From IMG/VR virus record IMGVR_UViG_3300025117_000050, positions 1-64,000 of that record: a DNA stretch of 64,000 nucleotides. The stretch is one strand, 5' to 3'. The notes below the pieces were generated by a model. The model had not been told where the DNA came from and ran no database searches. It worked only from the letters and a program-made list of their open reading frames with translations. This document shows, piece by piece, positions 1 through 64,000 of this stretch; the first letter of the stretch is position 1; each line of letters opens with the position of its first letter. Source of the DNA: a virus. A program made the translations under genes and the position numbers.

Positions 1-201
1 ATCCATAATTTGTTAAAAGAAAATAAAACCGTTGTAACATTAAAAATTGACATTGAAGATGTAAAGTATATTCAAAATTTATTATCAGAAAGGTTAAGAG
101 ATGTAGAAACAAGTATTGAATTAAGCAATGTTATAAAAATTAAAATTAAAGAATTAAATAACGAATGGAAAAGAATATGGAAATTGTTTAAGATTATTTA
201 A
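1..201 (+). CDS. hypothetical protein, 5' end outside window
   Basis: The last 66 codons of a reading frame open to the left edge. An internal TTG at 10 could start it, but no ribosome site is visible there, so it is treated as partial. The product is charged and mostly helical (EDVKYIQNLLSERL, ELNNEWKRIWKLF). No family recognised. Confidence 0.5.
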   Translation: MHNLLKENKTVVTLKIDIEDVKYIQNLLSERLRDVETSIELSNVIKIKIKELNNEWKRIWKLFKII

Positions 202-237
202 TTTTAATTAGAGAAATTGAAATTGGAGGATGATAAT

Positions 238-657
238 ATGCAAGACAACATTGATTACATAAAAGTTAAAAGACTTCGGCAATATATTAAATTCCCTATC
301 AATTGGGACAACATTGAAATAACCTACAAAGACATAATAGAAGGAATTAAAAATAATATTCCAGAGCAGAAAGATATTTTTGCTACTTCTTGGACTGACG
401 TTAAGAAAGATGAAGCAGATAAAGAATGGCACATAGGAAGAATTTTATACTTTGTAAATAATCCTGATAAAATAGAACCTATTGACTTAGATAATCAATG
501 TATGTTTTCTAGTATACTGCCTATTCCAATTATTACAGATGGACACCATAGATATATTGCAACAGTTATTAGAAAAAATGAATTTATACCTGCTAATTAT
601 AGCGGTTTGGTTAGTTTACTAGAGTATTTAAAAGGTGAAAGTGATATTAAACCATAA
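238..657 (+). CDS. ParB-like (DGHHR motif) small protein
   Basis: 139 residues. The ATG at 238 is chosen because it follows GGAGG with good spacing; an upstream ATG at 217 lacks a site. Near residue 103 is ITDGHHRYIATV, the DG(H/Q)HR signature of ParB/Srx-fold proteins, where it forms a nucleotide or phosphate-binding loop. The length fits a single such domain. Two other DGxxR proteins lie in the window (5464 and 45960). Function unknown; partition or nuclease roles would be guesses. Confidence 0.6.
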   Translation: MQDNIDYIKVKRLRQYIKFPINWDNIEITYKDIIEGIKNNIPEQKDIFATSWTDVKKDEADKEWHIGRILYFVNNPDKIEPIDLDNQCMFSSILPIPIITDGHHRYIATVIRKNEFIPANYSGLVSLLEYLKGESDIKP

Positions 658-672
658 AAGGAGAGATAAACT

Positions 673-893
673 ATGCTAAGAAATTTTAGAGATGGTGAAA
701 TTGGCTGTATAATAGTTTGTATCCCTGTTCATGGTCAATTTAAGGCAAAAAAGTGGTACATGGACATAATGAAGATGAATACAGTTATGGAAAAACTAAA
801 TTTCAAGCTGTGGAAGGATTAAAGGAAAAGATATTGAGTAAGTCAAGTTTTAAGCATTATGTATGGATGGTATTAGAGAATGGTGATTTGTAA
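673..893 (+). pseudogene. small phage protein, frameshifted
   Basis: Starts after GGAGAGATAAACT. The frame closes at 820-822, but reading on in the neighbouring frame from the A-run at 747-752 gives VHGHNEDEYSYGKTKFQAVE and a clean end at 893. One missing A in that run would join both halves into about 73 residues. Either a real single-base deletion or an assembly indel. No family recognised. Confidence 0.6.
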
Positions 894-941
894 AAATGTG
901 ATAAAAAATTTCTTTTGTGTTGAAATGAAGGGAGAATAAAC

Positions 942-1556
942 ATGACTGAGAAAACAGATATTATTAATGAATATATTAACTTTTCTGATTATATGTTAGC
1001 AGAGACTAAAACAAATAATATATCAATAGATGTAATTCTACAAATAAAATCTGAATGGAAAAGACTTTTTAAATTGCAGTTATCTGAATATGGATTTAAT
1101 AATATATCCATTCGCGAATTATTTATATGGGGTAATAATGGTCATAATTGGAATAAACTTCATACTAATGTTGAAGAAGAAAAGAAAAATGTAATTGAAT
1201 GGCTTGGTAAGATGGCAGGAGAAATATATTATTGTTGTGATAAAATGTCTCTTGATAGATTATTTAGATGTCATTGGTTATTCAATCATACTATAATTCA
1301 ATTTAAAAAAGAAAATGTACCTTTATATTGGTATAATGGTATTGTATTTGATGGATTCAATTGTTTTGACCCTGATAAAAATAATATTAATCAACAAAGA
1401 ATATTATGTGAAAATTGTGCTTCTAAATATAAAGGTGATGATTTAATATTTATTGAGGACAATTATTGGAAAAATAGTGACTGTAGTTTATGTGATGGAG
1501 AAGCAGAATATTTTATGAGGTTTGTAGATATATCATTAGTTAAAAAGATTAAATAA
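942..1556 (+). CDS. hypothetical protein with two C-terminal Cys pairs
   Basis: 204 residues, ribosome site GGGAG 10 bases upstream. The C-terminal third has CENC (about 160) and CSLC (about 184), spaced as in a zinc ribbon; the rest is Trp/Tyr-rich and helical. Followed 15 bases later by another small gene, suggesting co-transcription. Function not recognised. Confidence 0.7.
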   Translation: MTEKTDIINEYINFSDYMLAETKTNNISIDVILQIKSEWKRLFKLQLSEYGFNNISIRELFIWGNNGHNWNKLHTNVEEEKKNVIEWLGKMAGEIYYCCDKMSLDRLFRCHWLFNHTIIQFKKENVPLYWYNGIVFDGFNCFDPDKNNINQQRILCENCASKYKGDDLIFIEDNYWKNSDCSLCDGEAEYFMRFVDISLVKKIK

Positions 1557-1571
1557 AAAGGAGATATAAGT

Positions 1572-1817
1572 ATGAATATAAAAGATTGTATTACTTGTGA
1601 ATACGCTCAAAGAGACAAACATAATAGATTTGTTGATCCATGTTTGGGATATAGCAATTGTTCTTACTCTGAATTTAAAGGAGAAATTAAACCTACTCTT
1701 AGAGAATGTATTGATACATTTAATAAAAATATAGTTAACACTGATGAAAATTATCTTTATAAAAAGGGATTTAGAGATGCACTTAAATTTATTAAAAATT
1801 GGGATGATGCTGAGTAA
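1572..1817 (+). CDS. hypothetical small Cys-rich phage protein
   Basis: 81 residues, preceded by AAGGAGATATAAGT. The N-terminus has DCITCEY and two further Cys (PCLGYSNCSY), a possible metal site. The C-terminal half (YLYKKGFRDALKFIKNW) is helical. No family recognised. Confidence 0.65.
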   Translation: MNIKDCITCEYAQRDKHNRFVDPCLGYSNCSYSEFKGEIKPTLRECIDTFNKNIVNTDENYLYKKGFRDALKFIKNWDDAE

Positions 1818-1824
1818 ATAGTGG

Positions 1825-1853
1825 TTGCATTTATATTTTGATTGTGTTATAAT
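1825..1853 (+). promoter_or_regulatory. sigma-A-type promoter
   Basis: TTGCAT, 17-base spacer, TATAAT (1848-1853), 32 bases before the next start codon. Probably starts the 1886 gene and perhaps what follows. Confidence 0.65.
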
Positions 1854-1885
1854 GGATTATAAAGTTAAATGAGGAGGATACATAA

Positions 1886-2098
1886 ATGAATTTAAGCAAA
1901 ATAAAATTTAATTTAACTAATATACCAATTGCATTTTGTCCTAGTTGCGGTAAAAAATTAAAAATAATAGAAACAGATTATTTAGAATCTGAAACTATAT
2001 GTAATAATTGTAAATTAAAGTGGTTAATTATATGGGATATAGATGATAATGATAATTACGGAGTAAAAGGATTTCAATGTAATAATGAAGATCGTTAA
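1886..2098 (+). CDS. zinc-ribbon protein
   Basis: 70 residues after GAGGAGG. FCPSCGKK and CNNCKLKW form two CxxC knuckles about 20 residues apart, a classic zinc ribbon. Has its own promoter upstream and lies immediately before the structured RNA at 2117. Role unknown. Confidence 0.7.
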   Translation: MNLSKIKFNLTNIPIAFCPSCGKKLKIIETDYLESETICNNCKLKWLIIWDIDDNDNYGVKGFQCNNEDR

Positions 2099-2116
2099 TT
2101 TCAATTATAATATTGT

Positions 2117-2278
2117 ATAGCAAACGGTAAACCAGTGGGGATTATTTGATTTAGTAAGAGTCAACAGACAGGTACTCTGTTCCCAGGGAATCCATGCGAT
2201 AGATGAGAGGTGACATGGTAGAACTAAATTAGACCGTACCGTGAGTTGCTGGACGTAATCGGGTATTTTGCTATACAT
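2117..2278 (+). ncRNA. candidate structured non-coding RNA
   Basis: About 162 bases with no reading frame and clearly more G+C than everything around it. A perfect 10-bp terminal stem (2117-2126 with 2269-2278) encloses further complementary segments: CGGTA/TACCG, ATTTAGT/ACTAAAT, AACAGA/TCTGTT, CCATG/CATGG, CCAG/CTGG. A TATAAT-like box sits just upstream (2108-2113). Closed structure and composition argue for a folded RNA, transcribed + strand. I do not recognise a known class. Confidence 0.6.
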
Positions 2279-2303
2279 TAATAAATAAAGATGCTAAAAT
2301 GAT

Positions 2304-2362
2304 GATCTTACAAAGTGTTGATTTATAATGGTTTATTAAACTGGAAATCATCACCAAAGATC
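2304..2362 (+). promoter_or_regulatory. recurrent stem-loop element, copy 1
   Basis: GATCTT/AAGATC outer stem and GTGTTGATTT/AAATCATCAC inner stem (one mismatch) around a loop containing ATAATGGTTTATT. Related in sequence and architecture to elements at 8587 and 16103; lies in the leader of the 2408 gene. Confidence 0.45.
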
Positions 2363-2407
2363 GGTTTTGTCATATAATTTGGAAATTCAATATAGGAGGT
2401 AATATTA

Positions 2408-3094
2408 ATGAAAGCAGAATATTATTATAATGAATTAATGGATGAGAATCATAATAACGAAGGTTATGACGGATGGTATTGTAATGGTATGGTCACAATA
2501 CATAAGATTGGGAGCAATGATAAAGATGTGACATATACATTATATAGAAGTGGAAATATTATTGATAGTAATGGTAAACGTGATTATATAATTTCTGATT
2601 TAATCGGAGATTATGAACCGTATTCACCAGTACAAATTTTAAAGTGTGGATATTTATTATTTAATACCACTTCTTTTAATCAAGTAAAACACATTATAAG
2701 TAATTTACACGAGTATTTTGATTCTGAAGAATATGATTATAATCTCTTAGAAAAAGATAGGCATTTCATATGTGGTGGAAATAGTTGGGAGAATGGTTTA
2801 ACGGAAGGTTTTTCATACTATGCACCCAACGGTATAGAAGTGTCTATATGTTCAATTCCTAAATTATGCTATAAGAATTCCAGAAGAAGTAAATATGGGA
2901 AAAGATGTTTGCCATTCAATAAATCATATTCAAAAGTAAATTATGTATATGTATATTTTACAACTAATATTTTAGGACATTTGATAGATTCAGACTTAAA
3001 TTGTCTTGTAAATGAAGCGTTGACAGATTTAATTGATAATTTACCAGATTGTAAATATATTAATATGAAAATGTTTAAGTATATCTATAGTTAA
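2408..3094 (+). CDS. hypothetical protein
   Basis: 228 residues, ATAGGAGG ribosome site. Composition is that of a soluble mixed alpha/beta protein with many Tyr and Asn; Cys residues are scattered rather than paired. The leader carries the stem-loop at 2304. No family recognised. Confidence 0.7.
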   Translation: MKAEYYYNELMDENHNNEGYDGWYCNGMVTIHKIGSNDKDVTYTLYRSGNIIDSNGKRDYIISDLIGDYEPYSPVQILKCGYLLFNTTSFNQVKHIISNLHEYFDSEEYDYNLLEKDRHFICGGNSWENGLTEGFSYYAPNGIEVSICSIPKLCYKNSRRSKYGKRCLPFNKSYSKVNYVYVYFTTNILGHLIDSDLNCLVNEALTDLIDNLPDCKYINMKMFKYIYS

Positions 3095-3122
3095 TATAAA
3101 TATTATGAGGGAGGAATTTATT

Positions 3123-3587
3123 ATGATTATTATTGAAGTTACACATGATAGATATTTTGGAAAAGAATTTGGAGATACTGGTTTACAATGCATAAATATT
3201 CCTGCATATCTAGAAAACAATAAACTTATAATTGGTCATCATGGAGAAAGTGAATTATGTTTTCCATATTACATTCCTAATTATAATGCAGAAGATTTTG
3301 AATTTTTCTGTAATCATAAATACAGGAGGGCAAAAGAATCTAATCCTCATTACATTTATAAAGGAAATGTTTATGAATTAATGGGAGTTACTGATAATAA
3401 AAAAAATATATTATGTACATTCTTAACTCCATGTAGGAAAGGTACATTTCTTTGTAAATGTAAAGACTGTGGAGAAAATTTTGTTATTGACTGTTATGAA
3501 TCTCCTTATTATTATGTTAAGGAATTATCAATGCCAATTATAAGATGCAAAAGTTGTATATCAAAAAGAAAAAATAAAAGGAGGTGA
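3123..3587 (+). CDS. hypothetical protein with C-terminal zinc ribbon
   Basis: 154 residues from the ATG at 3123, which follows GAGGGAGGAATTTATT; an ATG at 3105 lacks a site. The C-terminal 45 residues carry CKCKDCGENF and IRCKSCISK, a four-Cys zinc ribbon with a basic tail. The final codons overlap a perfect AAAAGGAGGTGAT ribosome site that leads only to a tiny frame. Confidence 0.7.
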   Translation: MIIIEVTHDRYFGKEFGDTGLQCINIPAYLENNKLIIGHHGESELCFPYYIPNYNAEDFEFFCNHKYRRAKESNPHYIYKGNVYELMGVTDNKKNILCTFLTPCRKGTFLCKCKDCGENFVIDCYESPYYYVKELSMPIIRCKSCISKRKNKRR

Positions 3588-3642
3588 TTAAAATAGTATA
3601 ATTTACAAATTAACAATATTATATTGTAAAATTGTTAATTAT

Positions 3643-3682
3643 ATTGTTACTAATATTAGTAACAATATTTTTATTTTATTAA
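3643..3682 (+). terminator. palindromic terminator
   Basis: A perfect 24-base palindrome (3643-3666) followed by ATTTTTATTTT. It separates the 3123 gene from the HNH gene leader. Confidence 0.6.
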
Positions 3683-3699
3683 AAAGGAGGTAATTATTT

Positions 3700-3714
3700 T
3701 GAATAATATTTAGT
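3700..3714 (+). other. four-codon micro-ORF (MNNI) before HNH gene
   Basis: AAAAAGGAGG followed at 8 bases by TTG AAT AAT ATT TAG. A strong ribosome site thus leads to an immediate stop 46 bases before the endonuclease start. It may be a leader peptide or the stub of an interrupted gene. Confidence 0.3.
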
Positions 3715-3759
3715 CAATAAGATTATTAACATCAATATAAGAATAAAAATATAATATAA

Positions 3760-4323
3760 ATGAGGATGAATAATATTAGAAATGAATATGTAATAAATAA
3801 AAAATCAGCGTATATGAAACTTAAAAATAAGAAAGAAGAAATATATAAAGTATTTATTGATCATGAAGATATTGAAAAAATAAAACATTATAGATGGCAT
3901 CTTGAATATTATAAAACAGCAAAATGTTATTATGTTCGCACAACTATTCATCTTGGCATGATTGATGGTAAAAATAAATCTAAATGTATACTTCTTCATT
4001 CAATGATTATGGGCGTAGAAAAGAATACAATTATTGATCATAAAAATCATAATCCATTAGATAATAGAAAAAAGAATTTAAGAATTGTTGAAGCAAGTAA
4101 TAATTCTGCTAATAGAAAAGGTGCTAATTCAAATAATAAAACTGGTGTGAGAAATGTACATTTAATTAACAGGTATGGCGGTAAACAAATTTATATGGTA
4201 CAAATTATGAGAAAAGGAGAAAGATTTAGTTGGGAATTTGAATTAAATCAATTTGATGAAGCATGTATATTTGCTGAAGAAAAGAGAAAAGAATTATTTG
4301 GAAAATATGCAGGAAATGGTTAA
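3760..4323 (+). CDS. HNH homing endonuclease with AP2-like DNA-binding domain
   Basis: 187 residues. The middle has the HNH_3 pattern LHSMIMG, IIDHKNHNPLDNRKKNLRIV (about residues 83-114), with the metal-binding DH and DNR..NLR typical of free-standing phage endonucleases. The C-terminal 60 residues (NNKTGVRNVHLINRYGG to FGKYAGNG) match an AP2-like DNA-binding fold. A close paralogue lies at 10196, ending in the same FGKYAGNG. The usual role is to cut an allele lacking the gene and copy itself in. No good ribosome site precedes the ATG at 3760. Confidence 0.85.
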   Translation: MRMNNIRNEYVINKKSAYMKLKNKKEEIYKVFIDHEDIEKIKHYRWHLEYYKTAKCYYVRTTIHLGMIDGKNKSKCILLHSMIMGVEKNTIIDHKNHNPLDNRKKNLRIVEASNNSANRKGANSNNKTGVRNVHLINRYGGKQIYMVQIMRKGERFSWEFELNQFDEACIFAEEKRKELFGKYAGNG

Positions 4324-4418
4324 TATACATATATTTGTAATTATATAAATATTTAAATAAAGAAATGATAAAATAATACATAAATACTATTTTATTACAT
4401 GATATAGAAATTAGAACA

Positions 4419-4448
4419 ATAGAGACTGAATAAAGTCTCTATTTTTTA
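4419..4448 (+). terminator. Rho-independent terminator
   Basis: AATAGAGACT/AGTCTCTATT stem with a six-base loop and a run of T. It ends the transcript carrying the HNH gene. Confidence 0.75.
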
Positions 4449-4459
4449 TTTAAAATTTC

Positions 4460-4488
4460 TTGTATTCTTTGTTGAATCGTGCTATAAT
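4460..4488 (+). promoter_or_regulatory. promoter
   Basis: TTGTAT, 17 bases, TATAAT (4483-4488), just after the terminator and 36 bases before the next ATG. Confidence 0.65.
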
Positions 4489-4524
4489 TAGAATTATAAA
4501 ATAAATAATCAAGGAGATAATCTA

Positions 4525-4892
4525 ATGACTCGAACATACAATGCTTATGAGATTAAGAAAAAATGTGAAAAACTATATTCTGATATTATCTGTTTTAATA
4601 TTTACAATTTACCTACAAAAAATGCACAATGGAAACTATATAATGAAAACTTAATAAAATAGTAAACGAGGTAGCAGGCGAATATGATAGTTTGAATATA
4701 TACGATGAAATATTCACAATTGGAGATAAAATTAAGATACATTACCTGGATATAAAAATTGCAATTATAAAGTCAATAACTGTAAAATATAATACTTGCA
4801 CATGGATGCCTGAATTTATCGTTGAGTCAATGGATATTCACGATAATAGTGTTTATAAAACTTCTTATGATACTTGTATTCACTTGGCATGA
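4525..4892 (+). pseudogene. small phage protein, frameshifted
   Basis: ATG at 4525 follows AAGGAG. The frame ends at 4662, but the next frame continues directly (NKIVNEVAGEYDSLNIYDEI) to 4892. One extra A in the run at 4646-4649 would give one protein of about 122 residues ending in CIHLA. No family recognised. Confidence 0.6.
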
Positions 4893-4931
4893 GAGATTAA
4901 GAAATGTTTTTTAATTATCGTAATATTTACC

Positions 4932-4960
4932 TTGATTTATATAAGTTCTAATGATAAAAT
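4932..4960 (+). promoter_or_regulatory. promoter containing AATGATAAAAT motif
   Basis: TTGATT, 17 bases, TAAAAT. The -10 overlaps AATGATAAAAT, a motif found at other promoters here (7168, 17933, 24841, 30639, 42164). Confidence 0.45.
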
Positions 4961-4983
4961 AAAAATAAATGGAGGAATAGAAC

Positions 4984-5349
4984 ATGAAAACTAACAACTT
5001 AGAGGTCTTAAATATTCAAGATTTAATGTTTGCGAAGGTATTTGGAATGTCACAGGAAGAAATTGAGGAAATGGATTTATTTCAGCAAAAAAGGAAAATG
5101 CAAAATATGTTTGATAGAATGATGATTGAATGGAGTCAAGGTAATAAACCAGAATTAACACTAGAAGATGCACAGGAATTAGATAAAAAATATCAAAATA
5201 TAGTAGCACAGCTTGAATGTGAACACAATCATGATTATATGGGAGATTCATTAGTAAGATTTGAAGCAATCCCAAAAGATGATTATTCAATAGGATTATA
5301 TTTAGGGTTGCCAAGTGTAGTAGATTGGGCAAGTAAGATGTTAGATTAA
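4984..5349 (+). CDS. hypothetical acidic protein
   Basis: 121 residues after ATGGAGG. Mostly helical and acidic (KVFGMSQEEIEEMDLFQQKR, LTLEDAQELDKKYQNIV). Its promoter at 4932 makes it a separate unit from the broken gene upstream. No family recognised. Confidence 0.7.
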   Translation: MKTNNLEVLNIQDLMFAKVFGMSQEEIEEMDLFQQKRKMQNMFDRMMIEWSQGNKPELTLEDAQELDKKYQNIVAQLECEHNHDYMGDSLVRFEAIPKDDYSIGLYLGLPSVVDWASKMLD

Positions 5350-5388
5350 AATAAATGAAAATCAACTAATTATTTCATCAAATACCTA

Positions 5389-5417
5389 TTGCTTTTTAAT
5401 TAAAAGTGTGGTATTAT
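5389..5417 (+). promoter_or_regulatory. promoter
   Basis: TTGCTT, 17 bases, TATTAT, 46 bases upstream of the DUF262 gene start. Confidence 0.55.
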
Positions 5418-5463
5418 ATTTAACAGAATAAAAAAATAAATAAGAAAAAGGAGTTGCTGTTAA

Positions 5464-6666
5464 ATGATTAGAACCCCATTATCTTTAAGTGTGAAGCAAG
5501 TATGTACCATGATTAAGAAAGGTAGTATGACTTTTGATAATCCGATTCAAAGACCTCCTGGGCAATGGAATCAACAGAAGAAAAGTGATTTAATTGAATC
5601 AATTTTCAGAAGATTTATTCCTGATTTCTTTGCAGTTAAAACTAGGGAAGAAAAAGGAAACGTCTATGACGTGATCGATGGTTTGCAGAGATTCACAACT
5701 ATTTGTTCCTATCTTAACGATGAGTGGGAATTGCTAGAGATTAAACCTGTAAAAATAGAAACTACTGGTGAAATACATAATATATCAGGTTTAAAATATT
5801 CTCAATTGCCGGAAGATATACAGGATGTAATAAAAAGCCATATGTTGACTATAAGAACAATAGAATTTGAAGAAGATGAAGACGAAGAAGAACTTGTTGA
5901 AGAAATATTTTATCATCTTAACAGTGGTGTTCCGATGGCAAAAGAGCATTTAGCTCTTATCTCAGCACCTAAGAACGTACAGGAATTTTGTCATAGAATT
6001 ATAGCAGAACATGATTTATTTGTAGGAATTGCCAAATATTCAGAATCAGCAGTTAAAAAATCAGATAAGCATATGACAATTTTACAGAGTGTCTTGTTAA
6101 TATCTGGTTTACCCTATGAAAGTTTTGCAGCAAAGCACATTGAAGAAGTATTTGCTAAAAATGAAATAACAGAAGAAGTTTTAAAGCAGACAGAAAAGGC
6201 ATTTACAGACATTGCAGATACCTTTCAATCGACACATAAATTTGTAGTTAAAATCAATATACCAATTATGACCTATATGTTTTCTAATACTACAGAGGAA
6301 AATAAAATTCCTGTAAGAGAGAAATTATTGAATTATGTTAATAAAGAAATGTTACCTGGAGATAAATATAAGGCTTATACAGGTGCAGGGAATGTTAAGA
6401 AGGATAAAGTTATTAAGCGTATTAAAGGTATGTTTGAGATATGCGGAGTAGTAGAAAGACCAATAGAAGTAGTAAAACAGACTTATGAAGAGATTAATGC
6501 AGTATTACAGGAGTTTAAAAGTGAATCTGAAACTGAGACTGAAGACGATTCTACTAACGATAATGCTAATGTCAATGTACAATCTGAACTTGAATCTGAC
6601 GAAATACCAGAATTAACATTAGAAGATATACCTGACATTGAATTGGATGGCAAAGAAGTTAGTTAA
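5464..6666 (+). CDS. DUF262-family (GmrS/ParB-fold) protein
   Basis: 400 residues. The N-terminal 100 residues fit DUF262: NPIQRPPGQWNQQKKSDLIE, then IPDFFAVKT and DVIDGLQRFTTI at 69-80, the DGQQR-like NTP-binding motif of the ParB/Srx fold. DUF262 is the N-terminal domain of GmrSD-type modification-dependent restriction enzymes, but no C-terminal DUF1524 HNH domain follows. Instead there is a helical region and a very acidic tail (SETETEDDS) that may mimic DNA. A defence, anti-defence or regulatory role is inference. Confidence 0.8.
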   Translation: MIRTPLSLSVKQVCTMIKKGSMTFDNPIQRPPGQWNQQKKSDLIESIFRRFIPDFFAVKTREEKGNVYDVIDGLQRFTTICSYLNDEWELLEIKPVKIETTGEIHNISGLKYSQLPEDIQDVIKSHMLTIRTIEFEEDEDEEELVEEIFYHLNSGVPMAKEHLALISAPKNVQEFCHRIIAEHDLFVGIAKYSESAVKKSDKHMTILQSVLLISGLPYESFAAKHIEEVFAKNEITEEVLKQTEKAFTDIADTFQSTHKFVVKINIPIMTYMFSNTTEENKIPVREKLLNYVNKEMLPGDKYKAYTGAGNVKKDKVIKRIKGMFEICGVVERPIEVVKQTYEEINAVLQEFKSESETETEDDSTNDNANVNVQSELESDEIPELTLEDIPDIELDGKEVS

Positions 6667-6670
6667 TAGA

Positions 6671-6696
6671 GAGGGTTAAATTCCCTCCCTATTCTT
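6671..6696 (+). terminator. weak hairpin terminator
   Basis: GAGGG/CCCTC stem with a seven-base loop followed by a mixed C/T stretch, right after the DUF262 gene. Weak, perhaps an attenuator. Confidence 0.35.
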
Positions 6697-6719
6697 CTAA
6701 AATTTAAGGAGATGATATA

Positions 6720-6920
6720 ATGAGTAATAATAATAAAGATAGTATCTACCTAGAAAATGGTTATAAGAATAGAGATGATTATTTACAATCTTTATCTGAG
6801 GATTACGGAGTACCTTTAGAATTTGTTTATAACCTTGCCGATTTATTAGGTGAGAGCGAAGAATGGGATGGCTTAATTTCAGCTTTAGAAGATGCAGAAG
6901 GAATGATTTATGATGAATAA
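6720..6920 (+). CDS. hypothetical acidic protein
   Basis: 66 residues, AAGGAGATGATATA before the ATG. Strongly acidic, helical (LSEDYGVPLEFVYNLADLLG). In the same direction as the DUF262 gene. No family recognised. Confidence 0.65.
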   Translation: MSNNNKDSIYLENGYKNRDDYLQSLSEDYGVPLEFVYNLADLLGESEEWDGLISALEDAEGMIYDE

Positions 6921-6965
6921 GGGAGAAATAAACCTTCCCTATTAAAATAAAGGAGGCATGACAAA

Positions 6966-7145
6966 ATGGAATTCACTTTAAATAGAAATACCCTTCTCAA
7001 ACTGAGCAATGATGAGATATTAGAATTGCTTAACAGTATAACAAATTTTGATTTATACTCAATGTCACTTGATTGGAGAGAATCAGCAGAGTATATTTTG
7101 AAATGCAAAGGTGCTGAAGGTGATGTTTTAGTTTACTGGAGTTGA
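6966..7145 (+). CDS. hypothetical protein
   Basis: 59 residues from ATG 6966, after AAAGGAGGCATGACAAA. N-terminal helix TLLKLSNDEILELLNSI. Closely follows the 6720 gene and shares its style. No family recognised. Confidence 0.6.
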   Translation: MEFTLNRNTLLKLSNDEILELLNSITNFDLYSMSLDWRESAEYILKCKGAEGDVLVYWS

Positions 7146-7167
7146 CTATAACAAATTAATTTAACAA

Positions 7168-7212
7168 AATCATAAAATAATAGTTGCTATGTGCCTAACA
7201 TAGTGTTACAAT
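7168..7212 (+). promoter_or_regulatory. promoter with AAT(C/G)ATAAAATAA upstream element
   Basis: TTGCTA (7184-7189), 17 bases, TACAAT (7207-7212). Directly upstream lies AATCATAAAATAATAG, a variant of the element next to the -35 boxes at 24857 and 42180. Confidence 0.6.
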
Positions 7213-7263
7213 GAATATATAAATAATAATATATACAATACATAACACAAGGAGAGATATAAA

Positions 7264-7674
7264 ATGTGTAGAGCAAAACGATACACTGAACAATTACTAG
7301 AAATATATGATAACATTAATCAAGATTTAGAGTATTTCAATCATCAAATTAAAGAATATCAATTCTTAGAACAAGATGTATTACATATGATAGAAAATGA
7401 AAAGTTTAACGCAGCAGAAGGTTGTTTACTTGCTAATATGATTAAAGATGCCAGGATTAAGCGGAGATATTATAAAGATGAATTGGAAACAATGATTAAT
7501 TTAAAGAAGACATTTATTGATAAGAATATTGAACACTTAAAGTATACATATGACAGTGTTAAAAGACAAGATGAAATATTGTTAGAATTAAAAAGGAATA
7601 GGGTTTATAGACCAAGGGTGTTAAAGAGTATGGAATTGAAGAAAGTTGTGCCGTTGAAGAGAAAGGTGATATAA
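7264..7674 (+). CDS. hypothetical coiled-coil protein
   Basis: 136 residues after AAGGAGAGATATAAA, with its own promoter. Nearly all helical with heptad-like leucines (YNQ, LEYFNHQIKEYQFLEQDVL, DELETMINLKKTF) and a basic end. Possibly a structural or DNA-associated protein; no family recognised. Confidence 0.7.
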   Translation: MCRAKRYTEQLLEIYDNINQDLEYFNHQIKEYQFLEQDVLHMIENEKFNAAEGCLLANMIKDARIKRRYYKDELETMINLKKTFIDKNIEHLKYTYDSVKRQDEILLELKRNRVYRPRVLKSMELKKVVPLKRKVI

Positions 7675-7698
7675 TTAAAAATAAAAGGAGAATATATA

Positions 7699-8037
7699 AT
7701 GAATGTTAGAATTAATGAATGGATAAAAGGAACTATTATAACAGAAGAAGAAAATCTAAATTTACCAGTTCCACGTTTGGAAATAAGATATTTCAATATT
7801 AATGAAGATGGTAATAACCTTACAGCAATTTATAGTTTGATATATAAACATTTTCTAGGTGATTTAGTAAATGTAATTATGGGACAAACAAATTGTAGGT
7901 ATCCAAAACCTAATCCAATAGCAGAAAATGGAATAATAAAAACTCCATTTAAGGATGGAGTACATATAGAAAATGATAAGAAACAATTAAATTTACCTGC
8001 TTATGCAATTTATAAAGATAAATATCAGATTATTTGA
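7699..8037 (+). CDS. hypothetical protein
   Basis: 112 residues, AAAAGGAGAATATATA ribosome site. Mixed alpha/beta; no Cys pairs beyond one, no membrane segment. Follows the 7264 gene closely. No family recognised. Confidence 0.65.
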   Translation: MNVRINEWIKGTIITEEENLNLPVPRLEIRYFNINEDGNNLTAIYSLIYKHFLGDLVNVIMGQTNCRYPKPNPIAENGIIKTPFKDGVHIENDKKQLNLPAYAIYKDKYQII

Positions 8038-8092
8038 AACATGATCAATCGATAATTTTATAAAATTATAAAATAAAAGGAGATAAATACAT

Positions 8093-8575
8093 ATGAATAA
8101 TCAATTAGTACCTGCTATTGCTTCAGTTTCACGGAATAGAATTTTAACAGAAAAAGAATTAGAATCTTATAAAAAATGTTGTATTAAGTTACCTAAAAAG
8201 GATATAGTTAAAAAAATATTATCATTTATTGAAAATAACAATGTTACACAAGAAGACAAAAAGGTATTTAATAAAATACTTGGTGATACTAAAATATTAA
8301 ATAAACTTCAAATTTGTACTGATGGGTCTTATGTTAATGGAAGAATCTTTTTTAAAAATTTCTATAACAATAATACAACTAATATATGGGTGGATGGAAA
8401 GTATTGGAATCAACATTATAAAAAACATAAATCTAATTTGGATACAATGTCTAAACTTAATTATATGAAATATAATTTTGAAGTTATATTTTTACACTTA
8501 GTTAGTGATAGTAAAGCATGGGAAGATAAATTAGATAGTGAACAATGGGAAGATGAATATGATGATTGGTGTTAA
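8093..8575 (+). CDS. hypothetical protein
   Basis: 160 residues after AAAGGAGATAAATACAT. Lys-rich first half, Trp/Asp-rich C-terminus (KAWEDKLDSEQWEDEYDDWC). Not recognised; the acidic tail is unusual. Confidence 0.65.
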   Translation: MNNQLVPAIASVSRNRILTEKELESYKKCCIKLPKKDIVKKILSFIENNNVTQEDKKVFNKILGDTKILNKLQICTDGSYVNGRIFFKNFYNNNTTNIWVDGKYWNQHYKKHKSNLDTMSKLNYMKYNFEVIFLHLVSDSKAWEDKLDSEQWEDEYDDWC

Positions 8576-8586
8576 AAATTAATGTT

Positions 8587-8645
8587 GGTAACCATTGAAT
8601 TTATTGGGTTTGTGAATAGATAAATTGTAACAAAATGGTTAATTG
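8587..8645 (+). promoter_or_regulatory. recurrent stem-loop element, copy 2
   Basis: TAACCATT/AATGGTTA arms around ATTGAATTTATTGGGTTTG, which resembles the loop of the element at 16103. In the leader of the 8679 gene. Confidence 0.35.
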
Positions 8646-8678
8646 GTCACAATTTAATAATAAATGGAGGTAAATAAA

Positions 8679-8966
8679 ATGAAATTAGAATTAAAAGTTT
8701 ATAGTGCATTGCCTTGTGAGACAGAACAATTTATAATTAATGGTGTAGATTCTGATAAAAATTGGTTCGTTGATAATTATGATGATGGTAGAGGTGAAGA
8801 AATTGAATATGGATGCAATAATAGGGTAACTAAATTATTAAGAATTTCAGAAGTAAGAAACAATCTTCCAGAATCATTAAAAGAATTATCTGTTGAAGAA
8901 ATAGAAGAAATTCAAAATAAACTTGAAGAAGAATTAGTTAGTGGTGGTTGTGGTTGGTGCGTATAA
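8679..8966 (+). CDS. hypothetical protein with GGCGWC tail
   Basis: 95 residues from the ATG at 8679 (GGAGG spacing 9); an earlier in-frame ATG overlaps the ribosome site itself. Acidic C-terminal helix then SGGCGWCV at the end. No family recognised. Confidence 0.65.
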   Translation: MKLELKVYSALPCETEQFIINGVDSDKNWFVDNYDDGRGEEIEYGCNNRVTKLLRISEVRNNLPESLKELSVEEIEEIQNKLEEELVSGGCGWCV

Positions 8967-8988
8967 TATAAATTAGGAGGCTACATAT

Positions 8989-9648
8989 ATGAATTCATTG
9001 CTAAGAAAAAGAAAATCTAATCCAGAATTAGACAATAAAATTGATAAAATTATTGAACAGGTCAAAAATAAACAAATACCTGAATTCTATCCTAATGAAA
9101 TGGTTAACAACTTTAATATGGATAGAATTAGTTTAAGAAGTGACTTTATTAAAACTATAGGGTTTACTCTCATATCTAATGATTGGATTAAACCATTATC
9201 TCAATGGATAGGTAATAGAAAATGTCTTGAAGTTATGACAGGAACAGGTTCATTGAGTTTTGCTTTACAACAGCAAGGGATAGATATAATTGCTACTGAT
9301 AACTTTTCTTGGGAAGGTAGTTCTAACTGGAATGATAATGAAAATTATTGGACAGAAATTGAACATATAGATGCAATAGGAGCAGTTAAAAAATATGGTA
9401 AAGATATTGATATTATTATAATGTCGTGGCCTTATATGGATGATACTGCACATAGAATTTTACAGAGTATGAGAGAAGTAAATCCAAATTGTATTATGAT
9501 ATTTATTGGAGAGGGTATGGGTGGATGTACAGCAGATGATGAATTTTTTGAAAGTATTCAAGAAATTGAGGATACAGAGTTTGAGCAAGCAGTAAGTAAT
9601 TTTAAACAATGGTGGGGTATACATGATTATCCGCAATTGGTTAAATAA
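8989..9648 (+). CDS. SAM-dependent methyltransferase-like protein
   Basis: 219 residues, TTAGGAGG ribosome site. Residues 80-90 (LEVMTGTGSLS) fit class I methyltransferase motif I, ATDNFSW at 102 resembles the acidic end of strand 2, and IIMSWPYMDD near 146 sits where the catalytic D/N-P-P-Y would be. The degenerate motif IV leaves activity uncertain. May act on DNA or a small molecule, or only keep the fold. Confidence 0.65.
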   Translation: MNSLLRKRKSNPELDNKIDKIIEQVKNKQIPEFYPNEMVNNFNMDRISLRSDFIKTIGFTLISNDWIKPLSQWIGNRKCLEVMTGTGSLSFALQQQGIDIIATDNFSWEGSSNWNDNENYWTEIEHIDAIGAVKKYGKDIDIIIMSWPYMDDTAHRILQSMREVNPNCIMIFIGEGMGGCTADDEFFESIQEIEDTEFEQAVSNFKQWWGIHDYPQLVK

Positions 9649-9682
9649 ATTATAATAAATATTAAAAAGGAGAATGAGAAAT

Positions 9683-10093
9683 ATGAGTTATAAAAAATGT
9701 TTGGAATTGGCAAATGCAAACATTTTAACCTTTGAGCATTTTGGTAGTTATCAAGGAGATTGGTGGGCTAAAGTAGAATACCAAAGTAAATTAGGTTGGA
9801 TTCATGGATGGTTTGGTAGTTGCTCTGGATGTGATGCTTTTTAAGCAGAATTTGGTTATGAATCACATGAGCATGAAGATGATGATTGTATAAGTTATTA
9901 TGATTTACCTGAAAAATTTAAAGAAGATTGTCCTAATTGTCAAGATTTAATGAAAAGAATGAAAGAAATTGGTGAGAAATATTTAGATGATTTATATACA
10001 CAAGAAGAAGCAGAAAATAGAGCAAGTGAAAATTTAGATTGGGATGGAAATGCTCAAGAGATGTTAGATTTTATTAGAAATAATAAGATTTAA
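9683..10093 (+). pseudogene. phage protein with in-frame TAA
   Basis: A 137-codon frame with one internal stop (9842-9844) at GCDAF*AEFGYESH, where Gln (CAA to TAA) would fit. Coding character continues unchanged to 10093 (EDCPNCQDLMKRM). The N-terminus (GDWWAKVEYQSKLGWIHG, then GSCSGCDAF) is a type seen in phage orphans. Nonsense mutation or sequencing error. Confidence 0.65.
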
Positions 10094-10184
10094 AATATTA
10101 GAATACTATATATAGTATAAATAAGTATATAAAATAATTGGAATAAAAAATAAAAATCATAATATAAAAAGGAGGTGATAATTA

Positions 10185-10214
10185 AATGAAAGGAGGTGAT
10201 AAATATAAAAAATA
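10185..10214 (+). other. nine-codon micro-ORF (MKGGDKYKK) overlapping HNH start
   Basis: A perfect AAAAAGGAGGTGAT site leads to ATG AAA GGA GGT GAT and a stop at 10212-10214. The micro-ORF itself contains a second AAAGGAGGTGAT, which appears to serve the endonuclease frame. Suggests translational coupling. Confidence 0.4.
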
Positions 10215-10747
10215 ATTATATTATAGAAGGAGATATTGTTAAAATTGTTTTAGATACAAAACATGGAAAATTTTATGCATTAATAGATTTAGAAGACTTT
10301 GATAAGGCTAACAATTGTGAAAATAAATGGTGTTTACGTTCATTAAAACATCAATACGCTCAACAAATGAAAGTAATAGGCAAGGAAGGGAATAGAAGTA
10401 AATATACTACTATTAAATTACATAATATTATAATAGATTGTCCAGAAGGGATGCGAGTAGATCATATTAATCATAATACATTAGATAATCGAAAACAAAA
10501 CTTAAGGATTATAGAACATAAAAATAATATTACACATCGAAAAGGTGCTAATTCTAATAGTAAAACTGGTGTTAGAAATGTTAATCTAGTAACTAGATAT
10601 AGTGGAGAACAAGAATATTGGGTACAATTAATGAAAGATGGTAAAAGATTTAAATGGGAATTTCCACTAGAACAATTTAATGAAGCATGTATTTTTGCAG
10701 AACAAAAACGTCAAGAAATATTTGGCAAATATGCAGGGAATGGTTAA
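10196..10747 (+). CDS. HNH homing endonuclease with AP2-like domain
   Basis: 183 residues. HNH_3 pattern LHNIIIDCPEGMRVDHINHN then LDNRKQNLRII, and a C-terminal AP2-like region (SKTGVRNVNLVTRYSGEQE to FGKYAGNG). Close paralogue of the 3760 protein, indicating movement of the same element within the genome. The start is unclear: the GTG at 10196 lies inside the second ribosome site, and an ATA a few bases later is better spaced. Confidence 0.85.
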   Translation: MINIKNNYIIEGDIVKIVLDTKHGKFYALIDLEDFDKANNCENKWCLRSLKHQYAQQMKVIGKEGNRSKYTTIKLHNIIIDCPEGMRVDHINHNTLDNRKQNLRIIEHKNNITHRKGANSNSKTGVRNVNLVTRYSGEQEYWVQLMKDGKRFKWEFPLEQFNEACIFAEQKRQEIFGKYAGNG

Positions 10748-10757
10748 TACATAGTGA

Positions 10758-10797
10758 TATAATGGTTTGCGGTAATCCTTATACCGCAAACCATTAT
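10758..10797 (+). promoter_or_regulatory. extended -10 promoter overlapped by perfect inverted repeat
   Basis: TGATATAAT (10755-10763) is an extended -10. A perfect 16-bp inverted repeat, ATAATGGTTTGCGGTA with its complement at 10782-10797 and a 7-base loop, starts within it. No T-run follows, so it looks like an operator or 5' hairpin rather than a terminator. Confidence 0.5.
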
Positions 10798-10812
10798 AAG
10801 GAGTAATTTAAT

Positions 10813-10969
10813 ATGAATAAATACATTGCCAATATCAAAGTAATACAATTAGAAGTAGAATCTAAATCAATAACTGAAACAGAAGAATATTTTAAAAATT
10901 ACATTAAATATTGGGGGTGTAGTGTGGCCTGGATGGAAAGGTGCTGTTATTGTTAATATTGAAAAATAA
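10813..10969 (+). pseudogene. small phage protein, frameshifted
   Basis: ATG at 10813 after AAGGAG. Frame ends at 10956, while the adjacent frame reads VVWPGWKGAVIVNIEK to 10969. Removing one G from the run at 10913-10917 joins them into about 51 residues. The short leader is preceded by the inverted repeat at 10759. Confidence 0.6.
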
Positions 10970-10997
10970 ATTTATAAATTAAGAGGAGATGCTTAAT

Positions 10998-12011
10998 ATG
11001 TTAGAAATTAAAAAATTGAATTCTATAATGTCACCATTCTTCGGAGATATTTGTGTTTACTTAGAGTTAAATGATTATGCAGATACAAGCACAATTAAAT
11101 GTAAAATAGCAAATCTAAATGAGGAAATAATTCCTGATAAATTTGCTTATGATGGTTCACCTTATTTTTCATATGATAAATTTGAAAAGTATTCTAATGG
11201 TAATCATTATGCTAGAGTATACGTAGAAGTAGAATATAAATCTAAAGAATTAGAATTATCTGAAAGTACATTTAATACAGCAAAAGGTATAAATGATTAT
11301 ATAGTAGATTTAAAAACATTACATCATATTATGGGTATTAGGCATGTTGCTAAACATAAGAAGGGTATAAAATTAAATGAATTTGTTTGGAGAGGTGTAT
11401 TAAGTTTTGATCAATTCGGACAGACAATGTATTTATATGATCAAAAATTTATAGATGATACACCAAATAATATTAAATATGGTACAGTTGATTATAATAC
11501 ATTTAGATTTTATTGTGAAGGATATTGTGGAACATTTAGAGTAATACCAGATCAAGATGAAATATGTCCTGAGTGTAATAAAGCATGGACAATAGATAAT
11601 ATAGTTGATTATGTGACTATTGAAAAAGGTAATTATAAGAGAATTGGTTATCATAAAGAATGTTTAAAATCTCATAATGACAGAGAGCAATTAAAAGAAT
11701 TTGAAAATATATTCTCAAAGGTATATAATTTAAGTGAATTGAAATTTACTGCAATTCCTAATGAATATTGCTCATGTGAAAAATGTGCTTCATGGTTTAT
11801 AGTTTCTACTCTAGATGGAGATATTAAAATTGGTTGGAGGAAAAGAGTTATTAGCATTGTGTGGCTAGATAATTATAAACGATTTAAAGAAACATTTGTG
11901 AATGAGGATACTACAAAAGGCGGAAATTTAGATGGTGTTAGATATATTCATGCTTGGAATGTGGATAAAGCAATTGAATATTTGAATAGAGCGAAGGATA
12001 GTATAGTTTAA
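10998..12011 (+). CDS. hypothetical protein with zinc-binding Cys
   Basis: 337 residues from the ATG at 10998 (GAGGAGATGCTTAAT). Middle region has CEGYCG and CPECNKAW, then YHKECL, which could bind zinc; a second cluster CSCEKCASWF follows near 260. Large for this neighbourhood. No family recognised. Confidence 0.7.
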   Translation: MLEIKKLNSIMSPFFGDICVYLELNDYADTSTIKCKIANLNEEIIPDKFAYDGSPYFSYDKFEKYSNGNHYARVYVEVEYKSKELELSESTFNTAKGINDYIVDLKTLHHIMGIRHVAKHKKGIKLNEFVWRGVLSFDQFGQTMYLYDQKFIDDTPNNIKYGTVDYNTFRFYCEGYCGTFRVIPDQDEICPECNKAWTIDNIVDYVTIEKGNYKRIGYHKECLKSHNDREQLKEFENIFSKVYNLSELKFTAIPNEYCSCEKCASWFIVSTLDGDIKIGWRKRVISIVWLDNYKRFKETFVNEDTTKGGNLDGVRYIHAWNVDKAIEYLNRAKDSIV

Positions 12012-12033
12012 AATAAAGGAGTATAGTGTATAT

Positions 12034-12594
12034 ATGAAATTAATTGATATTGCTAACAAAATAGATAAATCTGAAAGAAATGAATCTTATGTAAATACTG
12101 ACCAATTTTCTTCAGAATTTAATTATGAATTTGATTGGGTAAAACAAGATAGACTTAAAGCATATTGGATTGGTAATTGGTATTGTACAGATTCTTATGT
12201 AGGGTATAGGATGTATTTTCTTGATGATGAACCTGTAGCATTTTCCATACAAAAAGGAAGAAAATGGTCTGAAAAATTTAATTGGATTAGTAAAGAATTA
12301 GCATTAAAAGTTAGAGAATATTTAATTTCTATTATGCCTAAAAGAGAAGATGAATTAAATATAAAAATATGTGATATTAACGAAGATATAGGAGATAGTT
12401 ATAAAATTGAATTTAATTCACAAATATTAAATCCTGATAATGCAATGCTTTATGGTGAATCAATTAAAATTTTAGAAAGAATAAAAGAAACACCAGATTG
12501 GGGAATAGATAAAATGTTAAAGATTCGATTAAGCAATGGAAAAGAAGAAATTGTAGACATAAAAGAATTAGATTTTAAGTATCATTTAGTATGA
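12034..12594 (+). CDS. hypothetical protein
   Basis: 186 residues, AAAGGAGTATAGTGTATAT upstream. Trp-rich central part (WIGNWYCTDSYVGYRMYF) and an acidic C-terminus. Follows the 10998 gene by 22 bases. No family recognised. Confidence 0.65.
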   Translation: MKLIDIANKIDKSERNESYVNTDQFSSEFNYEFDWVKQDRLKAYWIGNWYCTDSYVGYRMYFLDDEPVAFSIQKGRKWSEKFNWISKELALKVREYLISIMPKREDELNIKICDINEDIGDSYKIEFNSQILNPDNAMLYGESIKILERIKETPDWGIDKMLKIRLSNGKEEIVDIKELDFKYHLV

Positions 12595-12611
12595 AAGGAA
12601 AGTGAAAAAAT

Positions 12612-12796
12612 ATGATATCATGGTTATTAAAATTATTTAAAATAAAACATGATGCTAAATGTCTAAATTGTAATGGAAAAGGTTATGTAAAATTTCAGGA
12701 TGGGTAGAAAGCACTTGTGGTTGTTGTTATGGCGCAGGTAAAATAAATAAACGAAGATACAATAAACCCTTAGAATATAAGGGTTTATTTTTATAA
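12612..12796 (+). pseudogene. DnaJ-type zinc-finger-like small protein, frameshifted
   Basis: The first frame encodes KCLNCNGKGYVK, then stops at 12705-12707. One extra A at 12689-12692 would continue into GWVESTCGCCYGAGK, giving two CxxC(N/Y)GxG units as in DnaJ central zinc fingers. About 61 residues; the last codons overlap the terminator at 12764. Confidence 0.55.
12764..12792 (+). terminator. Rho-independent terminator
   Basis: AAACCCTT/AAGGGTTT stem, seven-base loop, then ATTTTTAT. The same stem recurs at 49754. Confidence 0.75.
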
Positions 12797-12824
12797 TAAT
12801 TAACAAAATATTAAAATAAATATA

Positions 12825-12853
12825 TTGACATTCAATTTCCCTTATGTTATTAT
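12825..12853 (+). promoter_or_regulatory. sigma-A promoter
   Basis: Consensus TTGACA, 17 bases, TATTAT, right after the terminator and 37 bases before the DUF2786 gene. Confidence 0.75.
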
Positions 12854-12889
12854 TATAGAAAGAAACAAATAACAAGGAGGTATTACATA

Positions 12890-13141
12890 ATGACACAAGA
12901 ACAACAACAACAAGAAACAATCCTAAGCAAAGTTAAGAAATTATTAGCACTTGCAGAGAATAATACTTCGGCAGACGAATCACAAAATTCTTTTCTTAAA
13001 GCACAAATGCTACTCTTAAAACATGGTTTAACTATGAATGACGTTGCTGAATCTAAAGAAGATTATAGGTACAGAGGTATGAGTGAATTTGAAATAAATA
13101 ATATTTTTAATAATGGTAAAAAGGTTGCTAGATTTTATTAG
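12890..13141 (+). CDS. short DUF2786 protein
   Basis: 83 residues after AAGGAGGTATTACATA. Residues 7-45 (ETILSKVKKLLALAENNTSA then FLKAQMLLLKHGLTMNDV) fit the DUF2786 helical domain common in phages and actinobacteria. The rest of the usual longer protein is absent. Role unknown; strong own promoter. Confidence 0.7.
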   Translation: MTQEQQQQETILSKVKKLLALAENNTSADESQNSFLKAQMLLLKHGLTMNDVAESKEDYRYRGMSEFEINNIFNNGKKVARFY

Positions 13142-13153
13142 GGAGGAATTAAC

Positions 13154-13396
13154 ATGTTAAGGTATTTACATTTACAATTTATTAAATTAAAATCACTAAT
13201 AAATAAAGATGTAATAATATGTGCCGTAGATAAAAAGGATAGTATGACTTATATTATTAAAAATGGTAGTATTGTAGACACTATTCCGATAAGTAATGAT
13301 ATAATTAGAGGCAAGAGAAGTAAGATACCATTATTTTATGATTTTGAATTTGATAAAGAGAATCTAAATAAAGTAATTAAAGAATACATAATTTAA
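13154..13396 (+). CDS. hypothetical protein
   Basis: 80 residues, AGGGAGGAATTAAC ribosome site, 12 bases after the DUF2786 gene. Alternating beta strands (DVIICAVDKKDSMTYIIKNG) and a C-terminal helix. No family recognised. Confidence 0.65.
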   Translation: MLRYLHLQFIKLKSLINKDVIICAVDKKDSMTYIIKNGSIVDTIPISNDIIRGKRSKIPLFYDFEFDKENLNKVIKEYII

Positions 13397-13414
13397 TAAA
13401 AGGAGAGATTAAAT

Positions 13415-13918
13415 ATGGCAATGGTAGACTATGGAGCAGTTTTAAAGAAGAATGGAATAGTAATTCACAGAGATGATTTCTTTATGGATATGCAAAAAGC
13501 TGTTGGATTTACTATTGATTCATTAAAAGATAAAGATGGTTATAATTATCAAATTAATGGCAACTATTTTGTATACATTGGTGATGAAGAATTATTGATT
13601 TGTGTATACAAAACACAATTGTTAATTATCTCAAATAACAAAATTATACATCGTGTATATGGTGCTAATGTTGATTCTTATAGTATACATGATAAATTTA
13701 GATTAAAATTTGAAGTTAATGGAATTAAATTTGATATAAAAAGAATAAGTTATAGTAATATGTATTTGCTTAGATTCTGGTATAAAAGGAATCTTTATGA
13801 ATGTATTTATGGTTATGGTGTTGATAATAGTGTAAAGAATTGGTATTACAATAATAATAGAGAAAGAAGAATTGCTAAAGAATTTTTTAGAAATAAGTCT
13901 TGGAAAATATTAACATAA
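13415..13918 (+). CDS. hypothetical protein
   Basis: 167 residues after AAAAGGAGAGATTAAAT. Tyr-rich beta-strand pattern, basic. Likely same transcript as 12890-13396. No family recognised. Confidence 0.65.
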   Translation: MAMVDYGAVLKKNGIVIHRDDFFMDMQKAVGFTIDSLKDKDGYNYQINGNYFVYIGDEELLICVYKTQLLIISNNKIIHRVYGANVDSYSIHDKFRLKFEVNGIKFDIKRISYSNMYLLRFWYKRNLYECIYGYGVDNSVKNWYYNNNRERRIAKEFFRNKSWKILT

Positions 13919-13968
13919 AAGATTAAATTACTTTTAACTTAAAAACATTATAAAGGAGAGATAATATT

Positions 13969-14165
13969 ATGTATTTAAGTATAACCTTTACTGATTATAA
14001 TAAAATAACAATGAATATAATTAGATTTACTTGCAATGAAAATGAAATCTTAAATAGAAATAATATGTACAATTGTTTTATAGTTGGAGATAATTACATA
14101 AAATGAAAGGCAATATGTTTGATATAGAATATTATGTAAAAAATGTTAGGGTATTTACAGTATAG
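13969..14165 (+). pseudogene. small phage protein, frameshifted
   Basis: AAAGGAGAG ribosome site. First frame stops at 14104-14106; the adjacent frame continues KGNMFDIEYYVKNVRVFTV to 14165. One A missing from the AAAA at 14100-14103 explains it. About 65 residues if repaired. Confidence 0.55.
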
Positions 14166-14180
14166 AGAGGATGAATTAAC

Positions 14181-14477
14181 ATAAATAATGCTCAGGAAAT
14201 ATTAAGAAAGATTGTTAATTTCATAGATGATTATTATAAAATAGCACCTATATTTTATAAAACATGGTTAGATAAATATGGGGTTAATAATCTTAATTTT
14301 ATAAACTATATAATTTTTGAAGAAGAAAATGAGTATATTGAAGAATATTTAAATTATTGTTTATATATGCTTGAAGAATGTGAAAAACAATATCCTAAAG
14401 GTAGTGAAATTATAGGATTTCAAATTGCTGATATTATGAGAATGATGGCAGAAAGTAAAGAATTAAATGAAATATAA
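14181..14477 (+). CDS. hypothetical protein with apparent ATA start
   Basis: A 98-codon frame of good coding character (AQEILRKIVNFIDDYYKIAP to MAESKELNEI) with no ATG, GTG or TTG near its beginning. AGAGAGGA is followed at 9 bases by ATA AAT AAT GCT. Either a real ATA start or an ATG damaged by one G-to-A change. No family recognised. Confidence 0.5.
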   Translation: MNNAQEILRKIVNFIDDYYKIAPIFYKTWLDKYGVNNLNFINYIIFEEENEYIEEYLNYCLYMLEECEKQYPKGSEIIGFQIADIMRMMAESKELNEI

Positions 14478-14495
14478 TATAGAGGAGGAATACAT

Positions 14496-15038
14496 ATGTT
14501 GGTAGATATTAACTTTAGACAATCTCTAATCAATGAGTATAGAAAGAAAATTGAAGAGCATTGTACACCTGAAAGATTTGAAGAAATTAAAAATAGCATA
14601 CCTAGAAATCTTGATGACATATTTCATAAAATAAATACAGGTATATATTATAGTGGATTAAATTTCGATCATAGAATTAAAATGCTTTCAAATGATAAAA
14701 TTAAAGATAAATATGAAAGTTTTACTTTTATGAAACGTATAAATGGAAAAGTAGATTGGAATTACATTCGTAAATGTATTAATGAAGGAAAAGAACATAA
14801 AGATAATTACGGTGTATGTGATAATTATCAACAAGTTTTAAATCACTATCCAGAATTAAATGATCCTAATAGAAAATTTATATTATCTTTATGTAAAATT
14901 AGTAAGAAAGAAGATGGTGGTTGGCGATGGCATAAGTGGGGTAAATATATAGGTATTCAAAAATCGCAATGTGAGTATATCGGTGATGAACCTGAGATTG
15001 AAGAAGTATATGTGTATCATATTTATGAAATGGAATAG
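14496..15038 (+). CDS. conserved phage-type hypothetical protein
   Basis: 180 residues, AGAGGAGG site. C-terminal GGWRWHKWGKYIGIQ then acidic EYIGDEPEIEEVYVYHIYE is the type of module I have seen in small phage orphans. No catalytic motif. Ends 13 bases before the next start. Confidence 0.65.
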   Translation: MLVDINFRQSLINEYRKKIEEHCTPERFEEIKNSIPRNLDDIFHKINTGIYYSGLNFDHRIKMLSNDKIKDKYESFTFMKRINGKVDWNYIRKCINEGKEHKDNYGVCDNYQQVLNHYPELNDPNRKFILSLCKISKKEDGGWRWHKWGKYIGIQKSQCEYIGDEPEIEEVYVYHIYEME

Positions 15039-15051
15039 GAGGAAGTACATA

Positions 15052-15450
15052 ATGCAATTAAAAGAAAAGTTTAAAGAATTATGGTTTTCTAAGGTTGAGG
15101 ATATAGCTAAAAAATGTTCTAATATTGAAGTATTTAATTTAATGAAACAAATTGAATATGGCAATATTTCAGATGAAGAAAAAGAAATGATAGCAAAACA
15201 ATTAGAGGAAATGAATATTCATGATATAAATGCAGTATGGTATATTGGTTTTATGATTAGTGATATTCAAAAATGTATATTTCAAGATAAAATAAATTTA
15301 AATTTGATTAATTCAGTATGTCAAATTAATGGTTGTTTAAATAGTGATAGTTATTGGAGCAACGTATGGGATGATAATATTAATTCAGAGGAAGCAAAAA
15401 ATCTTAAAGAATTGGGTATTTTGATGCAAGAATTAGTTAAATATTTATAA
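15052..15450 (+). CDS. hypothetical helical protein
   Basis: 132 residues from ATG 15052 (AGGAGGAAGTACATA). The frame is open further upstream but overlaps the preceding gene. Helical; no motif recognised. Confidence 0.65.
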   Translation: MQLKEKFKELWFSKVEDIAKKCSNIEVFNLMKQIEYGNISDEEKEMIAKQLEEMNIHDINAVWYIGFMISDIQKCIFQDKINLNLINSVCQINGCLNSDSYWSNVWDDNINSEEAKNLKELGILMQELVKYL

Positions 15451-15493
15451 GATAAATTTATTAATAAAGAAAAGTTTGGAGAGGAGAATTAAT

Positions 15494-15787
15494 ATGAATA
15501 AAGATTTAATTAATAAAGCAATTGATGTAATGGAAAGAGTTAAGATAGGGTCTTTAATTAGATTACATGGCATTCATGATTTTAGAGTAGTATATCAAGA
15601 ACCAAGTTATGAAGAAATATATGGTTGTTGTAAAATTCCCAGAGATCATGTAATTAGAATGGTTAACCAAACTATTCCTAATGCTTTAAACTGGACAAAA
15701 TCTAAATCAATAGATAGACTTAAAATAGAAATGGTGCAAAGTGCCGTAGCAGGTTTGTATAAAGATATTGAATTAATTGAAGAATAA
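15494..15787 (+). CDS. hypothetical protein
   Basis: 97 residues from ATG 15494 after GAGAGGAGAATTAAT. Opens MNKDLINKAIDVMERVKIGS, similar in layout to the 62764 protein (IIECIDIVEQIKLNS), so possibly distant paralogues. No family recognised. Confidence 0.65.
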   Translation: MNKDLINKAIDVMERVKIGSLIRLHGIHDFRVVYQEPSYEEIYGCCKIPRDHVIRMVNQTIPNALNWTKSKSIDRLKIEMVQSAVAGLYKDIELIEE

Positions 15788-15845
15788 AAGGAATAAGAAT
15801 GAAACAAAATTTAGATTAATATAATATATTCAGGGAGGATGAAAT

Positions 15846-16031
15846 ATGCTAAGTTTTAAAACAACTAATGAAACAGTTATAGATATGTATAAAGGCAAGA
15901 CATTCATTGAAACAAATATAAAATTATTCACAGAAATTAATGATGATTTGAAGAAGAAATTTTTTGGTAGGATAGATTTAATTGAAGATATTCTAAAAGC
16001 AATTAATATTAAAATGAAGAAATTGTTATGA
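15846..16031 (+). CDS. hypothetical protein
   Basis: 61 residues, GGGAGGATGAAAT site. Basic C-terminus KAINIKMKKLL. No family recognised. A 21-codon frame overlaps its end at 16028. Confidence 0.55.
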   Translation: MLSFKTTNETVIDMYKGKTFIETNIKLFTEINDDLKKKFFGRIDLIEDILKAINIKMKKLL

Positions 16032-16093
16032 ATAATTTAGAAGATAATACGGATATTGCTGAAATATTATCTTGCATAAGAGGTAAATTGTAA
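16028..16093 (+). CDS. possible 21-residue peptide
   Basis: ATG overlaps the TGA of the preceding gene (ATGA coupling) and reads NNLEDNTDIAEILSCIRGKL. Too short to judge; may be a stub. Confidence 0.25.
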   Translation: MNNLEDNTDIAEILSCIRGKL

Positions 16094-16102
16094 TTTCATA
16101 AT

Positions 16103-16159
16103 CTCACAAAGTATTGATTTTATTGGGTTTATAAAATTAAAAATCAATACAAATGAGAG
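16103..16159 (+). promoter_or_regulatory. recurrent stem-loop element, copy 3
   Basis: Perfect GTATTGATTT/AAATCAATAC (16111-16120 with 16141-16150) with CTC/GAG outside and a loop starting TATTGGGTTTATAA. Related to elements at 2304 and 8587; in the leader of the 16193 gene. Confidence 0.5.
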
Positions 16160-16192
16160 TATTTATTCAAACTTTAAAGGAGGAAAATTAAA

Positions 16193-16513
16193 ATGACAAA
16201 ATACGTGTTAAAAACAAATAGTAATTATTATGGAGATGGTTACATAAAAGAGTTTTATAATAATTATGGTGCACGTGATGATTTTCATGTAAGTAGTAAT
16301 ATTTTTGATGCAACTATCTATGATACAATTAGTAAAGCTAAAAATGGTATTAAATATTGCTTAAATATTATTGATGGTTATAATAATATGGATTCTGATT
16401 ATGTGAGAGATAATAAATTAGATTCAAAAAAGTTTCCTAAGATATGGTTAGATATATTTGAGGTGGAATTAACAGAAAAGAAAATTGATACTAAACAAAA
16501 GGAGGTTGGTTAA
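16193..16513 (+). CDS. hypothetical protein
   Basis: 106 residues after AAAGGAGGAAAATTAAA. Tyr/Asn-rich start (NYYGDGYIKEFYNNYGARDD), helix, Lys-rich end. Leader contains the stem-loop at 16103. No family recognised. Confidence 0.65.
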   Translation: MTKYVLKTNSNYYGDGYIKEFYNNYGARDDFHVSSNIFDATIYDTISKAKNGIKYCLNIIDGYNNMDSDYVRDNKLDSKKFPKIWLDIFEVELTEKKIDTKQKEVG

Positions 16514-16579
16514 GGAAAAGAATGAGTTAAGGAAGGAATTTAAAAAGATGTTTGAACTGATAAAGGAGAGAAATACATA

Positions 16580-16804
16580 ATGAGAGATAAAGAATTTTTC
16601 CATGATAGAAATAATGATATTTATTATTTAGTTAATTTTCAAGAAGAAAGATATATGAAAATAGCAGAAAAAGGAAGTCAATACTATGAATTATGCAGAC
16701 ATTTATATTGTAATAATTGGGAATATGCATATATCAGACATAAAATATTATCCACATTTAAGAAGGTAGATAAATTGATACAGATCGATGGGACAGAAGA
16801 TTAA
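16580..16804 (+). CDS. hypothetical protein
   Basis: 74 residues, AAAGGAGAGAAATACATA site. Aromatic-rich, no Cys pair pattern or membrane span. No family recognised. Confidence 0.6.
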   Translation: MRDKEFFHDRNNDIYYLVNFQEERYMKIAEKGSQYYELCRHLYCNNWEYAYIRHKILSTFKKVDKLIQIDGTED

Positions 16805-16833
16805 GAAAATATAAAATAAAGGTGGTAATATGT

Positions 16834-17109
16834 ATGAGATGTTATAATACTAATGGTCGTGGATATTTTGTAGTATTAAAAACTCCAAATGAGATAATTA
16901 ATTTGTTGAATAAATTGTGACATACATACACAATAGGGAAACATCATGTATTTTCAAAGGAAAATAATTATGTAATATTTATTAATAGTCATTCTCTTAA
17001 TCTAGCAGATCGAGTAGCAAATATATGGATTGAATCAATTTTAGGTAAATTTGAAATATTAGATACTTACAATGAATGTAAACTTAAAGATGTTGGTAAG
17101 TATTGGTGA
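16834..17109 (+). pseudogene. small phage protein with in-frame TGA
   Basis: A 92-codon frame interrupted once by TGA at 16918-16920 (LLNKL*HTYTIGKHHVFSKE); Trp (TGG to TGA) would fit. Coding character continues to 17109. No family recognised. Confidence 0.55.
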
Positions 17110-17146
17110 TATATAAATTGAAAAATAAAAAGGAGGATAAATTTTA

Positions 17147-17929
17147 TTGACAAGAGAAGAACGTAAACAATGGTATTATGAACAAACACATAAAATAATA
17201 GATAATATAATACATAAACAATGTACAGTTTGTAAAGAATGGTGTCCTGATACTGAAGAATATTTTTATTGGAGAAATAAAAATAAACCAGAAAAAGGCT
17301 TTCAATCAGAATGTAAAAAATGCTCATCAAATACTAATAATAATAGACAAAAGGCTAATTATGATAAATATAAAGAATATAGAGCAGAATGGATTGAAAA
17401 AAGTAATAATAAAGAAAATGTTAATAATACAGCAAGACAATGGAGGGAAGAAAATCAAGAGTGGAAACAAAAATATCAATTAAATTATTATAAAAACAAT
17501 CCAGATAAAATGAAAATATATAATCAAAATAAACAACAACATAAAAAACATAACATATCTAAAACAGAATGGGAAAATTGTAAACGATATTTTAATTACA
17601 AATGTGCTTATTGTGGTTTACCTATTGAAGAACATTATTTTACTAGAAATGGTATTATAAAACTCGGAGATTTTCACAAGGAGCATGTAGACCATAAAGG
17701 TAGTAATGATTTATCAAATTGTGTACCAAGTTGTGGAAGTTGTAATGATCATAAATGGAAATTTGATTTTGATTATTGGTATAATACAAATAACGAAAGA
17801 TATTCTCAAGAAAGATATGATAAAATAATTAAATGGTTGACAGATGATTATAAAGTATACATAGAACCACCTAAACCAAAAAGAACATATACTAGAAAAG
17901 AATTAAATAGATTAGAAAATAAATGTTGA
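17147..17929 (+). CDS. HNH endonuclease with N-terminal zinc module
   Basis: 260 residues from TTG 17147, preceded by AAGGAGGATAAATTTTA. N-terminal CTVCKEWCPDTEEYFYWRNK then CKKC is a zinc-binding module. Residues about 150-205 carry CAYCG, HKEHVDHKG, NCVPSCGSCNDHK, the ββα-metal HNH core with its structural four-Cys zinc site. The middle is a Lys/Asn-rich helical linker. Probably a free-standing homing endonuclease, of a different subfamily from those at 3760 and 10196. Confidence 0.85.
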   Translation: MTREERKQWYYEQTHKIIDNIIHKQCTVCKEWCPDTEEYFYWRNKNKPEKGFQSECKKCSSNTNNNRQKANYDKYKEYRAEWIEKSNNKENVNNTARQWREENQEWKQKYQLNYYKNNPDKMKIYNQNKQQHKKHNISKTEWENCKRYFNYKCAYCGLPIEEHYFTRNGIIKLGDFHKEHVDHKGSNDLSNCVPSCGSCNDHKWKFDFDYWYNTNNERYSQERYDKIIKWLTDDYKVYIEPPKPKRTYTRKELNRLENKC

Positions 17930-17955
17930 CAGAATGATAAAATAAATGTTATAAT
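17926..17955 (+). promoter_or_regulatory. promoter with AATGATAAAATAAATGTT in spacer
   Basis: TTGACA, 18-base spacer, TATAAT. The spacer is base-for-base identical to that of the promoter at 30632, and the motif recurs upstream of the -35 boxes at 24857 and 42180. Confidence 0.7.
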
Positions 17956-17984
17956 ACTAATAGAGTTGAAAGGAGGTGATTATA

Positions 17985-17993
17985 TGACATAAT
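17985..17993 (+). other. two-codon micro-ORF (ATG ACA TAA)
   Basis: Perfect GAAAGGAGGTGAT site followed by ATG ACA TAA, upstream of the 18042 gene and downstream of a strong promoter. Minimal frame; may stall or prime ribosomes, or be the stub of a lost gene. Confidence 0.3.
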
Positions 17994-18041
17994 AAAACAT
18001 TAATAAAATAAGTATAATATTGATTGGAGGAAAAATGATTT

Positions 18042-18284
18042 ATGAATACTGATAATATTATTGATAATGCAATTAAAACAAATGTTAGCTTTAAAAGAAA
18101 TCCATATTACATATATGATTTAGTGCAAGTAAATTGGATGTTAGAGCAAGGTTGCATACCCTTACAAGTAGGCAAAGGTGAAAAAAATGATGTATTTTTA
18201 AAATTTCCTAGAACACCTGAAGTAGAAGAAATAGTTTATAAATGGAAATTAAAAAATAAAAGATTAAGTAAATATAATTTGTAG
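18042..18284 (+). CDS. hypothetical protein
   Basis: 80 residues after GATTGGAGGAAAAATGATTT. Basic, with YDLVQVNWMLEQGCIPLQVG and a Lys-rich C-terminus. Ends just before the hairpin at 18286. No family recognised. Confidence 0.6.
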   Translation: MNTDNIIDNAIKTNVSFKRNPYYIYDLVQVNWMLEQGCIPLQVGKGEKNDVFLKFPRTPEVEEIVYKWKLKNKRLSKYNL

Positions 18285-18285
18285 T

Positions 18286-18313
18286 TAAGAGCTTAATTAT
18301 AAGCTCTTATAAA
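18286..18313 (+). terminator. hairpin terminator
   Basis: Perfect TAAGAGCTT/AAGCTCTTA stem with a six-base loop; only a short A/T tail follows. Confidence 0.5.
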
Positions 18314-18402
18314 TGTTTAATTAAATAATTGATAATTATTATGATGTTGATAATATGATAATTAAATTAATTCTGATAAAGATAAGGAGAATATAATATT
18401 TG

Positions 18403-19533
18403 ATGATAACGAATGAATTAGAAGTAGGTAAAAAATATAAAGATTTAAAAGTAATGTGTGAAGTATTAGATTTTGAGTATTTTGATAGTACAAACAGTAG
18501 AAAAGCAACTTTAAGAGAGATAGAATCTCATTATAAATTAGAAAAACAAGGTAGAGGATACATAGTATTAGAAAAATATGATACACCAATTATAATAAAA
18601 AATAACAATGATGGAAGGATTAATAATGGTGGAGGAATAAGAAATACTAAATATGATAAATTAATGGACGATTTAATAATTGATTGGTTACATAGAAAAA
18701 ATGAAGCAGAGTTTAATATTTCTTTTAATGAAATATTTACACAAGATAAAGAAAACAATAATAAAAATATACCTTTATTCTCAGATGAATATGCTAATTT
18801 AATGAATATTGGACACGAAGAATTTTCAAAGGAAATTGCTATTAGAAAAGATTTAGTAGATATGTTTAGAGAAAAAATGTATATGATATCAAGTAAATGT
18901 TTTGAAACTTCATTAGGAAGATTACAGAAGCAAAACATAATAATATGGAGTAAGGAAACTATGATTAAATATTATGGTGATATGACAGAAATTGCCGATG
19001 AAGATTTACTTGAAGAAATTAATCTGGCAGAACAAGAAACCTATGAAACAATGGAAATAACTTCATTTAAAAGAAGAAATCCAAATGTTAATAAGAAATT
19101 TAAAAGAGAAGTATGTAAAATATTATCACAACATAGAATTTCATCTTATTGGAAAGTATATAATATTGAAATATTAGAAGAAGATAAAATAATTTCAATA
19201 GAAAATGTAGATAAAATAAAAATTGAATTAGTTAATAGATTTGTAAATTCAATAAGAGATAGTTTATACAATAAAAAATATGATGAAATTGATGATACTC
19301 CAATTGCTATAGGCGAGAAAAGAGAAAGTGAAAAATATAATCCATTTATGAATAACACTGAAGATATGGTTAAATTATCAAATATATTATTTATAGATTA
19401 TGATAAAAGTAATATAGAAGTTATGGATGAAGAATGGGAGAAAGGTGAAGCAAAAAAAGAAAAAGAAAAAATGAAACAGAAAATAGAGGAAAAGAAAGTT
19501 AAGAGGAAGAAAAGAAAAATAATAACTAATTAA
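18403..19533 (+). CDS. large basic protein, mobile-element type, candidate replication factor
   Basis: 376 residues (an adjacent TTG at 18400 is an alternative). The N-terminus (LEVGKKYKDLKVMCEVLDFE, then NSRKATLREIESHYKLEKQG and an EKYDTP end) resembles a module recurrent in Firmicute plasmid and phage orphans, from memory. The middle is helical; the last 50 residues are a Lys/Glu-rich coiled region ending KVKRKKRKIITN. The gene-free repeat region at 19534 directly follows, as in initiator-origin pairs. A replication role is inference only. Confidence 0.55.
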   Translation: MITNELEVGKKYKDLKVMCEVLDFEYFDSTNSRKATLREIESHYKLEKQGRGYIVLEKYDTPIIIKNNNDGRINNGGGIRNTKYDKLMDDLIIDWLHRKNEAEFNISFNEIFTQDKENNNKNIPLFSDEYANLMNIGHEEFSKEIAIRKDLVDMFREKMYMISSKCFETSLGRLQKQNIIIWSKETMIKYYGDMTEIADEDLLEEINLAEQETYETMEITSFKRRNPNVNKKFKREVCKILSQHRISSYWKVYNIEILEEDKIISIENVDKIKIELVNRFVNSIRDSLYNKKYDEIDDTPIAIGEKRESEKYNPFMNNTEDMVKLSNILFIDYDKSNIEVMDEEWEKGEAKKEKEKMKQKIEEKKVKRKKRKIITN

Positions 19534-19884
19534 CAATACAATTTGCTGCTTACGCAGGATTATATAAACCGACCATAAGTTAAAAGTAATAATGGTAAAT
19601 ATATAATATACATAAATTATAACGACCATAAATTATTAGTGTAATGTTATTATGTTTTATATTATTCTATTTATCTATGGTCGGTTTAGTATTATAACTA
19701 TTAATTATTGATCGGTTTGTCATTAATCAATAATACACAGCATAATATTATTTAATTTATTATCTATTAATAAATATAAATTATTATTTTGACGTAGCTT
19801 TAGCGAAGTCAAACAGATTGTATTATTAAAGAATAAACAAAATAATAAAATATATTTAATCCACACAGAAAAGAGTTGATTCAA
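19534..19884 (+). repeat. gene-free region with iteron-like repeats, candidate origin
   Basis: 351 bases without a convincing gene. CCGACCATA-type units occur forward at 19566-19577 and 19621-19630, inverted at 19676-19687, with a partial inverted copy at 19710-19721. Also CTGC TTAC GCAG, ATTATTGAT/ATCAATAAT, and a hairpin TTGAC...GTCAA at about 19789-19812. Very AT-rich between. It could be a replication origin, a regulator-binding region or an RNA. Confidence 0.4.
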
Positions 19885-20046
19885 ATGATATTTTCTCATG
19901 AATGGGACGAAGCGTTATTCAAAGACAGAGTAGTGCGTAAAAAGAAAGAAGATAAACGCAAAAAGTTATTAGCAATGATTAATGATAAAGCTACCACTGA
20001 GGGAGAAAAAAATAATGCCAGAAAGTTATTATTAAAGTTTGAATAG
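19885..20046 (+). CDS. short DUF2786-like protein
   Basis: 53 residues, weak ribosome site. LLAMINDKATTEGEKNNARKL resembles the first helices of DUF2786 (KLLALAx, then a helix of Ala/Lys). Basic; less AT-biased codons than neighbours (GCG, CGC). Uncertain. Confidence 0.45.
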   Translation: MIFSHEWDEALFKDRVVRKKKEDKRKKLLAMINDKATTEGEKNNARKLLLKFE

Positions 20047-20092
20047 GTATAATATTTCCATTAATATTAATATAATAGAAGGAGTGATTAAA

Positions 20093-20146
20093 ATGGGTGC
20101 TATTATACTTGGCATTATTTTACTAGCAATATTCGGTGGTAAATAA
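20093..20146 (+). CDS. 17-residue single-span membrane micropeptide
   Basis: AAGGAGTGATTAAA then ATG GGT GCT; product GAIILGIILLAIFGGK is almost entirely hydrophobic with a C-terminal Lys. Good ribosome site supports translation. Could modulate a membrane protein; no family. Confidence 0.45.
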   Translation: MGAIILGIILLAIFGGK

Positions 20147-20166
20147 TAAAAAAGGAGCGTATAAAC

Positions 20167-20382
20167 ATGAACGCAATAAAATCATTTAACCTAACATTTG
20201 CATTATCAAATCTACCTAACAATGTAAAAGATATATTTATAGAAATTATTCGTAGTGCTATGACAGGTAAAGAATTAACCCAAAAAAATAAAGATATATT
20301 AGCGTATGCATGTTATCATAGCACATTGCCGATAGATGATGAAAAGGTGCTGAGTTGGAGTATTCCAAATGCGGAAGATTAA
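20167..20382 (+). CDS. hypothetical protein
   Basis: 71 residues after AAAAGGAGCGTATAAAC. Helical, e.g. NVKDIFIEIIRSAMTGKELT. No family recognised. Confidence 0.65.
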   Translation: MNAIKSFNLTFALSNLPNNVKDIFIEIIRSAMTGKELTQKNKDILAYACYHSTLPIDDEKVLSWSIPNAED

Positions 20383-20423
20383 TTAAATCAAATTAAATAA
20401 GTAGAAATAATCAAAAATTCATC

Positions 20424-20452
20424 TTGACTTTTTAACAGAATACAAATATAAT
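20424..20452 (+). promoter_or_regulatory. sigma-A promoter
   Basis: TTGACT, 17 bases, TATAAT, 24 bases before the AbrB-like start. Confidence 0.75.
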
Positions 20453-20476
20453 AATAGGAAGGAAGTGAACAATAAA

Positions 20477-20635
20477 TTGCCACATAAAATCATAAGAAAA
20501 CTTGATGATTTAGGTAGAATTCACATTGCAAAAGAAATAAGAAAACAAGTAGGCATTGAAGAAGGTGACGCTATATTAATGGAAGTTAATGAAAATGGTC
20601 AAATTGTATTGACTAAGGTTATGGATAAAGAGTAA
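20477..20635 (+). CDS. SpoVT/AbrB-domain (MazE-fold) DNA-binding protein
   Basis: 52 residues from TTG 20477 (GTG at 20465 also possible). HKIIRKLDDLGRIHIAKEIR then QVGIEEGDAILM and NGQIVLTKV is the swapped-hairpin AbrB domain found in transition-state regulators and MazE-type antitoxins. The usual P in GRIVIPKE is A here. A strong own promoter and likely autoregulation. With two MazF-like proteins at 39597 and 43333, it is a candidate distant antitoxin, though not adjacent. Confidence 0.8.
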   Translation: MPHKIIRKLDDLGRIHIAKEIRKQVGIEEGDAILMEVNENGQIVLTKVMDKE

Positions 20636-20659
20636 AATATAAGATAGGAGGTATTAATT

Positions 20660-20851
20660 GTGTTAGCATTAGAAACACTATCTGCTAATGGTAAGGAATT
20701 AATACCTAAAGGGAAGAAATATGTTGTAGGTAAAGAGGATTGTGGTTACAGCACTAAATATTTTGTTATAGATAATTATGGAGATAGATTATATTTGACA
20801 AAGGAAGAATTATTGTATAAATTTAAGTTATCAAACAAGGAGGATTTGTAA
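20660..20851 (+). CDS. hypothetical protein
   Basis: 63 residues from GTG 20660 after ATAGGAGGTATTAATT. Beta-rich SH3-like pattern (GKKYVVGKEDCGYSTKYFVI then GDRLYLTKEEL). Probably co-transcribed with the AbrB-like gene. Confidence 0.6.
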   Translation: MLALETLSANGKELIPKGKKYVVGKEDCGYSTKYFVIDNYGDRLYLTKEELLYKFKLSNKEDL

Positions 20852-20888
20852 GTTTAGTAAATTTGTATAATAAGGAGGAGAATTAACT

Positions 20889-21041
20889 ATGAATACAGAA
20901 ATAGCAATTTTGTTAGAATGTTTAATAGATGAAATAAGAGCAAGTGGAGAGCCTTCAGAAAAAACAATAATAGTCTTAGCGAAGTATGAAGATAAGTATG
21001 ATTTTGTAAAAGAATATTTTAAGGAATTAGATGAAGAATAA
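20889..21041 (+). CDS. small acidic hypothetical protein
   Basis: 50 residues, AAGGAGGAGAATTAACT site. Helical and acidic, ending FVKEYFKELDEE. Next gene starts 18 bases later. No family recognised. Confidence 0.55.
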   Translation: MNTEIAILLECLIDEIRASGEPSEKTIIVLAKYEDKYDFVKEYFKELDEE

Positions 21042-21058
21042 ATTAGGAGGAATATTAG

Positions 21059-21241
21059 ATGAAATTATTTGAAAAACAGGAGAATATCAATAAAGATAAA
21101 GTTAATTTAAAAGATATTCTCAATAAACTAAAAGAATCAGGAGTAGATTTAAAACTTGTTGGTGAAGTAGCCAGAGCATTTAATTATTCATATATGTCTG
21201 GTTATGAAGATGGGGAAGCAATAATTAGATCCAAACCGTGA
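21059..21241 (+). CDS. hypothetical protein
   Basis: 60 residues after TTAGGAGG. Two helices (LKDILNKLKESGVDLKLVGE, ARAFNYSYMSGYEDGE). No family recognised. Confidence 0.6.
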   Translation: MKLFEKQENINKDKVNLKDILNKLKESGVDLKLVGEVARAFNYSYMSGYEDGEAIIRSKP

Positions 21242-21280
21242 TTAAGTTATAATTTTAAAATGAAATAGGAGGAATTAGAT

Positions 21281-21559
21281 GTGATAAATTTTCGATATTT
21301 ATTATTTGCTTACAATACTTACTATCCTGTAGGTGGTTTCAATGATTTTATTTTTAAATTTTCAACTTTTGAAGAGTTTAAAGAAAAATTAGAAGAAATA
21401 AATATTGAAAAAATTGAATGTCAACATTTTCAAATACTTGATTTACTTAAATTAGAAAGTTTTAATGTTTTATATTTAGATGAACCAAGTGAAGTAAATA
21501 TTAAAAGTAAACTTAAACGAGCAGTAAGAGGGTATTTTCAATTTGATAAGACAAGATAA
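21281..21559 (+). CDS. hypothetical protein
   Basis: 92 residues from GTG 21281 after AGGAGGAATTAGAT. Phe-rich (NDFIFKFSTFEEFKEKLEEI). Ends 17 bases before the next ATG. No family recognised. Confidence 0.6.
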   Translation: MINFRYLLFAYNTYYPVGGFNDFIFKFSTFEEFKEKLEEINIEKIECQHFQILDLLKLESFNVLYLDEPSEVNIKSKLKRAVRGYFQFDKTR

Positions 21560-21576
21560 TTAACCAAATTAATAAC

Positions 21577-21921
21577 ATGAGTAGAGAATCATCCATGAAT
21601 TATGCAAAACATCAAATAAATACTCAATTAAATGATTTTCTAGAAAAGTTTAATATCATAAGTAAACAAATATCAGATATTATTAATTCTAATATATCAC
21701 CTGTTAGTAAAGTTTCAACATTGTTAATATTACTTAAAAGCATAGATAATAGTTTAGATGTTGCTACATTGGTAAATCTTTGTTCAAACTACGAATTTAA
21801 TTATGAGTGTATATGGTGTAGTTGCAGGAATTATGGATATGATAGATCAATATGTTTTAATTATATCCCTGAAAATTTATTGGGAAGGATGATTAATAAT
21901 GAAAGTAAAATGTTTACATGA
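21577..21921 (+). CDS. hypothetical protein
   Basis: 114 residues; weak ribosome site. Helical N-terminal two thirds, C-terminal CIWCSCRNYGYDRSIC cluster that may bind metal. Overlaps the next gene by 23 bases. Confidence 0.6.
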   Translation: MSRESSMNYAKHQINTQLNDFLEKFNIISKQISDIINSNISPVSKVSTLLILLKSIDNSLDVATLVNLCSNYEFNYECIWCSCRNYGYDRSICFNYIPENLLGRMINNESKMFT

Positions 21922-22087
21922 TTTATTTATTAATAATTTAGTATTTTATAGATTACATGAATATGGCATTTATTCTGAGAAAGGTGATTTTATAACTATT
22001 TTAGATGAGTATAATAACAAATTCAAAATTTTGAAAACCGTAAAATGTACAATTTCTTATGATTATTATTTTGAGAAAGTTATTTAA
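21899..22087 (+). CDS. hypothetical SH3-like protein
   Basis: 62 residues; AAGGATGATTAATA site inside the previous gene. YGIYSEKGDFITILDEYNNK suggests a small beta barrel. No family recognised. Confidence 0.55.
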   Translation: MKVKCLHDLFINNLVFYRLHEYGIYSEKGDFITILDEYNNKFKILKTVKCTISYDYYFEKVI

Positions 22088-22136
22088 TATATGATGGAAG
22101 TGTAGTTTTAAAATGATGTTAAAGGAGTGTTAATCA

Positions 22137-22397
22137 ATGATAAAAATCGGTAAAATTACTCAAGAACAACTAAACAAATTACAAAAATCAAGAAATCCTA
22201 AAACTATTTTTAAAGAATTAGTTGGATTAAATAAAACTGCTAAGTATGAAATAGGAGATACCTGTATTGACGCAGATAGAGTTAAGCCTATGGATATAAT
22301 TAAGAAATCATTTAATGGTCGTGATTTTTACTATATTATTGTGAAACAGTTTAATGAAGATTTGGTATTTGCTTATTCATTATATCCTGTCGGATAG
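22137..22397 (+). CDS. hypothetical protein
   Basis: 86 residues, AAAGGAGTGTTAATCA site. Basic N-terminal helix (ITQEQLNKLQKSRNPKTIFK) and beta-rich C-terminus. No family recognised. Confidence 0.6.
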   Translation: MIKIGKITQEQLNKLQKSRNPKTIFKELVGLNKTAKYEIGDTCIDADRVKPMDIIKKSFNGRDFYYIIVKQFNEDLVFAYSLYPVG

Positions 22398-22461
22398 TAA
22401 ATATGGGAGTTATTATTTACTCCTAATACATAATAATTAAAAATAAGAAGGAGAAAAAATA

Positions 22462-22842
22462 ATGCAAATAGGTGATAAGGTTTGGATATTTGATGGCAAT
22501 AGACGCATATATGAAGATGATAAAGGGAATAAAACACAAAATCCTTGGTATAGAGGTCATTTTGTTGAGAAGTATATTATAGGAGAGACTAAGCAAAGTT
22601 GGATTGTTGGTTATAAAGGAAATGATATAGATAGTAAAACAAATTTTAAAGCTAATAAGAAAACTCTTATCTATTCAATTATAAATAATTATAGTCTTGA
22701 TAAAAAATTATATATTTCTGAAGAAGAAATTGAACGTAAATGTTGGGTGTATGAAAATCGTAGTAGAATTATAAGAAAAGTTGAACAATGTCATGATTAT
22801 GATAAATTAAGGAAAATTGAAGAAATATTATTATTTGAATAA
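22462..22842 (+). CDS. hypothetical protein
   Basis: 126 residues after AGAAGGAGAAAAATA. Opens MQIGDKVWIFDGNRRIY, a KOW/SH3-like beta start often seen in phage orphans; helical acidic C-terminus. Followed by the GC-rich hairpin before the NMNAT-like gene. Confidence 0.6.
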   Translation: MQIGDKVWIFDGNRRIYEDDKGNKTQNPWYRGHFVEKYIIGETKQSWIVGYKGNDIDSKTNFKANKKTLIYSIINNYSLDKKLYISEEEIERKCWVYENRSRIIRKVEQCHDYDKLRKIEEILLFE

Positions 22843-22849
22843 ACCGACC

Positions 22850-22878
22850 GCACTCTCGCGACTTCAGTCGTGTGAGGT
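22850..22878 (+). promoter_or_regulatory. GC-rich hairpin in NMNAT-like leader
   Basis: GCGAC TTCA GTCGT stem-loop with additional CAC/GTG and ACC/GGT pairing outside, between two genes and directly before an AAAGGAG site. Much richer in G+C than surroundings; no T-run. Preceded by AAACCGACC, as in the 19.5-kb repeats. Confidence 0.4.
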
Positions 22879-22898
22879 TCACTAAAGGAGTATTTATT

Positions 22899-23423
22899 AT
22901 GAAAAATAAATTATATAATATTGGAGTGATTATTGGAGGATTTCAACCTTTTCATATTGGTCATGAGCAATTAGTAGATGTTGCTTTAGAATTATGTAAT
23001 AACATATATATTTACTTAGGAAAACGAAAAACTAATGAAGAAAATATGTTTTCATTTGAGACTAGAAAAAAATTAATAGAGAAAATTTATAAAAATTATT
23101 TAAATAGAATTAGATTTTTAGAAAATGAATATAAAAATAAAGATGAATGGAATAAATACATACTAAAATTGTTTCAGGGAACATTGCCAAATGGTAAGCC
23201 TGATATAATAATACATGGTGATGAAGATATCAGAAGATTATGGTTTAGTCAAAATGAAAGGAAATTCAATGAATTATTTATACCTAGAAATAAATTAATT
23301 GTTAGCGGAACAGCAATTAGAAATGCATTAATTGATAGTAATTTTGATTATTGTAGAAATGTAATGAATACATCAATTATAGATGAATTAGATAATTTAA
23401 GAAATGAATTAATAGGAGTATAA
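22899..23423 (+). CDS. nicotinamide-nucleotide adenylyltransferase-like protein
   Basis: 174 residues from ATG 22899 (AAAGGAGTATTTATT). Residues 13-22 GGFQPFHIGH are the (T/H)xGH nucleotidyltransferase signature; the C-terminal IVSGTAIRNALID is the ISGTxIR motif that binds phosphate. The fold transfers an adenylyl group, here most like NMN to NAD+. Large phages use such enzymes to restore NAD+, some against NAD-depleting defences; that role is inference. The 63-residue gene that follows may be co-translated. Confidence 0.85.
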   Translation: MKNKLYNIGVIIGGFQPFHIGHEQLVDVALELCNNIYIYLGKRKTNEENMFSFETRKKLIEKIYKNYLNRIRFLENEYKNKDEWNKYILKLFQGTLPNGKPDIIIHGDEDIRRLWFSQNERKFNELFIPRNKLIVSGTAIRNALIDSNFDYCRNVMNTSIIDELDNLRNELIGV

Positions 23424-23425
23424 GT

Positions 23426-23617
23426 ATGTTAACAGAAAAAGAATTATTAAAATTAGCAGGTAAACTTGCTTTAGCATGTGAACAAATATTAATAAGCAAT
23501 CCAAAAACATTAAGTGAAAATATAAAGAAAATGGAAATAAAATTAAATGAATACAATTATGCAATAGAAGAAAATTTATTTGATGAAGAAATAAATGAGA
23601 CATTTAAGCAATCGTAG
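23426..23617 (+). CDS. hypothetical helical protein
   Basis: 63 residues, start 3 bases after the NMNAT-like stop, ATAGGAG site inside that gene. Helical, with acidic end. Coupled translation suggests a related role. No family recognised. Confidence 0.6.
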   Translation: MLTEKELLKLAGKLALACEQILISNPKTLSENIKKMEIKLNEYNYAIEENLFDEEINETFKQS

Positions 23618-23643
23618 TAAATTAAGCAGAAAGGAATTCATTT

Positions 23644-24111
23644 ATGAAAAAGAAAATAATTATAGCAACATTTACATTATTATTTGTATTGCCGTTTTCA
23701 AGTGAATTATCTTATAGTCAGATGAATAATATTCAATCAGTTAATAAACCAATAAAATCAGTTAATATTCATAATCCTCCTGATATATCTTTAGAGTCAG
23801 AAAAGAAAAATAATGAATGCATAGAAATGTTTGCTACAAGTTATACAAAATCTGTAGAAGAGGGAACAAGCAAAGGAATAACTAAGAGTGGAGTACCAGT
23901 TAGTAGAGGAATAGTTTCAGTAGATCCTAAAATTATTCCTTTAGGAACTAAACTTTATGTTGAGGGTTATGGATATGCTACTGCTTTGGATATTGGTGGA
24001 GCAATAAAAGGTAATAAAATTGATTTATATATGAATAGTAAGAAAGAAGTATTTAAATGGGGAAGAAGAAATGTAAAGGTTTGGATTATTAAAGAAAAGG
24101 AGAATAAATGA
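23644..24111 (+). CDS. secreted 3D-domain (double-psi beta-barrel) protein
   Basis: 155 residues. Signal peptide at 1-25 (KKK, hydrophobic core IIIATFTLLFVLPFSS). Residues 60-150 fit the 3D domain: MFATSYTKS, VSVDPKIIPLGTKLYVEGYG, TALDIGGAIKG, NKIDLYM, with the three Asp that name the family, as in YabE/YocH/Rpf-like wall proteins. Such domains bind or cleave peptidoglycan. Phage use might be wall remodelling during release or a lysogen surface trait. Overlaps the next gene at ATGA. Confidence 0.85.
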   Translation: MKKKIIIATFTLLFVLPFSSELSYSQMNNIQSVNKPIKSVNIHNPPDISLESEKKNNECIEMFATSYTKSVEEGTSKGITKSGVPVSRGIVSVDPKIIPLGTKLYVEGYGYATALDIGGAIKGNKIDLYMNSKKEVFKWGRRNVKVWIIKEKENK

Positions 24112-24827
24112 AAAATATTTCAAAAGATTTAACTGGTATGAAGTTTAATAGATTAATTGTTATTAAAAGGGTAGATAATTATATTAGTCCACATGGCAAG
24201 AAACAATCTCAATGGTTATGCCAATGTGATTGTGAAGAACAAAATGAAATTATTGTTACTAGAAATAACTTACAATCTGGTAATACTAAATCATGTGGAT
24301 GTTTACAAAAAGAAAAAATAATTAAATTAAATAAATATAATATATACAACCTCACAGGTGAATTCGGGATAGGATATACAAATAATAATGAAGAATTTTA
24401 TTTCGATTTAGAAGATTATGATAAAATCAAGGATTATTGTTGGTGTAAAAGTAATAATGGATATATAATTACAAATGATTATAATAAGGAAAAACACATT
24501 ATTATATGGATGCACCGTTTAATTACAAATTGCCCTGATGATATGGAAGTTGACCATAAATTTCACGACCATTGGGATAATAGAAAAGAATTTTTAAGAA
24601 TAGTAACTAGAAGTCAAAATCAAATGAATATAGGTTTAAAATCACATAATACTTCTGGGATAACTGGTGTTAGCTGGATGGAAAAATATGGTAAATGGCA
24701 AGCATATATTAATATAAATGGAAAAAGAATTAATCTTGGTTATTATGATGATTTTCAAGATGCAGTAAGAGCAAGAAAAGAAGCAGAAGAAAAATATTTT
24801 GGTGAGTATAAATTTAAAGATAAGTAA
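24108..24827 (+). CDS. HNH homing endonuclease, zinc module-HNH_3-AP2
   Basis: 239 residues; ATG overlaps the TGA of the 3D gene, AAAGGAGAATAA site. N-terminal 70 residues (DLTGMKFNRLIVIKR, CQCDCEEQNE, KSCGCLQKE) are the zinc module common in phage endonucleases. Then MHRLITNCPDDMEVDHKFHD and DNRKEFLRIVTR (HNH_3) and an AP2-like end (SGITGVSWMEKYGKWQAYI to FGEYKF). Three-domain architecture is typical of free-standing homing endonucleases. Confidence 0.88.
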   Translation: MKNISKDLTGMKFNRLIVIKRVDNYISPHGKKQSQWLCQCDCEEQNEIIVTRNNLQSGNTKSCGCLQKEKIIKLNKYNIYNLTGEFGIGYTNNNEEFYFDLEDYDKIKDYCWCKSNNGYIITNDYNKEKHIIIWMHRLITNCPDDMEVDHKFHDHWDNRKEFLRIVTRSQNQMNIGLKSHNTSGITGVSWMEKYGKWQAYININGKRINLGYYDDFQDAVRARKEAEEKYFGEYKFKDK

Positions 24828-24840
24828 GAATAATTAATAA

Positions 24841-24885
24841 AATGATAAAATAAATGTTGACAAGTAGCTATACATAGTTTATTAT
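24841..24885 (+). promoter_or_regulatory. promoter with AATGATAAAATAAATG upstream element
   Basis: TTGACA (24857-24862), 17 bases, TATTAT. The element abuts the -35 box exactly as at 42164, while in 17926 and 30632 it fills the spacer. Confidence 0.65.
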
Positions 24886-24925
24886 ATTGTTAGGAAATAA
24901 ATAAATTTTAAAAGGAGTGGTTATA

Positions 24926-25228
24926 ATGATCACAATTAATTATATGAAAACAGGTGGATTATTATATGCAGATGGGAAAGCAGAGGAATCAGCAAAACAT
25001 TTAAAAGAATATATAATTAAAAATGTTAATATTAATTTAAATGTATCTTCTGAAGTTTTTATTAATGCTGTAAGAGTTTTAATTAAAGAAAAATATTTTG
25101 ATATTAATGATATTCAAATTATGTTTAATGGTGAGATAATTCCATTTGACCAAGACGGAAGAAGTTATTATTGGCCTGAAGGATTTTGTGATACTACAGA
25201 TGATTTTTTAATGAGGTTGTTGGAATAA
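24926..25228 (+). CDS. hypothetical protein
   Basis: 100 residues from ATG 24926 (AAAAGGAGTGGTTATA). Mixed helix/strand, acidic end. Own promoter. No family recognised. Confidence 0.65.
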   Translation: MITINYMKTGGLLYADGKAEESAKHLKEYIIKNVNINLNVSSEVFINAVRVLIKEKYFDINDIQIMFNGEIIPFDQDGRSYYWPEGFCDTTDDFLMRLLE

Positions 25229-25278
25229 GTATAATAATGTAAGTGAAGTAATTGATAGTGAATTTGAGAGGTGAAAAA

Positions 25279-25449
25279 ATGAAACCTATATTTAGTAAAG
25301 AAGAAGGATATAGTGGAACAATTTATAAATATTATAACTGTGGTAAATGTAAATATTTATTAGCTAATAATAAAGAAAGTTTACCAAATTATTGTCCTAA
25401 TTGTGGTGAAAAAGTAGATAAAATTAATAATATTAAAAAAGGAGAATGA
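25279..25449 (+). CDS. zinc-ribbon protein
   Basis: 56 residues from ATG 25279 after GAGAGGTG. NCGKCKYLLAN and YCPNCGEKV form two CxxC knuckles 20 residues apart. Lys-rich tail. Role unknown. Confidence 0.65.
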   Translation: MKPIFSKEEGYSGTIYKYYNCGKCKYLLANNKESLPNYCPNCGEKVDKINNIKKGE

Positions 25450-25455
25450 ATAATT

Positions 25456-25929
25456 ATGTCTAACAAAGAAATTTCATTAGCAACAGTAAGAAAAATTGCT
25501 AATGAGGAATTGAAGAATTATATAGGAAAGAAATTCACAGAAGAAAATATTAGAAGTATAATGCAAAGTCAATTAAACAAAACTGGAACAAGTATTATTT
25601 TTGAAGAATTAGGAATGAAAAAGGATAATTGGAGTAATAAATGGGAGATTAAAAATTTTAGTAAATTTAAAGATTTACATAGAGATTATAATAATCTTAT
25701 CAACGAAGTTGGGTACAAAGTATTTTTTGAAGTTATTAAAGATATTACACCTGAAAATGTTTTGGAATCTTTAACAAAAACAGATAAAAATATATTGAGA
25801 AAAGCGTATAAAGAAACATTGATTAAATCTTTTGAAGGAGAAATTAGAAAACTAGCAGATGAACATGGTAAACAATATGCACAGGAATTATTTGAGCAAT
25901 ATATGAGTGAAAGTGAAGAAGAAAAATAA
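25456..25929 (+). CDS. hypothetical helical protein
   Basis: 157 residues, AAAGGAGAATGAATAATT site. Helical throughout with acidic tail (EQYMSESEEEK). Ends just before the convergent terminator. No family recognised. Confidence 0.65.
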   Translation: MSNKEISLATVRKIANEELKNYIGKKFTEENIRSIMQSQLNKTGTSIIFEELGMKKDNWSNKWEIKNFSKFKDLHRDYNNLINEVGYKVFFEVIKDITPENVLESLTKTDKNILRKAYKETLIKSFEGEIRKLADEHGKQYAQELFEQYMSESEEEK

Positions 25930-25930
25930 A

Positions 25931-25957
25931 AAAGAATGATAGTAAATATCATTCTTT
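25931..25957. terminator. bidirectional terminator
   Basis: Perfect AAAGAATGATA/TATCATTCTTT 11-bp stem with a five-base loop and A/T runs on both sides, between convergent genes. Confidence 0.8.
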
Positions 25958-26465
25958 ATAAGACAAAAATTTAATATCATTAATAGGATAATAAATAAAT
26001 TCTGCTTTGCCTATAATATCATTAATAGAAACTGTTCTCCAAAATCTACTATCATAACTATTGTTTCTATTATCACCCATTAAAAAATAATTATTATCAG
26101 GTATTTTATAAGATTCAAAATTATTAATAGGTAATTCAGAGATATAAGGTTCATTTAATGGTTTATTATCTACATAGACAATACCATTATCAATACTTAT
26201 AGTTTCATTAGGTAATCCAATAACTCTTTTTACAAATGGACTTTTAGATTCTATTGGAGGATTGAATACTACAACGTCGCCTCTGTTAATATCAGTAAAA
26301 TTGTAAATAAATTTATTTGCAACAATGTGGTCATTGATTTTTAATGTAGGTATCATTGAACCACTAGGTATGTAATATGCTTCAGCAACATAGGTTCTGA
26401 ATGCAAAAAATATCACAAGAGTTATTAATAAAGTTTTAATCCATTCTAATATTGTTTTTTTTCAA
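25949..26465 (-). CDS. type I signal peptidase (S26), N-terminus frameshifted
   Basis: Nearly the only minus-strand gene. The intact frame (26416 to 25949, 155 residues) has YYIPSGSMIPTL with catalytic Ser about 20, FVKRVIGLPNE with catalytic Lys about 63, and box E MGDNRNNSYDSRFW: a complete SipS/LepB-like core. The N-terminal anchor (LEWIKTLLITLVIFFAFRTY) is encoded upstream from TTG at 26465-26463 after AAGGAGG, but one extra base in the 8-A run (26455-26462) breaks the frame. It removes signal peptides outside the membrane. Type I signal peptidase trims AgrD leaders in staphylococci, so a link to the AgrD-like gene at 43061 is possible. Confidence 0.85.
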
Positions 26466-26570
26466 TATTTGACCTCCTTAGTAATTGTTAAGTTGAATTA
26501 TATCATAAATTGGTAGCAATGAGTGGATTTTTATCATAATATAAAATACATATAATAGGAGGAATATATT

Positions 26571-27128
26571 ATGTCATCAAAAATAGATTACGAAAGAGAG
26601 AAAATGATTAAAAGTATAATAGAAATTTTCAGTCAAGGTGAAATAACAATAAATCAAATGAAAGAAGAAATAAATAATGTATTAAGAAAAGCAGATATTG
26701 AATTAGATAATATGTTCGAGGAAGATAGAATAATTAGACTAGATAGTTTATTAAGAGAATTAAAAGACAAATATTTACAAATATCAAATGGTACACATAA
26801 TGTATTTGAAGTAGATCCAATATGTATTGATAATATAATTAATAATTATAAGGATGTATTAATTACTTCAGATTTATATATTAATGGATTTATTAGCATT
26901 GGAAATATATCTCAAACAATGCGAAATATTAAAGATATTTATTCTACTAATAATTGGCTTGGAGTATCATGGAATTATGAAAATTGTGAAAGAGGTAAAT
27001 TTTATATTAAATTAAAAGATGTTAATAAAATTAAAGTAAATATAAGTTGTGAAACAATTTTATCATTTGATTTTTATGTTAACGATAAGAATTATACAAT
27101 GTTAAGTTTTAGACAAATAGGCAAGTGA
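26571..27128 (+). CDS. hypothetical protein
   Basis: 185 residues after ATAGGAGGAATATATT. Helical coiled-coil-like first half (VLRKADIELDNMFEEDRIIR), beta-rich second half. No family recognised. Confidence 0.65.
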   Translation: MSSKIDYEREKMIKSIIEIFSQGEITINQMKEEINNVLRKADIELDNMFEEDRIIRLDSLLRELKDKYLQISNGTHNVFEVDPICIDNIINNYKDVLITSDLYINGFISIGNISQTMRNIKDIYSTNNWLGVSWNYENCERGKFYIKLKDVNKIKVNISCETILSFDFYVNDKNYTMLSFRQIGK

Positions 27129-27144
27129 AAAGGAGAACAATTAA

Positions 27145-27429
27145 ATGCAAAAACATTGTATTTACAAATTAAAAGATAGTAAATCGACAGGTTATATGGA
27201 AGAATCGCTTAGTGAATATGTTATAGTAGAAGAATTTGCAACAAATCCTTTAGATAGTGATAAAATTATGCAATGTGTTTATAAGCATATCATTCCTGAA
27301 ACTATGAAATATACTAGTATGATACTTGGATATTGTGTTTTACCATGCAATGTGTTTGAAAATTATTTTGAGTTATATATGGAAACTTTTGAAATTAATG
27401 AGAAACTTAGAGAGTTAGGAATAGAATAA
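27145..27429 (+). CDS. hypothetical protein
   Basis: 94 residues, AAAGGAGAACAATTAA site. Short, acidic, three isolated Cys. No family recognised. Confidence 0.6.
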   Translation: MQKHCIYKLKDSKSTGYMEESLSEYVIVEEFATNPLDSDKIMQCVYKHIIPETMKYTSMILGYCVLPCNVFENYFELYMETFEINEKLRELGIE

Positions 27430-27462
27430 TAAAAACATTAAAATAAAAGGAGTAGATTAATT

Positions 27463-27639
27463 ATGCGTATAGTCATTGACAACAAATTATATTTCAAATC
27501 AATTAATGTATCATCTAAAACATCTAAACTAACTAAATTTCGTGAGAAACTATTTAATGTAATATCAAAAGTTTGGCCTTGGGCGTTGACATTAGTAATG
27601 TTTCTTGGATTGGCAGTATTGGGTTTGAGGTGTTTTTAA
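27463..27639 (+). CDS. small single-span membrane protein
   Basis: 58 residues after AAAAGGAGTAGATTAATT. Basic N-terminal 35 residues, then WPWALTLVMFLGLAVLGLRC as one membrane helix. Stop ends one base before the GNAT gene start, implying coupling. Confidence 0.55.
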   Translation: MRIVIDNKLYFKSINVSSKTSKLTKFREKLFNVISKVWPWALTLVMFLGLAVLGLRCF

Positions 27640-27640
27640 T

Positions 27641-28048
27641 ATGTTCAAACAATTAACCAATAAACAATTTCAACAATACATACAACAATATTGGAATCAA
27701 GAAGATGTATTAGAATATAAAAATTCAAAACTAGGACAAGGCATAGGGTATTACAAAGATGATAAACTTTTAGGTTTTGCATGGTATAATACTAAAACCA
27801 GTAAGTATTGGAGATTAAAACATTTATATCCTGAAATATGGATGATTTATTTATTAGAAGTACATCCAGAATATAGACAAAAAGGAATAGGAAGTAGTAT
27901 ATTAACTGAGATATATAAAAGAATGTCAAAAGGCAAGACATTGATTGTAGGTAGTGAGAGAATAGAAAAGCATAGGGAGTTTTATTCAAAGAATGGATTT
28001 ATCGAAGATGTAAGTATGAAATGGTCTTTTATTAAAAGTAAATTATAG
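27641..28048 (+). CDS. GNAT N-acetyltransferase
   Basis: 135 residues. YLLEVHPEYRQKGIGSSILT near 68-87 is GNAT motif A, with the Q/R-x-x-G-x-G/S acetyl-CoA loop; FYSKNGFIED matches the motif B end. Small stand-alone acetyltransferase with unknown acceptor. It starts immediately after the small membrane protein gene. Confidence 0.85.
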   Translation: MFKQLTNKQFQQYIQQYWNQEDVLEYKNSKLGQGIGYYKDDKLLGFAWYNTKTSKYWRLKHLYPEIWMIYLLEVHPEYRQKGIGSSILTEIYKRMSKGKTLIVGSERIEKHREFYSKNGFIEDVSMKWSFIKSKL

Positions 28049-28065
28049 AAAAGGAGAATTATACT

Positions 28066-28755
28066 ATGAATCCATGCATAAATTATCTTACTCATATGCC
28101 AACAGATATTATGAATACATATGGCATAACAAAAACATTATTAACTAGAAGAGAAACTATATATTTGAAACATATTATGAAAAATATCTTTATATATGGA
28201 AACGAAGAAGAATTAAATGAAAAACTTAAAATGATGCAATTTGATTCTTTATTTCAATATTTAGGTTTTCTCACAAATAAGTTAAGAGCAATTTATAAAA
28301 TACCTAGAGATTATACAACAAATGATGCAGATAATATTGTCAAACAATACAGAAATAGTTTCTTTAAATTACTTGAAGATTTATATAAAGATTTAAAACC
28401 TATTATTGTGCTTGATTTTGATAAAACGATAACTAATAAAAATTTTCATAGTTTATATAATTATATTATAAATGATTATTATGTGATTATTAATAGTGCC
28501 AATCCTCAAAAAGATGTGATTGAGAATTATTTAATTAAAAATAATCTTCCTTTTCCAAAATTAATTTATGCCAATAAAGGGAAACAACGTAAAATTGTTA
28601 AATTGAAAAATATTGTATTTAAAAATCAAAAAAGAGTAATAATTTACATTGATGATGAAGAAGAATATTTAGATTATGGAATGTTGTTGACGATGTATTG
28701 TTATAAATATACAAAAGATGGAAGAATATTAAATCATACAATATTTAAGAAATAG
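28066..28755 (+). CDS. HAD-superfamily phosphatase-like protein
   Basis: 229 residues. IVLDFDKTIT (115-124) is HAD motif I with the nucleophile Asp, INSANPQ is motif II, the Lys-rich KGKQRK region can supply motif III, and IYIDDEEEYL (193-202) is motif IV. The first 110 residues are a helical domain I do not recognise. The layout is reminiscent of phage polynucleotide kinase/phosphatase phosphatase domains, but no kinase P-loop is present. Confidence 0.75.
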   Translation: MNPCINYLTHMPTDIMNTYGITKTLLTRRETIYLKHIMKNIFIYGNEEELNEKLKMMQFDSLFQYLGFLTNKLRAIYKIPRDYTTNDADNIVKQYRNSFFKLLEDLYKDLKPIIVLDFDKTITNKNFHSLYNYIINDYYVIINSANPQKDVIENYLIKNNLPFPKLIYANKGKQRKIVKLKNIVFKNQKRVIIYIDDEEEYLDYGMLLTMYCYKYTKDGRILNHTIFKK

Positions 28756-28809
28756 AAAGTTGAATAAGTTTGCTTTATATTGTTAATTTTACATAAGGAG
28801 ATTGATATT

Positions 28810-29052
28810 ATGCGTTGGAAACAAATTTTAATATGTATGTTGCTCAGTATGTTATTAGGATATTTAAATCAATATTTCAAATTAATCACAGTTGATTACA
28901 ATGTGAAATATATGATAGATTCAAGTTTAATATTTATGTGTATAATGTTTTTATTGTCAATGTTTGATTTTTATTATAGTAAATATTGGTATCCTAAGAA
29001 TGAATGGGAGGTGCTTAAACAGAAAAATAAAAAAGCAAAAGGAGATAAATAA
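28810..29052 (+). CDS. two-span membrane protein
   Basis: 80 residues from ATG 28810 (AAGGAGATTGATATT). Spans at about 5-24 (ILICMLLSMLLGYL) and 38-56 (SLIFMCIMFLLSMF), basic C-terminus. Could be an inner-membrane phage protein or holin-like; no lysin adjacent. Confidence 0.6.
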   Translation: MRWKQILICMLLSMLLGYLNQYFKLITVDYNVKYMIDSSLIFMCIMFLLSMFDFYYSKYWYPKNEWEVLKQKNKKAKGDK

Positions 29053-29055
29053 ATT

Positions 29056-29259
29056 ATGATTATAAATACAATAAAAGACTTAAATGGTTGTGTAAGAGAT
29101 AATTATCCTTGTAAATATTTATCAGGTTATTTAAGTTTAGAACCTATAATGGTAAGATGTAATTTTAGAGGAAATGAATGTGGAAGAGGGTATTGTTGTT
29201 TTTATCGTTCTGGTAATAAGAATGTAGATGAAATTATTAGAGAAGAAAAAGGAGAATAG
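29056..29259 (+). CDS. Cys-rich small protein
   Basis: 67 residues beginning 3 bases after the previous stop. Six Cys (GCVRDNYPCKYL, RCNFRGNECGRGYCCF) suggest metal binding. No family recognised. Confidence 0.6.
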   Translation: MIINTIKDLNGCVRDNYPCKYLSGYLSLEPIMVRCNFRGNECGRGYCCFYRSGNKNVDEIIREEKGE

Positions 29260-29262
29260 AAT

Positions 29263-29448
29263 ATGAAATCTACTGAAGAAAACTTTCCATATTGCTATAA
29301 TGGAACTAATTGTTGTATTATTGACTATGAAAAAGGTAAAGGTGACTTAGTAATTATCACAAATGATTATGGTGAAATAATGTATAGAGGTTATTGCCAA
29401 TTTGTTGATAAATTTCTTGATGATTTAAAGTCAGGTGTTTTTGCTTAA
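29263..29448 (+). CDS. hypothetical protein
   Basis: 61 residues, AAAGGAGAATAGAAT site overlapping the end of the previous gene. Cys pair NCCIIDYE. No family recognised. Confidence 0.55.
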   Translation: MKSTEENFPYCYNGTNCCIIDYEKGKGDLVIITNDYGEIMYRGYCQFVDKFLDDLKSGVFA

Positions 29449-29493
29449 AATTATGTTTTATTTTAATATCAAATAAAAAAGGAGAGATTAAAT

Positions 29494-29904
29494 ATGGCAA
29501 TATGGATAGAAGGAAAGGCATTCATACCAGAAATAAGTGATGAAAAATTAAATAGTTTAATTGAAAAAATTGTTCCTGTAGTAAAAGAAAATGATAAATT
29601 GTATCAGATTGAAATTCCTAATTTGCGTAATATAGCATACACATGGGAACCAAAAATAATTAAAGAATGTGATAATTTAAAAGAGATTAAAAGAATAAAA
29701 ACTCATCATTATTGTGGATATTACGGTATGTTTAAACCAAGTATTGCAGAAGTATTATCTCAAATTCCAGAAGATTTGATTGATAAAGTAAATGCTTTTG
29801 AAATTATTAATGATGTTAATTCTGGGACTGATACAGAAATAAAAATATTTAGAGAAGGTAATGGTCATTTAGCAATTACTATATTGTATGAAAAATCATT
29901 ATAA
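29494..29904 (+). CDS. hypothetical protein
   Basis: 136 residues, AAAGGAGAGATTAAAT site. Contains IKTHHYCGYYGMFKPSIAEV, a conserved-looking segment; alpha/beta. No family recognised. Confidence 0.65.
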   Translation: MAIWIEGKAFIPEISDEKLNSLIEKIVPVVKENDKLYQIEIPNLRNIAYTWEPKIIKECDNLKEIKRIKTHHYCGYYGMFKPSIAEVLSQIPEDLIDKVNAFEIINDVNSGTDTEIKIFREGNGHLAITILYEKSL

Positions 29905-29927
29905 AATATTAAAGGAGGAAAATAATA

Positions 29928-30302
29928 ATGGGACATATGACTACATTAACATTTCTTAATGATGGATTTGACCAAATTGAGGAATATCCAGAACAGTTTA
30001 TTGAGGCAATTAAATTAGGTATGTACGGAATTGATAAACATAATAGAAATTCTAATAGAAAGTTTATAACTACTCATGGTATTGGATATCATGGAAATTT
30101 AGTAGAAGTTGCTAAATCTCATCATGCAGATGATTATAGATTGTATTTAGTTGGTAGAAATGCAATGACCACATTTGGGTATGCAAATGAGATTGATAAT
30201 ATTAAATATAGAAAAGAATTAGTAGAAATGGCAAAATGGATTATTAAAGATGAAGAAAAGAGGATTAAGGAATTAGAGGAAAAGATATTAAAAGGAGAAT
30301 AA
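29928..30302 (+). CDS. conserved phage-type hypothetical protein
   Basis: 124 residues after AAAGGAGG. MGHMTTLTFLNDGFDQIEE and THGIGYHGNLVEVAKSHHAD give a His-rich centre; helical acidic C-terminus. I have the impression of similar orphans in other Firmicute phages, but no function. Confidence 0.65.
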   Translation: MGHMTTLTFLNDGFDQIEEYPEQFIEAIKLGMYGIDKHNRNSNRKFITTHGIGYHGNLVEVAKSHHADDYRLYLVGRNAMTTFGYANEIDNIKYRKELVEMAKWIIKDEEKRIKELEEKILKGE

Positions 30303-30304
30303 TT

Positions 30305-30454
30305 ATGCAAACATTTTATGTAATATTATTAATTATATTATTTGGTATTATATCAGGATTATCAGGTGGTTGGATGCTTGGGTATGTTTTAGTTAAAGAA
30401 ATGAGAAGATTTGAAAAGAAATATAAACATTTATTTGTTGAAGGAGATAAATAA
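30305..30454 (+). CDS. small single-span membrane protein
   Basis: 49 residues, AAAGGAGAATAATT site in the preceding gene end. VILLIILFGIISGLSGGWML span then basic tail. Overlapping style with neighbours; role unknown. Confidence 0.5.
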   Translation: MQTFYVILLIILFGIISGLSGGWMLGYVLVKEMRRFEKKYKHLFVEGDK

Positions 30455-30455
30455 A

Positions 30456-30635
30456 ATGAATAAATATAATTGCCCTCATTGTAATACAGAAATGATGCCA
30501 ATGACACAAGAAGAAAATTGTATACAAGAATATAAATATTCTACTTGTGGTTTTAGTGATTTATATGATAGTTTACCTGTCGAGGAATGGGAAGATGGTA
30601 TGGATAAATTTATGAAATGTTTAAAATTAACTTGA
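30456..30635 (+). CDS. zinc-ribbon protein
   Basis: 59 residues from ATG 30456 (GAAGGAGATAAATAAA). YNCPHCNTEM and YKYSTCGFSD look like a zinc ribbon with one Cys lost in the second knuckle. Stop codon overlaps the next promoter. Confidence 0.55.
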   Translation: MNKYNCPHCNTEMMPMTQEENCIQEYKYSTCGFSDLYDSLPVEEWEDGMDKFMKCLKLT

Positions 30636-30661
30636 CAGAATGATAAAATAAATGTTACAAT
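30632..30661 (+). promoter_or_regulatory. promoter, spacer identical to 17926 promoter
   Basis: TTGACA, the 18-base spacer with AATGATAAAATAAATGT, TACAAT. Drives the 686-residue protein gene 105 bases downstream. Confidence 0.75.
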
Positions 30662-30765
30662 GTAAACATGAGAACGGGATTGAAACTTATGTAAAATATA
30701 TAAGGTAAAACATTAGAATACTACAATAATAATAAAAAAATAATATAAAAAAGGAGATCGTAAAC

Positions 30766-32826
30766 ATGAATATGAAAAATGATATGTCTTTTGGAGAATT
30801 TAAGGTTTTATTTCAGAAGAATTTTAAGGAGTTAGTAAAAGATGCTACACATTTGTTTGAAATTGAATTAGACAAAGATGTTATGTGGGAAGATAAATAT
30901 CTCAATAGTTTTTTACCAAAAGATAATCCAATTTATAGACAACGTAGAGAATATGATTGCTCATATTGTAGGAATTTTATAAGAAATATTGGTAATGTAG
31001 TTGTAATCAAAAATAATCAAATTAAGACCATTTGGGATTTTGAAACTGGTGATAAAATTTTTCAACCAGTAGTAAATGCTTTAGATGAATTTGTTAAATC
31101 TCATGTTGTTTCAGATGTTTGGATTAGTAAACTTAAAAAGATTGGAACAGATAAAAACTTTGAACAATTAGAAAATGGAAAAGTAACTGAATGGAAACAT
31201 TTTTATCTTGAATTACCGCAGAAATTTTATGATGTAACAAATAGATCGGAAGGTGAAATTAGAGGTAATTTTAGGAGTACAAGAGATGTATTCAAAGGCT
31301 CTTTAGATAAAATTACAGAAGATAGTTTGCTTACTGTATTAGAATTGATTTCTTCTAATTCATTATACAGAGGAAAGGAATGGGAGTCAGTATTAAATAA
31401 ATTTCTCAAGTATAAGAAAGAATATGATAAATTAGAAACAAATGAAGAAAAAGATAATTATACATGGGAACAATCTGTAAAAGTTGGAGATGTTGTTGGT
31501 AAAATCAAAAACCACTCAATGGGAACATTGCTTATTGATATTAGTGAAGGTATGAATTTAGATAAAGCAGTCAATAAATTTGAATTTATTGTTGGTGACG
31601 GTTATAAAAGGCCAAATCCTGTATATACAGAAAAAATGAGAAGAGATGCCAAAGAAAAAATTATTGAATTAGGATATATGGATTCATTAAGTAGAAGATT
31701 CGCAACACTTGAGGATATTACTATTAATAATATTTTATTTTCTAATAAAGATTCTGCTAAGAAAATGGGTGTAGATGTATTTGATGAAATGTTAAAAGAA
31801 ATTTCTATTAATCCTAAGAAATTCTCTAAAGTCGCAGAAGTTACAATTGATGATTTTATTGTAAATGTACTACCTACAGTAAGAGAAATTGAAGTATTTT
31901 TAGAGAATAAACATAATAGTAATATGGTATCATTAATTGCACCTGAGATTAAGGATAGTAAAACAATGTTTAAATGGGATAATGGATTTTCTTGGGCATA
32001 TAGTGGTAATATTACTGATTCTTCTATGAAAGAAAGAGTTAAATCTGCTGGTGGTAATGTTGATGGTATATTGAGATTTAGTATTCAATGGAATGATAAT
32101 AAATTTGACGGAAATGATTTAGATGCACATTGCTATGAACCAGATGGCAATGAAATTTATTACAGCAATAAAAAGAATTATCGTACTACTGGTGAATTAG
32201 ATATTGATATTATACATCCAGAAAAAGGTAAACCTGCTGTTGAAAATATAACTTGGACAGATAGAAATAAAATGCAAGAAGGTACTTATAGATTTTTTGT
32301 TCATAATTTTTTTCATAGAGGTGGGAAGGAAGGATTTAGTGCAGAAGTAGAAATTGATGGACAAATTTTTACTTTTGAATACAATAAAGAATTAAGACAA
32401 AGTGAAAAAGTACAAGTAGCAGAAGTTACATTTAGTAAAGTTAATGGATTTAGTATTAAAGAAAAATTACCTTCTAATGTATCTAGTAAAGAAGTATGGG
32501 GATTGAAAACTAATCAATTTGTGCCTGTGAGTGTTGTGATGTTATCCCCGAATTACTGGAATTTGCATCAAGGTTGTGGGAATTTACACTATATGTTCAT
32601 GTTAAAGAATTGCACTAATTTAGAATCACCTTCGGCTTTTTACAATGAGTTTTTGAATCAAGAATTAAATCAACATAGAAAGGTAATGGAAGCCCTTGGT
32701 TCTAAAATGGCAGTAAAAGATAGTGAAAAACAGCTTAGTGGACTAGGGTTTTCTTCAACTAAAAGAAATGAATTATTAGTGAAAGTTAAATCTCAGACAG
32801 AGAGAATGTTAAAAATTAAATTTTAA
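30766..32826 (+). CDS. large conserved phage protein with DUF2135-like C-terminal region
   Basis: 686 residues, the largest protein here. N-terminal part contains CSYCRNF and a long helical region. Residues about 435-560 (FSIQWNDNKFDGNDLDAHCY, YEPDGNEIYYSNKK, GELDIDI, NITWTDR, GTYRFFVHNF) match the DUF2135/YfaP-type beta-sandwich with DxDxH. The C-terminal 100 residues (LSPNYWNLHQGCGNLHYMFM) form a separate module. Strong own promoter; the 32863 gene follows. Function unknown, possibly an early host-interaction protein. Confidence 0.65.
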   Translation: MNMKNDMSFGEFKVLFQKNFKELVKDATHLFEIELDKDVMWEDKYLNSFLPKDNPIYRQRREYDCSYCRNFIRNIGNVVVIKNNQIKTIWDFETGDKIFQPVVNALDEFVKSHVVSDVWISKLKKIGTDKNFEQLENGKVTEWKHFYLELPQKFYDVTNRSEGEIRGNFRSTRDVFKGSLDKITEDSLLTVLELISSNSLYRGKEWESVLNKFLKYKKEYDKLETNEEKDNYTWEQSVKVGDVVGKIKNHSMGTLLIDISEGMNLDKAVNKFEFIVGDGYKRPNPVYTEKMRRDAKEKIIELGYMDSLSRRFATLEDITINNILFSNKDSAKKMGVDVFDEMLKEISINPKKFSKVAEVTIDDFIVNVLPTVREIEVFLENKHNSNMVSLIAPEIKDSKTMFKWDNGFSWAYSGNITDSSMKERVKSAGGNVDGILRFSIQWNDNKFDGNDLDAHCYEPDGNEIYYSNKKNYRTTGELDIDIIHPEKGKPAVENITWTDRNKMQEGTYRFFVHNFFHRGGKEGFSAEVEIDGQIFTFEYNKELRQSEKVQVAEVTFSKVNGFSIKEKLPSNVSSKEVWGLKTNQFVPVSVVMLSPNYWNLHQGCGNLHYMFMLKNCTNLESPSAFYNEFLNQELNQHRKVMEALGSKMAVKDSEKQLSGLGFSSTKRNELLVKVKSQTERMLKIKF

Positions 32827-32862
32827 ATAAAATATAAAAATAAAAAGGAGAAGTGATTTATT

Positions 32863-33255
32863 ATGACAATGCAAAACGTAAATATGTTTGAGGTAGCAAC
32901 TAGAAATCAGTTTAGGTTTGCTTTTAAGGGTATGCTTAATGTTGAGGATTTGTGGCAATTATCACCTAGAGATTTAGATGCTATCTTCAAATCTCTTAAT
33001 TCTGAATTAAAGAAAGTAAAAGAAGAAAGCCTACTTGAAATAAAATCAGCAGAAGATCAGATTCTTGATGTAAAGATTAATATTGTAAAACATATTTTTA
33101 ATGTTAAACAAGAAGAAGAGAACCAAAGATTGAAAGCAAAAGAAAATAAAGAGAAGAAGCAGAAATTGATGGAAATTTTAGCGAATAAGGAAGATCAAGA
33201 TTTACTAGATAAATCAGCAGAAGACATTCAAAAAATGATTGATGAATTGAATTAA
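32863..33255 (+). CDS. hypothetical coiled-coil protein
   Basis: 130 residues, AAAGGAGAAGTGATTTATT site. Residues 40-110 are a charged coiled coil (LNSELKKVKEESLLEIKSAE, KEKKQKLMEIL). Same transcript as the 686-residue protein, closed by the hairpin at 33264; likely its partner. Confidence 0.7.
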   Translation: MTMQNVNMFEVATRNQFRFAFKGMLNVEDLWQLSPRDLDAIFKSLNSELKKVKEESLLEIKSAEDQILDVKINIVKHIFNVKQEEENQRLKAKENKEKKQKLMEILANKEDQDLLDKSAEDIQKMIDELN

Positions 33256-33263
33256 GTTTTAAA

Positions 33264-33300
33264 TTTAGGGAGTGATTGTTTTAATTGCTCCCTAAAAATA
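33264..33300 (+). terminator. hairpin terminator
   Basis: TTTAGGGAG/CTCCCTAAA perfect stem with a 15-base loop, A-rich after rather than T-rich. Confidence 0.5.
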
Positions 33301-33348
33301 CATAAATAAATTATAAATAAAATACACAATAAAAGGAGAATTAACTAT

Positions 33349-33588
33349 ATGAATTTAACAAAAGAAGATAAATTATTAATATTAAAGGCATTTGAAGTCA
33401 AAGACTATGAATGTGGTTTAGAAGAAAGAGAAAAGAAAATAATGTTGGATATTGCTAAAGAATTAAATATAAAAAGATGCGGATACAATGAAGATACACA
33501 GTACGTAGAATGTCCTGTTGAAGATTTTGATTGTGAAAAATGCAAATATTATGTGGAATATTTTATATCTACAGATAGAGAAATATAA
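33349..33588 (+). CDS. small Cys-containing hypothetical protein
   Basis: 79 residues, AAAGGAGAATTAACTAT site. C-terminal RCGYNEDTQYVECPVEDF then CEKCKYYVEYF suggests a metal site. No family recognised. Confidence 0.6.
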   Translation: MNLTKEDKLLILKAFEVKDYECGLEEREKKIMLDIAKELNIKRCGYNEDTQYVECPVEDFDCEKCKYYVEYFISTDREI

Positions 33589-33607
33589 ATAATGAGATGA
33601 ATTTATT

Positions 33608-33838
33608 ATGAAAACTAATATTATGAAAGTTAATTATATGCATACTGATAAATCTCCTGACTGATATATTTGGAATGCATTTTGTGATGAGTGTGGTAAA
33701 CAATTTAGAAATCATAAAATTTATAGTAGCAGTAAACCAGACAAAAGTGAAAAGGATTATTGTTTAGATTGTATGAGGGAAATGATTGATAATAAAATTA
33801 ATAATAAAGGAGCAGAAAATACATATGAAAAATATTGA
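33608..33838 (+). pseudogene. zinc-ribbon-like protein with in-frame TGA
   Basis: 77-codon frame with one TGA at 33662-33664 (KSPD*YIWNAFCDECGKQF). After it come CDECGKQF and YCLDCMREM, a zinc ribbon. Trp at the stop fits. Overlaps the next gene by 14 bases. Confidence 0.55.
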
Positions 33839-34022
33839 TAAAATAAGATTGAAACTACAAGAAGATTTAGATGATAAAATTAAACATATATTAGAAAATG
33901 AATGTCCGTTTCATTATGATTTAAAAGGTTTTGAAGATGATAATGATGAAAGATGTTATGAAAATAATAAAGATAAAGAAAGTTGTAAAAAATGTTGGGA
34001 TTTAGAAGACATAGAAGAATAA
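33825..34022 (+). CDS. small Cys-containing hypothetical protein
   Basis: 65 residues from ATG 33825 (AAAGGAGCAGAAAATACAT). CPFHYDLKGF, RCYENNKDKESCKKC. Acidic end. No family recognised. Confidence 0.6.
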   Translation: MKNIDKIRLKLQEDLDDKIKHILENECPFHYDLKGFEDDNDERCYENNKDKESCKKCWDLEDIEE

Positions 34023-34089
34023 AAAAATGTAAGTCGTTAGCAAACAAATCTTTGCTCGTGATTCCAGTAGTAAATATTAGGAGAAATAT

Positions 34090-34731
34090 ATGCAGACTAA
34101 AAAACTCAATTCATTAATTAAAAGATTAGATTACAAAAATTTAAGTAAGAAAAAGAAAAGAAAATGTTTGCAAGAGATTAATATAATAGAACAAAAAGAA
34201 TCTAACAAAGAAAGAAAATTAAAAATGGAAAATAAAAATCTATGGGACATTGAAGATATTATAAAACAATTAGCATTAGATGAATATGATAAAATAGGTT
34301 TATTTGAAACAAGTAAATATCTAAAAATATCTCAAGATAAAGTATTAGAATGTTTTATTTATTTATCAGAAAGAGATTATCCTAAACTTAATATTAAAAT
34401 TTTAATTACTTGTCCAATACATAGAGAAGTATTATATTCTTATGATTTAAACAAAGGATTAAATCAAATACAGCCTCAATACTATTGTCATTATTGCGAA
34501 GATATTATAGATGTAAATGCTGAATATGTATATCTACAATTTTTAATTGATAAAAATTATTTAAAATTTGCTAAAGAATGTAGAAGAAAAAGGAAATTAG
34601 AAAAGGCAAAAGAGTTAGCAAAATATATTAATCGGAAAACTGAAGAAGCAGGATTAACTTATGAAGAGATTCAAGAAGATGTGTATAGAGCATGGTTAGA
34701 GATTAGAAAAGAAAAAGAAGAAAATAAATAA
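34090..34731 (+). CDS. hypothetical protein, possible HTH
   Basis: 213 residues, TTAGGAGAAATAT site. Basic N-terminus (LSKKKKRKCLQ), then ETSKYLKISQDKVLECFIYL, which resembles a helix-turn-helix, a CPIH...CHYCED metal cluster, and a charged C-terminal coil. Possibly DNA-binding; unproven. Confidence 0.6.
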   Translation: MQTKKLNSLIKRLDYKNLSKKKKRKCLQEINIIEQKESNKERKLKMENKNLWDIEDIIKQLALDEYDKIGLFETSKYLKISQDKVLECFIYLSERDYPKLNIKILITCPIHREVLYSYDLNKGLNQIQPQYYCHYCEDIIDVNAEYVYLQFLIDKNYLKFAKECRRKRKLEKAKELAKYINRKTEEAGLTYEEIQEDVYRAWLEIRKEKEENK

Positions 34732-34752
34732 TTAATAGGAGGATGAAATTAT

Positions 34753-35007
34753 ATGAAAAAGTTTTATTTAGATGATGGTTGTTTCTATTGTAATAAAGAA
34801 GTTGATAGTACACTACATGAAACACATACCGAAGTAAGAACTTTAACAAAGTATGATGTAGAATTTGGGAGAATACAAAAACCTAGTATTATAAATAGAC
34901 TTAAGGATAATTATCTTTATTTAGTTTGTTCTTGTGGAGAAATTGAGGACATTTCAGGTGAATTTATGATTAAAGATGATCATATTATGAAAAGAAAAAG
35001 AAGGTGA
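34753..35007 (+). CDS. hypothetical protein with Cys pairs
   Basis: 84 residues after ATAGGAGGATGAAATTAT. CFYCNKEV near the start and VCSCGEIED in the middle can form a zinc ribbon. Basic end. Eight bases before the next gene. Confidence 0.6.
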   Translation: MKKFYLDDGCFYCNKEVDSTLHETHTEVRTLTKYDVEFGRIQKPSIINRLKDNYLYLVCSCGEIEDISGEFMIKDDHIMKRKRR

Positions 35008-35014
35008 ATAATTT

Positions 35015-35209
35015 ATGAAATCTATTACATTTATTAGTGCAGTATTTGACTATGATAATAAACATAATATGGAATGTTTAGGCATATTAGATGAAAATAA
35101 TGATGAAATTATAGGAACAATTTATTTTGATAATAATTTTGGAAATGAAGAATTTCTTAAAAATTATGCAATTGTTAAAATAGAAAGAAAAGATAAAGGA
35201 GAGAAATAA
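35015..35209 (+). CDS. hypothetical protein
   Basis: 64 residues; site AAGAAGGTGAATAATTT. Beta-rich, acidic. Two bases before the next TTG start, so translation is likely coupled. Confidence 0.55.
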   Translation: MKSITFISAVFDYDNKHNMECLGILDENNDEIIGTIYFDNNFGNEEFLKNYAIVKIERKDKGEK

Positions 35210-35210
35210 A

Positions 35211-35603
35211 TTGATTTCTATTGATAAAACAAGGCAACTCAAAGAATTAGGATTAGTATGGAATCCTCAATGTGGTGATTGGTATAAAATAGATTATTGG
35301 CCTACACCTATTTTATTAACTATAGATATATCAAGATTAGATGATAAAGAAATTGAATGTGTAATAGAAAATGTTAAGAATAATACTTGGTTGCCTAGAT
35401 TAGATCAAATGTTAGATGAAATTAAAAAATATAATTGGACTTATGCATTATATAGTGAAAATAAAATAGAAATTGAAATTGAAACACGTATCGAGTATGT
35501 ATCAATAATTGATAGGCATAGAAATTTTAAAGGCAATATAATAGAGAATGTAATTGCAGATGCTTTGATTTATATATTAGGAAAAGAGAAGGAGAAAATA
35601 TGA
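35211..35603 (+). CDS. hypothetical protein
   Basis: 130 residues from TTG 35211 after AAAGGAGAGAAATAAA. Opens with TRQLKELGLVWNPQCGDWYK, a segment common in Firmicute phage orphans; acidic. Overlaps the next gene by 4 bases. Confidence 0.6.
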   Translation: MISIDKTRQLKELGLVWNPQCGDWYKIDYWPTPILLTIDISRLDDKEIECVIENVKNNTWLPRLDQMLDEIKKYNWTYALYSENKIEIEIETRIEYVSIIDRHRNFKGNIIENVIADALIYILGKEKEKI

Positions 35604-35791
35604 TTATACGTGAATTAGACGAACAAGAATGTATTAATGATTTTGGATATAAATATATTATGCTAGATGAATTAATTAAAGATAATATTTTATATATGTA
35701 TGATTTAATTGATAAATGTGATGAGTGTGGTCTTTGTTGGATGAATGAAGAAGAAATTGATTGGTATATAGAAAAGACAAGAAAATTTTAA
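35600..35791 (+). CDS. small protein with CDECGLCWM motif
   Basis: 63 residues, ATGA overlap with the previous gene. C-terminal CDECGLCWMNEEEIDW is shared with the 55-residue protein at 54722 (CNECGLCWMSEDEIFY), so these are paralogues. Probably metal-binding. Confidence 0.6.
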   Translation: MIIRELDEQECINDFGYKYIMLDELIKDNILYMYDLIDKCDECGLCWMNEEEIDWYIEKTRKF

Positions 35792-35839
35792 ATTATAACT
35801 AAAGTTTAGTTTGGTGATAATATTAAGGAGATTTTTATT

Positions 35840-36280
35840 ATGAGAGACAAAATAAGATTTCATTTTAGTTCAGGTTGTTATTTTGATAATTTTATGAAAG
35901 ATTTTATAGAAAAAATAAAAAATAGTATTAATAAAAAAGATATATTATTTGAGTATAAAAATATTTTAGTATATAAATCAAGCAATACAGAGGTATCTAT
36001 TTCTAATACAGGTTTTGATGTATATTTTTTGGAAATTGAAGAAATAAATATTCAAGAAAATACTAATATATTACTGCAAGAACATAAAAAATTAAAAGAC
36101 TTATATGAACATTATCCAAAAATATATGAATTTACAATATTCACAAATCAAAATTATTGTGACAAGATAAGAAAACAATTAATAAAATTAAAAGCTGATT
36201 TTACTGAAAATAATTTTAAATCTTTTGATGAAATGACATATACTTTTCACGTATATACTAAAATAAAATTTTTTGAGTAA
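35840..36280 (+). CDS. hypothetical protein
   Basis: 146 residues, AAGGAGATTTTTATT site. Alternating strands and helices, Asn/Lys-rich. Ends 14 bases before the Pth2-like start. No family recognised. Confidence 0.6.
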   Translation: MRDKIRFHFSSGCYFDNFMKDFIEKIKNSINKKDILFEYKNILVYKSSNTEVSISNTGFDVYFLEIEEINIQENTNILLQEHKKLKDLYEHYPKIYEFTIFTNQNYCDKIRKQLIKLKADFTENNFKSFDEMTYTFHVYTKIKFFE

Positions 36281-36293
36281 GGAGGAAAATATT

Positions 36294-36707
36294 ATGGAAA
36301 ATGAAAATGAAATTATCCAATATTTTATAGTTAATTCAGAAATTAAAATATCAGCACCTAAGTTATCAGTACAGATAGGACATGTAGCAACTATAATTAC
36401 ACATGATATTATAAAAAGAATGTATCAACCAATAAGTGAAAATGAAGAATATATTAATCCTAATATATTGATTAATATTAATGATTGGTTAGAATGGTAT
36501 AACGATGGCAAAAATCAAAAGAAGATTATACTTAGAGGTAAAGAGAAACAATTATTAAAATTGATTGATCAGGGATTTTATTATATTAGAGATAATGGGT
36601 GTAATGAGTTAGAAAAAGGGACACTTACAACGGTAGGTCTGCCACCTATGAAAAGAAGCGAAGCACAAAAATATATAAAAAAATTACAATTATATAAAGG
36701 AGATTAA
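36294..36707 (+). CDS. Pth2-like (peptidyl-tRNA hydrolase 2 fold) protein
   Basis: 137 residues from ATG 36294 (AAGGAGG). IQYFIVNSEIKISAPKLSVQ then IGHVATIITHD fits the Pth2 start (VxN..l..S.GKlaAQ.GHA), followed by W..WYNDGKNQKKIILRGKE and NELEKGTLTTVGLPPMKR, like the D-x-G-xT and TVLGIGP ends of Pth2. The catalytic Lys of GK is replaced by PK and the D of the DAG motif is not obvious, so activity is doubtful. Pth2 normally frees tRNA from stalled peptides. Confidence 0.7.
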   Translation: MENENEIIQYFIVNSEIKISAPKLSVQIGHVATIITHDIIKRMYQPISENEEYINPNILININDWLEWYNDGKNQKKIILRGKEKQLLKLIDQGFYYIRDNGCNELEKGTLTTVGLPPMKRSEAQKYIKKLQLYKGD

Positions 36708-36711
36708 ATAT

Positions 36712-36867
36712 ATGTTAGTTGAATTCAAAGCATGTAAAGATTGCTTATGTATATCTTGTTATTGTGTATATGATTGTCCAAAAGTAAAAGGATTAGCATG
36801 TGTAGAATGTAGTGGCAATCCACCAAAATTAGCAGAAGAATGTAAATATTATGAGGAAGGTTCATAA
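36712..36867 (+). CDS. Cys-rich small protein
   Basis: 51 residues, AAAGGAGATTAAATAT site. Nine Cys (CKDCLCISCYCVYDCPK, ACVEC) in 50 residues point to a metal cluster. Five bases after the Pth2-like gene. Confidence 0.55.
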   Translation: MLVEFKACKDCLCISCYCVYDCPKVKGLACVECSGNPPKLAEECKYYEEGS

Positions 36868-36909
36868 GTATAAATTAAATATAATCAGAAGGAGAAAATA
36901 AAATATAAA

Positions 36910-37092
36910 TTGAGATATATTAAATTAAAATGTGAACAATATGATTGCAAAGCAGAATTTTTAATAGAATTAAATGATTGGTATAATAAAGAATATGAAG
37001 AAATAGTTCAAGATTTTTATATCTGTCCTATTTGTAATTCTTTAGTTCATTCAAATAAAGAAGATTGTATTATTGAAATTAAATCATTATAA
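36910..37092 (+). CDS. zinc-ribbon protein
   Basis: 60 residues from TTG 36910 after AGAAGGAG. KCEQYDCKAEF and YICPICNSLVH resemble a rubredoxin-like ribbon. No further assignment. Confidence 0.55.
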   Translation: MRYIKLKCEQYDCKAEFLIELNDWYNKEYEEIVQDFYICPICNSLVHSNKEDCIIEIKSL

Positions 37093-37142
37093 AACAGAAT
37101 CTATTTAAAAAAATATAAATTAGCCGAAAGGAGTAATTATAT

Positions 37143-37463
37143 ATGGATAGACTGACAAAAAGAACACCAAAAGGAATTGCATACATGGCTATCGCAGACA
37201 CATTACCTAAAATAGAGCAAGAAATAGAAGGTTCAAAACCGATACTTGAAGAATTGTATGCAATGTTTCAAAAATTAGCAGATTATGAGGATAGAGACAC
37301 TTCACAAAAACCAAGAGAGCATTATAATTGGGGTGATTTCTCAGATAAAGAAGAATATTCACATTGGTTTTGTGGTAAATGTGGTTGGGAATTGGATGAA
37401 GATAAAAACTTCTGTAGTGAATGTGGACAAAGGATTGATTGGAGTTATACAAATAAAATTTAA
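37143..37463 (+). CDS. phage zinc-ribbon protein
   Basis: 106 residues after GAAAGGAGTAATTATAT. N-terminus MDRLTKRTPKGIAYMA and a LADYED segment are typical of clostridial phage orphans; C-terminus FCGKCGWELDEDKNFCSECG is a zinc ribbon. Confidence 0.7.
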   Translation: MDRLTKRTPKGIAYMAIADTLPKIEQEIEGSKPILEELYAMFQKLADYEDRDTSQKPREHYNWGDFSDKEEYSHWFCGKCGWELDEDKNFCSECGQRIDWSYTNKI

Positions 37464-37511
37464 CAAAAAGTTCATTTGGTTTTAATTTTAAATAAAAAGG
37501 AGAGAAATAAT

Positions 37512-37694
37512 ATGGCGGATAAATCAATTTTCAAATGTCCTAAATGTGGTAAAAAATTTATTAGAGATTTGCATTATAATACAATAGTTGGTATGCAAAA
37601 TCTTATAAGTATTTCTTCTGATGGAGATGGAATTGAAGATATGTGTATGTGTTGTGGTTATATCGTTGTAAACAAAGATGTGGAGGATAAATAA
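37512..37694 (+). CDS. zinc-ribbon protein
   Basis: 60 residues from ATG 37512 (AAAGGAGAGAAATAAT). FKCPKCGKKFIRD and MCMCCGYIVV knuckles. Short gap to a membrane micropeptide. Confidence 0.65.
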   Translation: MADKSIFKCPKCGKKFIRDLHYNTIVGMQNLISISSDGDGIEDMCMCCGYIVVNKDVEDK

Positions 37695-37697
37695 TAA

Positions 37698-37793
37698 ATG
37701 AAAATGAATCCATTTAAGTTATATATGATTATGATAGGTTGTTTTATGATGGGTGTTTCCACTGGTATATCAATAGGAATAATTATCAAATAG
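37698..37793 (+). CDS. 31-residue membrane micropeptide
   Basis: ATG 37698, three bases after the preceding stop. Mostly one hydrophobic span with Gly/Ser (GCFMMGVSTGISIGIIIK). Plausible but short. Confidence 0.4.
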   Translation: MKMNPFKLYMIMIGCFMMGVSTGISIGIIIK

Positions 37794-37828
37794 GACTTTC
37801 ATCACGATTTTAGAAAGGAGTAAATTTT

Positions 37829-37975
37829 ATGAATAATAATATTACTAAAGATATTAAATATCTAATTTTTAAACTTAATTGCGCAGAAGAAGACCAAAAC
37901 TGGAGTTTGGTTATAGATGTAAGGGTGGAATTGGAAATGTTGATTGATAAAATTAATAAAGGAGAAGGAGAATAA
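37829..37975 (+). CDS. hypothetical protein
   Basis: 48 residues, AAAGGAGTAAATTTT site. Helical, with DVRVELEMLIDKINKGEGE end. No family recognised. Confidence 0.5.
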   Translation: MNNNITKDIKYLIFKLNCAEEDQNWSLVIDVRVELEMLIDKINKGEGE

Positions 37976-37977
37976 TA

Positions 37978-38184
37978 ATGTTAAAAATTAAATATTATTG
38001 TGGACTAAGTTTAGATTTAAATCAAGAAAAAGAATGTGAGAGTCAAGGGATAATAGAATTGGATGACGATGATATTGAAGAGTATCATGAAGGATTTTAT
38101 AGTATGGTATGTCCTTCATGTAAAAGAGAATTATATCAGTCAGAGGATCATTTTGAATTTATTGATGGAATGGAAGGAGAATAA
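37978..38184 (+). CDS. zinc-ribbon protein
   Basis: 68 residues, GAGAAGGAGAATA site. YYCGLSLDLNQEKECES and MVCPSCKRELY. Acidic. Two bases to the next gene. Confidence 0.6.
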   Translation: MLKIKYYCGLSLDLNQEKECESQGIIELDDDDIEEYHEGFYSMVCPSCKRELYQSEDHFEFIDGMEGE

Positions 38185-38186
38185 CC

Positions 38187-38594
38187 ATGACAACTAAATT
38201 GTTATTAGAATTTACATTTGTAATATTCTTATTGCAAGTATATAAAACTAAATCATACTTCACACCATTAAAAATTAAGCAAGAAAAATTTGATAGTAAT
38301 AGAGAAAATGTAGAAAAGTTTATAAATAAGAAAATATTAAATAAGATATTTATAATATTATCAATGTTATATGGCTCAATATATTTTACCTTCTACATAA
38401 TTGGAATAGAATTATTTAAAGAGACAAATTTAGTAGTATTTCCTATATTGATGATTGGATTGTTAACATATGATATTGTTAAAACTTTGTTAGAATTTAA
38501 AAGTGGTATGTTGTGGAATAGTATAATAGATAAATTAGAACATCCAATGACTACAGCATACTTGTTATATTTTGTTTATTATGTTTTGAGATAG
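38187..38594 (+). CDS. multi-span membrane protein
   Basis: 135 residues, AAGGAGAATAACC site. Spans at about 5-20, 53-72, 82-100 and a hydrophobic end near 122-135; a basic loop between the first two. No family recognised. Confidence 0.6.
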   Translation: MTTKLLLEFTFVIFLLQVYKTKSYFTPLKIKQEKFDSNRENVEKFINKKILNKIFIILSMLYGSIYFTFYIIGIELFKETNLVVFPILMIGLLTYDIVKTLLEFKSGMLWNSIIDKLEHPMTTAYLLYFVYYVLR

Positions 38595-38623
38595 GATTAT
38601 AATTAGAAAAAGGAGATAAAAAT

Positions 38624-38938
38624 ATGAAACGATTTAAATGCAAAGTAGAAAGAGTAAATGAATACATAATTGAGTTTGATGAAAATATATTAAATGAGGA
38701 ATGGATGGAATACTTTAGAAGTGTATTTTTTAATTATCATGAATTGGATGAACATGCTGAACATATAGCACAAATGAGAGCGAGATTTAAAAAAAGTTTT
38801 ATTGAAGGTTATGGTGTGCCGTTGATTGATGGTAAAGTATCATATTTTGCTAATGAAAAGAGTGTTAATAAAGCAATTAATATTATTATTGTAAGTGAAG
38901 ATGAAGATTATGAAGTAGATGTAGAAGAGATTATTTAA
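38624..38938 (+). CDS. hypothetical acidic protein
   Basis: 104 residues, AAAGGAGATAAAAAT site. C-terminus IIIVSEDEDYEVDVEEII. Ends 13 bases before the phosphoesterase. No family recognised. Confidence 0.65.
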   Translation: MKRFKCKVERVNEYIIEFDENILNEEWMEYFRSVFFNYHELDEHAEHIAQMRARFKKSFIEGYGVPLIDGKVSYFANEKSVNKAINIIIVSEDEDYEVDVEEII

Positions 38939-38951
38939 AGGAGATTAAATT

Positions 38952-39464
38952 ATGAACTTATTATTCAGTTCAGATATGCACTATTATCATAAAAATCTAT
39001 CAATACACAGAGGATTTAATTCAATAGAAGAGATGAACGAGTTGATGATTGATAATCACAATGAAAAAGTTACTAAGAATGATCATATTTATATTCTAGG
39101 TGATTTTTCATTTGGTACAGTTGAACAAACATTAAAAATATTAGATAGGTTAAATGGAAATAAATATTTAATTATTGGAAATCACGATGAAAAAATGTTA
39201 AAGAGCAGAGAAGTGGTTAGTAAATTTGCATGGGTTAAAGATTATTATAAGTTAAAACATAATGGATTGAAAATTATATTATCACATTATCCATTTTATA
39301 GATGGGATTGTAGTCATTATGAATCGTTGATGTTTTATGGGCATATTCATGATCAAAAATTAGATATTGAGATTAAGAATTCTTATAATGTAGGTGTTGA
39401 TGTTAATGATTATGAACCTGTGAGTTTGGAGGAGATATTAGGGAAGATTGATTATAAAAAATAA
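38952..39464 (+). CDS. calcineurin-like metallophosphoesterase
   Basis: 170 residues. All family motifs are present: SSDMHYYH (Asp8, His10), YILGDFSFG (Asp51), LIIGNHDEKM (Asn77, His78), ILSHYPF (His about 113) and YGHIHDQ (His about 133, 135). They bind two metal ions and hydrolyse phosphoesters. Small stand-alone versions are common in phages, with unknown substrates. Ribosome site AAAGGAGATTAAATT. Confidence 0.9.
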   Translation: MNLLFSSDMHYYHKNLSIHRGFNSIEEMNELMIDNHNEKVTKNDHIYILGDFSFGTVEQTLKILDRLNGNKYLIIGNHDEKMLKSREVVSKFAWVKDYYKLKHNGLKIILSHYPFYRWDCSHYESLMFYGHIHDQKLDIEIKNSYNVGVDVNDYEPVSLEEILGKIDYKK

Positions 39465-39500
39465 TTACAAAAATTAACATAATATTAATATAAAAAATGA

Positions 39501-39582
39501 TTGCATAGGACGAACTCTGGTTATAATATATATTATAAAGCACTATAGAAGTGTTACAAAAGTGTAAAATAATATATATTAT
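39501..39582 (+). promoter_or_regulatory. promoter with paired palindromic operators
   Basis: TTGCAT (39501-39506), 17 bases, TAATAT (39524-39529). A perfect palindrome of 18 bases (39521-39538, TTATAATATATATTATAA) covers the -10; its 14-base core recurs at 39569-39582, just before the ribosome site. Two operator-like sites fit autoregulation of the MazF-like gene. Confidence 0.55.
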
Positions 39583-39596
39583 AAGGAGTGATTTTA

Positions 39597-40037
39597 ATGA
39601 TTATTAAAACTCAAACTGCTAATGCTGTTAATGCTCAATGTTATAGGAAAGAGGAAGAGGTTGATTGGAGGTCGTGGTGTCCTAAACGTGGAGAGATTTA
39701 TTTGTGTCAGTTAGGAAATGAAGGTTTATTATATTCAGAAATTAAGGGTTATCGTCCAGTTTTAATAGCATCAAATGATATAGCGAACAGGCATAGCCCA
39801 GTAGTTACTATAATTCCATTAACTTCCAGTCAAATAAAAAATAACTTACCTGTTCATGTTAAAGTAGGGGTAGAAGAAGGGTTGCGAAATTTGAGTTTAA
39901 TTTGTTGCGAGCAGACTAAAACTGTGTCAAAAAATAGAATGTTTATAAACGGTAGTTTAGTTAAAATATGCAAATTAAGTAATGAATTAATGTGTAAAGT
40001 GGACAACGCATTAAAAATACAATTCGGATTAGTTTAA
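39597..40037 (+). CDS. MazF/PemK-like endoribonuclease-fold protein
   Basis: 146 residues from ATG 39597 (AAGGAGTGATTTTA). Residues 28-145 follow MazF: CPKRGEIYLCQLG, GYRPVLIASNDIANRHSPVV (Arg53 and Ser67 at the usual catalytic positions), TIIPLTS, LPVHVKVG, CEQTKTVSKNR, KVDNALKIQFGL. MazF toxins cut mRNA at short sites. No antitoxin gene is adjacent; its promoter has two palindromes. A paralogue is fused to an HTH domain at 43333. Confidence 0.85.
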   Translation: MIIKTQTANAVNAQCYRKEEEVDWRSWCPKRGEIYLCQLGNEGLLYSEIKGYRPVLIASNDIANRHSPVVTIIPLTSSQIKNNLPVHVKVGVEEGLRNLSLICCEQTKTVSKNRMFINGSLVKICKLSNELMCKVDNALKIQFGLV

Positions 40038-40184
40038 TTAAAATAGTGTGGTTAGAATGTTAATATAATTATACATATTAATAAAAGGATGTGATGTTAT
40101 TTGATTGTGTGAAAATTTATAAAGTATTGTGTTTTTAGTTTATTGGTTTGGATTGAAATAATAAAATATTAAAGGAGGATAAAT
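40038..40184 (+). other. leader with micro-ORF before homing endonuclease
   Basis: AAAAGGATGTGAT leads to TTG ATT GTG TGA (40100-40111), a three-codon frame. Otherwise T/A-rich with AAAGTATTG and TTTATTGG, distantly like the stem-loop element, but without clear pairing. Confidence 0.25.
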
Positions 40185-41543
40185 TTGTTAGTTAAAAATC
40201 AAAAAGTTAAAGTTAAATGGAATGGAGCACATAGAAAATATTATGAAGAAAAAGGTTATCCATTTACTAATTATGGTGATGAATTAGAGATAGACATAAA
40301 AGATTTAGCACCAAAAAGTCAAAAATATGTTTTAGTTAGTTGTGATTATTGCGGTATACCATTTATGAGGAGGTATTGTAATTACAATACAAGAAAAGAA
40401 AAATACGGTAAAGATGATAAAGATTGTTGTGATGATTGCAGAGTACATAAAAGAGAAGAAACATGTTTAGATAAATATGGTTTTAAAAATGCTGTTCAAG
40501 TAGAAGAAATACAAAATAAAATAAAAGAAACTATTAAGGAAAAATATGGAGTAGAATATATATCTCAAGTAGAAGAAATTAAAAATAAAAAGAAACAAAC
40601 TTGTTTAGATAGATATGGAGTAGAATATACCTTGCAAGTTCCAGAGATTAGAGAAATGATTATAGAAACTAATATAAATAAATATGGAGTTGAAAATCCA
40701 TTTCAAAATGAAGAAATTAAAGAAAAAATCAGACAAGTCAATATGGATAAATATGGTGTAGAATATCCAATGCAATTACCTGAAATAAGAGAAAAAAGTC
40801 AAGAAACAACTTTTAAAAATCTTGGTGTTAAATATGCTATGCAATCTTATAAAACACAAGAAAAAAATAAACAATCTATTCAAGATAAATACGGATATAC
40901 AAATATTTTTCAGATACCAGAGATAAAAGAAAAAATAAAGAAAATTAATATTAAAAAATATGGAGCGGAAAATCCTTTAAATAATAAAGAAATTAGAGAA
41001 AAAGCTAATAAAACTATAAAAGATAAATATGGTGTTGATAATGTTTCACAGAATCCAGAAATACAAGCAAAAATTAGACGTTCATTTTATAAAAATGGTA
41101 CTACTCCTACTTCAATTCAACAAAGATATATTTGTTTTTTAGTAAACGGTAAATTAAATTTTCCTATTGGAAGAACAAATGCAGATATATTGATAAATAA
41201 TAATATAATTATTGAATATGATGGTGGTGGACATAATCTAAGTGTAAAAATAGGAAATATAACGCAAGATCAATTTAATAGAAAAGAAATTAAAAAATAT
41301 TATTTTTTAAAAAGTAAAGGATATAAGATTATTAGAATTGTATCTGCTAAAGATAATTTACCTAAAGAAGAGAAAAGATTAATTGATGCTATAAATATAG
41401 CAATTGATTATTTAAATCAAAATCATTCTTGGTTTGAAATAAATATTGATGATGGAAAATTAAGATGTATTTGTTATGAAAAAGATTATAATTTTGGAGA
41501 ATTAAGAAGAGGAACAAAAGAAAATTTAGCTATAAATACATAA
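40185..41543 (+). CDS. putative homing endonuclease with repeats (DUF7487-like)
   Basis: 452 residues from TTG 40185 after AAAGGAGG. N-terminal zinc cluster CDYCGIPF and CCDDC. Then about eight repeats of 27-28 residues with the core KYGVE(Y/N)..Q..EI..KI (residues about 88-300), of the sort that reads DNA. The C-terminus (INNNIIIEYDGGGHN, then KKYYFLKSKGYKIIRI) resembles an EDxHD/Vsr-like nuclease: E-Y-D-G-G-H and a following strand. Likely a mobile endonuclease inserted between the MazF-like and DUF5317 genes. Confidence 0.7.
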   Translation: MLVKNQKVKVKWNGAHRKYYEEKGYPFTNYGDELEIDIKDLAPKSQKYVLVSCDYCGIPFMRRYCNYNTRKEKYGKDDKDCCDDCRVHKREETCLDKYGFKNAVQVEEIQNKIKETIKEKYGVEYISQVEEIKNKKKQTCLDRYGVEYTLQVPEIREMIIETNINKYGVENPFQNEEIKEKIRQVNMDKYGVEYPMQLPEIREKSQETTFKNLGVKYAMQSYKTQEKNKQSIQDKYGYTNIFQIPEIKEKIKKINIKKYGAENPLNNKEIREKANKTIKDKYGVDNVSQNPEIQAKIRRSFYKNGTTPTSIQQRYICFLVNGKLNFPIGRTNADILINNNIIIEYDGGGHNLSVKIGNITQDQFNRKEIKKYYFLKSKGYKIIRIVSAKDNLPKEEKRLIDAINIAIDYLNQNHSWFEINIDDGKLRCICYEKDYNFGELRRGTKENLAINT

Positions 41544-41582
41544 ATATTATATATTAAAAATAAAAGGAGGATTATATATTTA

Positions 41583-42176
41583 TTGATTGAATTTATTATA
41601 GGAGCATTTTTATATGCTAAATTTAAAAAAGGTTATAAGTTAAAATACATATTTAAATACCCATACATATTTGCGATAATACCACCTTTATTATGTGTTT
41701 TACTATACATATATTTAGAATATTGTGTTTTTAATCAGCAATATTGGTTTTTCCCTTATCAACATATAATAAAGACTACAACGCTTATAAGTTATGTTCC
41801 GTTGATTTATATATATAATTTATATTATAATGATATATATGAAAATGATACATTAAAATCATTTTTAACATCTCCTGCTAGTAAAACTACATTTTGTTTA
41901 GGATTAGGCTCATTTTTAAACTATATGGCAATTATCTCTAACAATATGAAAATGCCAGTATTTCCCAGTAATTGTTATTGGACTGGTTATATTAAACCTG
42001 AATTCATTAATGATGGTTTACATGTGCTAGGTGATGCTTATACTAAAGCAATCCCCTTATGCGATTGGATCGATTTTGGAATATATGTAGCTAGTCCAGG
42101 TGATATATTAATAAGATCATTTGCATTTTTAATTATTTATCATTCTATAAAAAATTCTAATAAAATGATAAAATAA
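41583..42176 (+). CDS. DUF5317-like membrane protein
   Basis: 197 residues from TTG 41583 after AAAGGAGG. Spans at about 1-13, 29-46, 66-80, 103-120 and 172-188. The segments SNNMKMPVFPSN and VASPGDILIRSFAF fit the DUF5317 family of clostridial membrane proteins (NxxKMPV and SPGDI). Unknown function. Lies just upstream of the Agr-like genes, with a promoter between, so an accessory role in that circuit is possible. Confidence 0.65.
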   Translation: MIEFIIGAFLYAKFKKGYKLKYIFKYPYIFAIIPPLLCVLLYIYLEYCVFNQQYWFFPYQHIIKTTTLISYVPLIYIYNLYYNDIYENDTLKSFLTSPASKTTFCLGLGSFLNYMAIISNNMKMPVFPSNCYWTGYIKPEFINDGLHVLGDAYTKAIPLCDWIDFGIYVASPGDILIRSFAFLIIYHSIKNSNKMIK

Positions 42177-42208
42177 TTGTTGACACATAATTAACTCTGT
42201 GGTAATAT
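42164..42208 (+). promoter_or_regulatory. promoter of Agr-like operon
   Basis: TTGACA (42180-42185), 17 bases, TAATAT. AATGATAAAATAATTG abuts the -35 box, as at 24841. It overlaps the end of the DUF5317 gene. Confidence 0.7.
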
Positions 42209-42244
42209 ATAAATAGAAAAAGTTGCTAAGGAGTTGATAGAGAA

Positions 42245-43039
42245 ATGATACATGATATTACAAATGCTTTGTTAAATTTTTTACTTGTAAGTGTTTTGGA
42301 GGAGTTTGTATGGTTGTTAATAACCATAATATTATTAAAAAGATTTGATTTGCTTGATAGATATAGATGGAAAGAGAGTATGCGAGAATTTTTAATACCT
42401 ATCTTACCAACTGCACTTTATATCAATTTATCTAGATATGTTTTACATATGCCTAGAATAATAATATTATTTGGATGTATATTTATATTTTATGGTTTGA
42501 CATTATATATAATAAAGAAAAATTCATTTATAGATGAAAAATTACCATATTTAAAAATATTAATGTTTGTATTTATAGGTATTCTTATTATAGGAATAAC
42601 AGAATTGATTTATATGCCAATAATTTTATATATTATACAACAACCAGTAACAATAATGAATCAAAATATTTTAATGAATTTTGCATTTTCAATACCATCT
42701 AGAATATTTCAAATATTATTAATTCTTGCATTAATTTATAAATATAATGAAATTAAATTATTCAGCAATATAATAAAAGATAAAGTATTATTAATTATTA
42801 CAGTGTTGTTTTTAAGTATTATATTGCTAATAGTATTTATTACAACAAAAATTATTCATAGTTATTGTTTAATTTTAAACTTTTCTTTATATTCACAAAT
42901 ATTAATTGGAATTAGCATAACAACAATTATAACATTAATAATATTTTTTTATCTTATTCCAATTAATTATTTAATAAATAAAATGTTTTTACTTAACAAA
43001 TCACATCAAAATATGTTTGATGATGATTATATAGATTAA
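42245..43039 (+). CDS. AgrC-like membrane sensor lacking a kinase domain
   Basis: 264 residues, AAGGAGTTGATAGAGAA site. Begins like clostridial AgrC sensors (DITNALLNFLLVSVLEEFVW, LLITIILLKRF) and has about seven hydrophobic segments (10-30, 47-62, 68-92, 104-130, 145-165, 178-202, 210-246). AgrC then continues into a His-kinase of about 200 residues; here the frame ends at NKMFLLNKSHQNMFDDDYID, with no His box or ATPase motifs and no continuation in other frames. AgrD follows 21 bases later. It may be a decoy receptor, a regulator of the host AgrC or a non-kinase signal receptor. Confidence 0.65.
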   Translation: MIHDITNALLNFLLVSVLEEFVWLLITIILLKRFDLLDRYRWKESMREFLIPILPTALYINLSRYVLHMPRIIILFGCIFIFYGLTLYIIKKNSFIDEKLPYLKILMFVFIGILIIGITELIYMPIILYIIQQPVTIMNQNILMNFAFSIPSRIFQILLILALIYKYNEIKLFSNIIKDKVLLIITVLFLSIILLIVFITTKIIHSYCLILNFSLYSQILIGISITTIITLIIFFYLIPINYLINKMFLLNKSHQNMFDDDYID

Positions 43040-43060
43040 AATAGAAAGGAGGGAAATTTC

Positions 43061-43180
43061 ATGAAAAAGTTTGCAATTATTACTTCTTTAATTGGTATTA
43101 TCGGCATTATCTGTGCAAATTGTATTAATTCTGCTTGGACATTTAACCAACCGAAAGCACCATCTATGTTAGTTAAGTAA
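43061..43180 (+). CDS. agrD: AgrD-like cyclic-peptide propeptide
   Basis: 39 residues, GAAAGGAGGGAAATTTC site. Architecture of AgrD: an N-terminal amphipathic/hydrophobic helix (MKKFAIITSLIGIIGIIC), a core (NCINSAWTF, 20-28), then the recognition tail NQPKAPSML like the QPxxPxSL tail of clostridial AgrD. By alignment on QP the ring residue is Ser24, giving a five-residue SAWTF lactone; Cys21 would need a larger ring. AgrB (44627) would cleave after Phe28 and cyclise. Too short for usual ORF filters. Confidence 0.8.
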   Translation: MKKFAIITSLIGIIGIICANCINSAWTFNQPKAPSMLVK

Positions 43181-43199
43181 TTTATAACTACATAGAATA

Positions 43200-43235
43200 T
43201 TTATAGTAGAGGATGATTGTTTTCTCTACTATAAA
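43200..43235 (+). terminator. attenuator-like hairpin after agrD
   Basis: TTTATAGTAGAG/CTCTACTATAAA stem (43200-43211 with 43224-43235), 12-base loop, no long T-run. Between agrD and the next promoter; may reduce read-through or stabilise agrD mRNA. Confidence 0.5.
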
Positions 43236-43257
43236 TACAAAAAATAAATATAAATAC

Positions 43258-43286
43258 TTGTATTCTGGAGGATAGTATGGTAAAAT
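43258..43286 (+). promoter_or_regulatory. promoter of HTH-MazF gene
   Basis: TTGTAT, 17 bases, TAAAAT, 46 bases upstream of the start codon. Confidence 0.5.
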
Positions 43287-43332
43287 AATAGATGTAATAT
43301 ATATAAAATATTAAATTGAGGAGTGATTAATA

Positions 43333-44229
43333 ATGTCAATATTATTTGGTAAGAAGAATGTATTAAAACCTACTTCTACAAATTCTATTTCTGAAATAAC
43401 AAAGAAAGAGTTAGCTTACAATATAAGAGTTGCCGTAGGTCATCGAAGTATTACTCAAGTCTGTAATATATTAAAAATGGTCGATCCAAAACCATTAGTT
43501 GACTTAATAAAAATGAATTATAATGAATTACCTGATAGACAATTACTTAGAAAAATTGCATCTGCAAGCGAAGGTAGGGTTTCTTATCAAAACCTTTATT
43601 CTGTCTGCGGTTATTCCGAATTTGATTCTGAAGAAGATCGTAGTTGGGCAAAGTGGGTTCCTGAACGTGGTAGTTGTTATATGATTGATTTAGGATGGAA
43701 TATGGATAGTGAGCAAAATTCTGTGCGTCCGGCAATAGTGATGCAAAACAACAAAGGCAATCAATACTCAGGAACAACCGTTATTATCCCTATATCTTCT
43801 CGTTCTAAAAAATTTTCTTCACAGATTCATGTATTATTAGAAAAAGAATTAGGATTTTTACGGGAATGTCAATGTTTTCCAGAACAAATTCGCTGTGTTT
43901 CAAAAAGGAGGTTCTTCTATAATTCTGTACCTTATAAAATCACTACTTTACCAGAACATAAATTATTAGAAATCAAAAACGCACTTGAGTTTGAACTAGG
44001 TTTTGAGCCTTTATATTTTGACGAAGAAAAAATATTTAAATTAATTTCTCATATTCGTTCTTTAGAAAATAATATTAAAATCAAAAAATCACATAATCTA
44101 ATTGATATATTAAATCAAAAAATGGATGATCTAAAAGAATACTGTTCAAAATATCATAAGAATCACAAGATTATCTTACAAGAATACGATAGAATCAACA
44201 ATTGCGGTTACAATGCAGTATCCATATAA
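43333..44229 (+). CDS. HTH-MazF fusion protein
   Basis: 298 residues after GAGGAGTGATTAATA. Residues 20-97 look like an XRE-type helical DNA-binding/repressor end (LAYNIRVAVGHRSITQVCNI, then LLRKIASASEGRVSYQNLYS). Residues 108-225 are MazF-like: WVPERGSCYMIDLG, SVRPAIVMQNN (Arg132), SGTTVIIPISS, QIHVLL, EQIRCVSKRR, LEIKNALEFELGF. The last 65 residues form a coiled coil. Between agrD and agrB, it is a candidate output of the circuit: RNA cleavage and DNA binding in one chain. C-ending codons are more frequent than in flanking genes. Confidence 0.8.
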   Translation: MSILFGKKNVLKPTSTNSISEITKKELAYNIRVAVGHRSITQVCNILKMVDPKPLVDLIKMNYNELPDRQLLRKIASASEGRVSYQNLYSVCGYSEFDSEEDRSWAKWVPERGSCYMIDLGWNMDSEQNSVRPAIVMQNNKGNQYSGTTVIIPISSRSKKFSSQIHVLLEKELGFLRECQCFPEQIRCVSKRRFFYNSVPYKITTLPEHKLLEIKNALEFELGFEPLYFDEEKIFKLISHIRSLENNIKIKKSHNLIDILNQKMDDLKEYCSKYHKNHKIILQEYDRINNCGYNAVSI

Positions 44230-44291
44230 AACAACAAATCCAACCAAAATAAACAAATAAAACTAAAACAAAAAAAAGGAGATCAATTAAA

Positions 44292-44633
44292 ATGATAATC
44301 TTTGATGAAAAACAATTAAAATACTTATTTAATAAATACAAAATAAGATATAAAATATTTGAAGAAACAAATATTCTACTTATAGATAGTGGTCTTGATG
44401 AGTGGTTAATCAAGTATCAACATGGAAGAGATCAACCATATTGCCTTATGCACAAAAATAAATTAAAACAAACTAAAAGGTTCCATGTGCAGAGATGGTT
44501 GTCAAATTTTTATCAATCACTTGATAGTCTATTGTCACATAAAAATATTTTTGTAGATCATTCAAGTTCAAAAAATACATATAAAAAATATAGAAATAAT
44601 AAAATAAATAATAAAAGGAGAAAAAGTTGTTAA
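44292..44633 (+). CDS. hypothetical basic protein in Agr-like cluster
   Basis: 113 residues, AAAGGAGATCAATTAAA site. Aromatic and basic with a disordered Lys/Asn tail; no HTH or catalytic motif recognised. Overlaps the AgrB start by 7 bases, so the two are translationally coupled. Confidence 0.6.
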   Translation: MIIFDEKQLKYLFNKYKIRYKIFEETNILLIDSGLDEWLIKYQHGRDQPYCLMHKNKLKQTKRFHVQRWLSNFYQSLDSLLSHKNIFVDHSSSKNTYKKYRNNKINNKRRKSC

Positions 44634-45421
44634 AATATATAAAAAACTACATAATAACATTTCGTTATATCAAACTATTCTCATATTGGAATGCAAGATA
44701 TTTGCATAACAAACTAAAAGAAGAAAGAATTAGAGAATCACAAAACTTACATAATCCACATAAAGAAAAACATAAATATTATTATATATTGCAAATGATA
44801 ATTAAAAAATTATTTCAAATAATTAATAAAATAATTTCTTTAACTCCATTAGGAAGAAAACTATCATCGTACATAACTGAAAAATATTCACAATATAAAC
44901 AGAAAGAGAAAAAACCTAAAAAAATATACAACAGATACACCTACTATTATGGTCTTCAAATAATCATCGGAGGCATAAATAAATTCCTTCTACTAATCAT
45001 ACCAGGCTTACTATTTAACATCTTGCCGCAACTATTACTAACCACGTTATCATTTGTATCACTAAGAATATGGACTGGTGGTCTGCACTACAATTCTTAT
45101 ACCAAATGCAGCTACATATCACTATTATCCTTCACACTCACAGCACTACTATCAAAATACATCATATTAAATCAATTTATCACTATGTCAATATTTCTAT
45201 CTGTATTTATATTAATTTTAATCTATGCCCCTGTAGAACATCCAAACAGACCAATAAAAGAAAAAGAAAAAATTAAATACAAATTAATCGCATTATTTGT
45301 ATTAAGCACCTTAACTATTATCTATATGTTTACAAATAATGTTATTATCTGTAATTCTATTATATATGGGATATTATTAGCAGGTATAATTATGTTACCA
45401 ATTATAAATAAACTAAGATAA
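44627..45421 (+). CDS. agrB: AgrB-like peptide-processing membrane protease
   Basis: 264 residues from TTG 44627 (AAAGGAGAAAAAG). Residues about 100-264 are AgrB: YYYGLQIIIGGINKFLLLII, SLRIWTGGLHYNSYTKCSYI with catalytic His154 and Cys161 seven residues apart as in known AgrB, then YAPVEHPNRPI and two further spans. The first 95 residues are an unusual Lys-rich extension compared with the usual 190-210-residue protein. AgrB cleaves AgrD C-terminally and forms the ring in the membrane. Confidence 0.88.
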   Translation: MLKYIKNYIITFRYIKLFSYWNARYLHNKLKEERIRESQNLHNPHKEKHKYYYILQMIIKKLFQIINKIISLTPLGRKLSSYITEKYSQYKQKEKKPKKIYNRYTYYYGLQIIIGGINKFLLLIIPGLLFNILPQLLLTTLSFVSLRIWTGGLHYNSYTKCSYISLLSFTLTALLSKYIILNQFITMSIFLSVFILILIYAPVEHPNRPIKEKEKIKYKLIALFVLSTLTIIYMFTNNVIICNSIIYGILLAGIIMLPIINKLR

Positions 45422-45552
45422 TTATTAACATAATTTCGTAAATGGTCGATAAATGTCGGTAGGTGCGTATTGTTAATATGCTAAATATTATATAGAATAA
45501 TAGTATTAAAACATATTAATCACAAATTAAATTAAAATATGAATTTAGGCTA

Positions 45553-45608
45553 TTGTTTTTTTATTATTAAGGTATTATAATAGAACAAATATACAAACAA
45601 ATGTTCTA
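45553..45608 (+). promoter_or_regulatory. promoter with overlapping inverted repeat
   Basis: TTGTTT, 17 bases, TATAAT (45576-45581). TAGAACA (45581-45587) and TGTTCTA (45602-45608) form a perfect 7-bp inverted repeat with 14 bases between, starting in the -10 and covering +1: a good candidate repressor operator. Confidence 0.6.
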
Positions 45609-45861
45609 CAAACAAATAGAGGAGGAGATTGTTACGAATAAAACAGTTTACACAATAAAAGATGAAAATGACAAATATGTACATGGTAATAGTATTAAAA
45701 AAATTAATGAAAAGTATTATTATTCCCCATATTCATGTTTAGAAGATGGTTGTATTGCTTATACTAATAAAATAAGAGTAGAGGAAGCATTGACTACTCT
45801 TAAATTACATAATCAACTAGGTGGGCTAGGTCACAAATTTATTATTACGCTTGTTTCATAA
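45601..45861 (+). CDS. hypothetical protein downstream of agrB
   Basis: Up to 86 residues. The ATG at 45601 lies in the operator-like repeat and has no site; AGGAGGAG at about 45620 points to a later, non-standard start (ATT/GTT/ACG), giving about 76 residues. Beta-rich (TVYTIKDENDKYVHGN). Not recognised. Confidence 0.5.
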   Translation: MFYKQIEEEIVTNKTVYTIKDENDKYVHGNSIKKINEKYYYSPYSCLEDGCIAYTNKIRVEEALTTLKLHNQLGGLGHKFIITLVS

Positions 45862-45883
45862 TCAATAAATAATAATTTTTCTA

Positions 45884-45912
45884 TTGACATAGCATACTAA
45901 TACATATATAAT
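45884..45912 (+). promoter_or_regulatory. strong promoter of yopQ-mrpR-like operon
   Basis: Perfect TTGACA, 17 bases, TATAAT, 48 bases before the 45960 start. Confidence 0.8.
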
Positions 45913-45959
45913 AATCATTAATGAGATATTATATATAAATAAAAAAGAGGTGAGTAACT

Positions 45960-47336
45960 ATGCTTAATATTAAAAATGCTATGTTGATAAAAGAATTAAA
46001 ACCACTAATAATTAAATATGGAAACAATTCAAAAATTTATAATCTTGTTCACGAATCCTTTATTAAAAAGGGTTTAACGGGTAGTAATGCAAAAAATCTA
46101 TTTACAGGTAAACTACCATTAGAATCTTTAGATATCACTTGTCAAAAAGAATTATATTTATTATTTTCTTTTACTGATAGCATGAGAAAAGCATTAAATT
46201 CATTTGATGAAATGTCTAAAGATACTTTTGGTTCAGAAGAAGAGTACTCAAAATTAAAACTAGAAAATTATTTTACTCCTATGGAAATTGAAGAGTTTAC
46301 GGATTTCGTGATAGAGAAAGAAGAAATAAGTAGATATCCTTACAGATTAAAAAACATGTTAAAAGTTGGGGAAAATCACTATATAGGCATTATATCTGCT
46401 AGAGAATTATCTTGGATAGATGCCTCCAATGACATTGTTTATGATTTCGCTGTACAGCGTGATCCCAAAATTGATATATTTGGCATGAAACGTATTAATA
46501 CTGATTTAAAGAAAATAGATGAAATGACAGAGAAGTTACTTTCTGGCAATTACTTTTCAGATGAAATTAAGTTAAATGTTAAGAATGATGGTGAAGATCA
46601 TATCGAATTCGATTCAAAAGACGGAATTTATGGTGATCTTATTATTCATTCAGGAACAATAACTTGTTTTGACGGTTATCACAGAAAAGCAGCCAATTCA
46701 AAAGTTATGAATATTAATAATGAATTGCAATTTAATTGGAAACTAGGTGTTACTAACTATCCAGAACCTAAAGCAAAAAAATTCATGATTCAAATTAACA
46801 AACAAAAACCTATTAAGATTGAACACATCAGAAATATTGATGAAACAAGAAATGAAAATGTAATTGTCAATAATATTATCAATAATTCTAATTCCGAACT
46901 TGCTGATAAGATTAAAGATTCTGATGCAGAATTAAAACATGGTGGATTAACTAAAAAATCTATATTATCTTTAGCAATAGAAGAACAATATAAGGAATTT
47001 TTAGTTACTAAAATCAATAATATTGAAATATCTAATTGGATAGTAGAATTCACAAATCATTTAATGGGATTATATACTAACGAATTTTTATTTAATGTAG
47101 ACAAAACTAAAAAAATAAGTTATATTAATCATAAGAATATGTTTATGGGATATATCGCACTTTCAAGAAAATTGTATAAGCAAGATGATTGGAAAAATAA
47201 AACTAAAAAAATAATGGAAAGCGTTGATTTTAGCATTGATAATGATATTTGGAAAAGTATTAAAATCAATGAAGATAATTTAAATAAAACATCAAAGAAT
47301 GAATTATATAATATATTTATTAAAAAGCAGGTGTAA
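45960..47336 (+). CDS. YopQ-like DGYHR protein (DndB/ParB-fold type)
   Basis: 458 residues after AAAGAGGTGAGTAACT. FAVQRDPKID (163-172) and ITCFDGYHRKAAN (234-246) are the two signatures of DGQHR/DndB-like proteins with a ParB/Srx-like core. Size, motif and position directly before an integrase-fold protein match SPbeta YopQ (460 residues) next to YopR. In SPbeta these genes lie in the lysogeny region; YopQ's biochemical role is not settled as far as I know. Confidence 0.7.
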   Translation: MLNIKNAMLIKELKPLIIKYGNNSKIYNLVHESFIKKGLTGSNAKNLFTGKLPLESLDITCQKELYLLFSFTDSMRKALNSFDEMSKDTFGSEEEYSKLKLENYFTPMEIEEFTDFVIEKEEISRYPYRLKNMLKVGENHYIGIISARELSWIDASNDIVYDFAVQRDPKIDIFGMKRINTDLKKIDEMTEKLLSGNYFSDEIKLNVKNDGEDHIEFDSKDGIYGDLIIHSGTITCFDGYHRKAANSKVMNINNELQFNWKLGVTNYPEPKAKKFMIQINKQKPIKIEHIRNIDETRNENVIVNNIINNSNSELADKIKDSDAELKHGGLTKKSILSLAIEEQYKEFLVTKINNIEISNWIVEFTNHLMGLYTNEFLFNVDKTKKISYINHKNMFMGYIALSRKLYKQDDWKNKTKKIMESVDFSIDNDIWKSIKINEDNLNKTSKNELYNIFIKKQV

Positions 47337-47341
47337 AATAA

Positions 47342-48412
47342 ATGGTAAAACATAGAAACGGGAGAAAAAATTTAGCAGAAAGAGTGTTTAAGCATGATAG
47401 AGATGTTAAAGAAGAATTCTTAAAATCATTGAAACCCTCAACTGCTAATACTGTAAGAAGTATACTTTTTAAGGTAGATGAATATGAAGAATTAATTGGG
47501 AAAAGTATATATGATTTTAATTTAGATGATCGTGATGATTTTATTATATCTATGTTCCCTAATAAAAGTAAAGGTGTTATTAATACAACTAGATCATATC
47601 TGGTAGGATATATTAATTATTGTATTGACAATAACCTTGTTAGACATATGGAAAATAGATTTAGTTTAATCTCTAAAGATGATATAGATAATTATGTCAA
47701 TGATATGGCTATGCAAATGAAGTACCTGTCGAAGGAAGAAATTAAAGAAGCACAAAGTAAATTGGTTAATAATTGTGATAAATTAATTTTGCAATTAGTT
47801 CCTTTATCAGCCAGAGGTCGCACCGAAAAGGATAATACTAATGAAGAATTAATAAATTTAAGAGTGCAAGATGCTGTAGAATCTTACGAAAAAGGCAATC
47901 TAAAACTTTGGAATAATGATGGAGATTTTAGGTATATAAAAATTGATGATGAAACAATAGAATTATTAAAGAAAACTATAAATGATGATAAATATATCAT
48001 TAATAATGGAAGTGAATATAGTCGTAAAAGACATGATAAAAAACTTGGCAGAGGCATGGGAGAAAAAAGTTTCCCTTTAAATGATACTGGCTATGTTTTT
48101 AGAACTGCTGGCAAGAATAAAAGGGGTAAAGTTAAATCCAATTATTTTAATTCTAAAATTAATATAATAAAAGATTGGGTGGAGAATCCATTTATTAACA
48201 TAACTAATTTACACGCATCAGGTATGATTGATTATGTCATCCAATTAGAAAATGAAAAAGGAGAAGAATTAGATAATAACGACTATATAGATGTTTGTGA
48301 AAAATATTTATTTGGTAAACCTAGAATTTTGCCCAATGGTGAAAATGATTGGAGTATGTCAATATCAAAATTAAAGACAATGGTAAAAGATTATATTAAT
48401 ATTAAATCATAA
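47342..48412 (+). CDS. MrpR (YopR)-like integrase-fold repressor
   Basis: 356 residues, GCAGGTG site, 5 bases after the yopQ-like gene. Residues 22-110 resemble an integrase SAM-like N-terminal domain; LVPLSARGRTEKDNTNEELI (152-171) corresponds to the catalytic-Arg box. The HxxR box is degenerate (LHASGMIDYV at 290-299) and no clear active-site Tyr follows, as in SPbeta MrpR, a recombinase turned lysogeny repressor. Operon with the YopQ-like and DUF4046 genes. An active integrase is less likely. Confidence 0.7.
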   Translation: MVKHRNGRKNLAERVFKHDRDVKEEFLKSLKPSTANTVRSILFKVDEYEELIGKSIYDFNLDDRDDFIISMFPNKSKGVINTTRSYLVGYINYCIDNNLVRHMENRFSLISKDDIDNYVNDMAMQMKYLSKEEIKEAQSKLVNNCDKLILQLVPLSARGRTEKDNTNEELINLRVQDAVESYEKGNLKLWNNDGDFRYIKIDDETIELLKKTINDDKYIINNGSEYSRKRHDKKLGRGMGEKSFPLNDTGYVFRTAGKNKRGKVKSNYFNSKINIIKDWVENPFINITNLHASGMIDYVIQLENEKGEELDNNDYIDVCEKYLFGKPRILPNGENDWSMSISKLKTMVKDYINIKS

Positions 48413-48424
48413 GGATGTGAAAAA

Positions 48425-49279
48425 ATGGCGAAAAATAGTATTAACTTATCTGACTATGAAGATATAGAAGTTTATAATATGGTTAGGTTTGGAATTATAG
48501 GTAGATTTCCTAATAATTTTTGGGGTGGATTAGATACTTATAAAACTGCAAAAGACCTGACTAGATATATGTTTGAAAATATTCTTGAATGGAGTATAGA
48601 AGATATTAAGCATAAGGTAACAGCAGATATTTTTTATGAAAATAAACTTGGTAATATGCTAAAAACACTTTTTGATAATAATTTATTAGATGCATTGCTT
48701 AACGCATACCCAGAATTAGCAGATTGGGTAGAAGAAAAAAAGAATAAAATTATTATCGAAAAAGAACCAAGAGAAAAATATACAGATGAAGAGTTAATAG
48801 AAAATTTACAGCAAAAATATAAGGAATTAAATAGAACACCTTATATAAGAGAAATGTCTGAACCAGAAGGAAATGTTTATATATCAAGATTTGGTAGTTG
48901 GAGTAATGCTTTAATTCTTGCTGAGTTAATTGAGGACATATGTGTAGATGTAGATAATTCAGAAGAAGCAATTAATAAAGCGCAAAGGGAAATTAAAGAT
49001 TTTGCGTATAAAGTAGAAAGATTACCAACTAAAAAAGAAGTAGATAATTTATTTTCTCCTGGAGAATTAATATCATATTTCGGTTCTTTAAAAGGACTTT
49101 ATGATTATTTAAGTGAAGGTTATACAGAAGAAGAATTAATAAATATATTAATTGATAAAAGAAATAAATTAGGGAGAAATCCAATAAATAAGGATATAAA
49201 ATTCCCAAGACCAATTATCTTTATTGATAAATTCAATAGTTGGGAGAATGCCTTAAAAGAAGCAAGATTAGATGAATAA
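48425..49279 (+). CDS. DUF4046 protein with homing-endonuclease-associated repeats
   Basis: 284 residues, AAGGATGTGAAAAA site. Residues 10-110 fit DUF4046 (RFGIIGRFPNNFWGGLDTYK, IEDIKHKVTADIFYENKLGN). Residues 118-284 are three repeats of about 55 residues: YTDEELIENLQQKYKELNRT ... FGSWSNAL, PTKKEV...FGSLKGLY, YTEEELINILIDKRNKLGRN ... FNSWENAL, which match HNH-associated DNA-reading repeats. No nuclease motif. Probably DNA-binding. Third gene of the repressor operon. Confidence 0.75.
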   Translation: MAKNSINLSDYEDIEVYNMVRFGIIGRFPNNFWGGLDTYKTAKDLTRYMFENILEWSIEDIKHKVTADIFYENKLGNMLKTLFDNNLLDALLNAYPELADWVEEKKNKIIIEKEPREKYTDEELIENLQQKYKELNRTPYIREMSEPEGNVYISRFGSWSNALILAELIEDICVDVDNSEEAINKAQREIKDFAYKVERLPTKKEVDNLFSPGELISYFGSLKGLYDYLSEGYTEEELINILIDKRNKLGRNPINKDIKFPRPIIFIDKFNSWENALKEARLDE

Positions 49280-49298
49280 TTTAATCTTGCTTCTTTTA
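49259..49298. terminator. bidirectional terminator
   Basis: Perfect GAAGCAAGATTA/TAATCTTGCTTC stem overlapping the 3' end of the 48425 gene, followed by TTTTATTTAT. Separates it from the minus-strand gene. Confidence 0.8.
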
Positions 49299-49299
49299 T

Positions 49300-49533
49300 T
49301 TATGTCAAACCCTTAATCCATTTTTCAGCAGCTAAACAGCATCCTTCAAAACTATTGAATTTAATATCTTCATTCAAAGAAATATAAATAATATCGTTAT
49401 CACGATCTATCTGAAAGTGATAGTAATATGTATCAGGCATATAATAAATATACGCTTTACATCCTTTTGCTCATCTTGCTATGCTGACCCACGTAGGGTA
49501 TACTTTACGCTTTAATATTCTTTTAAATTTCAT
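49300..49533 (-). pseudogene. small minus-strand protein with in-frame TGA
   Basis: From ATG at 49533-49531 (AAGGAAGTGACATA upstream) a 77-codon frame, interrupted by TGA at 49473-49471 (WVSIAR*AKGCKAYIYYMPD; Trp would fit). Basic N-terminus, then DTYYYHFQIDRDNDIIYISL, GCCLAAEKWIKG. Only the second minus-strand gene found. Function unknown. Confidence 0.5.
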
Positions 49534-49753
49534 TATGTCACTTCCTTGATGATAAATTGGTTAAGCTATAAATGTTGTTTTTTGTCGATATTTATAAGAA
49601 TTTGCTGAATATTAATTAATATTATATCATTAAGTTAATATTTTGGGAATATTATAAGAGATATTGTAGTTTTGATGGTAATATATGATAATATATAGAA
49701 AAATATGGTAATAATCAATAAAAATACTAAAAATCTTGTTTTTCTATATTCAG

Positions 49754-49776
49754 AAACCCTTGTTTTATAAGGGTTT
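49754..49776. terminator. hairpin AAACCCTT/AAGGGTTT
   Basis: Same eight-base stem as the terminator at 12764, seven-base loop; no T-run on the + side. Confidence 0.45.
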
Positions 49777-49849
49777 GTGGGATCGGATTTCGTGATAAAA
49801 TAACTCTTTTGTGTTGAGTTAAATATTTGAAAAATAATTGAAATATTTC

Positions 49850-49878
49850 TTGCATTTATTTTTACATTGTGTTATTAT
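49850..49878 (+). promoter_or_regulatory. promoter
   Basis: TTGCAT, 17 bases, TATTAT, 55 bases before the 49934 gene. Confidence 0.6.
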
Positions 49879-49933
49879 ATGTGTAAGGTAAAAGTAAGTA
49901 AATAAAATATTAAAGAGAAGGAGAGATAATTTA

Positions 49934-50086
49934 ATGAGTAGCATACATGACAAACCAGAATTATTAATTCCACCAAAAGGTGTTTGTATGAACCCACCGA
50001 GATTACATAATTTTAATTGTGAAGGGTGTAAGTATTTTGAGGGATGCACTAATGAAAAGAAAGGTAATTATAAGAAGACTAAATAG
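49934..50086 (+). CDS. small Cys-containing protein
   Basis: 50 residues, AGAAGGAGAGATAATTTA site. GVCMNPPR, CEGCKYFEGC: a compact metal-binding pattern seen in phage orphans. Basic tail. Confidence 0.55.
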   Translation: MSSIHDKPELLIPPKGVCMNPPRLHNFNCEGCKYFEGCTNEKKGNYKKTK

Positions 50087-50156
50087 AAATAAATTGAATT
50101 ATTCAAAAAACAGTAGTATAATATAAGTAAACATTATTCAATAAAGGATGTTGCAA

Positions 50157-50396
50157 ATGACTACAAACAACAATGAATCCAATATATATATTATTTGCTC
50201 AGGAGATAATTCAGGGAACATAGAAACATTCGATTATAGGTGTCCCAAGGAAGGGATTAATAAAGGTGATTGCAGACTAAATGGTAAAACATGTGAATAT
50301 TTTATAGGTATTAAAAATGATAAGTTAAATTTTGATATTATGAATATTAAGGGTTATTGTGAGTTTATATTGAATATAAAAAGTAAGTTTAGGTGA
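50157..50396 (+). CDS. hypothetical Cys-containing protein
   Basis: 79 residues from ATG 50157 (AAAGGATGTTGCAA). Five Cys including FDYRCPKEGINKGDCRLNGK. No family recognised. Confidence 0.55.
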   Translation: MTTNNNESNIYIICSGDNSGNIETFDYRCPKEGINKGDCRLNGKTCEYFIGIKNDKLNFDIMNIKGYCEFILNIKSKFR

Positions 50397-50405
50397 TATA
50401 ATATA

Positions 50406-51017
50406 ATGAAACCTATAAACAAAGAATTAATCATCAAAGTATGTGAGCATATAATAGAACACAATCTTTCTTATAGAAAAATAGCTGATATATTCGGAAT
50501 CAATTTCAAAACTGTTTACAATTATACACAAATGATTGAAAGTATTGATTCCGAATTACATATAAAAGTCCAAAAATGTTTAAAAGAGAGAAAGGAAAAA
50601 CATCATAAACATTTATTGAAAAACTTAAACAATATCTATAAAGAAATTTGTGAATATTTTATTTGTGGAAGTACCATGAAACAGACTGGAATACATTTTA
50701 ATTCCAGTAATCGCTCTATACACTATTTATTCCATAATTATGTTAAATATAATGATCCTGAATTATATGTTATGATTTTAGAAATGATAGAATTAAATAA
50801 ACTTAAATCAATTAAGACACGTTCTGGAATAAGAAAGATGAAAAACATTGAAGAAAGATTAAATCTTTGTAAGACTATTATTAGTGACAAATTAACTTTG
50901 AAAGCAACAAGTGAAATATTTGATTTAGATGTAAAGACGATAAAAAGTTATATTAATAGTATAAGAGATGTGGATTATGGATTGCATGATGAAGTTTATA
51001 AACATTTGTGGAGATAA
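50406..51017 (+). CDS. triple SpoIIID-like HTH protein
   Basis: 203 residues. Three repeats of a helix-turn-helix: LSYRKIADIFGINFKTVYNY (25-44), then about 97-115 (TGIHFNSSNRSIHYLFHNYV), and LTLKATSEIFDLDVKTIKSY (167-186). Each resembles SpoIIID (TVRxxAxxFxISxSTVHK). Likely a transcription regulator that reads a long site; a target could be host sporulation genes, but this is speculation. Confidence 0.7.
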   Translation: MKPINKELIIKVCEHIIEHNLSYRKIADIFGINFKTVYNYTQMIESIDSELHIKVQKCLKERKEKHHKHLLKNLNNIYKEICEYFICGSTMKQTGIHFNSSNRSIHYLFHNYVKYNDPELYVMILEMIELNKLKSIKTRSGIRKMKNIEERLNLCKTIISDKLTLKATSEIFDLDVKTIKSYINSIRDVDYGLHDEVYKHLWR

Positions 51018-51023
51018 GGAGGA

Positions 51024-51248
51024 ATGAATATGTGGAATCAAAGCATTAAAACTGATTTTGAAATTAAAGGATTTAAATTAATTGGTAAAATTCATCAAGT
51101 AGAATATCTAGCAAAAATCAATGAAGATAGAGAATTAATATATGTGACTATGTACAATGACAAATCAACAGGTAATCCAAGAAGTTTAAGTGTGGATGAA
51201 ATTGAATTATTTTATAATGCATTGAAAATGTTAAAGGAGATTAAATAA
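51024..51248 (+). CDS. hypothetical protein
   Basis: 74 residues, AAGGAGGAATGAAT site (ATG at 51030 also possible). Beta-rich then helical. Overlaps the next start by one base. Confidence 0.6.
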   Translation: MNMWNQSIKTDFEIKGFKLIGKIHQVEYLAKINEDRELIYVTMYNDKSTGNPRSLSVDEIELFYNALKMLKEIK

Positions 51249-51442
51249 TGAAAATATTAAAAGTAATTGTAGATGAAGAATTGCCTAAATCGTGTAAAGA
51301 ATGTGGATTTAGGCATAATTGGGAAACAAAATGTTATTGTCATATAAAATCATATACTACTAGTAAAAGGAATCATTTCATAGGTAAATATGATGATATT
51401 AAAGGTAGACATAAAAATTGTCCGTTAGTATATAATGGTTAA
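51248..51442 (+). CDS. Cys-containing small protein
   Basis: 64 residues, AAAGGAGATTAAATA site. CKECGFRHNWETKCYCH suggests a zinc site; ends HKNCPLVYNG, a form typical of phage orphans. Confidence 0.6.
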   Translation: MKILKVIVDEELPKSCKECGFRHNWETKCYCHIKSYTTSKRNHFIGKYDDIKGRHKNCPLVYNG

Positions 51443-51462
51443 TATTTAAAGGAGAAATAAAT

Positions 51463-51747
51463 ATGAAAAACATTCAATTAGATATGATTGTTGAAACTAA
51501 ATTATCAGTTATTGAATTTAATAAAAAATTTATTGAATGGGTAGAATTTAATAATTGGACTTGTGGTGGGATAATGATTGAAGTAGATGATGATGGTAAT
51601 AAAATTAAGAAAAGTAGTCTAAAACAAACAATTATAAATCAATAGTATAAACTAGAAAACGCAAAACATTTAAAAGATGTGCTAATTATTTTACCTGAAG
51701 TAGAAGATAATTTGGATAAAAATTTATTTGATAATGAAGATGATTGA
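51463..51747 (+). pseudogene. small protein with in-frame TAG
   Basis: The frame runs to TAG at 51643-51645 (TIINQ*YKLENAKHLKDV) and then continues 34 codons to TGA. Gln (CAG to TAG) would fit. Could alternatively be a 60-residue protein followed by unused codons. Confidence 0.5.
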
Positions 51748-51792
51748 AATTTAATAGATTATTTATTATGTTTTAAGTGAAAGGATAAAACA

Positions 51793-52179
51793 ATGAATAT
51801 AAAATTACCCATAGAGAAACAACAAAAATTTCAAATAGGTGATATATGTAAAATTGTTGAAAAGGGAATTTTTGAAGTTATAGTACAGTATCCTCCTTCA
51901 GAATTAGAAGATTATAAAAAAGACAGAGAATGTATTATTCTTCATACCTATTCACAAGTTTATTGGGGAAGTAATTTTAGTAATTATAGTGTATATTTGC
52001 TTCCAAGAAATAAAAATGAATATGCTGGAAATTTAGCATGGATAGAAGAAAATCAATTGAGATTCATAAGAAAATCAACAGAAAAAGAAATTACAATAGT
52101 GATTCAAGAAGATAATAAGATGCTATCTTATAAAAATTGTCCTTATACATCAATTTTTAATGAAACAAAACATGATTAA
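51793..52179 (+). CDS. hypothetical protein
   Basis: 128 residues, GAAAGGATAAAACA site. FQIGDICKIVEKGIFEVIVQ suggests an SH3-like barrel. No family recognised. Confidence 0.6.
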   Translation: MNIKLPIEKQQKFQIGDICKIVEKGIFEVIVQYPPSELEDYKKDRECIILHTYSQVYWGSNFSNYSVYLLPRNKNEYAGNLAWIEENQLRFIRKSTEKEITIVIQEDNKMLSYKNCPYTSIFNETKHD

Positions 52180-52218
52180 ACTTATATTTTATGTCGATCT
52201 TGAAAGGATATTAAAATT

Positions 52219-52398
52219 ATGAAACAAATTGATCAAGAAATAATAAATGATATACAATATTTATTAAATATGTATGAAGCATATATTGATGATATAGTTG
52301 GCGAAGCATGGGAAGATGAAAGGTTTATAAAACTTACTACTAAATATAGATTTACAAAAGAAAATTTACATAAAGGATTAGAAGATTTACATTGTTAA
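52219..52398 (+). CDS. hypothetical acidic helical protein
   Basis: 59 residues, GAAAGGATATTAAAATT site. Acidic helices (EIINDIQYLLNMYEAYIDDI). No family recognised. Confidence 0.55.
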   Translation: MKQIDQEIINDIQYLLNMYEAYIDDIVGEAWEDERFIKLTTKYRFTKENLHKGLEDLHC

Positions 52399-52426
52399 TA
52401 ATAAATATATAGAGGAGGAAAAGTTT

Positions 52427-52603
52427 ATGTTTGATTGGTAAGAAGAATATGACAAAATGTATGAGGTAAGTGGCAACATGTGGAGTAACGAGCAATGTCT
52501 ACAATTACAACATTCTCTTCTTGAGTATCAAGAATTAGGATGTCCTAATGGAGAGAATATTGGTGGTTGGATTACATGGAAAGTAAATAATAAAAATATA
52601 TAA
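52427..52603 (+). pseudogene. small protein with in-frame TAA
   Basis: AGAGGAGG site, then MFDW and TAA at 52439-52441, followed by 54 codons of good coding character (EEYDKMYEVSGNMWSNEQCL to WKVNNKNI). Gln fits the stop. Confidence 0.5.
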
Positions 52604-52621
52604 ATTAAGAGGTATAATATT

Positions 52622-52825
52622 ATGTCAAAACAAACTGATAGAGATGTAAGGATGGTTGGTTTAGTTATTGAGCAACAATTAAAAGAAAAGAACGAAATAT
52701 TAAATATTTTAAAAGAGTTATATTATTGTTCTTCTAATCCTTGGACTGATGAACAAACACAAAGAAAATTAATTGCTCAGGTTAATGCAGAGGAAATTTT
52801 GAAAAAATATAATATGATCAATTAA
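52622..52825 (+). CDS. hypothetical helical protein
   Basis: 67 residues, weak AAGAGGTATAATATT site. Helical (MVGLVIEQQLKEKNEILNIL). No family recognised. Confidence 0.55.
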   Translation: MSKQTDRDVRMVGLVIEQQLKEKNEILNILKELYYCSSNPWTDEQTQRKLIAQVNAEEILKKYNMIN

Positions 52826-52849
52826 AAATTTTACAATGAGGATATCATC

Positions 52850-53216
52850 ATGCAAAAATTAAGAAACAATCGTAAACAAAAAGGTTTATAATATATATTG
52901 TGGTGAAAAGATGGATAGAGAAGGAATCCATTGTACGTCTTGCAATAAACAATATAATATATGGGAAAATGAATACAGAACAATTCTAATTGAAAATTCT
53001 TTATGTCCTCAATGTGGTGAGCAATTAGATCGTGAAGGTTTATTTTGCTCAGAATGTTGTAAAAATTCTAGATTTAAGGCAAGGATTAGAAATGCAGAGA
53101 GAAGAGCGTTAGGTTTATGCGTTCAATGTGGAGAGAAAGCAGAAGAAGATAGGTCATACTGTCGTAGATGTTTGGATGCGAGAATGGATAGGTATAGGAA
53201 GAAGAAAGGAGGATAA
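52850..53216 (+). pseudogene. multi-zinc-knuckle protein, frameshifted
   Basis: ATG 52850 begins MQKLRNNRKQKG and stops at 52889-52891; the next frame from about 52890 reads YCGEKMDREGIHCTSCNKQY to 53216. Removing one A from 52878-52882 restores one protein of about 121 residues with three CxxC(G) knuckles (CPQCGEQ, CVQCGEK, CRRCLD). The intact frame could still start at ATG 52911. Confidence 0.6.
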
Positions 53217-53218
53217 AT

Positions 53219-53359
53219 ATGATTTTGATTGTAAAAAATTATTTACATACTAACAAAACAGAACCAGTTAGATTGTGTTTTACAGAAATTGAAGCACATC
53301 AATGGATAAAAGAAAATGAACCAGAAATAGGTATTGTGTATAGGTATATAAATTATTAG
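53219..53359 (+). CDS. hypothetical protein
   Basis: 46 residues, AAAGGAGGATAAAT site immediately upstream. Strand-helix-strand (MILIVKNYL, FTEIEAHQWIKEN, IGIVYRYINY). Probably complete. Confidence 0.5.
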   Translation: MILIVKNYLHTNKTEPVRLCFTEIEAHQWIKENEPEIGIVYRYINY

Positions 53360-53415
53360 ATGATCAAAATAGTATTTATATTGAAATTTAACAAATATAT
53401 AAAGGAGAGAATATT

Positions 53416-53613
53416 ATGATAAGATTAAGAGATATTTATTTAAATGAAGGAGAATTATTAGTCGTTTATTTAAAATGTTTTGATGGTACATTTGAGAGAG
53501 TAGAAATAAGTGTTGATAAAGATTGCAATAAAGAAATTAAACATGGTATAAGTGTTACTGGAAGATGTATTTTAGGATTAAATAATAATTATAAAAAGGA
53601 GAATAATCTATGA
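53416..53613 (+). CDS. hypothetical protein
   Basis: 65 residues, AAAGGAGAGAATATT site. Beta-rich. Overlaps the next gene by 4 bases, so coupled. Confidence 0.55.
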   Translation: MIRLRDIYLNEGELLVVYLKCFDGTFERVEISVDKDCNKEIKHGISVTGRCILGLNNNYKKENNL

Positions 53614-53795
53614 AAAATAAATGCGAATGTTGCGATAAACTTGTAGAGCAAGAATGGGAATTATTTCAAAGTGGAAATTGTAAAATTTGTGGTGATTGTG
53701 CTATTAAAGAAATTATGATAGTTCATGGTGTTTCTGAAAATGAAGCATATCATATTCTTGAGAGAATTCAATTTGGAAATGGATATGGGTATTAA
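53610..53795 (+). CDS. zinc-finger-like small protein
   Basis: 61 residues, AAAAGGAGAATAATCT site. CECCDKLVEQEWELFQSGNC then CKICGDCAIKE: two Cys pairs framing a short loop. Role unknown. Confidence 0.6.
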   Translation: MKNKCECCDKLVEQEWELFQSGNCKICGDCAIKEIMIVHGVSENEAYHILERIQFGNGYGY

Positions 53796-53809
53796 GGAGG
53801 TTAATAGGC

Positions 53810-54116
53810 ATGGAAGATATGATTAAACAAACTAATTCTATTAATAAATGTATTTGTCCGTATTGTAATGTAATGTTTTATGTTTACCCACCACCAGCAC
53901 ATGGTCAGGATAAAATTATAGTATGTTCTTCATGTAAAAAAAGAAATTAAAGTTACAGCTACAATTGAATTTACGTGCTATACTATTAAAGACCAATCAA
54001 AATCTACAACTCCTGTGATGAAAGAAAATAAATGTAATGATTATGACTATGAAAGAGAAATGTATTTAGCAGGACATAGGGATGCTTATAGGAATTTTGC
54101 AAGAAAAATATTTTAA
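53810..54116 (+). pseudogene. zinc-ribbon protein, frameshifted
   Basis: AAGGAGG site. First frame has CICPYCNVMFYV and CSSCKK, then stops at 53948-53950. Removing one A from the 7-A run 53936-53942 continues to EIKVTATIEFTCYTIKDQSK and ends at 54116 (AGHRDAYRNFARKIF), about 101 residues. Confidence 0.6.
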
Positions 54117-54129
54117 GGAGAAAATTATT

Positions 54130-54399
54130 ATGGAGATAAATGAAATAGAAAAACATTTAATTACTATATATGGAGAGAATGTATTTGAAGAAATGTTTAA
54201 TGAAGTTAAGTATTTAAAGAAATATTCAAATATTACTTTTGACCAAAAATATATAAAACTAAGTTTATCTTTTTGTGCTATAAAAGCAGAGCAAATAATT
54301 AATGGTGAAAAGAAAAAATGTAGTTTACGGTCATTGGTTAGTGAAAGTTTTGGAGAGGCAGAAATATATAGGAGTAATGTTTGTGGTGGTGTATTGTAA
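54130..54399 (+). CDS. hypothetical protein
   Basis: 89 residues from ATG 54130 (AAGGAGAAAATTATT). Helical, with EKHLITIYGENVFEEMFNEV. No family recognised. Confidence 0.6.
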   Translation: MEINEIEKHLITIYGENVFEEMFNEVKYLKKYSNITFDQKYIKLSLSFCAIKAEQIINGEKKKCSLRSLVSESFGEAEIYRSNVCGGVL

Positions 54400-54436
54400 T
54401 TTATAAACGAAGATATGTTTTAAGGAGGATTTTAAT

Positions 54437-54700
54437 ATGAATGCAATTAAAGCAAGAATATTATTAGAACAAATAAAACCAACTCATCTAAATAATAAAA
54501 ATATGACAGAAACAATTAACCTAGCAATTCAAGCATTAAATAAACAAATACCAACAAGTCCAAAAATACAATCTTATTGCCCTGCGCTATGTCCTTCGTG
54601 TGGTAATGAATTGAGTGAAGATTTAGATGATGGGTATTATAAACATTATTATGGTTTAAGTATTTGCGAGTGTGGACAAAAATTGAAATGGAGTGATTAA
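54437..54700 (+). CDS. phage zinc-ribbon protein
   Basis: 87 residues after AAGGAGG. Helix NMTETINLAIQALNKQIPTS then CPALCPSCGNELSED and CECGQKLKW. This helix plus ribbon layout is common in clostridial phages. Confidence 0.65.
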   Translation: MNAIKARILLEQIKPTHLNNKNMTETINLAIQALNKQIPTSPKIQSYCPALCPSCGNELSEDLDDGYYKHYYGLSICECGQKLKWSD

Positions 54701-54721
54701 TTAATTTAGGAGGAAATTTAT

Positions 54722-54889
54722 ATGACTGATGAATTATATGATGATTTAAAATTATTCGTATTAGTTAGAGATTATCTTAAAAAAGATAGTCAAAAATGTA
54801 TTAGAAATATTGGTGCATGTAACGAATGTGGTTTATGTTGGATGAGTGAAGATGAAATATTTTATCTTTTAGGGTATTTTAATGCTTGA
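54722..54889 (+). CDS. small protein with CNECGLCWM motif
   Basis: 55 residues, TTAGGAGG site. Paralogue of the 35600 protein by the shared C(D/N)ECGLCWM(N/S)E(E/D)EI. The end overlaps the next -35 box. Confidence 0.6.
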   Translation: MTDELYDDLKLFVLVRDYLKKDSQKCIRNIGACNECGLCWMSEDEIFYLLGYFNA

Positions 54890-54914
54890 CAAATTAACAA
54901 AATATAAATATAAT
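54886..54914 (+). promoter_or_regulatory. strong promoter
   Basis: TTGACA, 17 bases, TATAAT, overlapping the preceding stop codon. Confidence 0.75.
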
Positions 54915-54941
54915 AATAAACAAAAGAAGGAGTAAATAAAT

Positions 54942-55328
54942 ATGAACAAACAAATTAGATTCTTAAAATGTAGTAATTGTGGATATGAAGATAGTTCTAT
55001 TCTTACAATGTCTTTACCTATCGGGAATGGCATATTAAAATGTCATAATTGCAAAGAAGAAGTTAAATTTAATGAATTTTATTGTGAACAAGGCAAAGGA
55101 ATGACATTTAAAGAATATGCTGAATTACTTAAATACATAGTAGATAATCATGGGTGGAGAAATTTTCTTAAAGAAGGTTCAAAACATATCAAATATATGA
55201 GAAATTCATTTGATACTAGGACGAATTTAATATTTTCTATTCAATTAGATAATGAGGATTTTACAATTGTAAATCAGAATAGACATAGAAATTTAAAAGA
55301 ATGGATTTATGAGTATTTGAAAAGTTAA
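54942..55328 (+). CDS. zinc-ribbon protein
   Basis: 128 residues, AGAAGGAGTAAATAAAT site. LKCSNCGYEDS and LKCHNCKEEV near the N-terminus; helical C-terminal half (YAELLKYIVDNHGWRNFLKE). Unknown role. Confidence 0.65.
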   Translation: MNKQIRFLKCSNCGYEDSSILTMSLPIGNGILKCHNCKEEVKFNEFYCEQGKGMTFKEYAELLKYIVDNHGWRNFLKEGSKHIKYMRNSFDTRTNLIFSIQLDNEDFTIVNQNRHRNLKEWIYEYLKS

Positions 55329-55355
55329 TAGAATAATAAATATAAAGGAGATTCA

Positions 55356-55634
55356 ATGGATAATATAATCAATAATTTTATTTGTAGTAAGTGTAATGGA
55401 ACATCTGTATTTATTAAAAAGACTAATACACAAACAGGTTTGTATTGTTCTAAATGTGGTAAGTGGATTAAATGGTTAGGAAAAGAAGAAATTAGGTTAT
55501 ATGAAAGACAATTGGAAATAGACAAAATGAAGTCTGAAGTAGTTATGGAAGTAGAAGAACCTGAAATATAAATTAGTTTATCGCAATTTAGTAATGAAGA
55601 ATTGATTGATGAAATTAGAAAAAGAATGAATTAA
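55356..55634 (+). pseudogene. zinc-ribbon protein with in-frame TAA
   Basis: 71 codons with CSKCNGTSVF and YCSKCGKW, then TAA at 55569-55571 (EEPEI*ISLSQFSNEELID), then 20 more coding-like codons. May be a 71-residue protein or a 92-residue one with a CAA-to-TAA change. Confidence 0.5.
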
Positions 55635-55665
55635 AATATTAAAAAAATAAAGGAGAAAAATACAT

Positions 55666-56091
55666 ATGAACGACAATGATAATATTACTAGTATTTTTAG
55701 AGGAACAGTAGCAAGAAAAATATTTAGAGTTGTAAATAGATATTCACAATATAATATATACCATGATAAACCATACATACAAGGATATAAAGAGTTTATT
55801 AAACATGATATATTTTATAAGTGTGAAATAGAAAGACCACCGTTTGAAGCAGGTGAAAAGGTTTATATAAATGATCTTGATTTAACAGTTACAATTAAAG
55901 AAGCAATTAGAAGTACAAATGGAGAATATGTTTATAATACAGATTATTATTATGATATTATTGAAGATGAAAAAACTAAAGAATCTAAAATAGAAGCAGA
56001 AAAAATGTTAAAAGAAGAATTAATTAAATATAATGAATGTTTATCACAGCAATTAAAGCGAAATAAAAAGTGGTATCAGTTTTGGAAATAA
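55666..56091 (+). CDS. hypothetical protein, paralogue of 56695
   Basis: 141 residues, AAGGAGAAAAATACAT site. Shares ARKIFRVVNRYSQYN/RKIYSIRKN and GEKVYINDLDLTVTIKEAIR with the protein at 56695 (GEKIYINKLDVNITIEDTI), so a tandem duplication. No known family. Confidence 0.65.
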   Translation: MNDNDNITSIFRGTVARKIFRVVNRYSQYNIYHDKPYIQGYKEFIKHDIFYKCEIERPPFEAGEKVYINDLDLTVTIKEAIRSTNGEYVYNTDYYYDIIEDEKTKESKIEAEKMLKEELIKYNECLSQQLKRNKKWYQFWK

Positions 56092-56106
56092 ATAGGAGGT
56101 ATACAT

Positions 56107-56496
56107 ATGACTAGAGAAGAAACAATTAATAAAATAAATGAAGTAAAAGCAATGAATTTACCACATATGAGTTATGCAAAACTAAAAGAATATTATGGTA
56201 AAATATCAGGATTCAAAGAAACAGAAGAAAATATTATAATAATGGATGAATATTTAAATAATTATCTCGATCCTAAAAATAAAGCATTTGAAAATGGATG
56301 TTGGTTTTGTGGTAATAAAGATGTATATTTATCTTGGGGAATAATTCATGGTGTCGCACATTCCAATTGTTGTGGATTATCATATAAGTGTTATCATTAT
56401 TCAGATGATATTTGTGAAGATAAAAAGTTGTTTAATGGTAGAATAGATATAATTCTTCAATATCATCCTGATGGGTTTGAGATTGATGAAGAATGA
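56107..56496 (+). CDS. hypothetical protein with Cys/His cluster
   Basis: 129 residues, ATAGGAGGTATACAT site. Centre has CWFCGNKDVYLSWGIIHGVA, HSNCC, CYHYSDDIC: possible metal binding. Acidic tail. Lies between the two paralogues. Confidence 0.6.
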   Translation: MTREETINKINEVKAMNLPHMSYAKLKEYYGKISGFKETEENIIIMDEYLNNYLDPKNKAFENGCWFCGNKDVYLSWGIIHGVAHSNCCGLSYKCYHYSDDICEDKKLFNGRIDIILQYHPDGFEIDEE

Positions 56497-56535
56497 TGAA
56501 GAATAATGAATAATATGGAAAGGAAGAATATTATT

Positions 56536-56682
56536 ATGCTCAAACAATTAGTAGAAAACATTAAAAATGCCAAAACAAATGAAGATATTAAGAAAGTATT
56601 GTGTGAAATGTATGTGGTAATACTATTGGATTCAAAAGTTAGAAAAGAATTTGATGAGTATATTAATAAAAATACATATTAA
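56536..56682 (+). CDS. hypothetical helical protein
   Basis: 48 residues, GAAAGGAAGAATATTATT site. Helical (MLKQLVENIKNAKTNEDIKK). No family recognised. Confidence 0.5.
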   Translation: MLKQLVENIKNAKTNEDIKKVLCEMYVVILLDSKVRKEFDEYINKNTY

Positions 56683-56694
56683 GATTAAAGGAGT

Positions 56695-57583
56695 GGCAGT
56701 CTTATTTATACATAAGAATATTTTTAAAGGAAAAGTATTAAGAAAAATATATTCTATAAGAAAAAATACATGCACTGAAAAAATTACACAAGAAGAATTT
56801 GTAGAATATAAAATATTAAATGAACGTGAAGAAGATAAAATCTATAGAATTGGAGAAAAAATTTATATCAACAAATTAGATGTAAATATTACAATTGAAG
56901 ATACAATTAAAAATACAAATAATGAATATATTTATTATACTAATTACATAAGTATAATCGAAGATGAAAAAAGTAAATTATCAGAACAAGAAACAAATAA
57001 AATAATAAAAGAATATTTAGATATGGTTAAAAAGAAAGATAAAGAAAGAGAAGAAAGAATTAAACAATCAATGATTGAACCTATTAAAGAAGTAATGACA
57101 AACGGATATTATTATATTGCTAGAGGTTATTTTAGTTACTGTGGAATACAAAAACCATATCTAACGCAAAGTATAATTGAAGCATATGATTTTAGTTGTC
57201 GTCATGATTATATTGATCATAGAAATTTATCTATAGACATTAGGTTTATGTTAGAAAAATATAGTATTCCAGATAAATTTGAATATAAAAAAATATACGA
57301 AAATGTATTTAATGAATTATGCGAAAAAGAAGGAAAATATATTGGAGAAAATGGATTACATGATTTTTATCCATATTATAAGAAAGATAATAAAGTGTAT
57401 ACATATAAAGATTTAAATAAAACAAGAAATACAATATTACGCGCAACTGCAATTATAGAAGGGCAAGGATTTATGATTAAACATGGTTCCAAAGTAATAA
57501 GAAAAATAACAAAAAACAATTGTAATAATATAAATATGTATGCATTTAATTACTTAATTAAAATTTGTGATTATAATTTTTAA
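56695..57583 (+). CDS. hypothetical protein, paralogue of 55666
   Basis: About 290 residues; start uncertain. AAAGGAG at 56688 precedes GTG 56695 too closely, and no later ATG/TTG fits; a non-standard start near 56709 would align with the 55666 protein. The first 110 residues match that paralogue; a unique C-terminal half (ARGYFSYCGIQKPYLTQSII) follows. Upstream ATGs overlap the previous gene. Confidence 0.55.
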
Positions 57584-57623
57584 AAAATATTATATTATAT
57601 ATTATTGAAAAGGAGAATATATT

Positions 57624-57785
57624 ATGAAAATTTTAATTGGTTATTGTAAATAATGTGGTTCACCTGTTTATAATACTGACGAATTAATTCCTGATTACAA
57701 AAATGTATTTGAATGTTCTAATTGTAGTCAACCACATGCAAAAGATGAATTGTGGGATGAAGTGCCATATTATATTGAGAAATAA
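57624..57785 (+). pseudogene. zinc-ribbon protein with in-frame TAA
   Basis: AAAAGGAGAATATATT site. MKILIGYCK, TAA (57651-57653), CGSPVYNTDELIPDYKNVFE, CSNCSQPH. YCKQCG would restore a CxxC knuckle, so the stop (CAA to TAA) breaks a zinc ribbon. Confidence 0.6.
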
Positions 57786-57834
57786 TTTAATGAATTGTCA
57801 CTTCTGTAATAATATTAGAAAGGAGGTTAGTAAT

Positions 57835-58155
57835 CTGAAAGGAAAAATTAAATTAAAACTACATGATAGAGATTATACTAAATGGTTAGAAATATATCTT
57901 AAAATGGAAGATGAATGGTTTTATTGGCATTCTGGTACTATTGTTAGTCATTGGGATAAGACAGAGGAAGAATTCTATGATGCAGTAATTAAATATCTAT
58001 CAGATGTTAATAATATAAAAATGTCTGGAGAAGAATTAATGAGAGAGGTTATTGAAAATAAAATGAAAAATGCAAAAAATAATAATAAAGATAAAATAGT
58101 AAAAGATATGTTAAAGAAACTTAAAGAACCAATTGAGATTGAAGTGAAAATGTAA
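57835..58155 (+). CDS. hypothetical protein with likely CTG start
   Basis: 106 residues if started at CTG 57835, which has a perfect AAAGGAGG 8 bases upstream; the open frame extends back to 57703 but overlaps the previous gene. KLKLHDRDYTKWLEIYLKME suggests an alpha/beta domain; Lys-rich end. Start codon unusual. Confidence 0.55.
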   Translation: MKGKIKLKLHDRDYTKWLEIYLKMEDEWFYWHSGTIVSHWDKTEEEFYDAVIKYLSDVNNIKMSGEELMREVIENKMKNAKNNNKDKIVKDMLKKLKEPIEIEVKM

Positions 58156-58193
58156 TAGTATAAAAAATAAATATAATAAAGGAGACATGTATT

Positions 58194-59046
58194 ATGAATT
58201 TAAATCACAAGGGTAGAAAAGTAAGGATTATCAACACTAAAGGTTTCATCAGAGATGATTATAAATATTTAGAAAAGTATATTGATCAAACAGGAATCAT
58301 CAGATATGATTATGGGAAAGGTAGTGAACATAGATTATCAATTAAATTTGATGATGAAATATTAGATAATATAAATGATAATAATGGAAGATTATGTTTT
58401 AGGATTGATAGTGTTGAGTTTATTGATGATACATATGTGAAACCTTTAGAAAATGATAGTAAATTAAATATAAATCATGCTAAATTAGGTGATATTGTAG
58501 AATTATCAAATGGTTTAAAAATGGAAATATGTGAAGATGAAAAATATCCACAATGCTATAGGACAGTGGATATATCTACAAAAGAAAATGTAACAACAAT
58601 AATATCAAAACATAGTTTGAAAACATATTGTATAGGTAATAAAGTTTGGGGGATATGGTTCAGATAAATTTAAAATAGTAAATATTAAACGTGAAGAACA
58701 AAAAGTTAAAAACAAAGATATTAAAGAAAAGAAAAATAAATTAGAATCAAAAACAAAACAAAAACCAACAAATAAAGTATATACATATGAAATGATGCCA
58801 CATAAAATCAATTGGAAAATAACGCATAATGGTGAAATCATAAATCAAACGATTGATTCAGGCAATGAATCATATAAATTAATTATCAATGGAAATACTA
58901 CTATTGTTATTTTAGATGATGGATGCAAGGGTGTGGCAAAATGTTTACCTAGTAATGAGTATGATTTGGATAAAGGTGTAGATATCGCTTATACAAAAGC
59001 AATTATTAAGAGTAATCAGAAAAAGTTAAAAGGATTAGTTAGATAA
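58194..59046 (+). pseudogene. SH3-like phage protein, frameshifted
   Basis: First frame (157 codons) starts GRKVRIINTKGFIRDDYKYL and resembles the 61248 protein. It stops at 58665-58667; the next frame continues YGSDKFKIVNIKREEQKVKN to 59046. Removing one G from the run 58648-58652 yields about 283 residues. The C-terminal part is a separate beta domain. Confidence 0.6.
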
Positions 59047-59068
59047 AATAATTAATTAAAATAAAATT

Positions 59069-59311
59069 ATGAAAAATTTAGGTAAAGAAGCGAAAGATAA
59101 AATTACAGGATTTGAAGGTATCATTATTGGTAAGATTAATTATTTATTCGGTTGTGCTCAATATGGAATTGCACCAAAAAGCAAAGATGGAAAAATAAAT
59201 GATACTAATTGGTTTGACGAAGGAAGAATTGAAATTATCGGGAATGGTATTGTTCCTGAAGAAGTTAAGGTAGAAAAGAATGGTGGAGTGAATAGGGATT
59301 GTCCTAGATAG
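59069..59311 (+). CDS. conserved phage-type small protein
   Basis: 80 residues; weak site. NLGKEAKDKITGFEGIIIGK then YLFGCAQYGIAPK and WFDEGRIEII is a beta-barrel orphan family frequent in phages. Function unknown. Confidence 0.7.
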   Translation: MKNLGKEAKDKITGFEGIIIGKINYLFGCAQYGIAPKSKDGKINDTNWFDEGRIEIIGNGIVPEEVKVEKNGGVNRDCPR

Positions 59312-59315
59312 GTAC

Positions 59316-59344
59316 TTGACAGAATATAAATATAATCGTATAAT
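59316..59344 (+). promoter_or_regulatory. strong promoter
   Basis: TTGACA, 17 bases, TATAAT. TTGACAGAAT start is shared with 17926 and 30632. Confidence 0.75.
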
Positions 59345-59391
59345 ATAATCAGTTATTAAATAATAAAACTTACGAAAGGAGGAAAATACAT

Positions 59392-59610
59392 ATGATTGAT
59401 ATAGAACATAAAAACGAACCTAAAGTTAAAATTGATTTTGCTTACACTGACGAATTCGACAATAATAGTAGACTTATCAAAACACTTATGAAAGTAGATT
59501 CAAACATTCAAACTCAATTAGAATTATTAATAGAAGAATTTAAATGTTTTTTAATGGGTGTTGGATTTTCGCCTGAAACAGTTGATGCTATACAGATTGT
59601 AGAGAATTAG
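59392..59610 (+). CDS. hypothetical protein
   Basis: 72 residues, GAAAGGAGGAAAATACAT site. C-terminal helix QTQLELLIEEFKCFLMGVGF and SPETVDAIQI are typical of small phage orphans. Unknown. Confidence 0.65.
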   Translation: MIDIEHKNEPKVKIDFAYTDEFDNNSRLIKTLMKVDSNIQTQLELLIEEFKCFLMGVGFSPETVDAIQIVEN

Positions 59611-59633
59611 ATTAAATATTAGAAAGGATAAAT

Positions 59634-59885
59634 ATGAATAAAATTATATTTGAAAATGGTAGTGAAGTAAAAATAGTTGAATCTGCATCTACTTTTAGAA
59701 GTAAGAGAAGTGAATTGATTAGTTTTTATTGTACAGAATGTAGAGATATGCATATAGATGTTCCTATATCAGAAATGTTGCATATTAAAGATGATATTTT
59801 TATATGTAAAACAAGTTTTGAAAATAATTTATATCAATATTTTACTGAAGAATCATATTTATATTTACCACCGAAAGAAAATTAA
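59634..59885 (+). CDS. hypothetical protein with Cys pair
   Basis: 83 residues, GAAAGGATAAAT site. FYCTECRDMHIDV in a beta-rich context. No family recognised. Confidence 0.55.
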   Translation: MNKIIFENGSEVKIVESASTFRSKRSELISFYCTECRDMHIDVPISEMLHIKDDIFICKTSFENNLYQYFTEESYLYLPPKEN

Positions 59886-59944
59886 GTTGTTATCAATCTT
59901 ATCTTTGGTTTTAATTTAATAAACAAAAAAAGGAGAAAATGAAT

Positions 59945-60196
59945 ATGTATAAAATTAAAATAGAAAATAATAATAATTCTAAAAAAATAGAAATACCAGA
60001 AACACCATTCTTTCTATCTCATTGTGATGGTAAAAGTTATTATATTGTTTCAAAAAATTCAGATAAAGATAGATATTTATTAACTGCTGTTGACAATGGA
60101 ATTACATATGATAATAATTATGTAGGAAAACAAGTTTATAATAATTTAAATAATGGCACTTGGATATTGCATGAATCTAAAATTGTAATAATTTAA
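59945..60196 (+). CDS. hypothetical protein
   Basis: 83 residues; ATG 59945 is better spaced from AAAAGGAG than ATG 59939. Beta-rich, Asn-rich. No family recognised. Confidence 0.55.
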   Translation: MYKIKIENNNNSKKIEIPETPFFLSHCDGKSYYIVSKNSDKDRYLLTAVDNGITYDNNYVGKQVYNNLNNGTWILHESKIVII

Positions 60197-60220
60197 TAAA
60201 CAAAAAAAGAGATTGAAAAT

Positions 60221-60976
60221 ATGTACGATTATTATGAAGAACCACCTTATTATGAACCAACTTTAGCGGATGAAATTTTAATAGAATATCAACAAAAAAT
60301 GAAAGATGCTTTGTTAGATAGTGTTAAGTCACAAATTGAGAATATCAAGGATGAAAATGTAAGATTAAAAGAAGAAAATGGAAACTATAAACAACGTGAA
60401 AGAGATATTATAAATAAAGAAAATGATTTAAAATACAAAGAAGAAAATCTTAAAAGAGAAGTTACTAATGAATTTTATCAAAGTAATATTGGTGATACTT
60501 TAAAGCAATATGTAGAAGAGTGTGAAGTATGGTTTGCTGATATAAATCGTTATCAAAATGAAAAATGTAATTTATGTAACGAAGAAAGAAAATTAGTTGC
60601 AAATTTTCCAAATGGTGAAATTATTAAAACTGCATGTGCTTGTGCAAAAATGTTAAGTAAATATGTTCCTGCTATAAGCACAACTACAATGATTAAATTT
60701 AGTAAACGAGATAGTAGGTATTCTTCAGAAAGAATATTTTATTTTAGTAGAAGTTATTCTCCTAATAATGATAGAAATAGTTATGATTATGATTATCAAG
60801 AATTTAAAATATATCATGTTGTTAATGAATTTAATGAAAGTATTATTGAATTGCATAAAAATAAATCATATGGCGAGAGACTAGGATTTAAAAGCAAAGA
60901 AGAATGTCAGAAGTATTGTGACTGGCTGAATAAAAAAGATGATAATTGCGAAGAAATTGAATTAGATGATGAATAA
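60221..60976 (+). CDS. coiled-coil protein with Cys cluster
   Basis: 251 residues. Residues 15-95 are a coiled coil (IENIKDENVRLKEENGNYKQ). Then CNLCNEERKLVAN and TACACAK form a zinc-like site, followed by a mixed C-terminal domain and acidic end. A type seen in Firmicute phages; unknown. Confidence 0.65.
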   Translation: MYDYYEEPPYYEPTLADEILIEYQQKMKDALLDSVKSQIENIKDENVRLKEENGNYKQRERDIINKENDLKYKEENLKREVTNEFYQSNIGDTLKQYVEECEVWFADINRYQNEKCNLCNEERKLVANFPNGEIIKTACACAKMLSKYVPAISTTTMIKFSKRDSRYSSERIFYFSRSYSPNNDRNSYDYDYQEFKIYHVVNEFNESIIELHKNKSYGERLGFKSKEECQKYCDWLNKKDDNCEEIELDDE

Positions 60977-60991
60977 AAGGAGCATAAATAC

Positions 60992-61198
60992 ATGATCGTT
61001 AAAATAGGAAACACTTATTACAATTCCACAGAACAATTAATATTACTAATACTTAGCAAAGAAGAAAAATCTCATATTGCTAATATGGAAGAAAATAAAA
61101 AGAAATATTTATCTTTTCCTAGTGATTATAATATAAATAATGCTAAGATGATTTTAGAAAATGTACCTGAGTGGATACTTAAGTGTATTGATTGTTAG
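60992..61198 (+). CDS. hypothetical protein
   Basis: 68 residues, AAAAGGAGCATAAATAC site. Strand pair then helices. No family recognised. Confidence 0.55.
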   Translation: MIVKIGNTYYNSTEQLILLILSKEEKSHIANMEENKKKYLSFPSDYNINNAKMILENVPEWILKCIDC

Positions 61199-61247
61199 AA
61201 TATAAAAATAAATAAGGTATAAAATAAATAGTAAAGGAGAATATATT

Positions 61248-61817
61248 ATGTCAGAATATATAGATAAAGTAGTAAAAGTAATAAATACAGATGGATTTCA
61301 ATTTCAAGACAGTAATGAATTAGAAATGTACATAGGTAAAATAGGAATAATTAAAATTGATCATAATTATGGATTTAGAAATAGATTTATTGTAGAATTT
61401 TATGATAAAAATGTAAATGATATTGATAATCAAAAAGGTAAAATATGTTTTGCTATAGATAATTTAGAGTTTATAGGTAAAAATGAAGAAAAAGATAAAG
61501 AAGATGTAAATGATAATACTTTACCAGATGATAATATAAATAAAAATAATTTGCAAGACATAATTAAACAAATGCTAAATGTAATAGGTGACTACGAAGG
61601 AAGTAAAATATCAATGGGTATTTGGCCTCCAAATGAAATATATTTTTTAGTTTATGAAACTGAAGCATTAATTGAAATAGATAAAAAAGAAAAATGTGCT
61701 TATTTAAATACTGATACAATGACACATCATTTGACTAGTAGTATGTTAGATGAATTGAATCAGATTGTTAAAATAATTGATGATAATATTGATGTTATTT
61801 TAGAGTGTGTAAAATAG
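61248..61817 (+). CDS. hypothetical SH3-like protein, paralogue of 58194
   Basis: 189 residues, AAAGGAGAATATATT site. The first 80 residues (KVVKVINTDGFQFQDSNELE, GKIGIIKIDHNYGFRNRFIV, GKICFAIDNLEFIG) match the 58194 protein's N-terminus; a different acidic C-terminal domain follows. No known family. Confidence 0.65.
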   Translation: MSEYIDKVVKVINTDGFQFQDSNELEMYIGKIGIIKIDHNYGFRNRFIVEFYDKNVNDIDNQKGKICFAIDNLEFIGKNEEKDKEDVNDNTLPDDNINKNNLQDIIKQMLNVIGDYEGSKISMGIWPPNEIYFLVYETEALIEIDKKEKCAYLNTDTMTHHLTSSMLDELNQIVKIIDDNIDVILECVK

Positions 61818-61878
61818 TAATACATTATAACGTATTATTATTAAATAAAATATAAAAAAGAAAAGGAGAAATGAAAAC

Positions 61879-62196
61879 ATGAACGAATTATTAACTAGTT
61901 TATTGGAGAATCCAGAGGCATTAAAAGAAATGATTAAAGAACAAGTAGGTCAGTACAAACCATTAGTTTATATGATTGGGACAGAATTATTAGAAGTTTA
62001 TAAAGACTTCGCAAATAATACTGAATATTTTATTGTCAAAGCAAAAGTAAGAAAGAATCAATTTGATGCATATGTTGAAGTAGGATTTACAAAAGAACAA
62101 GCAATGATGTTTTTACTTGCTGATATGGATAGTATGAAAAAATCAATTAGTAATGTTACAAACAGTGTAGGGAATAAGAGTAAAAAAGAAAAATAA
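61879..62196 (+). CDS. hypothetical protein
   Basis: 105 residues, AAAAGGAGAAATGAAAAC site. Helical; MNELLTSLLENPEALKEMIK resembles small phage proteins of unknown role. Followed by a strong hairpin. Confidence 0.65.
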   Translation: MNELLTSLLENPEALKEMIKEQVGQYKPLVYMIGTELLEVYKDFANNTEYFIVKAKVRKNQFDAYVEVGFTKEQAMMFLLADMDSMKKSISNVTNSVGNKSKKEK

Positions 62197-62208
62197 AATG
62201 ATACATAT

Positions 62209-62248
62209 TATATGTTGTGGTTGATGTCTATTATAACCACAACATATA
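62209..62248 (+). terminator. hairpin terminator
   Basis: Perfect 14-bp stem (62209-62222 with 62235-62248, TATGTTGTGGTT core), 12-base loop, no T-run. Confidence 0.5.
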
Positions 62249-62307
62249 GTTAAATGTTTGAATAAAATGAATGTTTTGAGATGAAACTAAAAAGGAGTAG
62301 AAATAAT

Positions 62308-62738
62308 ATGTCATTAAAACACTACAAATATAATAATAACCAATGTATTATTAATAATCATTCAGAATCATAAAATTATTAAAATGGTTTTTACATCATG
62401 GAGCAGAAAATTATTGTGGTGGAGATATTCCAATGTTTAATAATTTATATGATATGTTAGATGAATTAGATGTAATATATAAGAATTTTAATTATGAAAG
62501 TGACAATGAAGATGATTCTTATCTAATAAATGATGTTTCTGAATTAGAAGAATTCTTATTAAATAATATTAATGAAAATACATTAATTCCATCAGAAGAT
62601 GAATATCCTATATTAGTATCATGGTATAGAGTGGAAAGTTTTGATAGACATGGAGATGTTAGTATTAAATTAATGAATTTTACTTCTATGAAGGAAATTA
62701 AAAGTGTGAATGATTTTATTGATGAATATAAAAAATAA
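62308..62738 (+). pseudogene. small acidic phage protein, frameshifted
   Basis: AAAAGGAG site; first frame stops at 62371-62373, the next continues LLKWFLHHGAENYCGGDIPM to 62738. One missing base near 62370 would give about 143 residues. The C-terminal part alone could start at ATG 62433. Confidence 0.55.
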
Positions 62739-62763
62739 ATAGAATGGAGAAATAATATAAAAC

Positions 62764-63027
62764 ATGAATAAAAACTTTATAATCGAATGTATTGATATCG
62801 TAGAACAAATAAAATTAAATTCAATAGTAGCAATAACTAAGGATAACGAAGAATTAAAATATCAACTTAAATATGATGAAGAATTTAAAGATTTAAATTT
62901 AGAATGTTTAGACAAAGAAAATGAAATATGGGATTTTGGTGATACGATAGAAAATGTTAAAGAAGGGTTAGTATGTGATGCTGTTAGATATAAATATCAG
63001 AAAATAAGATTAATAAAGGAGGATTAA
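62764..63027 (+). CDS. hypothetical protein
   Basis: 87 residues; AATGGAG site. Possible distant paralogue of the 15494 protein (same helix-strand opening and ending). No family recognised. Confidence 0.6.
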   Translation: MNKNFIIECIDIVEQIKLNSIVAITKDNEELKYQLKYDEEFKDLNLECLDKENEIWDFGDTIENVKEGLVCDAVRYKYQKIRLIKED

Positions 63028-63031
63028 TATT

Positions 63032-63196
63032 ATGATTGATAAATCATGTTATACTTGTAAAAGTGCTAATTTATCAAAGGACAAATTTCCTTGCAATAAA
63101 TGTCATAATCAGAATAATTGGAGTTATAGATTCGATGTTCAATTATTATGTTTAGTCGGAGTAGGTATAATAGTTGCTGGATTTATATTGTTATAG
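63032..63196 (+). CDS. zinc-knuckle membrane micropeptide
   Basis: 54 residues, AAAGGAGGATTAATATT site. CYTCKSANLS and CNKCHNQ, then one span LLCLVGVGIIVAGFILL. A zinc head with a membrane tail. Confidence 0.55.
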   Translation: MIDKSCYTCKSANLSKDKFPCNKCHNQNNWSYRFDVQLLCLVGVGIIVAGFILL

Positions 63197-63236
63197 TAAT
63201 AATAAAATAAGTTAATAAGGAGGAATAATACATAAT

Positions 63237-63464
63237 ATGAAAGTTAAAATTTTAAAAATTAAGAATAGTATTTCTAAAAGAAAAATTGGAGAAATAATTG
63301 AAGCAAAGAGACTTTATGAATTAACCAATGAAGAATTAGAAGAATCTATAGGTTATATTCCTAATGATGAATCGTTATGGGAGAAGAATGATATATTTAT
63401 CCATGAAGAAGGAAATTATTATGTATATATGCTTGAAAATGAAATAGAGATTATTGGAGAATAA
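63237..63464 (+). CDS. hypothetical protein
   Basis: 75 residues, AAGGAGGAATAATACATA site. Starts KVKILKIKNSISKRKIGEII, a beta-barrel-like phage orphan; acidic. Ends before a strong hairpin. Confidence 0.6.
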   Translation: MKVKILKIKNSISKRKIGEIIEAKRLYELTNEELEESIGYIPNDESLWEKNDIFIHEEGNYYVYMLENEIEIIGE

Positions 63465-63469
63465 TTTTA

Positions 63470-63517
63470 TTACTACATATAGTTATTATTATATTATTAA
63501 ATAACTATATGTAGTAA
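63470..63517 (+). terminator. long hairpin
   Basis: Perfect 18-bp stem (63470-63487 with 63500-63517), 12-base loop, between two genes. Terminator or operator. Confidence 0.55.
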
Positions 63518-63537
63518 AATATTCACATAGAAAAGAG

Positions 63538-64000
63538 ATGATTATTATAGGTAGTACAATTTATAGTGACCAAAAACTCATGTATTTTCCTACACAAGAA
63601 TATGAGACACATAGATTATTAGCATTATTAGGAGATATTCAATTAGACTATATGCAAGAAAGATATTTGAAAGAATATGTATTTAGTAAAGAAGAATATA
63701 ATGAATTATTTATACAAAGTGCTAATAGTAGTGTCCCAATGAAATTTGTTCTATACGATAAATGGTTAAAAGAAAACAAATACGATTATATTAAATCATA
63801 TTTTACTATTAAATTTGGCAGTAAGGGAAATAATACTAATAGCAATGATAATTTTCCTATTACAATTTGTGATCCATTTTCTGGAGAAGGAAATTTCTTA
63901 GATGTATTCAAGTCATTCATCCCTAAAAATGATTATGGCAGTGATATACTATTAATTGGAAATGAATTAGAGGAAAATCGTTTTAATTTTATAAAAGAAA
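63538..64000 (+). CDS. DUF6094-like N-6 DNA methyltransferase, partial
   Basis: Starts near ATG 63538 and runs off the window after 154 codons. ITICDPFSGEGNFLDVF fits class I methyltransferase motif I (DPxxGxG) and LIGNELEENRFNFIKE resembles the motif II acidic strand of DUF6094-type phage methyltransferases. The catalytic (D/N)PP(Y/F) motif would lie beyond the edge. May modify phage DNA against restriction. Confidence 0.6.
   Translation, partial: MIIIGSTIYSDQKLMYFPTQEYETHRLLALLGDIQLDYMQERYLKEYVFSKEEYNELFIQSANSSVPMKFVLYDKWLKENKYDYIKSYFTIKFGSKGNNTNSNDNFPITICDPFSGEGNFLDVFKSFIPKNDYGSDILLIGNELEENRFNFIKE

What the first reader, a model, noticed from the sequence alone, without database searches (positions are those of the whole stretch)
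43333..44229. HTH-MazF fusion between agrD and agrB
One chain carries a putative helix-turn-helix end, a MazF core with retained Arg132 and Ser/Thr positions and a coiled-coil tail. Host MazF modulation was reported as part of arbitrium control in SPbeta-like phages. A self-encoded MazF inside a peptide circuit could be the output switch.
Basis: partly seen in the sequence, partly recalled or inferred. Interest (0 to 1): 0.75.

Follow-up and report, generated by a model that had tools for sequence, protein, structure and literature searches.

The report
Phage Agr module with HTH-MazF fusion
This SPbeta-like phage carries, just upstream of its YopQ and master-repressor (MrpR) genes, a bacterial-style cyclic-peptide signalling cassette that includes a protein fusing a predicted DNA-binding domain to an RNA-cutting-toxin fold; the same cassette sits there in five other phages, so it is probably a signal-controlled lysis/lysogeny regulator unlike the known arbitrium system.

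Summary
ORF 43333-44229 (298 aa) has a MazF/PemK core (Pfam 3.4e-17) with R132, S155, E127 and EQIR kept, an N-terminal five-helix domain (pLDDT about 90, XRE-like by fold but not by Pfam) and a helical tail. It lies between agrD and agrB in a 96.7-kb SPbeta-like phage record. The same order (membrane protein, agrD, HTH-MazF, agrB, then YopQ and the MrpR homologue YopR) recurs in five other phage contigs; the HTH domain was found only there. The six AgrD peptides share flanks but differ in the four residues after a conserved Ser, as expected of pheromones. AimR, an AgrC-type kinase and LytTR were not detected where searched, so HTH-MazF is the cassette's only candidate DNA-binding output. Without the HTH, MazF also recurs near YopQ in other phage lineages. 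In phi3T, arbitrium works mainly by controlling host MazF. Two of the six copies have lost E24/Q-type active-site residues while that pair's MazF core stays under purifying selection, so RNase output is not universal. Best reading: the DNA-binding output of an Agr-type lysogeny switch. Sensing, DNA binding and RNase activity are untested. New variant of a known kind.

The parts
43333..44229 (+). HTH-MazF fusion protein, 298 aa (P0001)
   Evidence: orthologues L016 1341-2237, L176 7998-8873, L017 3986-4870, L202 8102-8959, L204 8092-8970
43393..43608 (+). predicted XRE-like five-helix DNA-binding domain (residues 21-92)
   Evidence: AF2 pLDDT about 83-92; VIA-align 2ofy_B Z 9.6 over 76 aa; domain found only in the six Agr phages among 13 related records
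43657..44004 (+). MazF/PemK core (residues 109-224) with E127, R132, S155, EQIR
   Evidence: Pfam 3.4e-17; 4mdx Z 10.3; residue table
44023..44214 (+). C-terminal helical tail (residues 231-294)
   Evidence: AF2 helices; shared with MazF proteins of L018 and L083 that lack the HTH
43061..43180 (+). agrD-like pheromone precursor MKKFAIITSLIGIIGIICANCINSAWTFNQPKAPSMLVK; likely AIP core Ser-Ala-Trp-Thr-Phe
   Evidence: sequence; six-way AgrD alignment; weak phrog_17065 hit
43198..43237 (+). 16-bp stem hairpin between agrD and HTH-MazF, no U-tract
   Evidence: -19.4 kcal/mol for the 80-nt stretch, z -4.95; a hairpin of different sequence in the same place in all six phages
43258..43286 (+). possible HTH-MazF promoter (TTGTAT-17-TAAAAT, extended -10 TGG); consensus match only
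   Evidence: similar element in the other phages
42180..42208 (+). promoter upstream of the membrane gene (TTGACA-17-TAATAT)
   Evidence: similar in L016, L176, L017
42245..43039 (+). polytopic membrane protein, proposed kinase-less peptide receptor
   Evidence: no Pfam hit; orthologue directly upstream of agrD in all six phages
41583..42176 (+). DUF5317 membrane protein at the head of the cassette
   Evidence: Pfam 9.2e-13; homologue at the same place in L016 (partial), L176, L017, L204
44292..44633 (+). small protein smallX
   Evidence: homologues between HTH-MazF and agrB in L016, L176, L017; upstream of YopQ in L083 and L188; absent in L202, L204
44627..45421 (+). AgrB peptidase with GGLH...C motif
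   Evidence: Pfam 9.1e-37; His and Cys conserved in all six
45884..45912 (+). consensus promoter TTGACA-17-TATAAT upstream of yopQ
   Evidence: 12 of 12; similar in L176
45960..47336 (+). YopQ homologue
   Evidence: phrog_5732 1.8e-62; profile hits incl. SPbeta YopQ
47342..48412 (+). YopR/MrpR homologue (SPbeta master repressor family)
   Evidence: Pfam MrpR_N_CB 4.2e-13; tblastn to SPbeta yopR 1e-9 and Geobacillus virus E3 1e-19
39588..40037 (+). second, free-standing MazF paralogue with E, R, T and EQ kept (upstream, not inside the cassette)
   Evidence: Pfam 4.9e-23; counterpart in L176 4120-4542

Best explanation
HTH-MazF is the intracellular output, probably a DNA-binding regulator, of a phage-borne Agr-type pheromone circuit that controls lysogeny in SPbeta-like phages. 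AgrB would mature and export a Ser-lactone pentapeptide from AgrD; the membrane protein would sense it; HTH-MazF would read the signal out, binding operators near the cassette and YopQ/YopR promoters through its HTH, with the MazF fold acting as dimer/partner platform and, where the active site is kept (window, L017, L202, L204), as an mRNA interferase favouring lysogeny as host MazF does for phi3T. Shown: the protein architecture (the HTH by prediction), the conserved cassette and its place beside YopQ-YopR, the variable peptide core, and no detected AimR, AgrC-type kinase ATPase or LytTR in the HTH-MazF phages searched. Inferred: lactone chemistry, sensing, DNA binding, RNase activity, direction of the switch.
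For: Six phages share membrane protein-agrD-HTH-MazF-(smallX)-agrB followed by YopQ and YopR. AgrB GGxH...C conserved in six. AgrD flanks conserved, core variable: SAWTF, SAAWL, SFMGL, SHTLF, SLMWL, SWYLL. NF038310 (AimR): no hit in G000-G003 and G050, only two sub-cut-off partial hits in G051, against SPbeta control 2.7e-82. LytTR: none in the six. PF14501 kinase ATPase: none in G000-G003. MazF within 6 kb of YopQ in 9 of 13 lineages, 1.9 expected, P 6e-6, query lineage included. Other YopR-linked Agr modules carry LytTR-like regulators. XRE-like fold. In phi3T, MazF activity promotes lysogeny and arbitrium acts by controlling it (PMC10769878).
Against: No functional data. The HTH has no sequence-level family hit, and Z near 10 for a small helical domain is suggestive only. 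L016 and L176 changed E24 to I, Q to M, RP to RN, so RNase output cannot be universal. The membrane protein has no Pfam hit and no detectable similarity to the membrane proteins of the other YopR-linked Agr modules. YopR-first phages (SPbeta, Geobacillus E3, phi6255, Sundance, KKP_3916) lack a nearby MazF. PF14501 was not searched in G050 and G051, nor other kinase families anywhere.
Confidence: 0.5

Rival explanations
1. Self-contained toxin gene: a MazF toxin fused to its own HTH autorepressor, kept for plasmid-like stability or abortive infection; the agr genes are neighbours only.
For: MazF core with intact catalytic residues in four of six; a possible promoter of its own in front of the gene; Xre antitoxins are common partners of other toxins (PMC2701414).
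Against: Sandwiched between agrD and agrB in six of six; two copies lack E24- and Q-type residues while their MazF cores stay under purifying selection (dN 0.10, dS 0.63); no conserved adjacent antitoxin.
Confidence: 0.2
2. Pure transcription factor: the MazF fold is a non-catalytic dimerisation or ligand-binding scaffold in all members; RNase activity is vestigial.
For: L016 and L176 lack E24/Q-type residues yet conserve core and tail (86-89 percent identical) with the HTH diverged to 51 percent, as if specificity, not catalysis, is exchanged.
Against: Four of six keep E, R, S/T and EQ, hard to explain without catalysis or RNA binding.
Confidence: 0.2
3. Host-takeover or counter-defence moron: MazF degrades host mRNA or titrates host MazE, independent of the peptide circuit.
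For: PHROGs files such proteins as moron/host takeover; a second MazF lies 3 kb upstream.
Against: Linkage to YopQ across phage lineages and the fusion to an HTH found only in Agr phages.
Confidence: 0.1

Closest known systems
Arbitrium system of SPbeta/phi3T (AimR-AimP-AimX, with host MazEF)
   Same: Peptide circuit upstream of the yopQ-yopR genes; MazF is central to the phi3T decision (PMC10769878)
   Different: No AimR detected; Agr-type peptide processing with AgrB; MazF is phage-encoded and fused to an HTH
agr3 locus of phage phiCDHM1 (PMC3901668)
   Same: Phage-borne agrB and agrD
   Different: There: a histidine-kinase agrC, no response regulator and no MazF in the paper's main text; here: no HATPase_c_5 kinase found, an HTH-MazF instead, next to an MrpR-type repressor
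MazF/PemK endoribonucleases (B. subtilis EndoA, 4mdx)
   Same: Fold; catalytic Arg and Ser/Thr positions
   Different: N-terminal HTH, helical tail, no adjacent conserved antitoxin, active site altered in two of six
Myxococcus xanthus solitary MazF with the transcription factor MrpC (as noted in PMC2701414)
   Same: MazF recruited into a developmental switch with a DNA-binding partner
   Different: Separate proteins and no phage
phrog_35650 MazF-like phage proteins
   Same: MazF core plus helical tail
   Different: No N-terminal HTH aligned

Membership tests
MazF/PemK family | PF02452 domain above cut-off | tested here: met
   63 bits against cut-off 23.1
MazF/PemK family | catalytic Arg and Thr/Ser (R29/T52 E. 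coli) plus E24 | tested here: met
   window R132, S155, E127; E lost in L016 and L176
MazF/PemK family | sequence-specific endoribonuclease activity | not testable with these tools
   needs an assay
Type II toxin-antitoxin module | cognate antitoxin gene next to the toxin | tested here: not met
   flanks are agrD and smallX or agrB; PF04014 only at 20492-20629 in G000, none in G001-G003, G050, G051
XRE/Cro-C1 HTH | sequence match to HTH models | tested here: not met
   no HTH Pfam hit for the five N-termini scanned
XRE/Cro-C1 HTH | five-helix fold | tested here: inconclusive
   pLDDT about 83-92, 2ofy_B Z 9.6, 2.7 A over 76 aa; predicted only
Agr quorum-sensing system | AgrB peptidase with His and Cys | tested here: met
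   PF04647 9.1e-37; GGxH...C in all six
Agr quorum-sensing system | AgrD precursor with variable core and conserved P-rich tail | tested here: met
   six-way alignment
Agr quorum-sensing system | AgrC histidine kinase | tested here: not met
   PF14501 absent in G000-G003; G050 and G051 and other kinase families not searched
Agr quorum-sensing system | AgrA LytTR regulator | tested here: not met
   PF04397 absent in the six HTH-MazF phages; LytTR-like proteins beside AgrB in L184, L191, L189
SPbeta-like lysogeny locus | YopQ and YopR/MrpR homologues in tandem | tested here: met
Arbitrium system | AimR receptor | tested here: not met
   NF038310: no hit in G000-G003, G050; G051 two partial hits below cut-off; SPbeta positive 2.7e-82

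The most novel reading that the evidence does not exclude
A lineage of SPbeta-like phages has replaced the intracellular arbitrium receptor by a complete Agr-type cyclic-lactone pheromone system whose membrane receptor signals, without kinase or response regulator, to a DNA-binding MazF derivative; MazF, a host factor in arbitrium, has been taken into the phage circuit, and the HTH and pheromone diversify between phages to give separate communication groups.
Probability: 0.3. Interest if true: 0.85.

Novelty: new variant of a known kind. Interest (0 to 1): 0.72.

Why it matters
It suggests that peptide-controlled lysogeny in SPbeta-like phages is modular: Agr-type and RRNPP-like sensing modules are found beside the YopQ-YopR (MrpR) genes, and MazF recurs near them. 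How MazF promotes lysogeny in phi3T was left as an uncharacterised mechanism (PMC10769878); a phage-encoded MazF joined to a predicted DNA-binding domain makes that question directly testable.

Tried and rejected
Single-protein scans with P0001, AgrB, the membrane protein and YopQ found no relatives; alignments were needed. A first structure job without an alignment gave pLDDT 37, and the second and last job had only four sequences. Classical toxin-antitoxin pair: rejected, no adjacent antitoxin. Arbitrium membership: rejected, AimR not detected. Intrinsic terminator between agrD and HTH-MazF: hairpin present but no U-tract, so left open. Shared repeat or operator motif across the locus: nothing clear. 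No Rfam match at 38000-50000; no PADLOC match for five proteins. The membrane protein could not be tied to those of the other Agr modules by profile comparison. Ruminococcus loci that BLAST matched from residue 72 proved to be ordinary short MazFs.

Full report
Observation. The 298-aa ORF at 43333-44229 exists as described. Its core matches PemK/MazF (3.4e-17) and aligns to MazF structures (4mdx Z 10.3). R132, S155, E127 and EQIR are kept. The N-terminus has no family hit, but a four-sequence AlphaFold model gives five confident helices (21-92) that align to an XRE regulator. The tail is helical.

Surroundings. The window is 64 kb of a 96.7-kb virus record. Upstream: a DUF5317 protein, a polytopic membrane protein and an agrD-like gene; downstream: a small gene (smallX), agrB, a short ORF, then homologues of SPbeta YopQ and YopR (MrpR), the master repressor. 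In SPbeta, aimR-aimP-aimX lie upstream in the same neighbourhood. NF038310 finds no AimR in G000-G003 or G050 and two partial sub-cut-off hits in G051, while the SPbeta control scores 2.7e-82.

Conservation. Alignment-based scans gave five further phage contigs with the full-length fusion: L016, L176, L017 and, through the membrane protein, L202 and L204 (annotated). All have membrane protein, AgrD, HTH-MazF, AgrB, YopQ, YopR in this order; smallX is missing in two, so it is not an obligatory antitoxin. In a search of 13 related records the HTH domain appears only in these six. AgrD flanks are conserved while the four residues after a constant Ser all differ; L017 has no Cys at all, so a Ser lactone is likely (inference). 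AgrB keeps GGxH...C. A strong hairpin of changing sequence lies between agrD and HTH-MazF in all six; it lacks a U-tract.

Divergence. L016 and L176 are 86 and 89 percent identical in core and tail but 51 percent in the HTH, so the HTH diverges faster or was exchanged. These two lost E24- and Q-type residues while their core is under purifying selection (dN 0.10, dS 0.63; simple counting method, one pair).

Wider pattern. Among 50 virus records fetched for MazF similarity, 21 carry YopQ. MazF lies within 6 kb in 9 of 13 lineages (expected 1.9, P 6e-6; one lineage is the query's own, and lineages were grouped by eye). L018 has MazF plus tail directly before YopQ-YopR without any Agr gene seen; L083 has MazF plus tail, a TPR protein, a secreted 48-aa peptide, smallX, YopQ, YopR. 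L184, L191 and L189 carry AgrB, AgrD, a membrane protein and a LytTR-like protein just after YopR. YopR-first reference phages mostly lack MazF nearby, so the link is recurrent, not universal.

Mechanism. In phi3T, host MazF activity promotes lysogeny and arbitrium works by controlling MazF (PMC10769878). No LytTR regulator was found in the six phages and no HATPase_c_5 kinase in G000-G003 (G050 and G051 not searched, other kinase families not searched). HTH-MazF is therefore the only candidate DNA-binding output found inside the cassette. I propose that it reads out the Agr signal at the cassette and yopQ promoters, with the MazF fold serving as partner platform and, where intact, RNase. Every step after the gene order and architecture is inference.

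Novelty. Agr genes in a phage are known (phiCDHM1, PMC3901668). Five literature searches of an open-access library returned nothing I recognised as an Agr module coupled to an MrpR-type lysogeny locus or an HTH-MazF fusion; subscription papers and preprints are not held, so absence there is weak evidence.

Noticed in passing
L083 3836-8199: MazF with tail, HTH-less TPR protein, secreted 48-aa peptide, smallX, YopQ, YopR: an RRNPP-like variant of the same locus.
   Followed up: partly
L184 10576-12376; L191 10778-12560; L189 (reverse strand) 10993-12933: Agr modules with LytTR-like regulators directly downstream of YopR in other large phages.
   Followed up: partly
L187 (reverse strand) 5126-6624: HTH-TPR protein (Cro/C1 HTH Pfam hit, partial sub-cut-off AimR match) plus a 51-aa ORF upstream of YopQ; arbitrium-like.
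   Followed up: partly
window 39588-40037: Second, free-standing MazF with catalytic residues kept, followed by a DUF7487/homing-endonuclease-like gene; same pair in L176.
   Followed up: partly
window 20465-20635: Short AbrB/MazE-like protein (PF04014 4.3e-10), 23 kb from HTH-MazF.
   Followed up: no
L015 3126-5471: Open reading frame of a DnaB-like helicase that looks interrupted by an intein-like stretch; judged by eye only.
   Followed up: no
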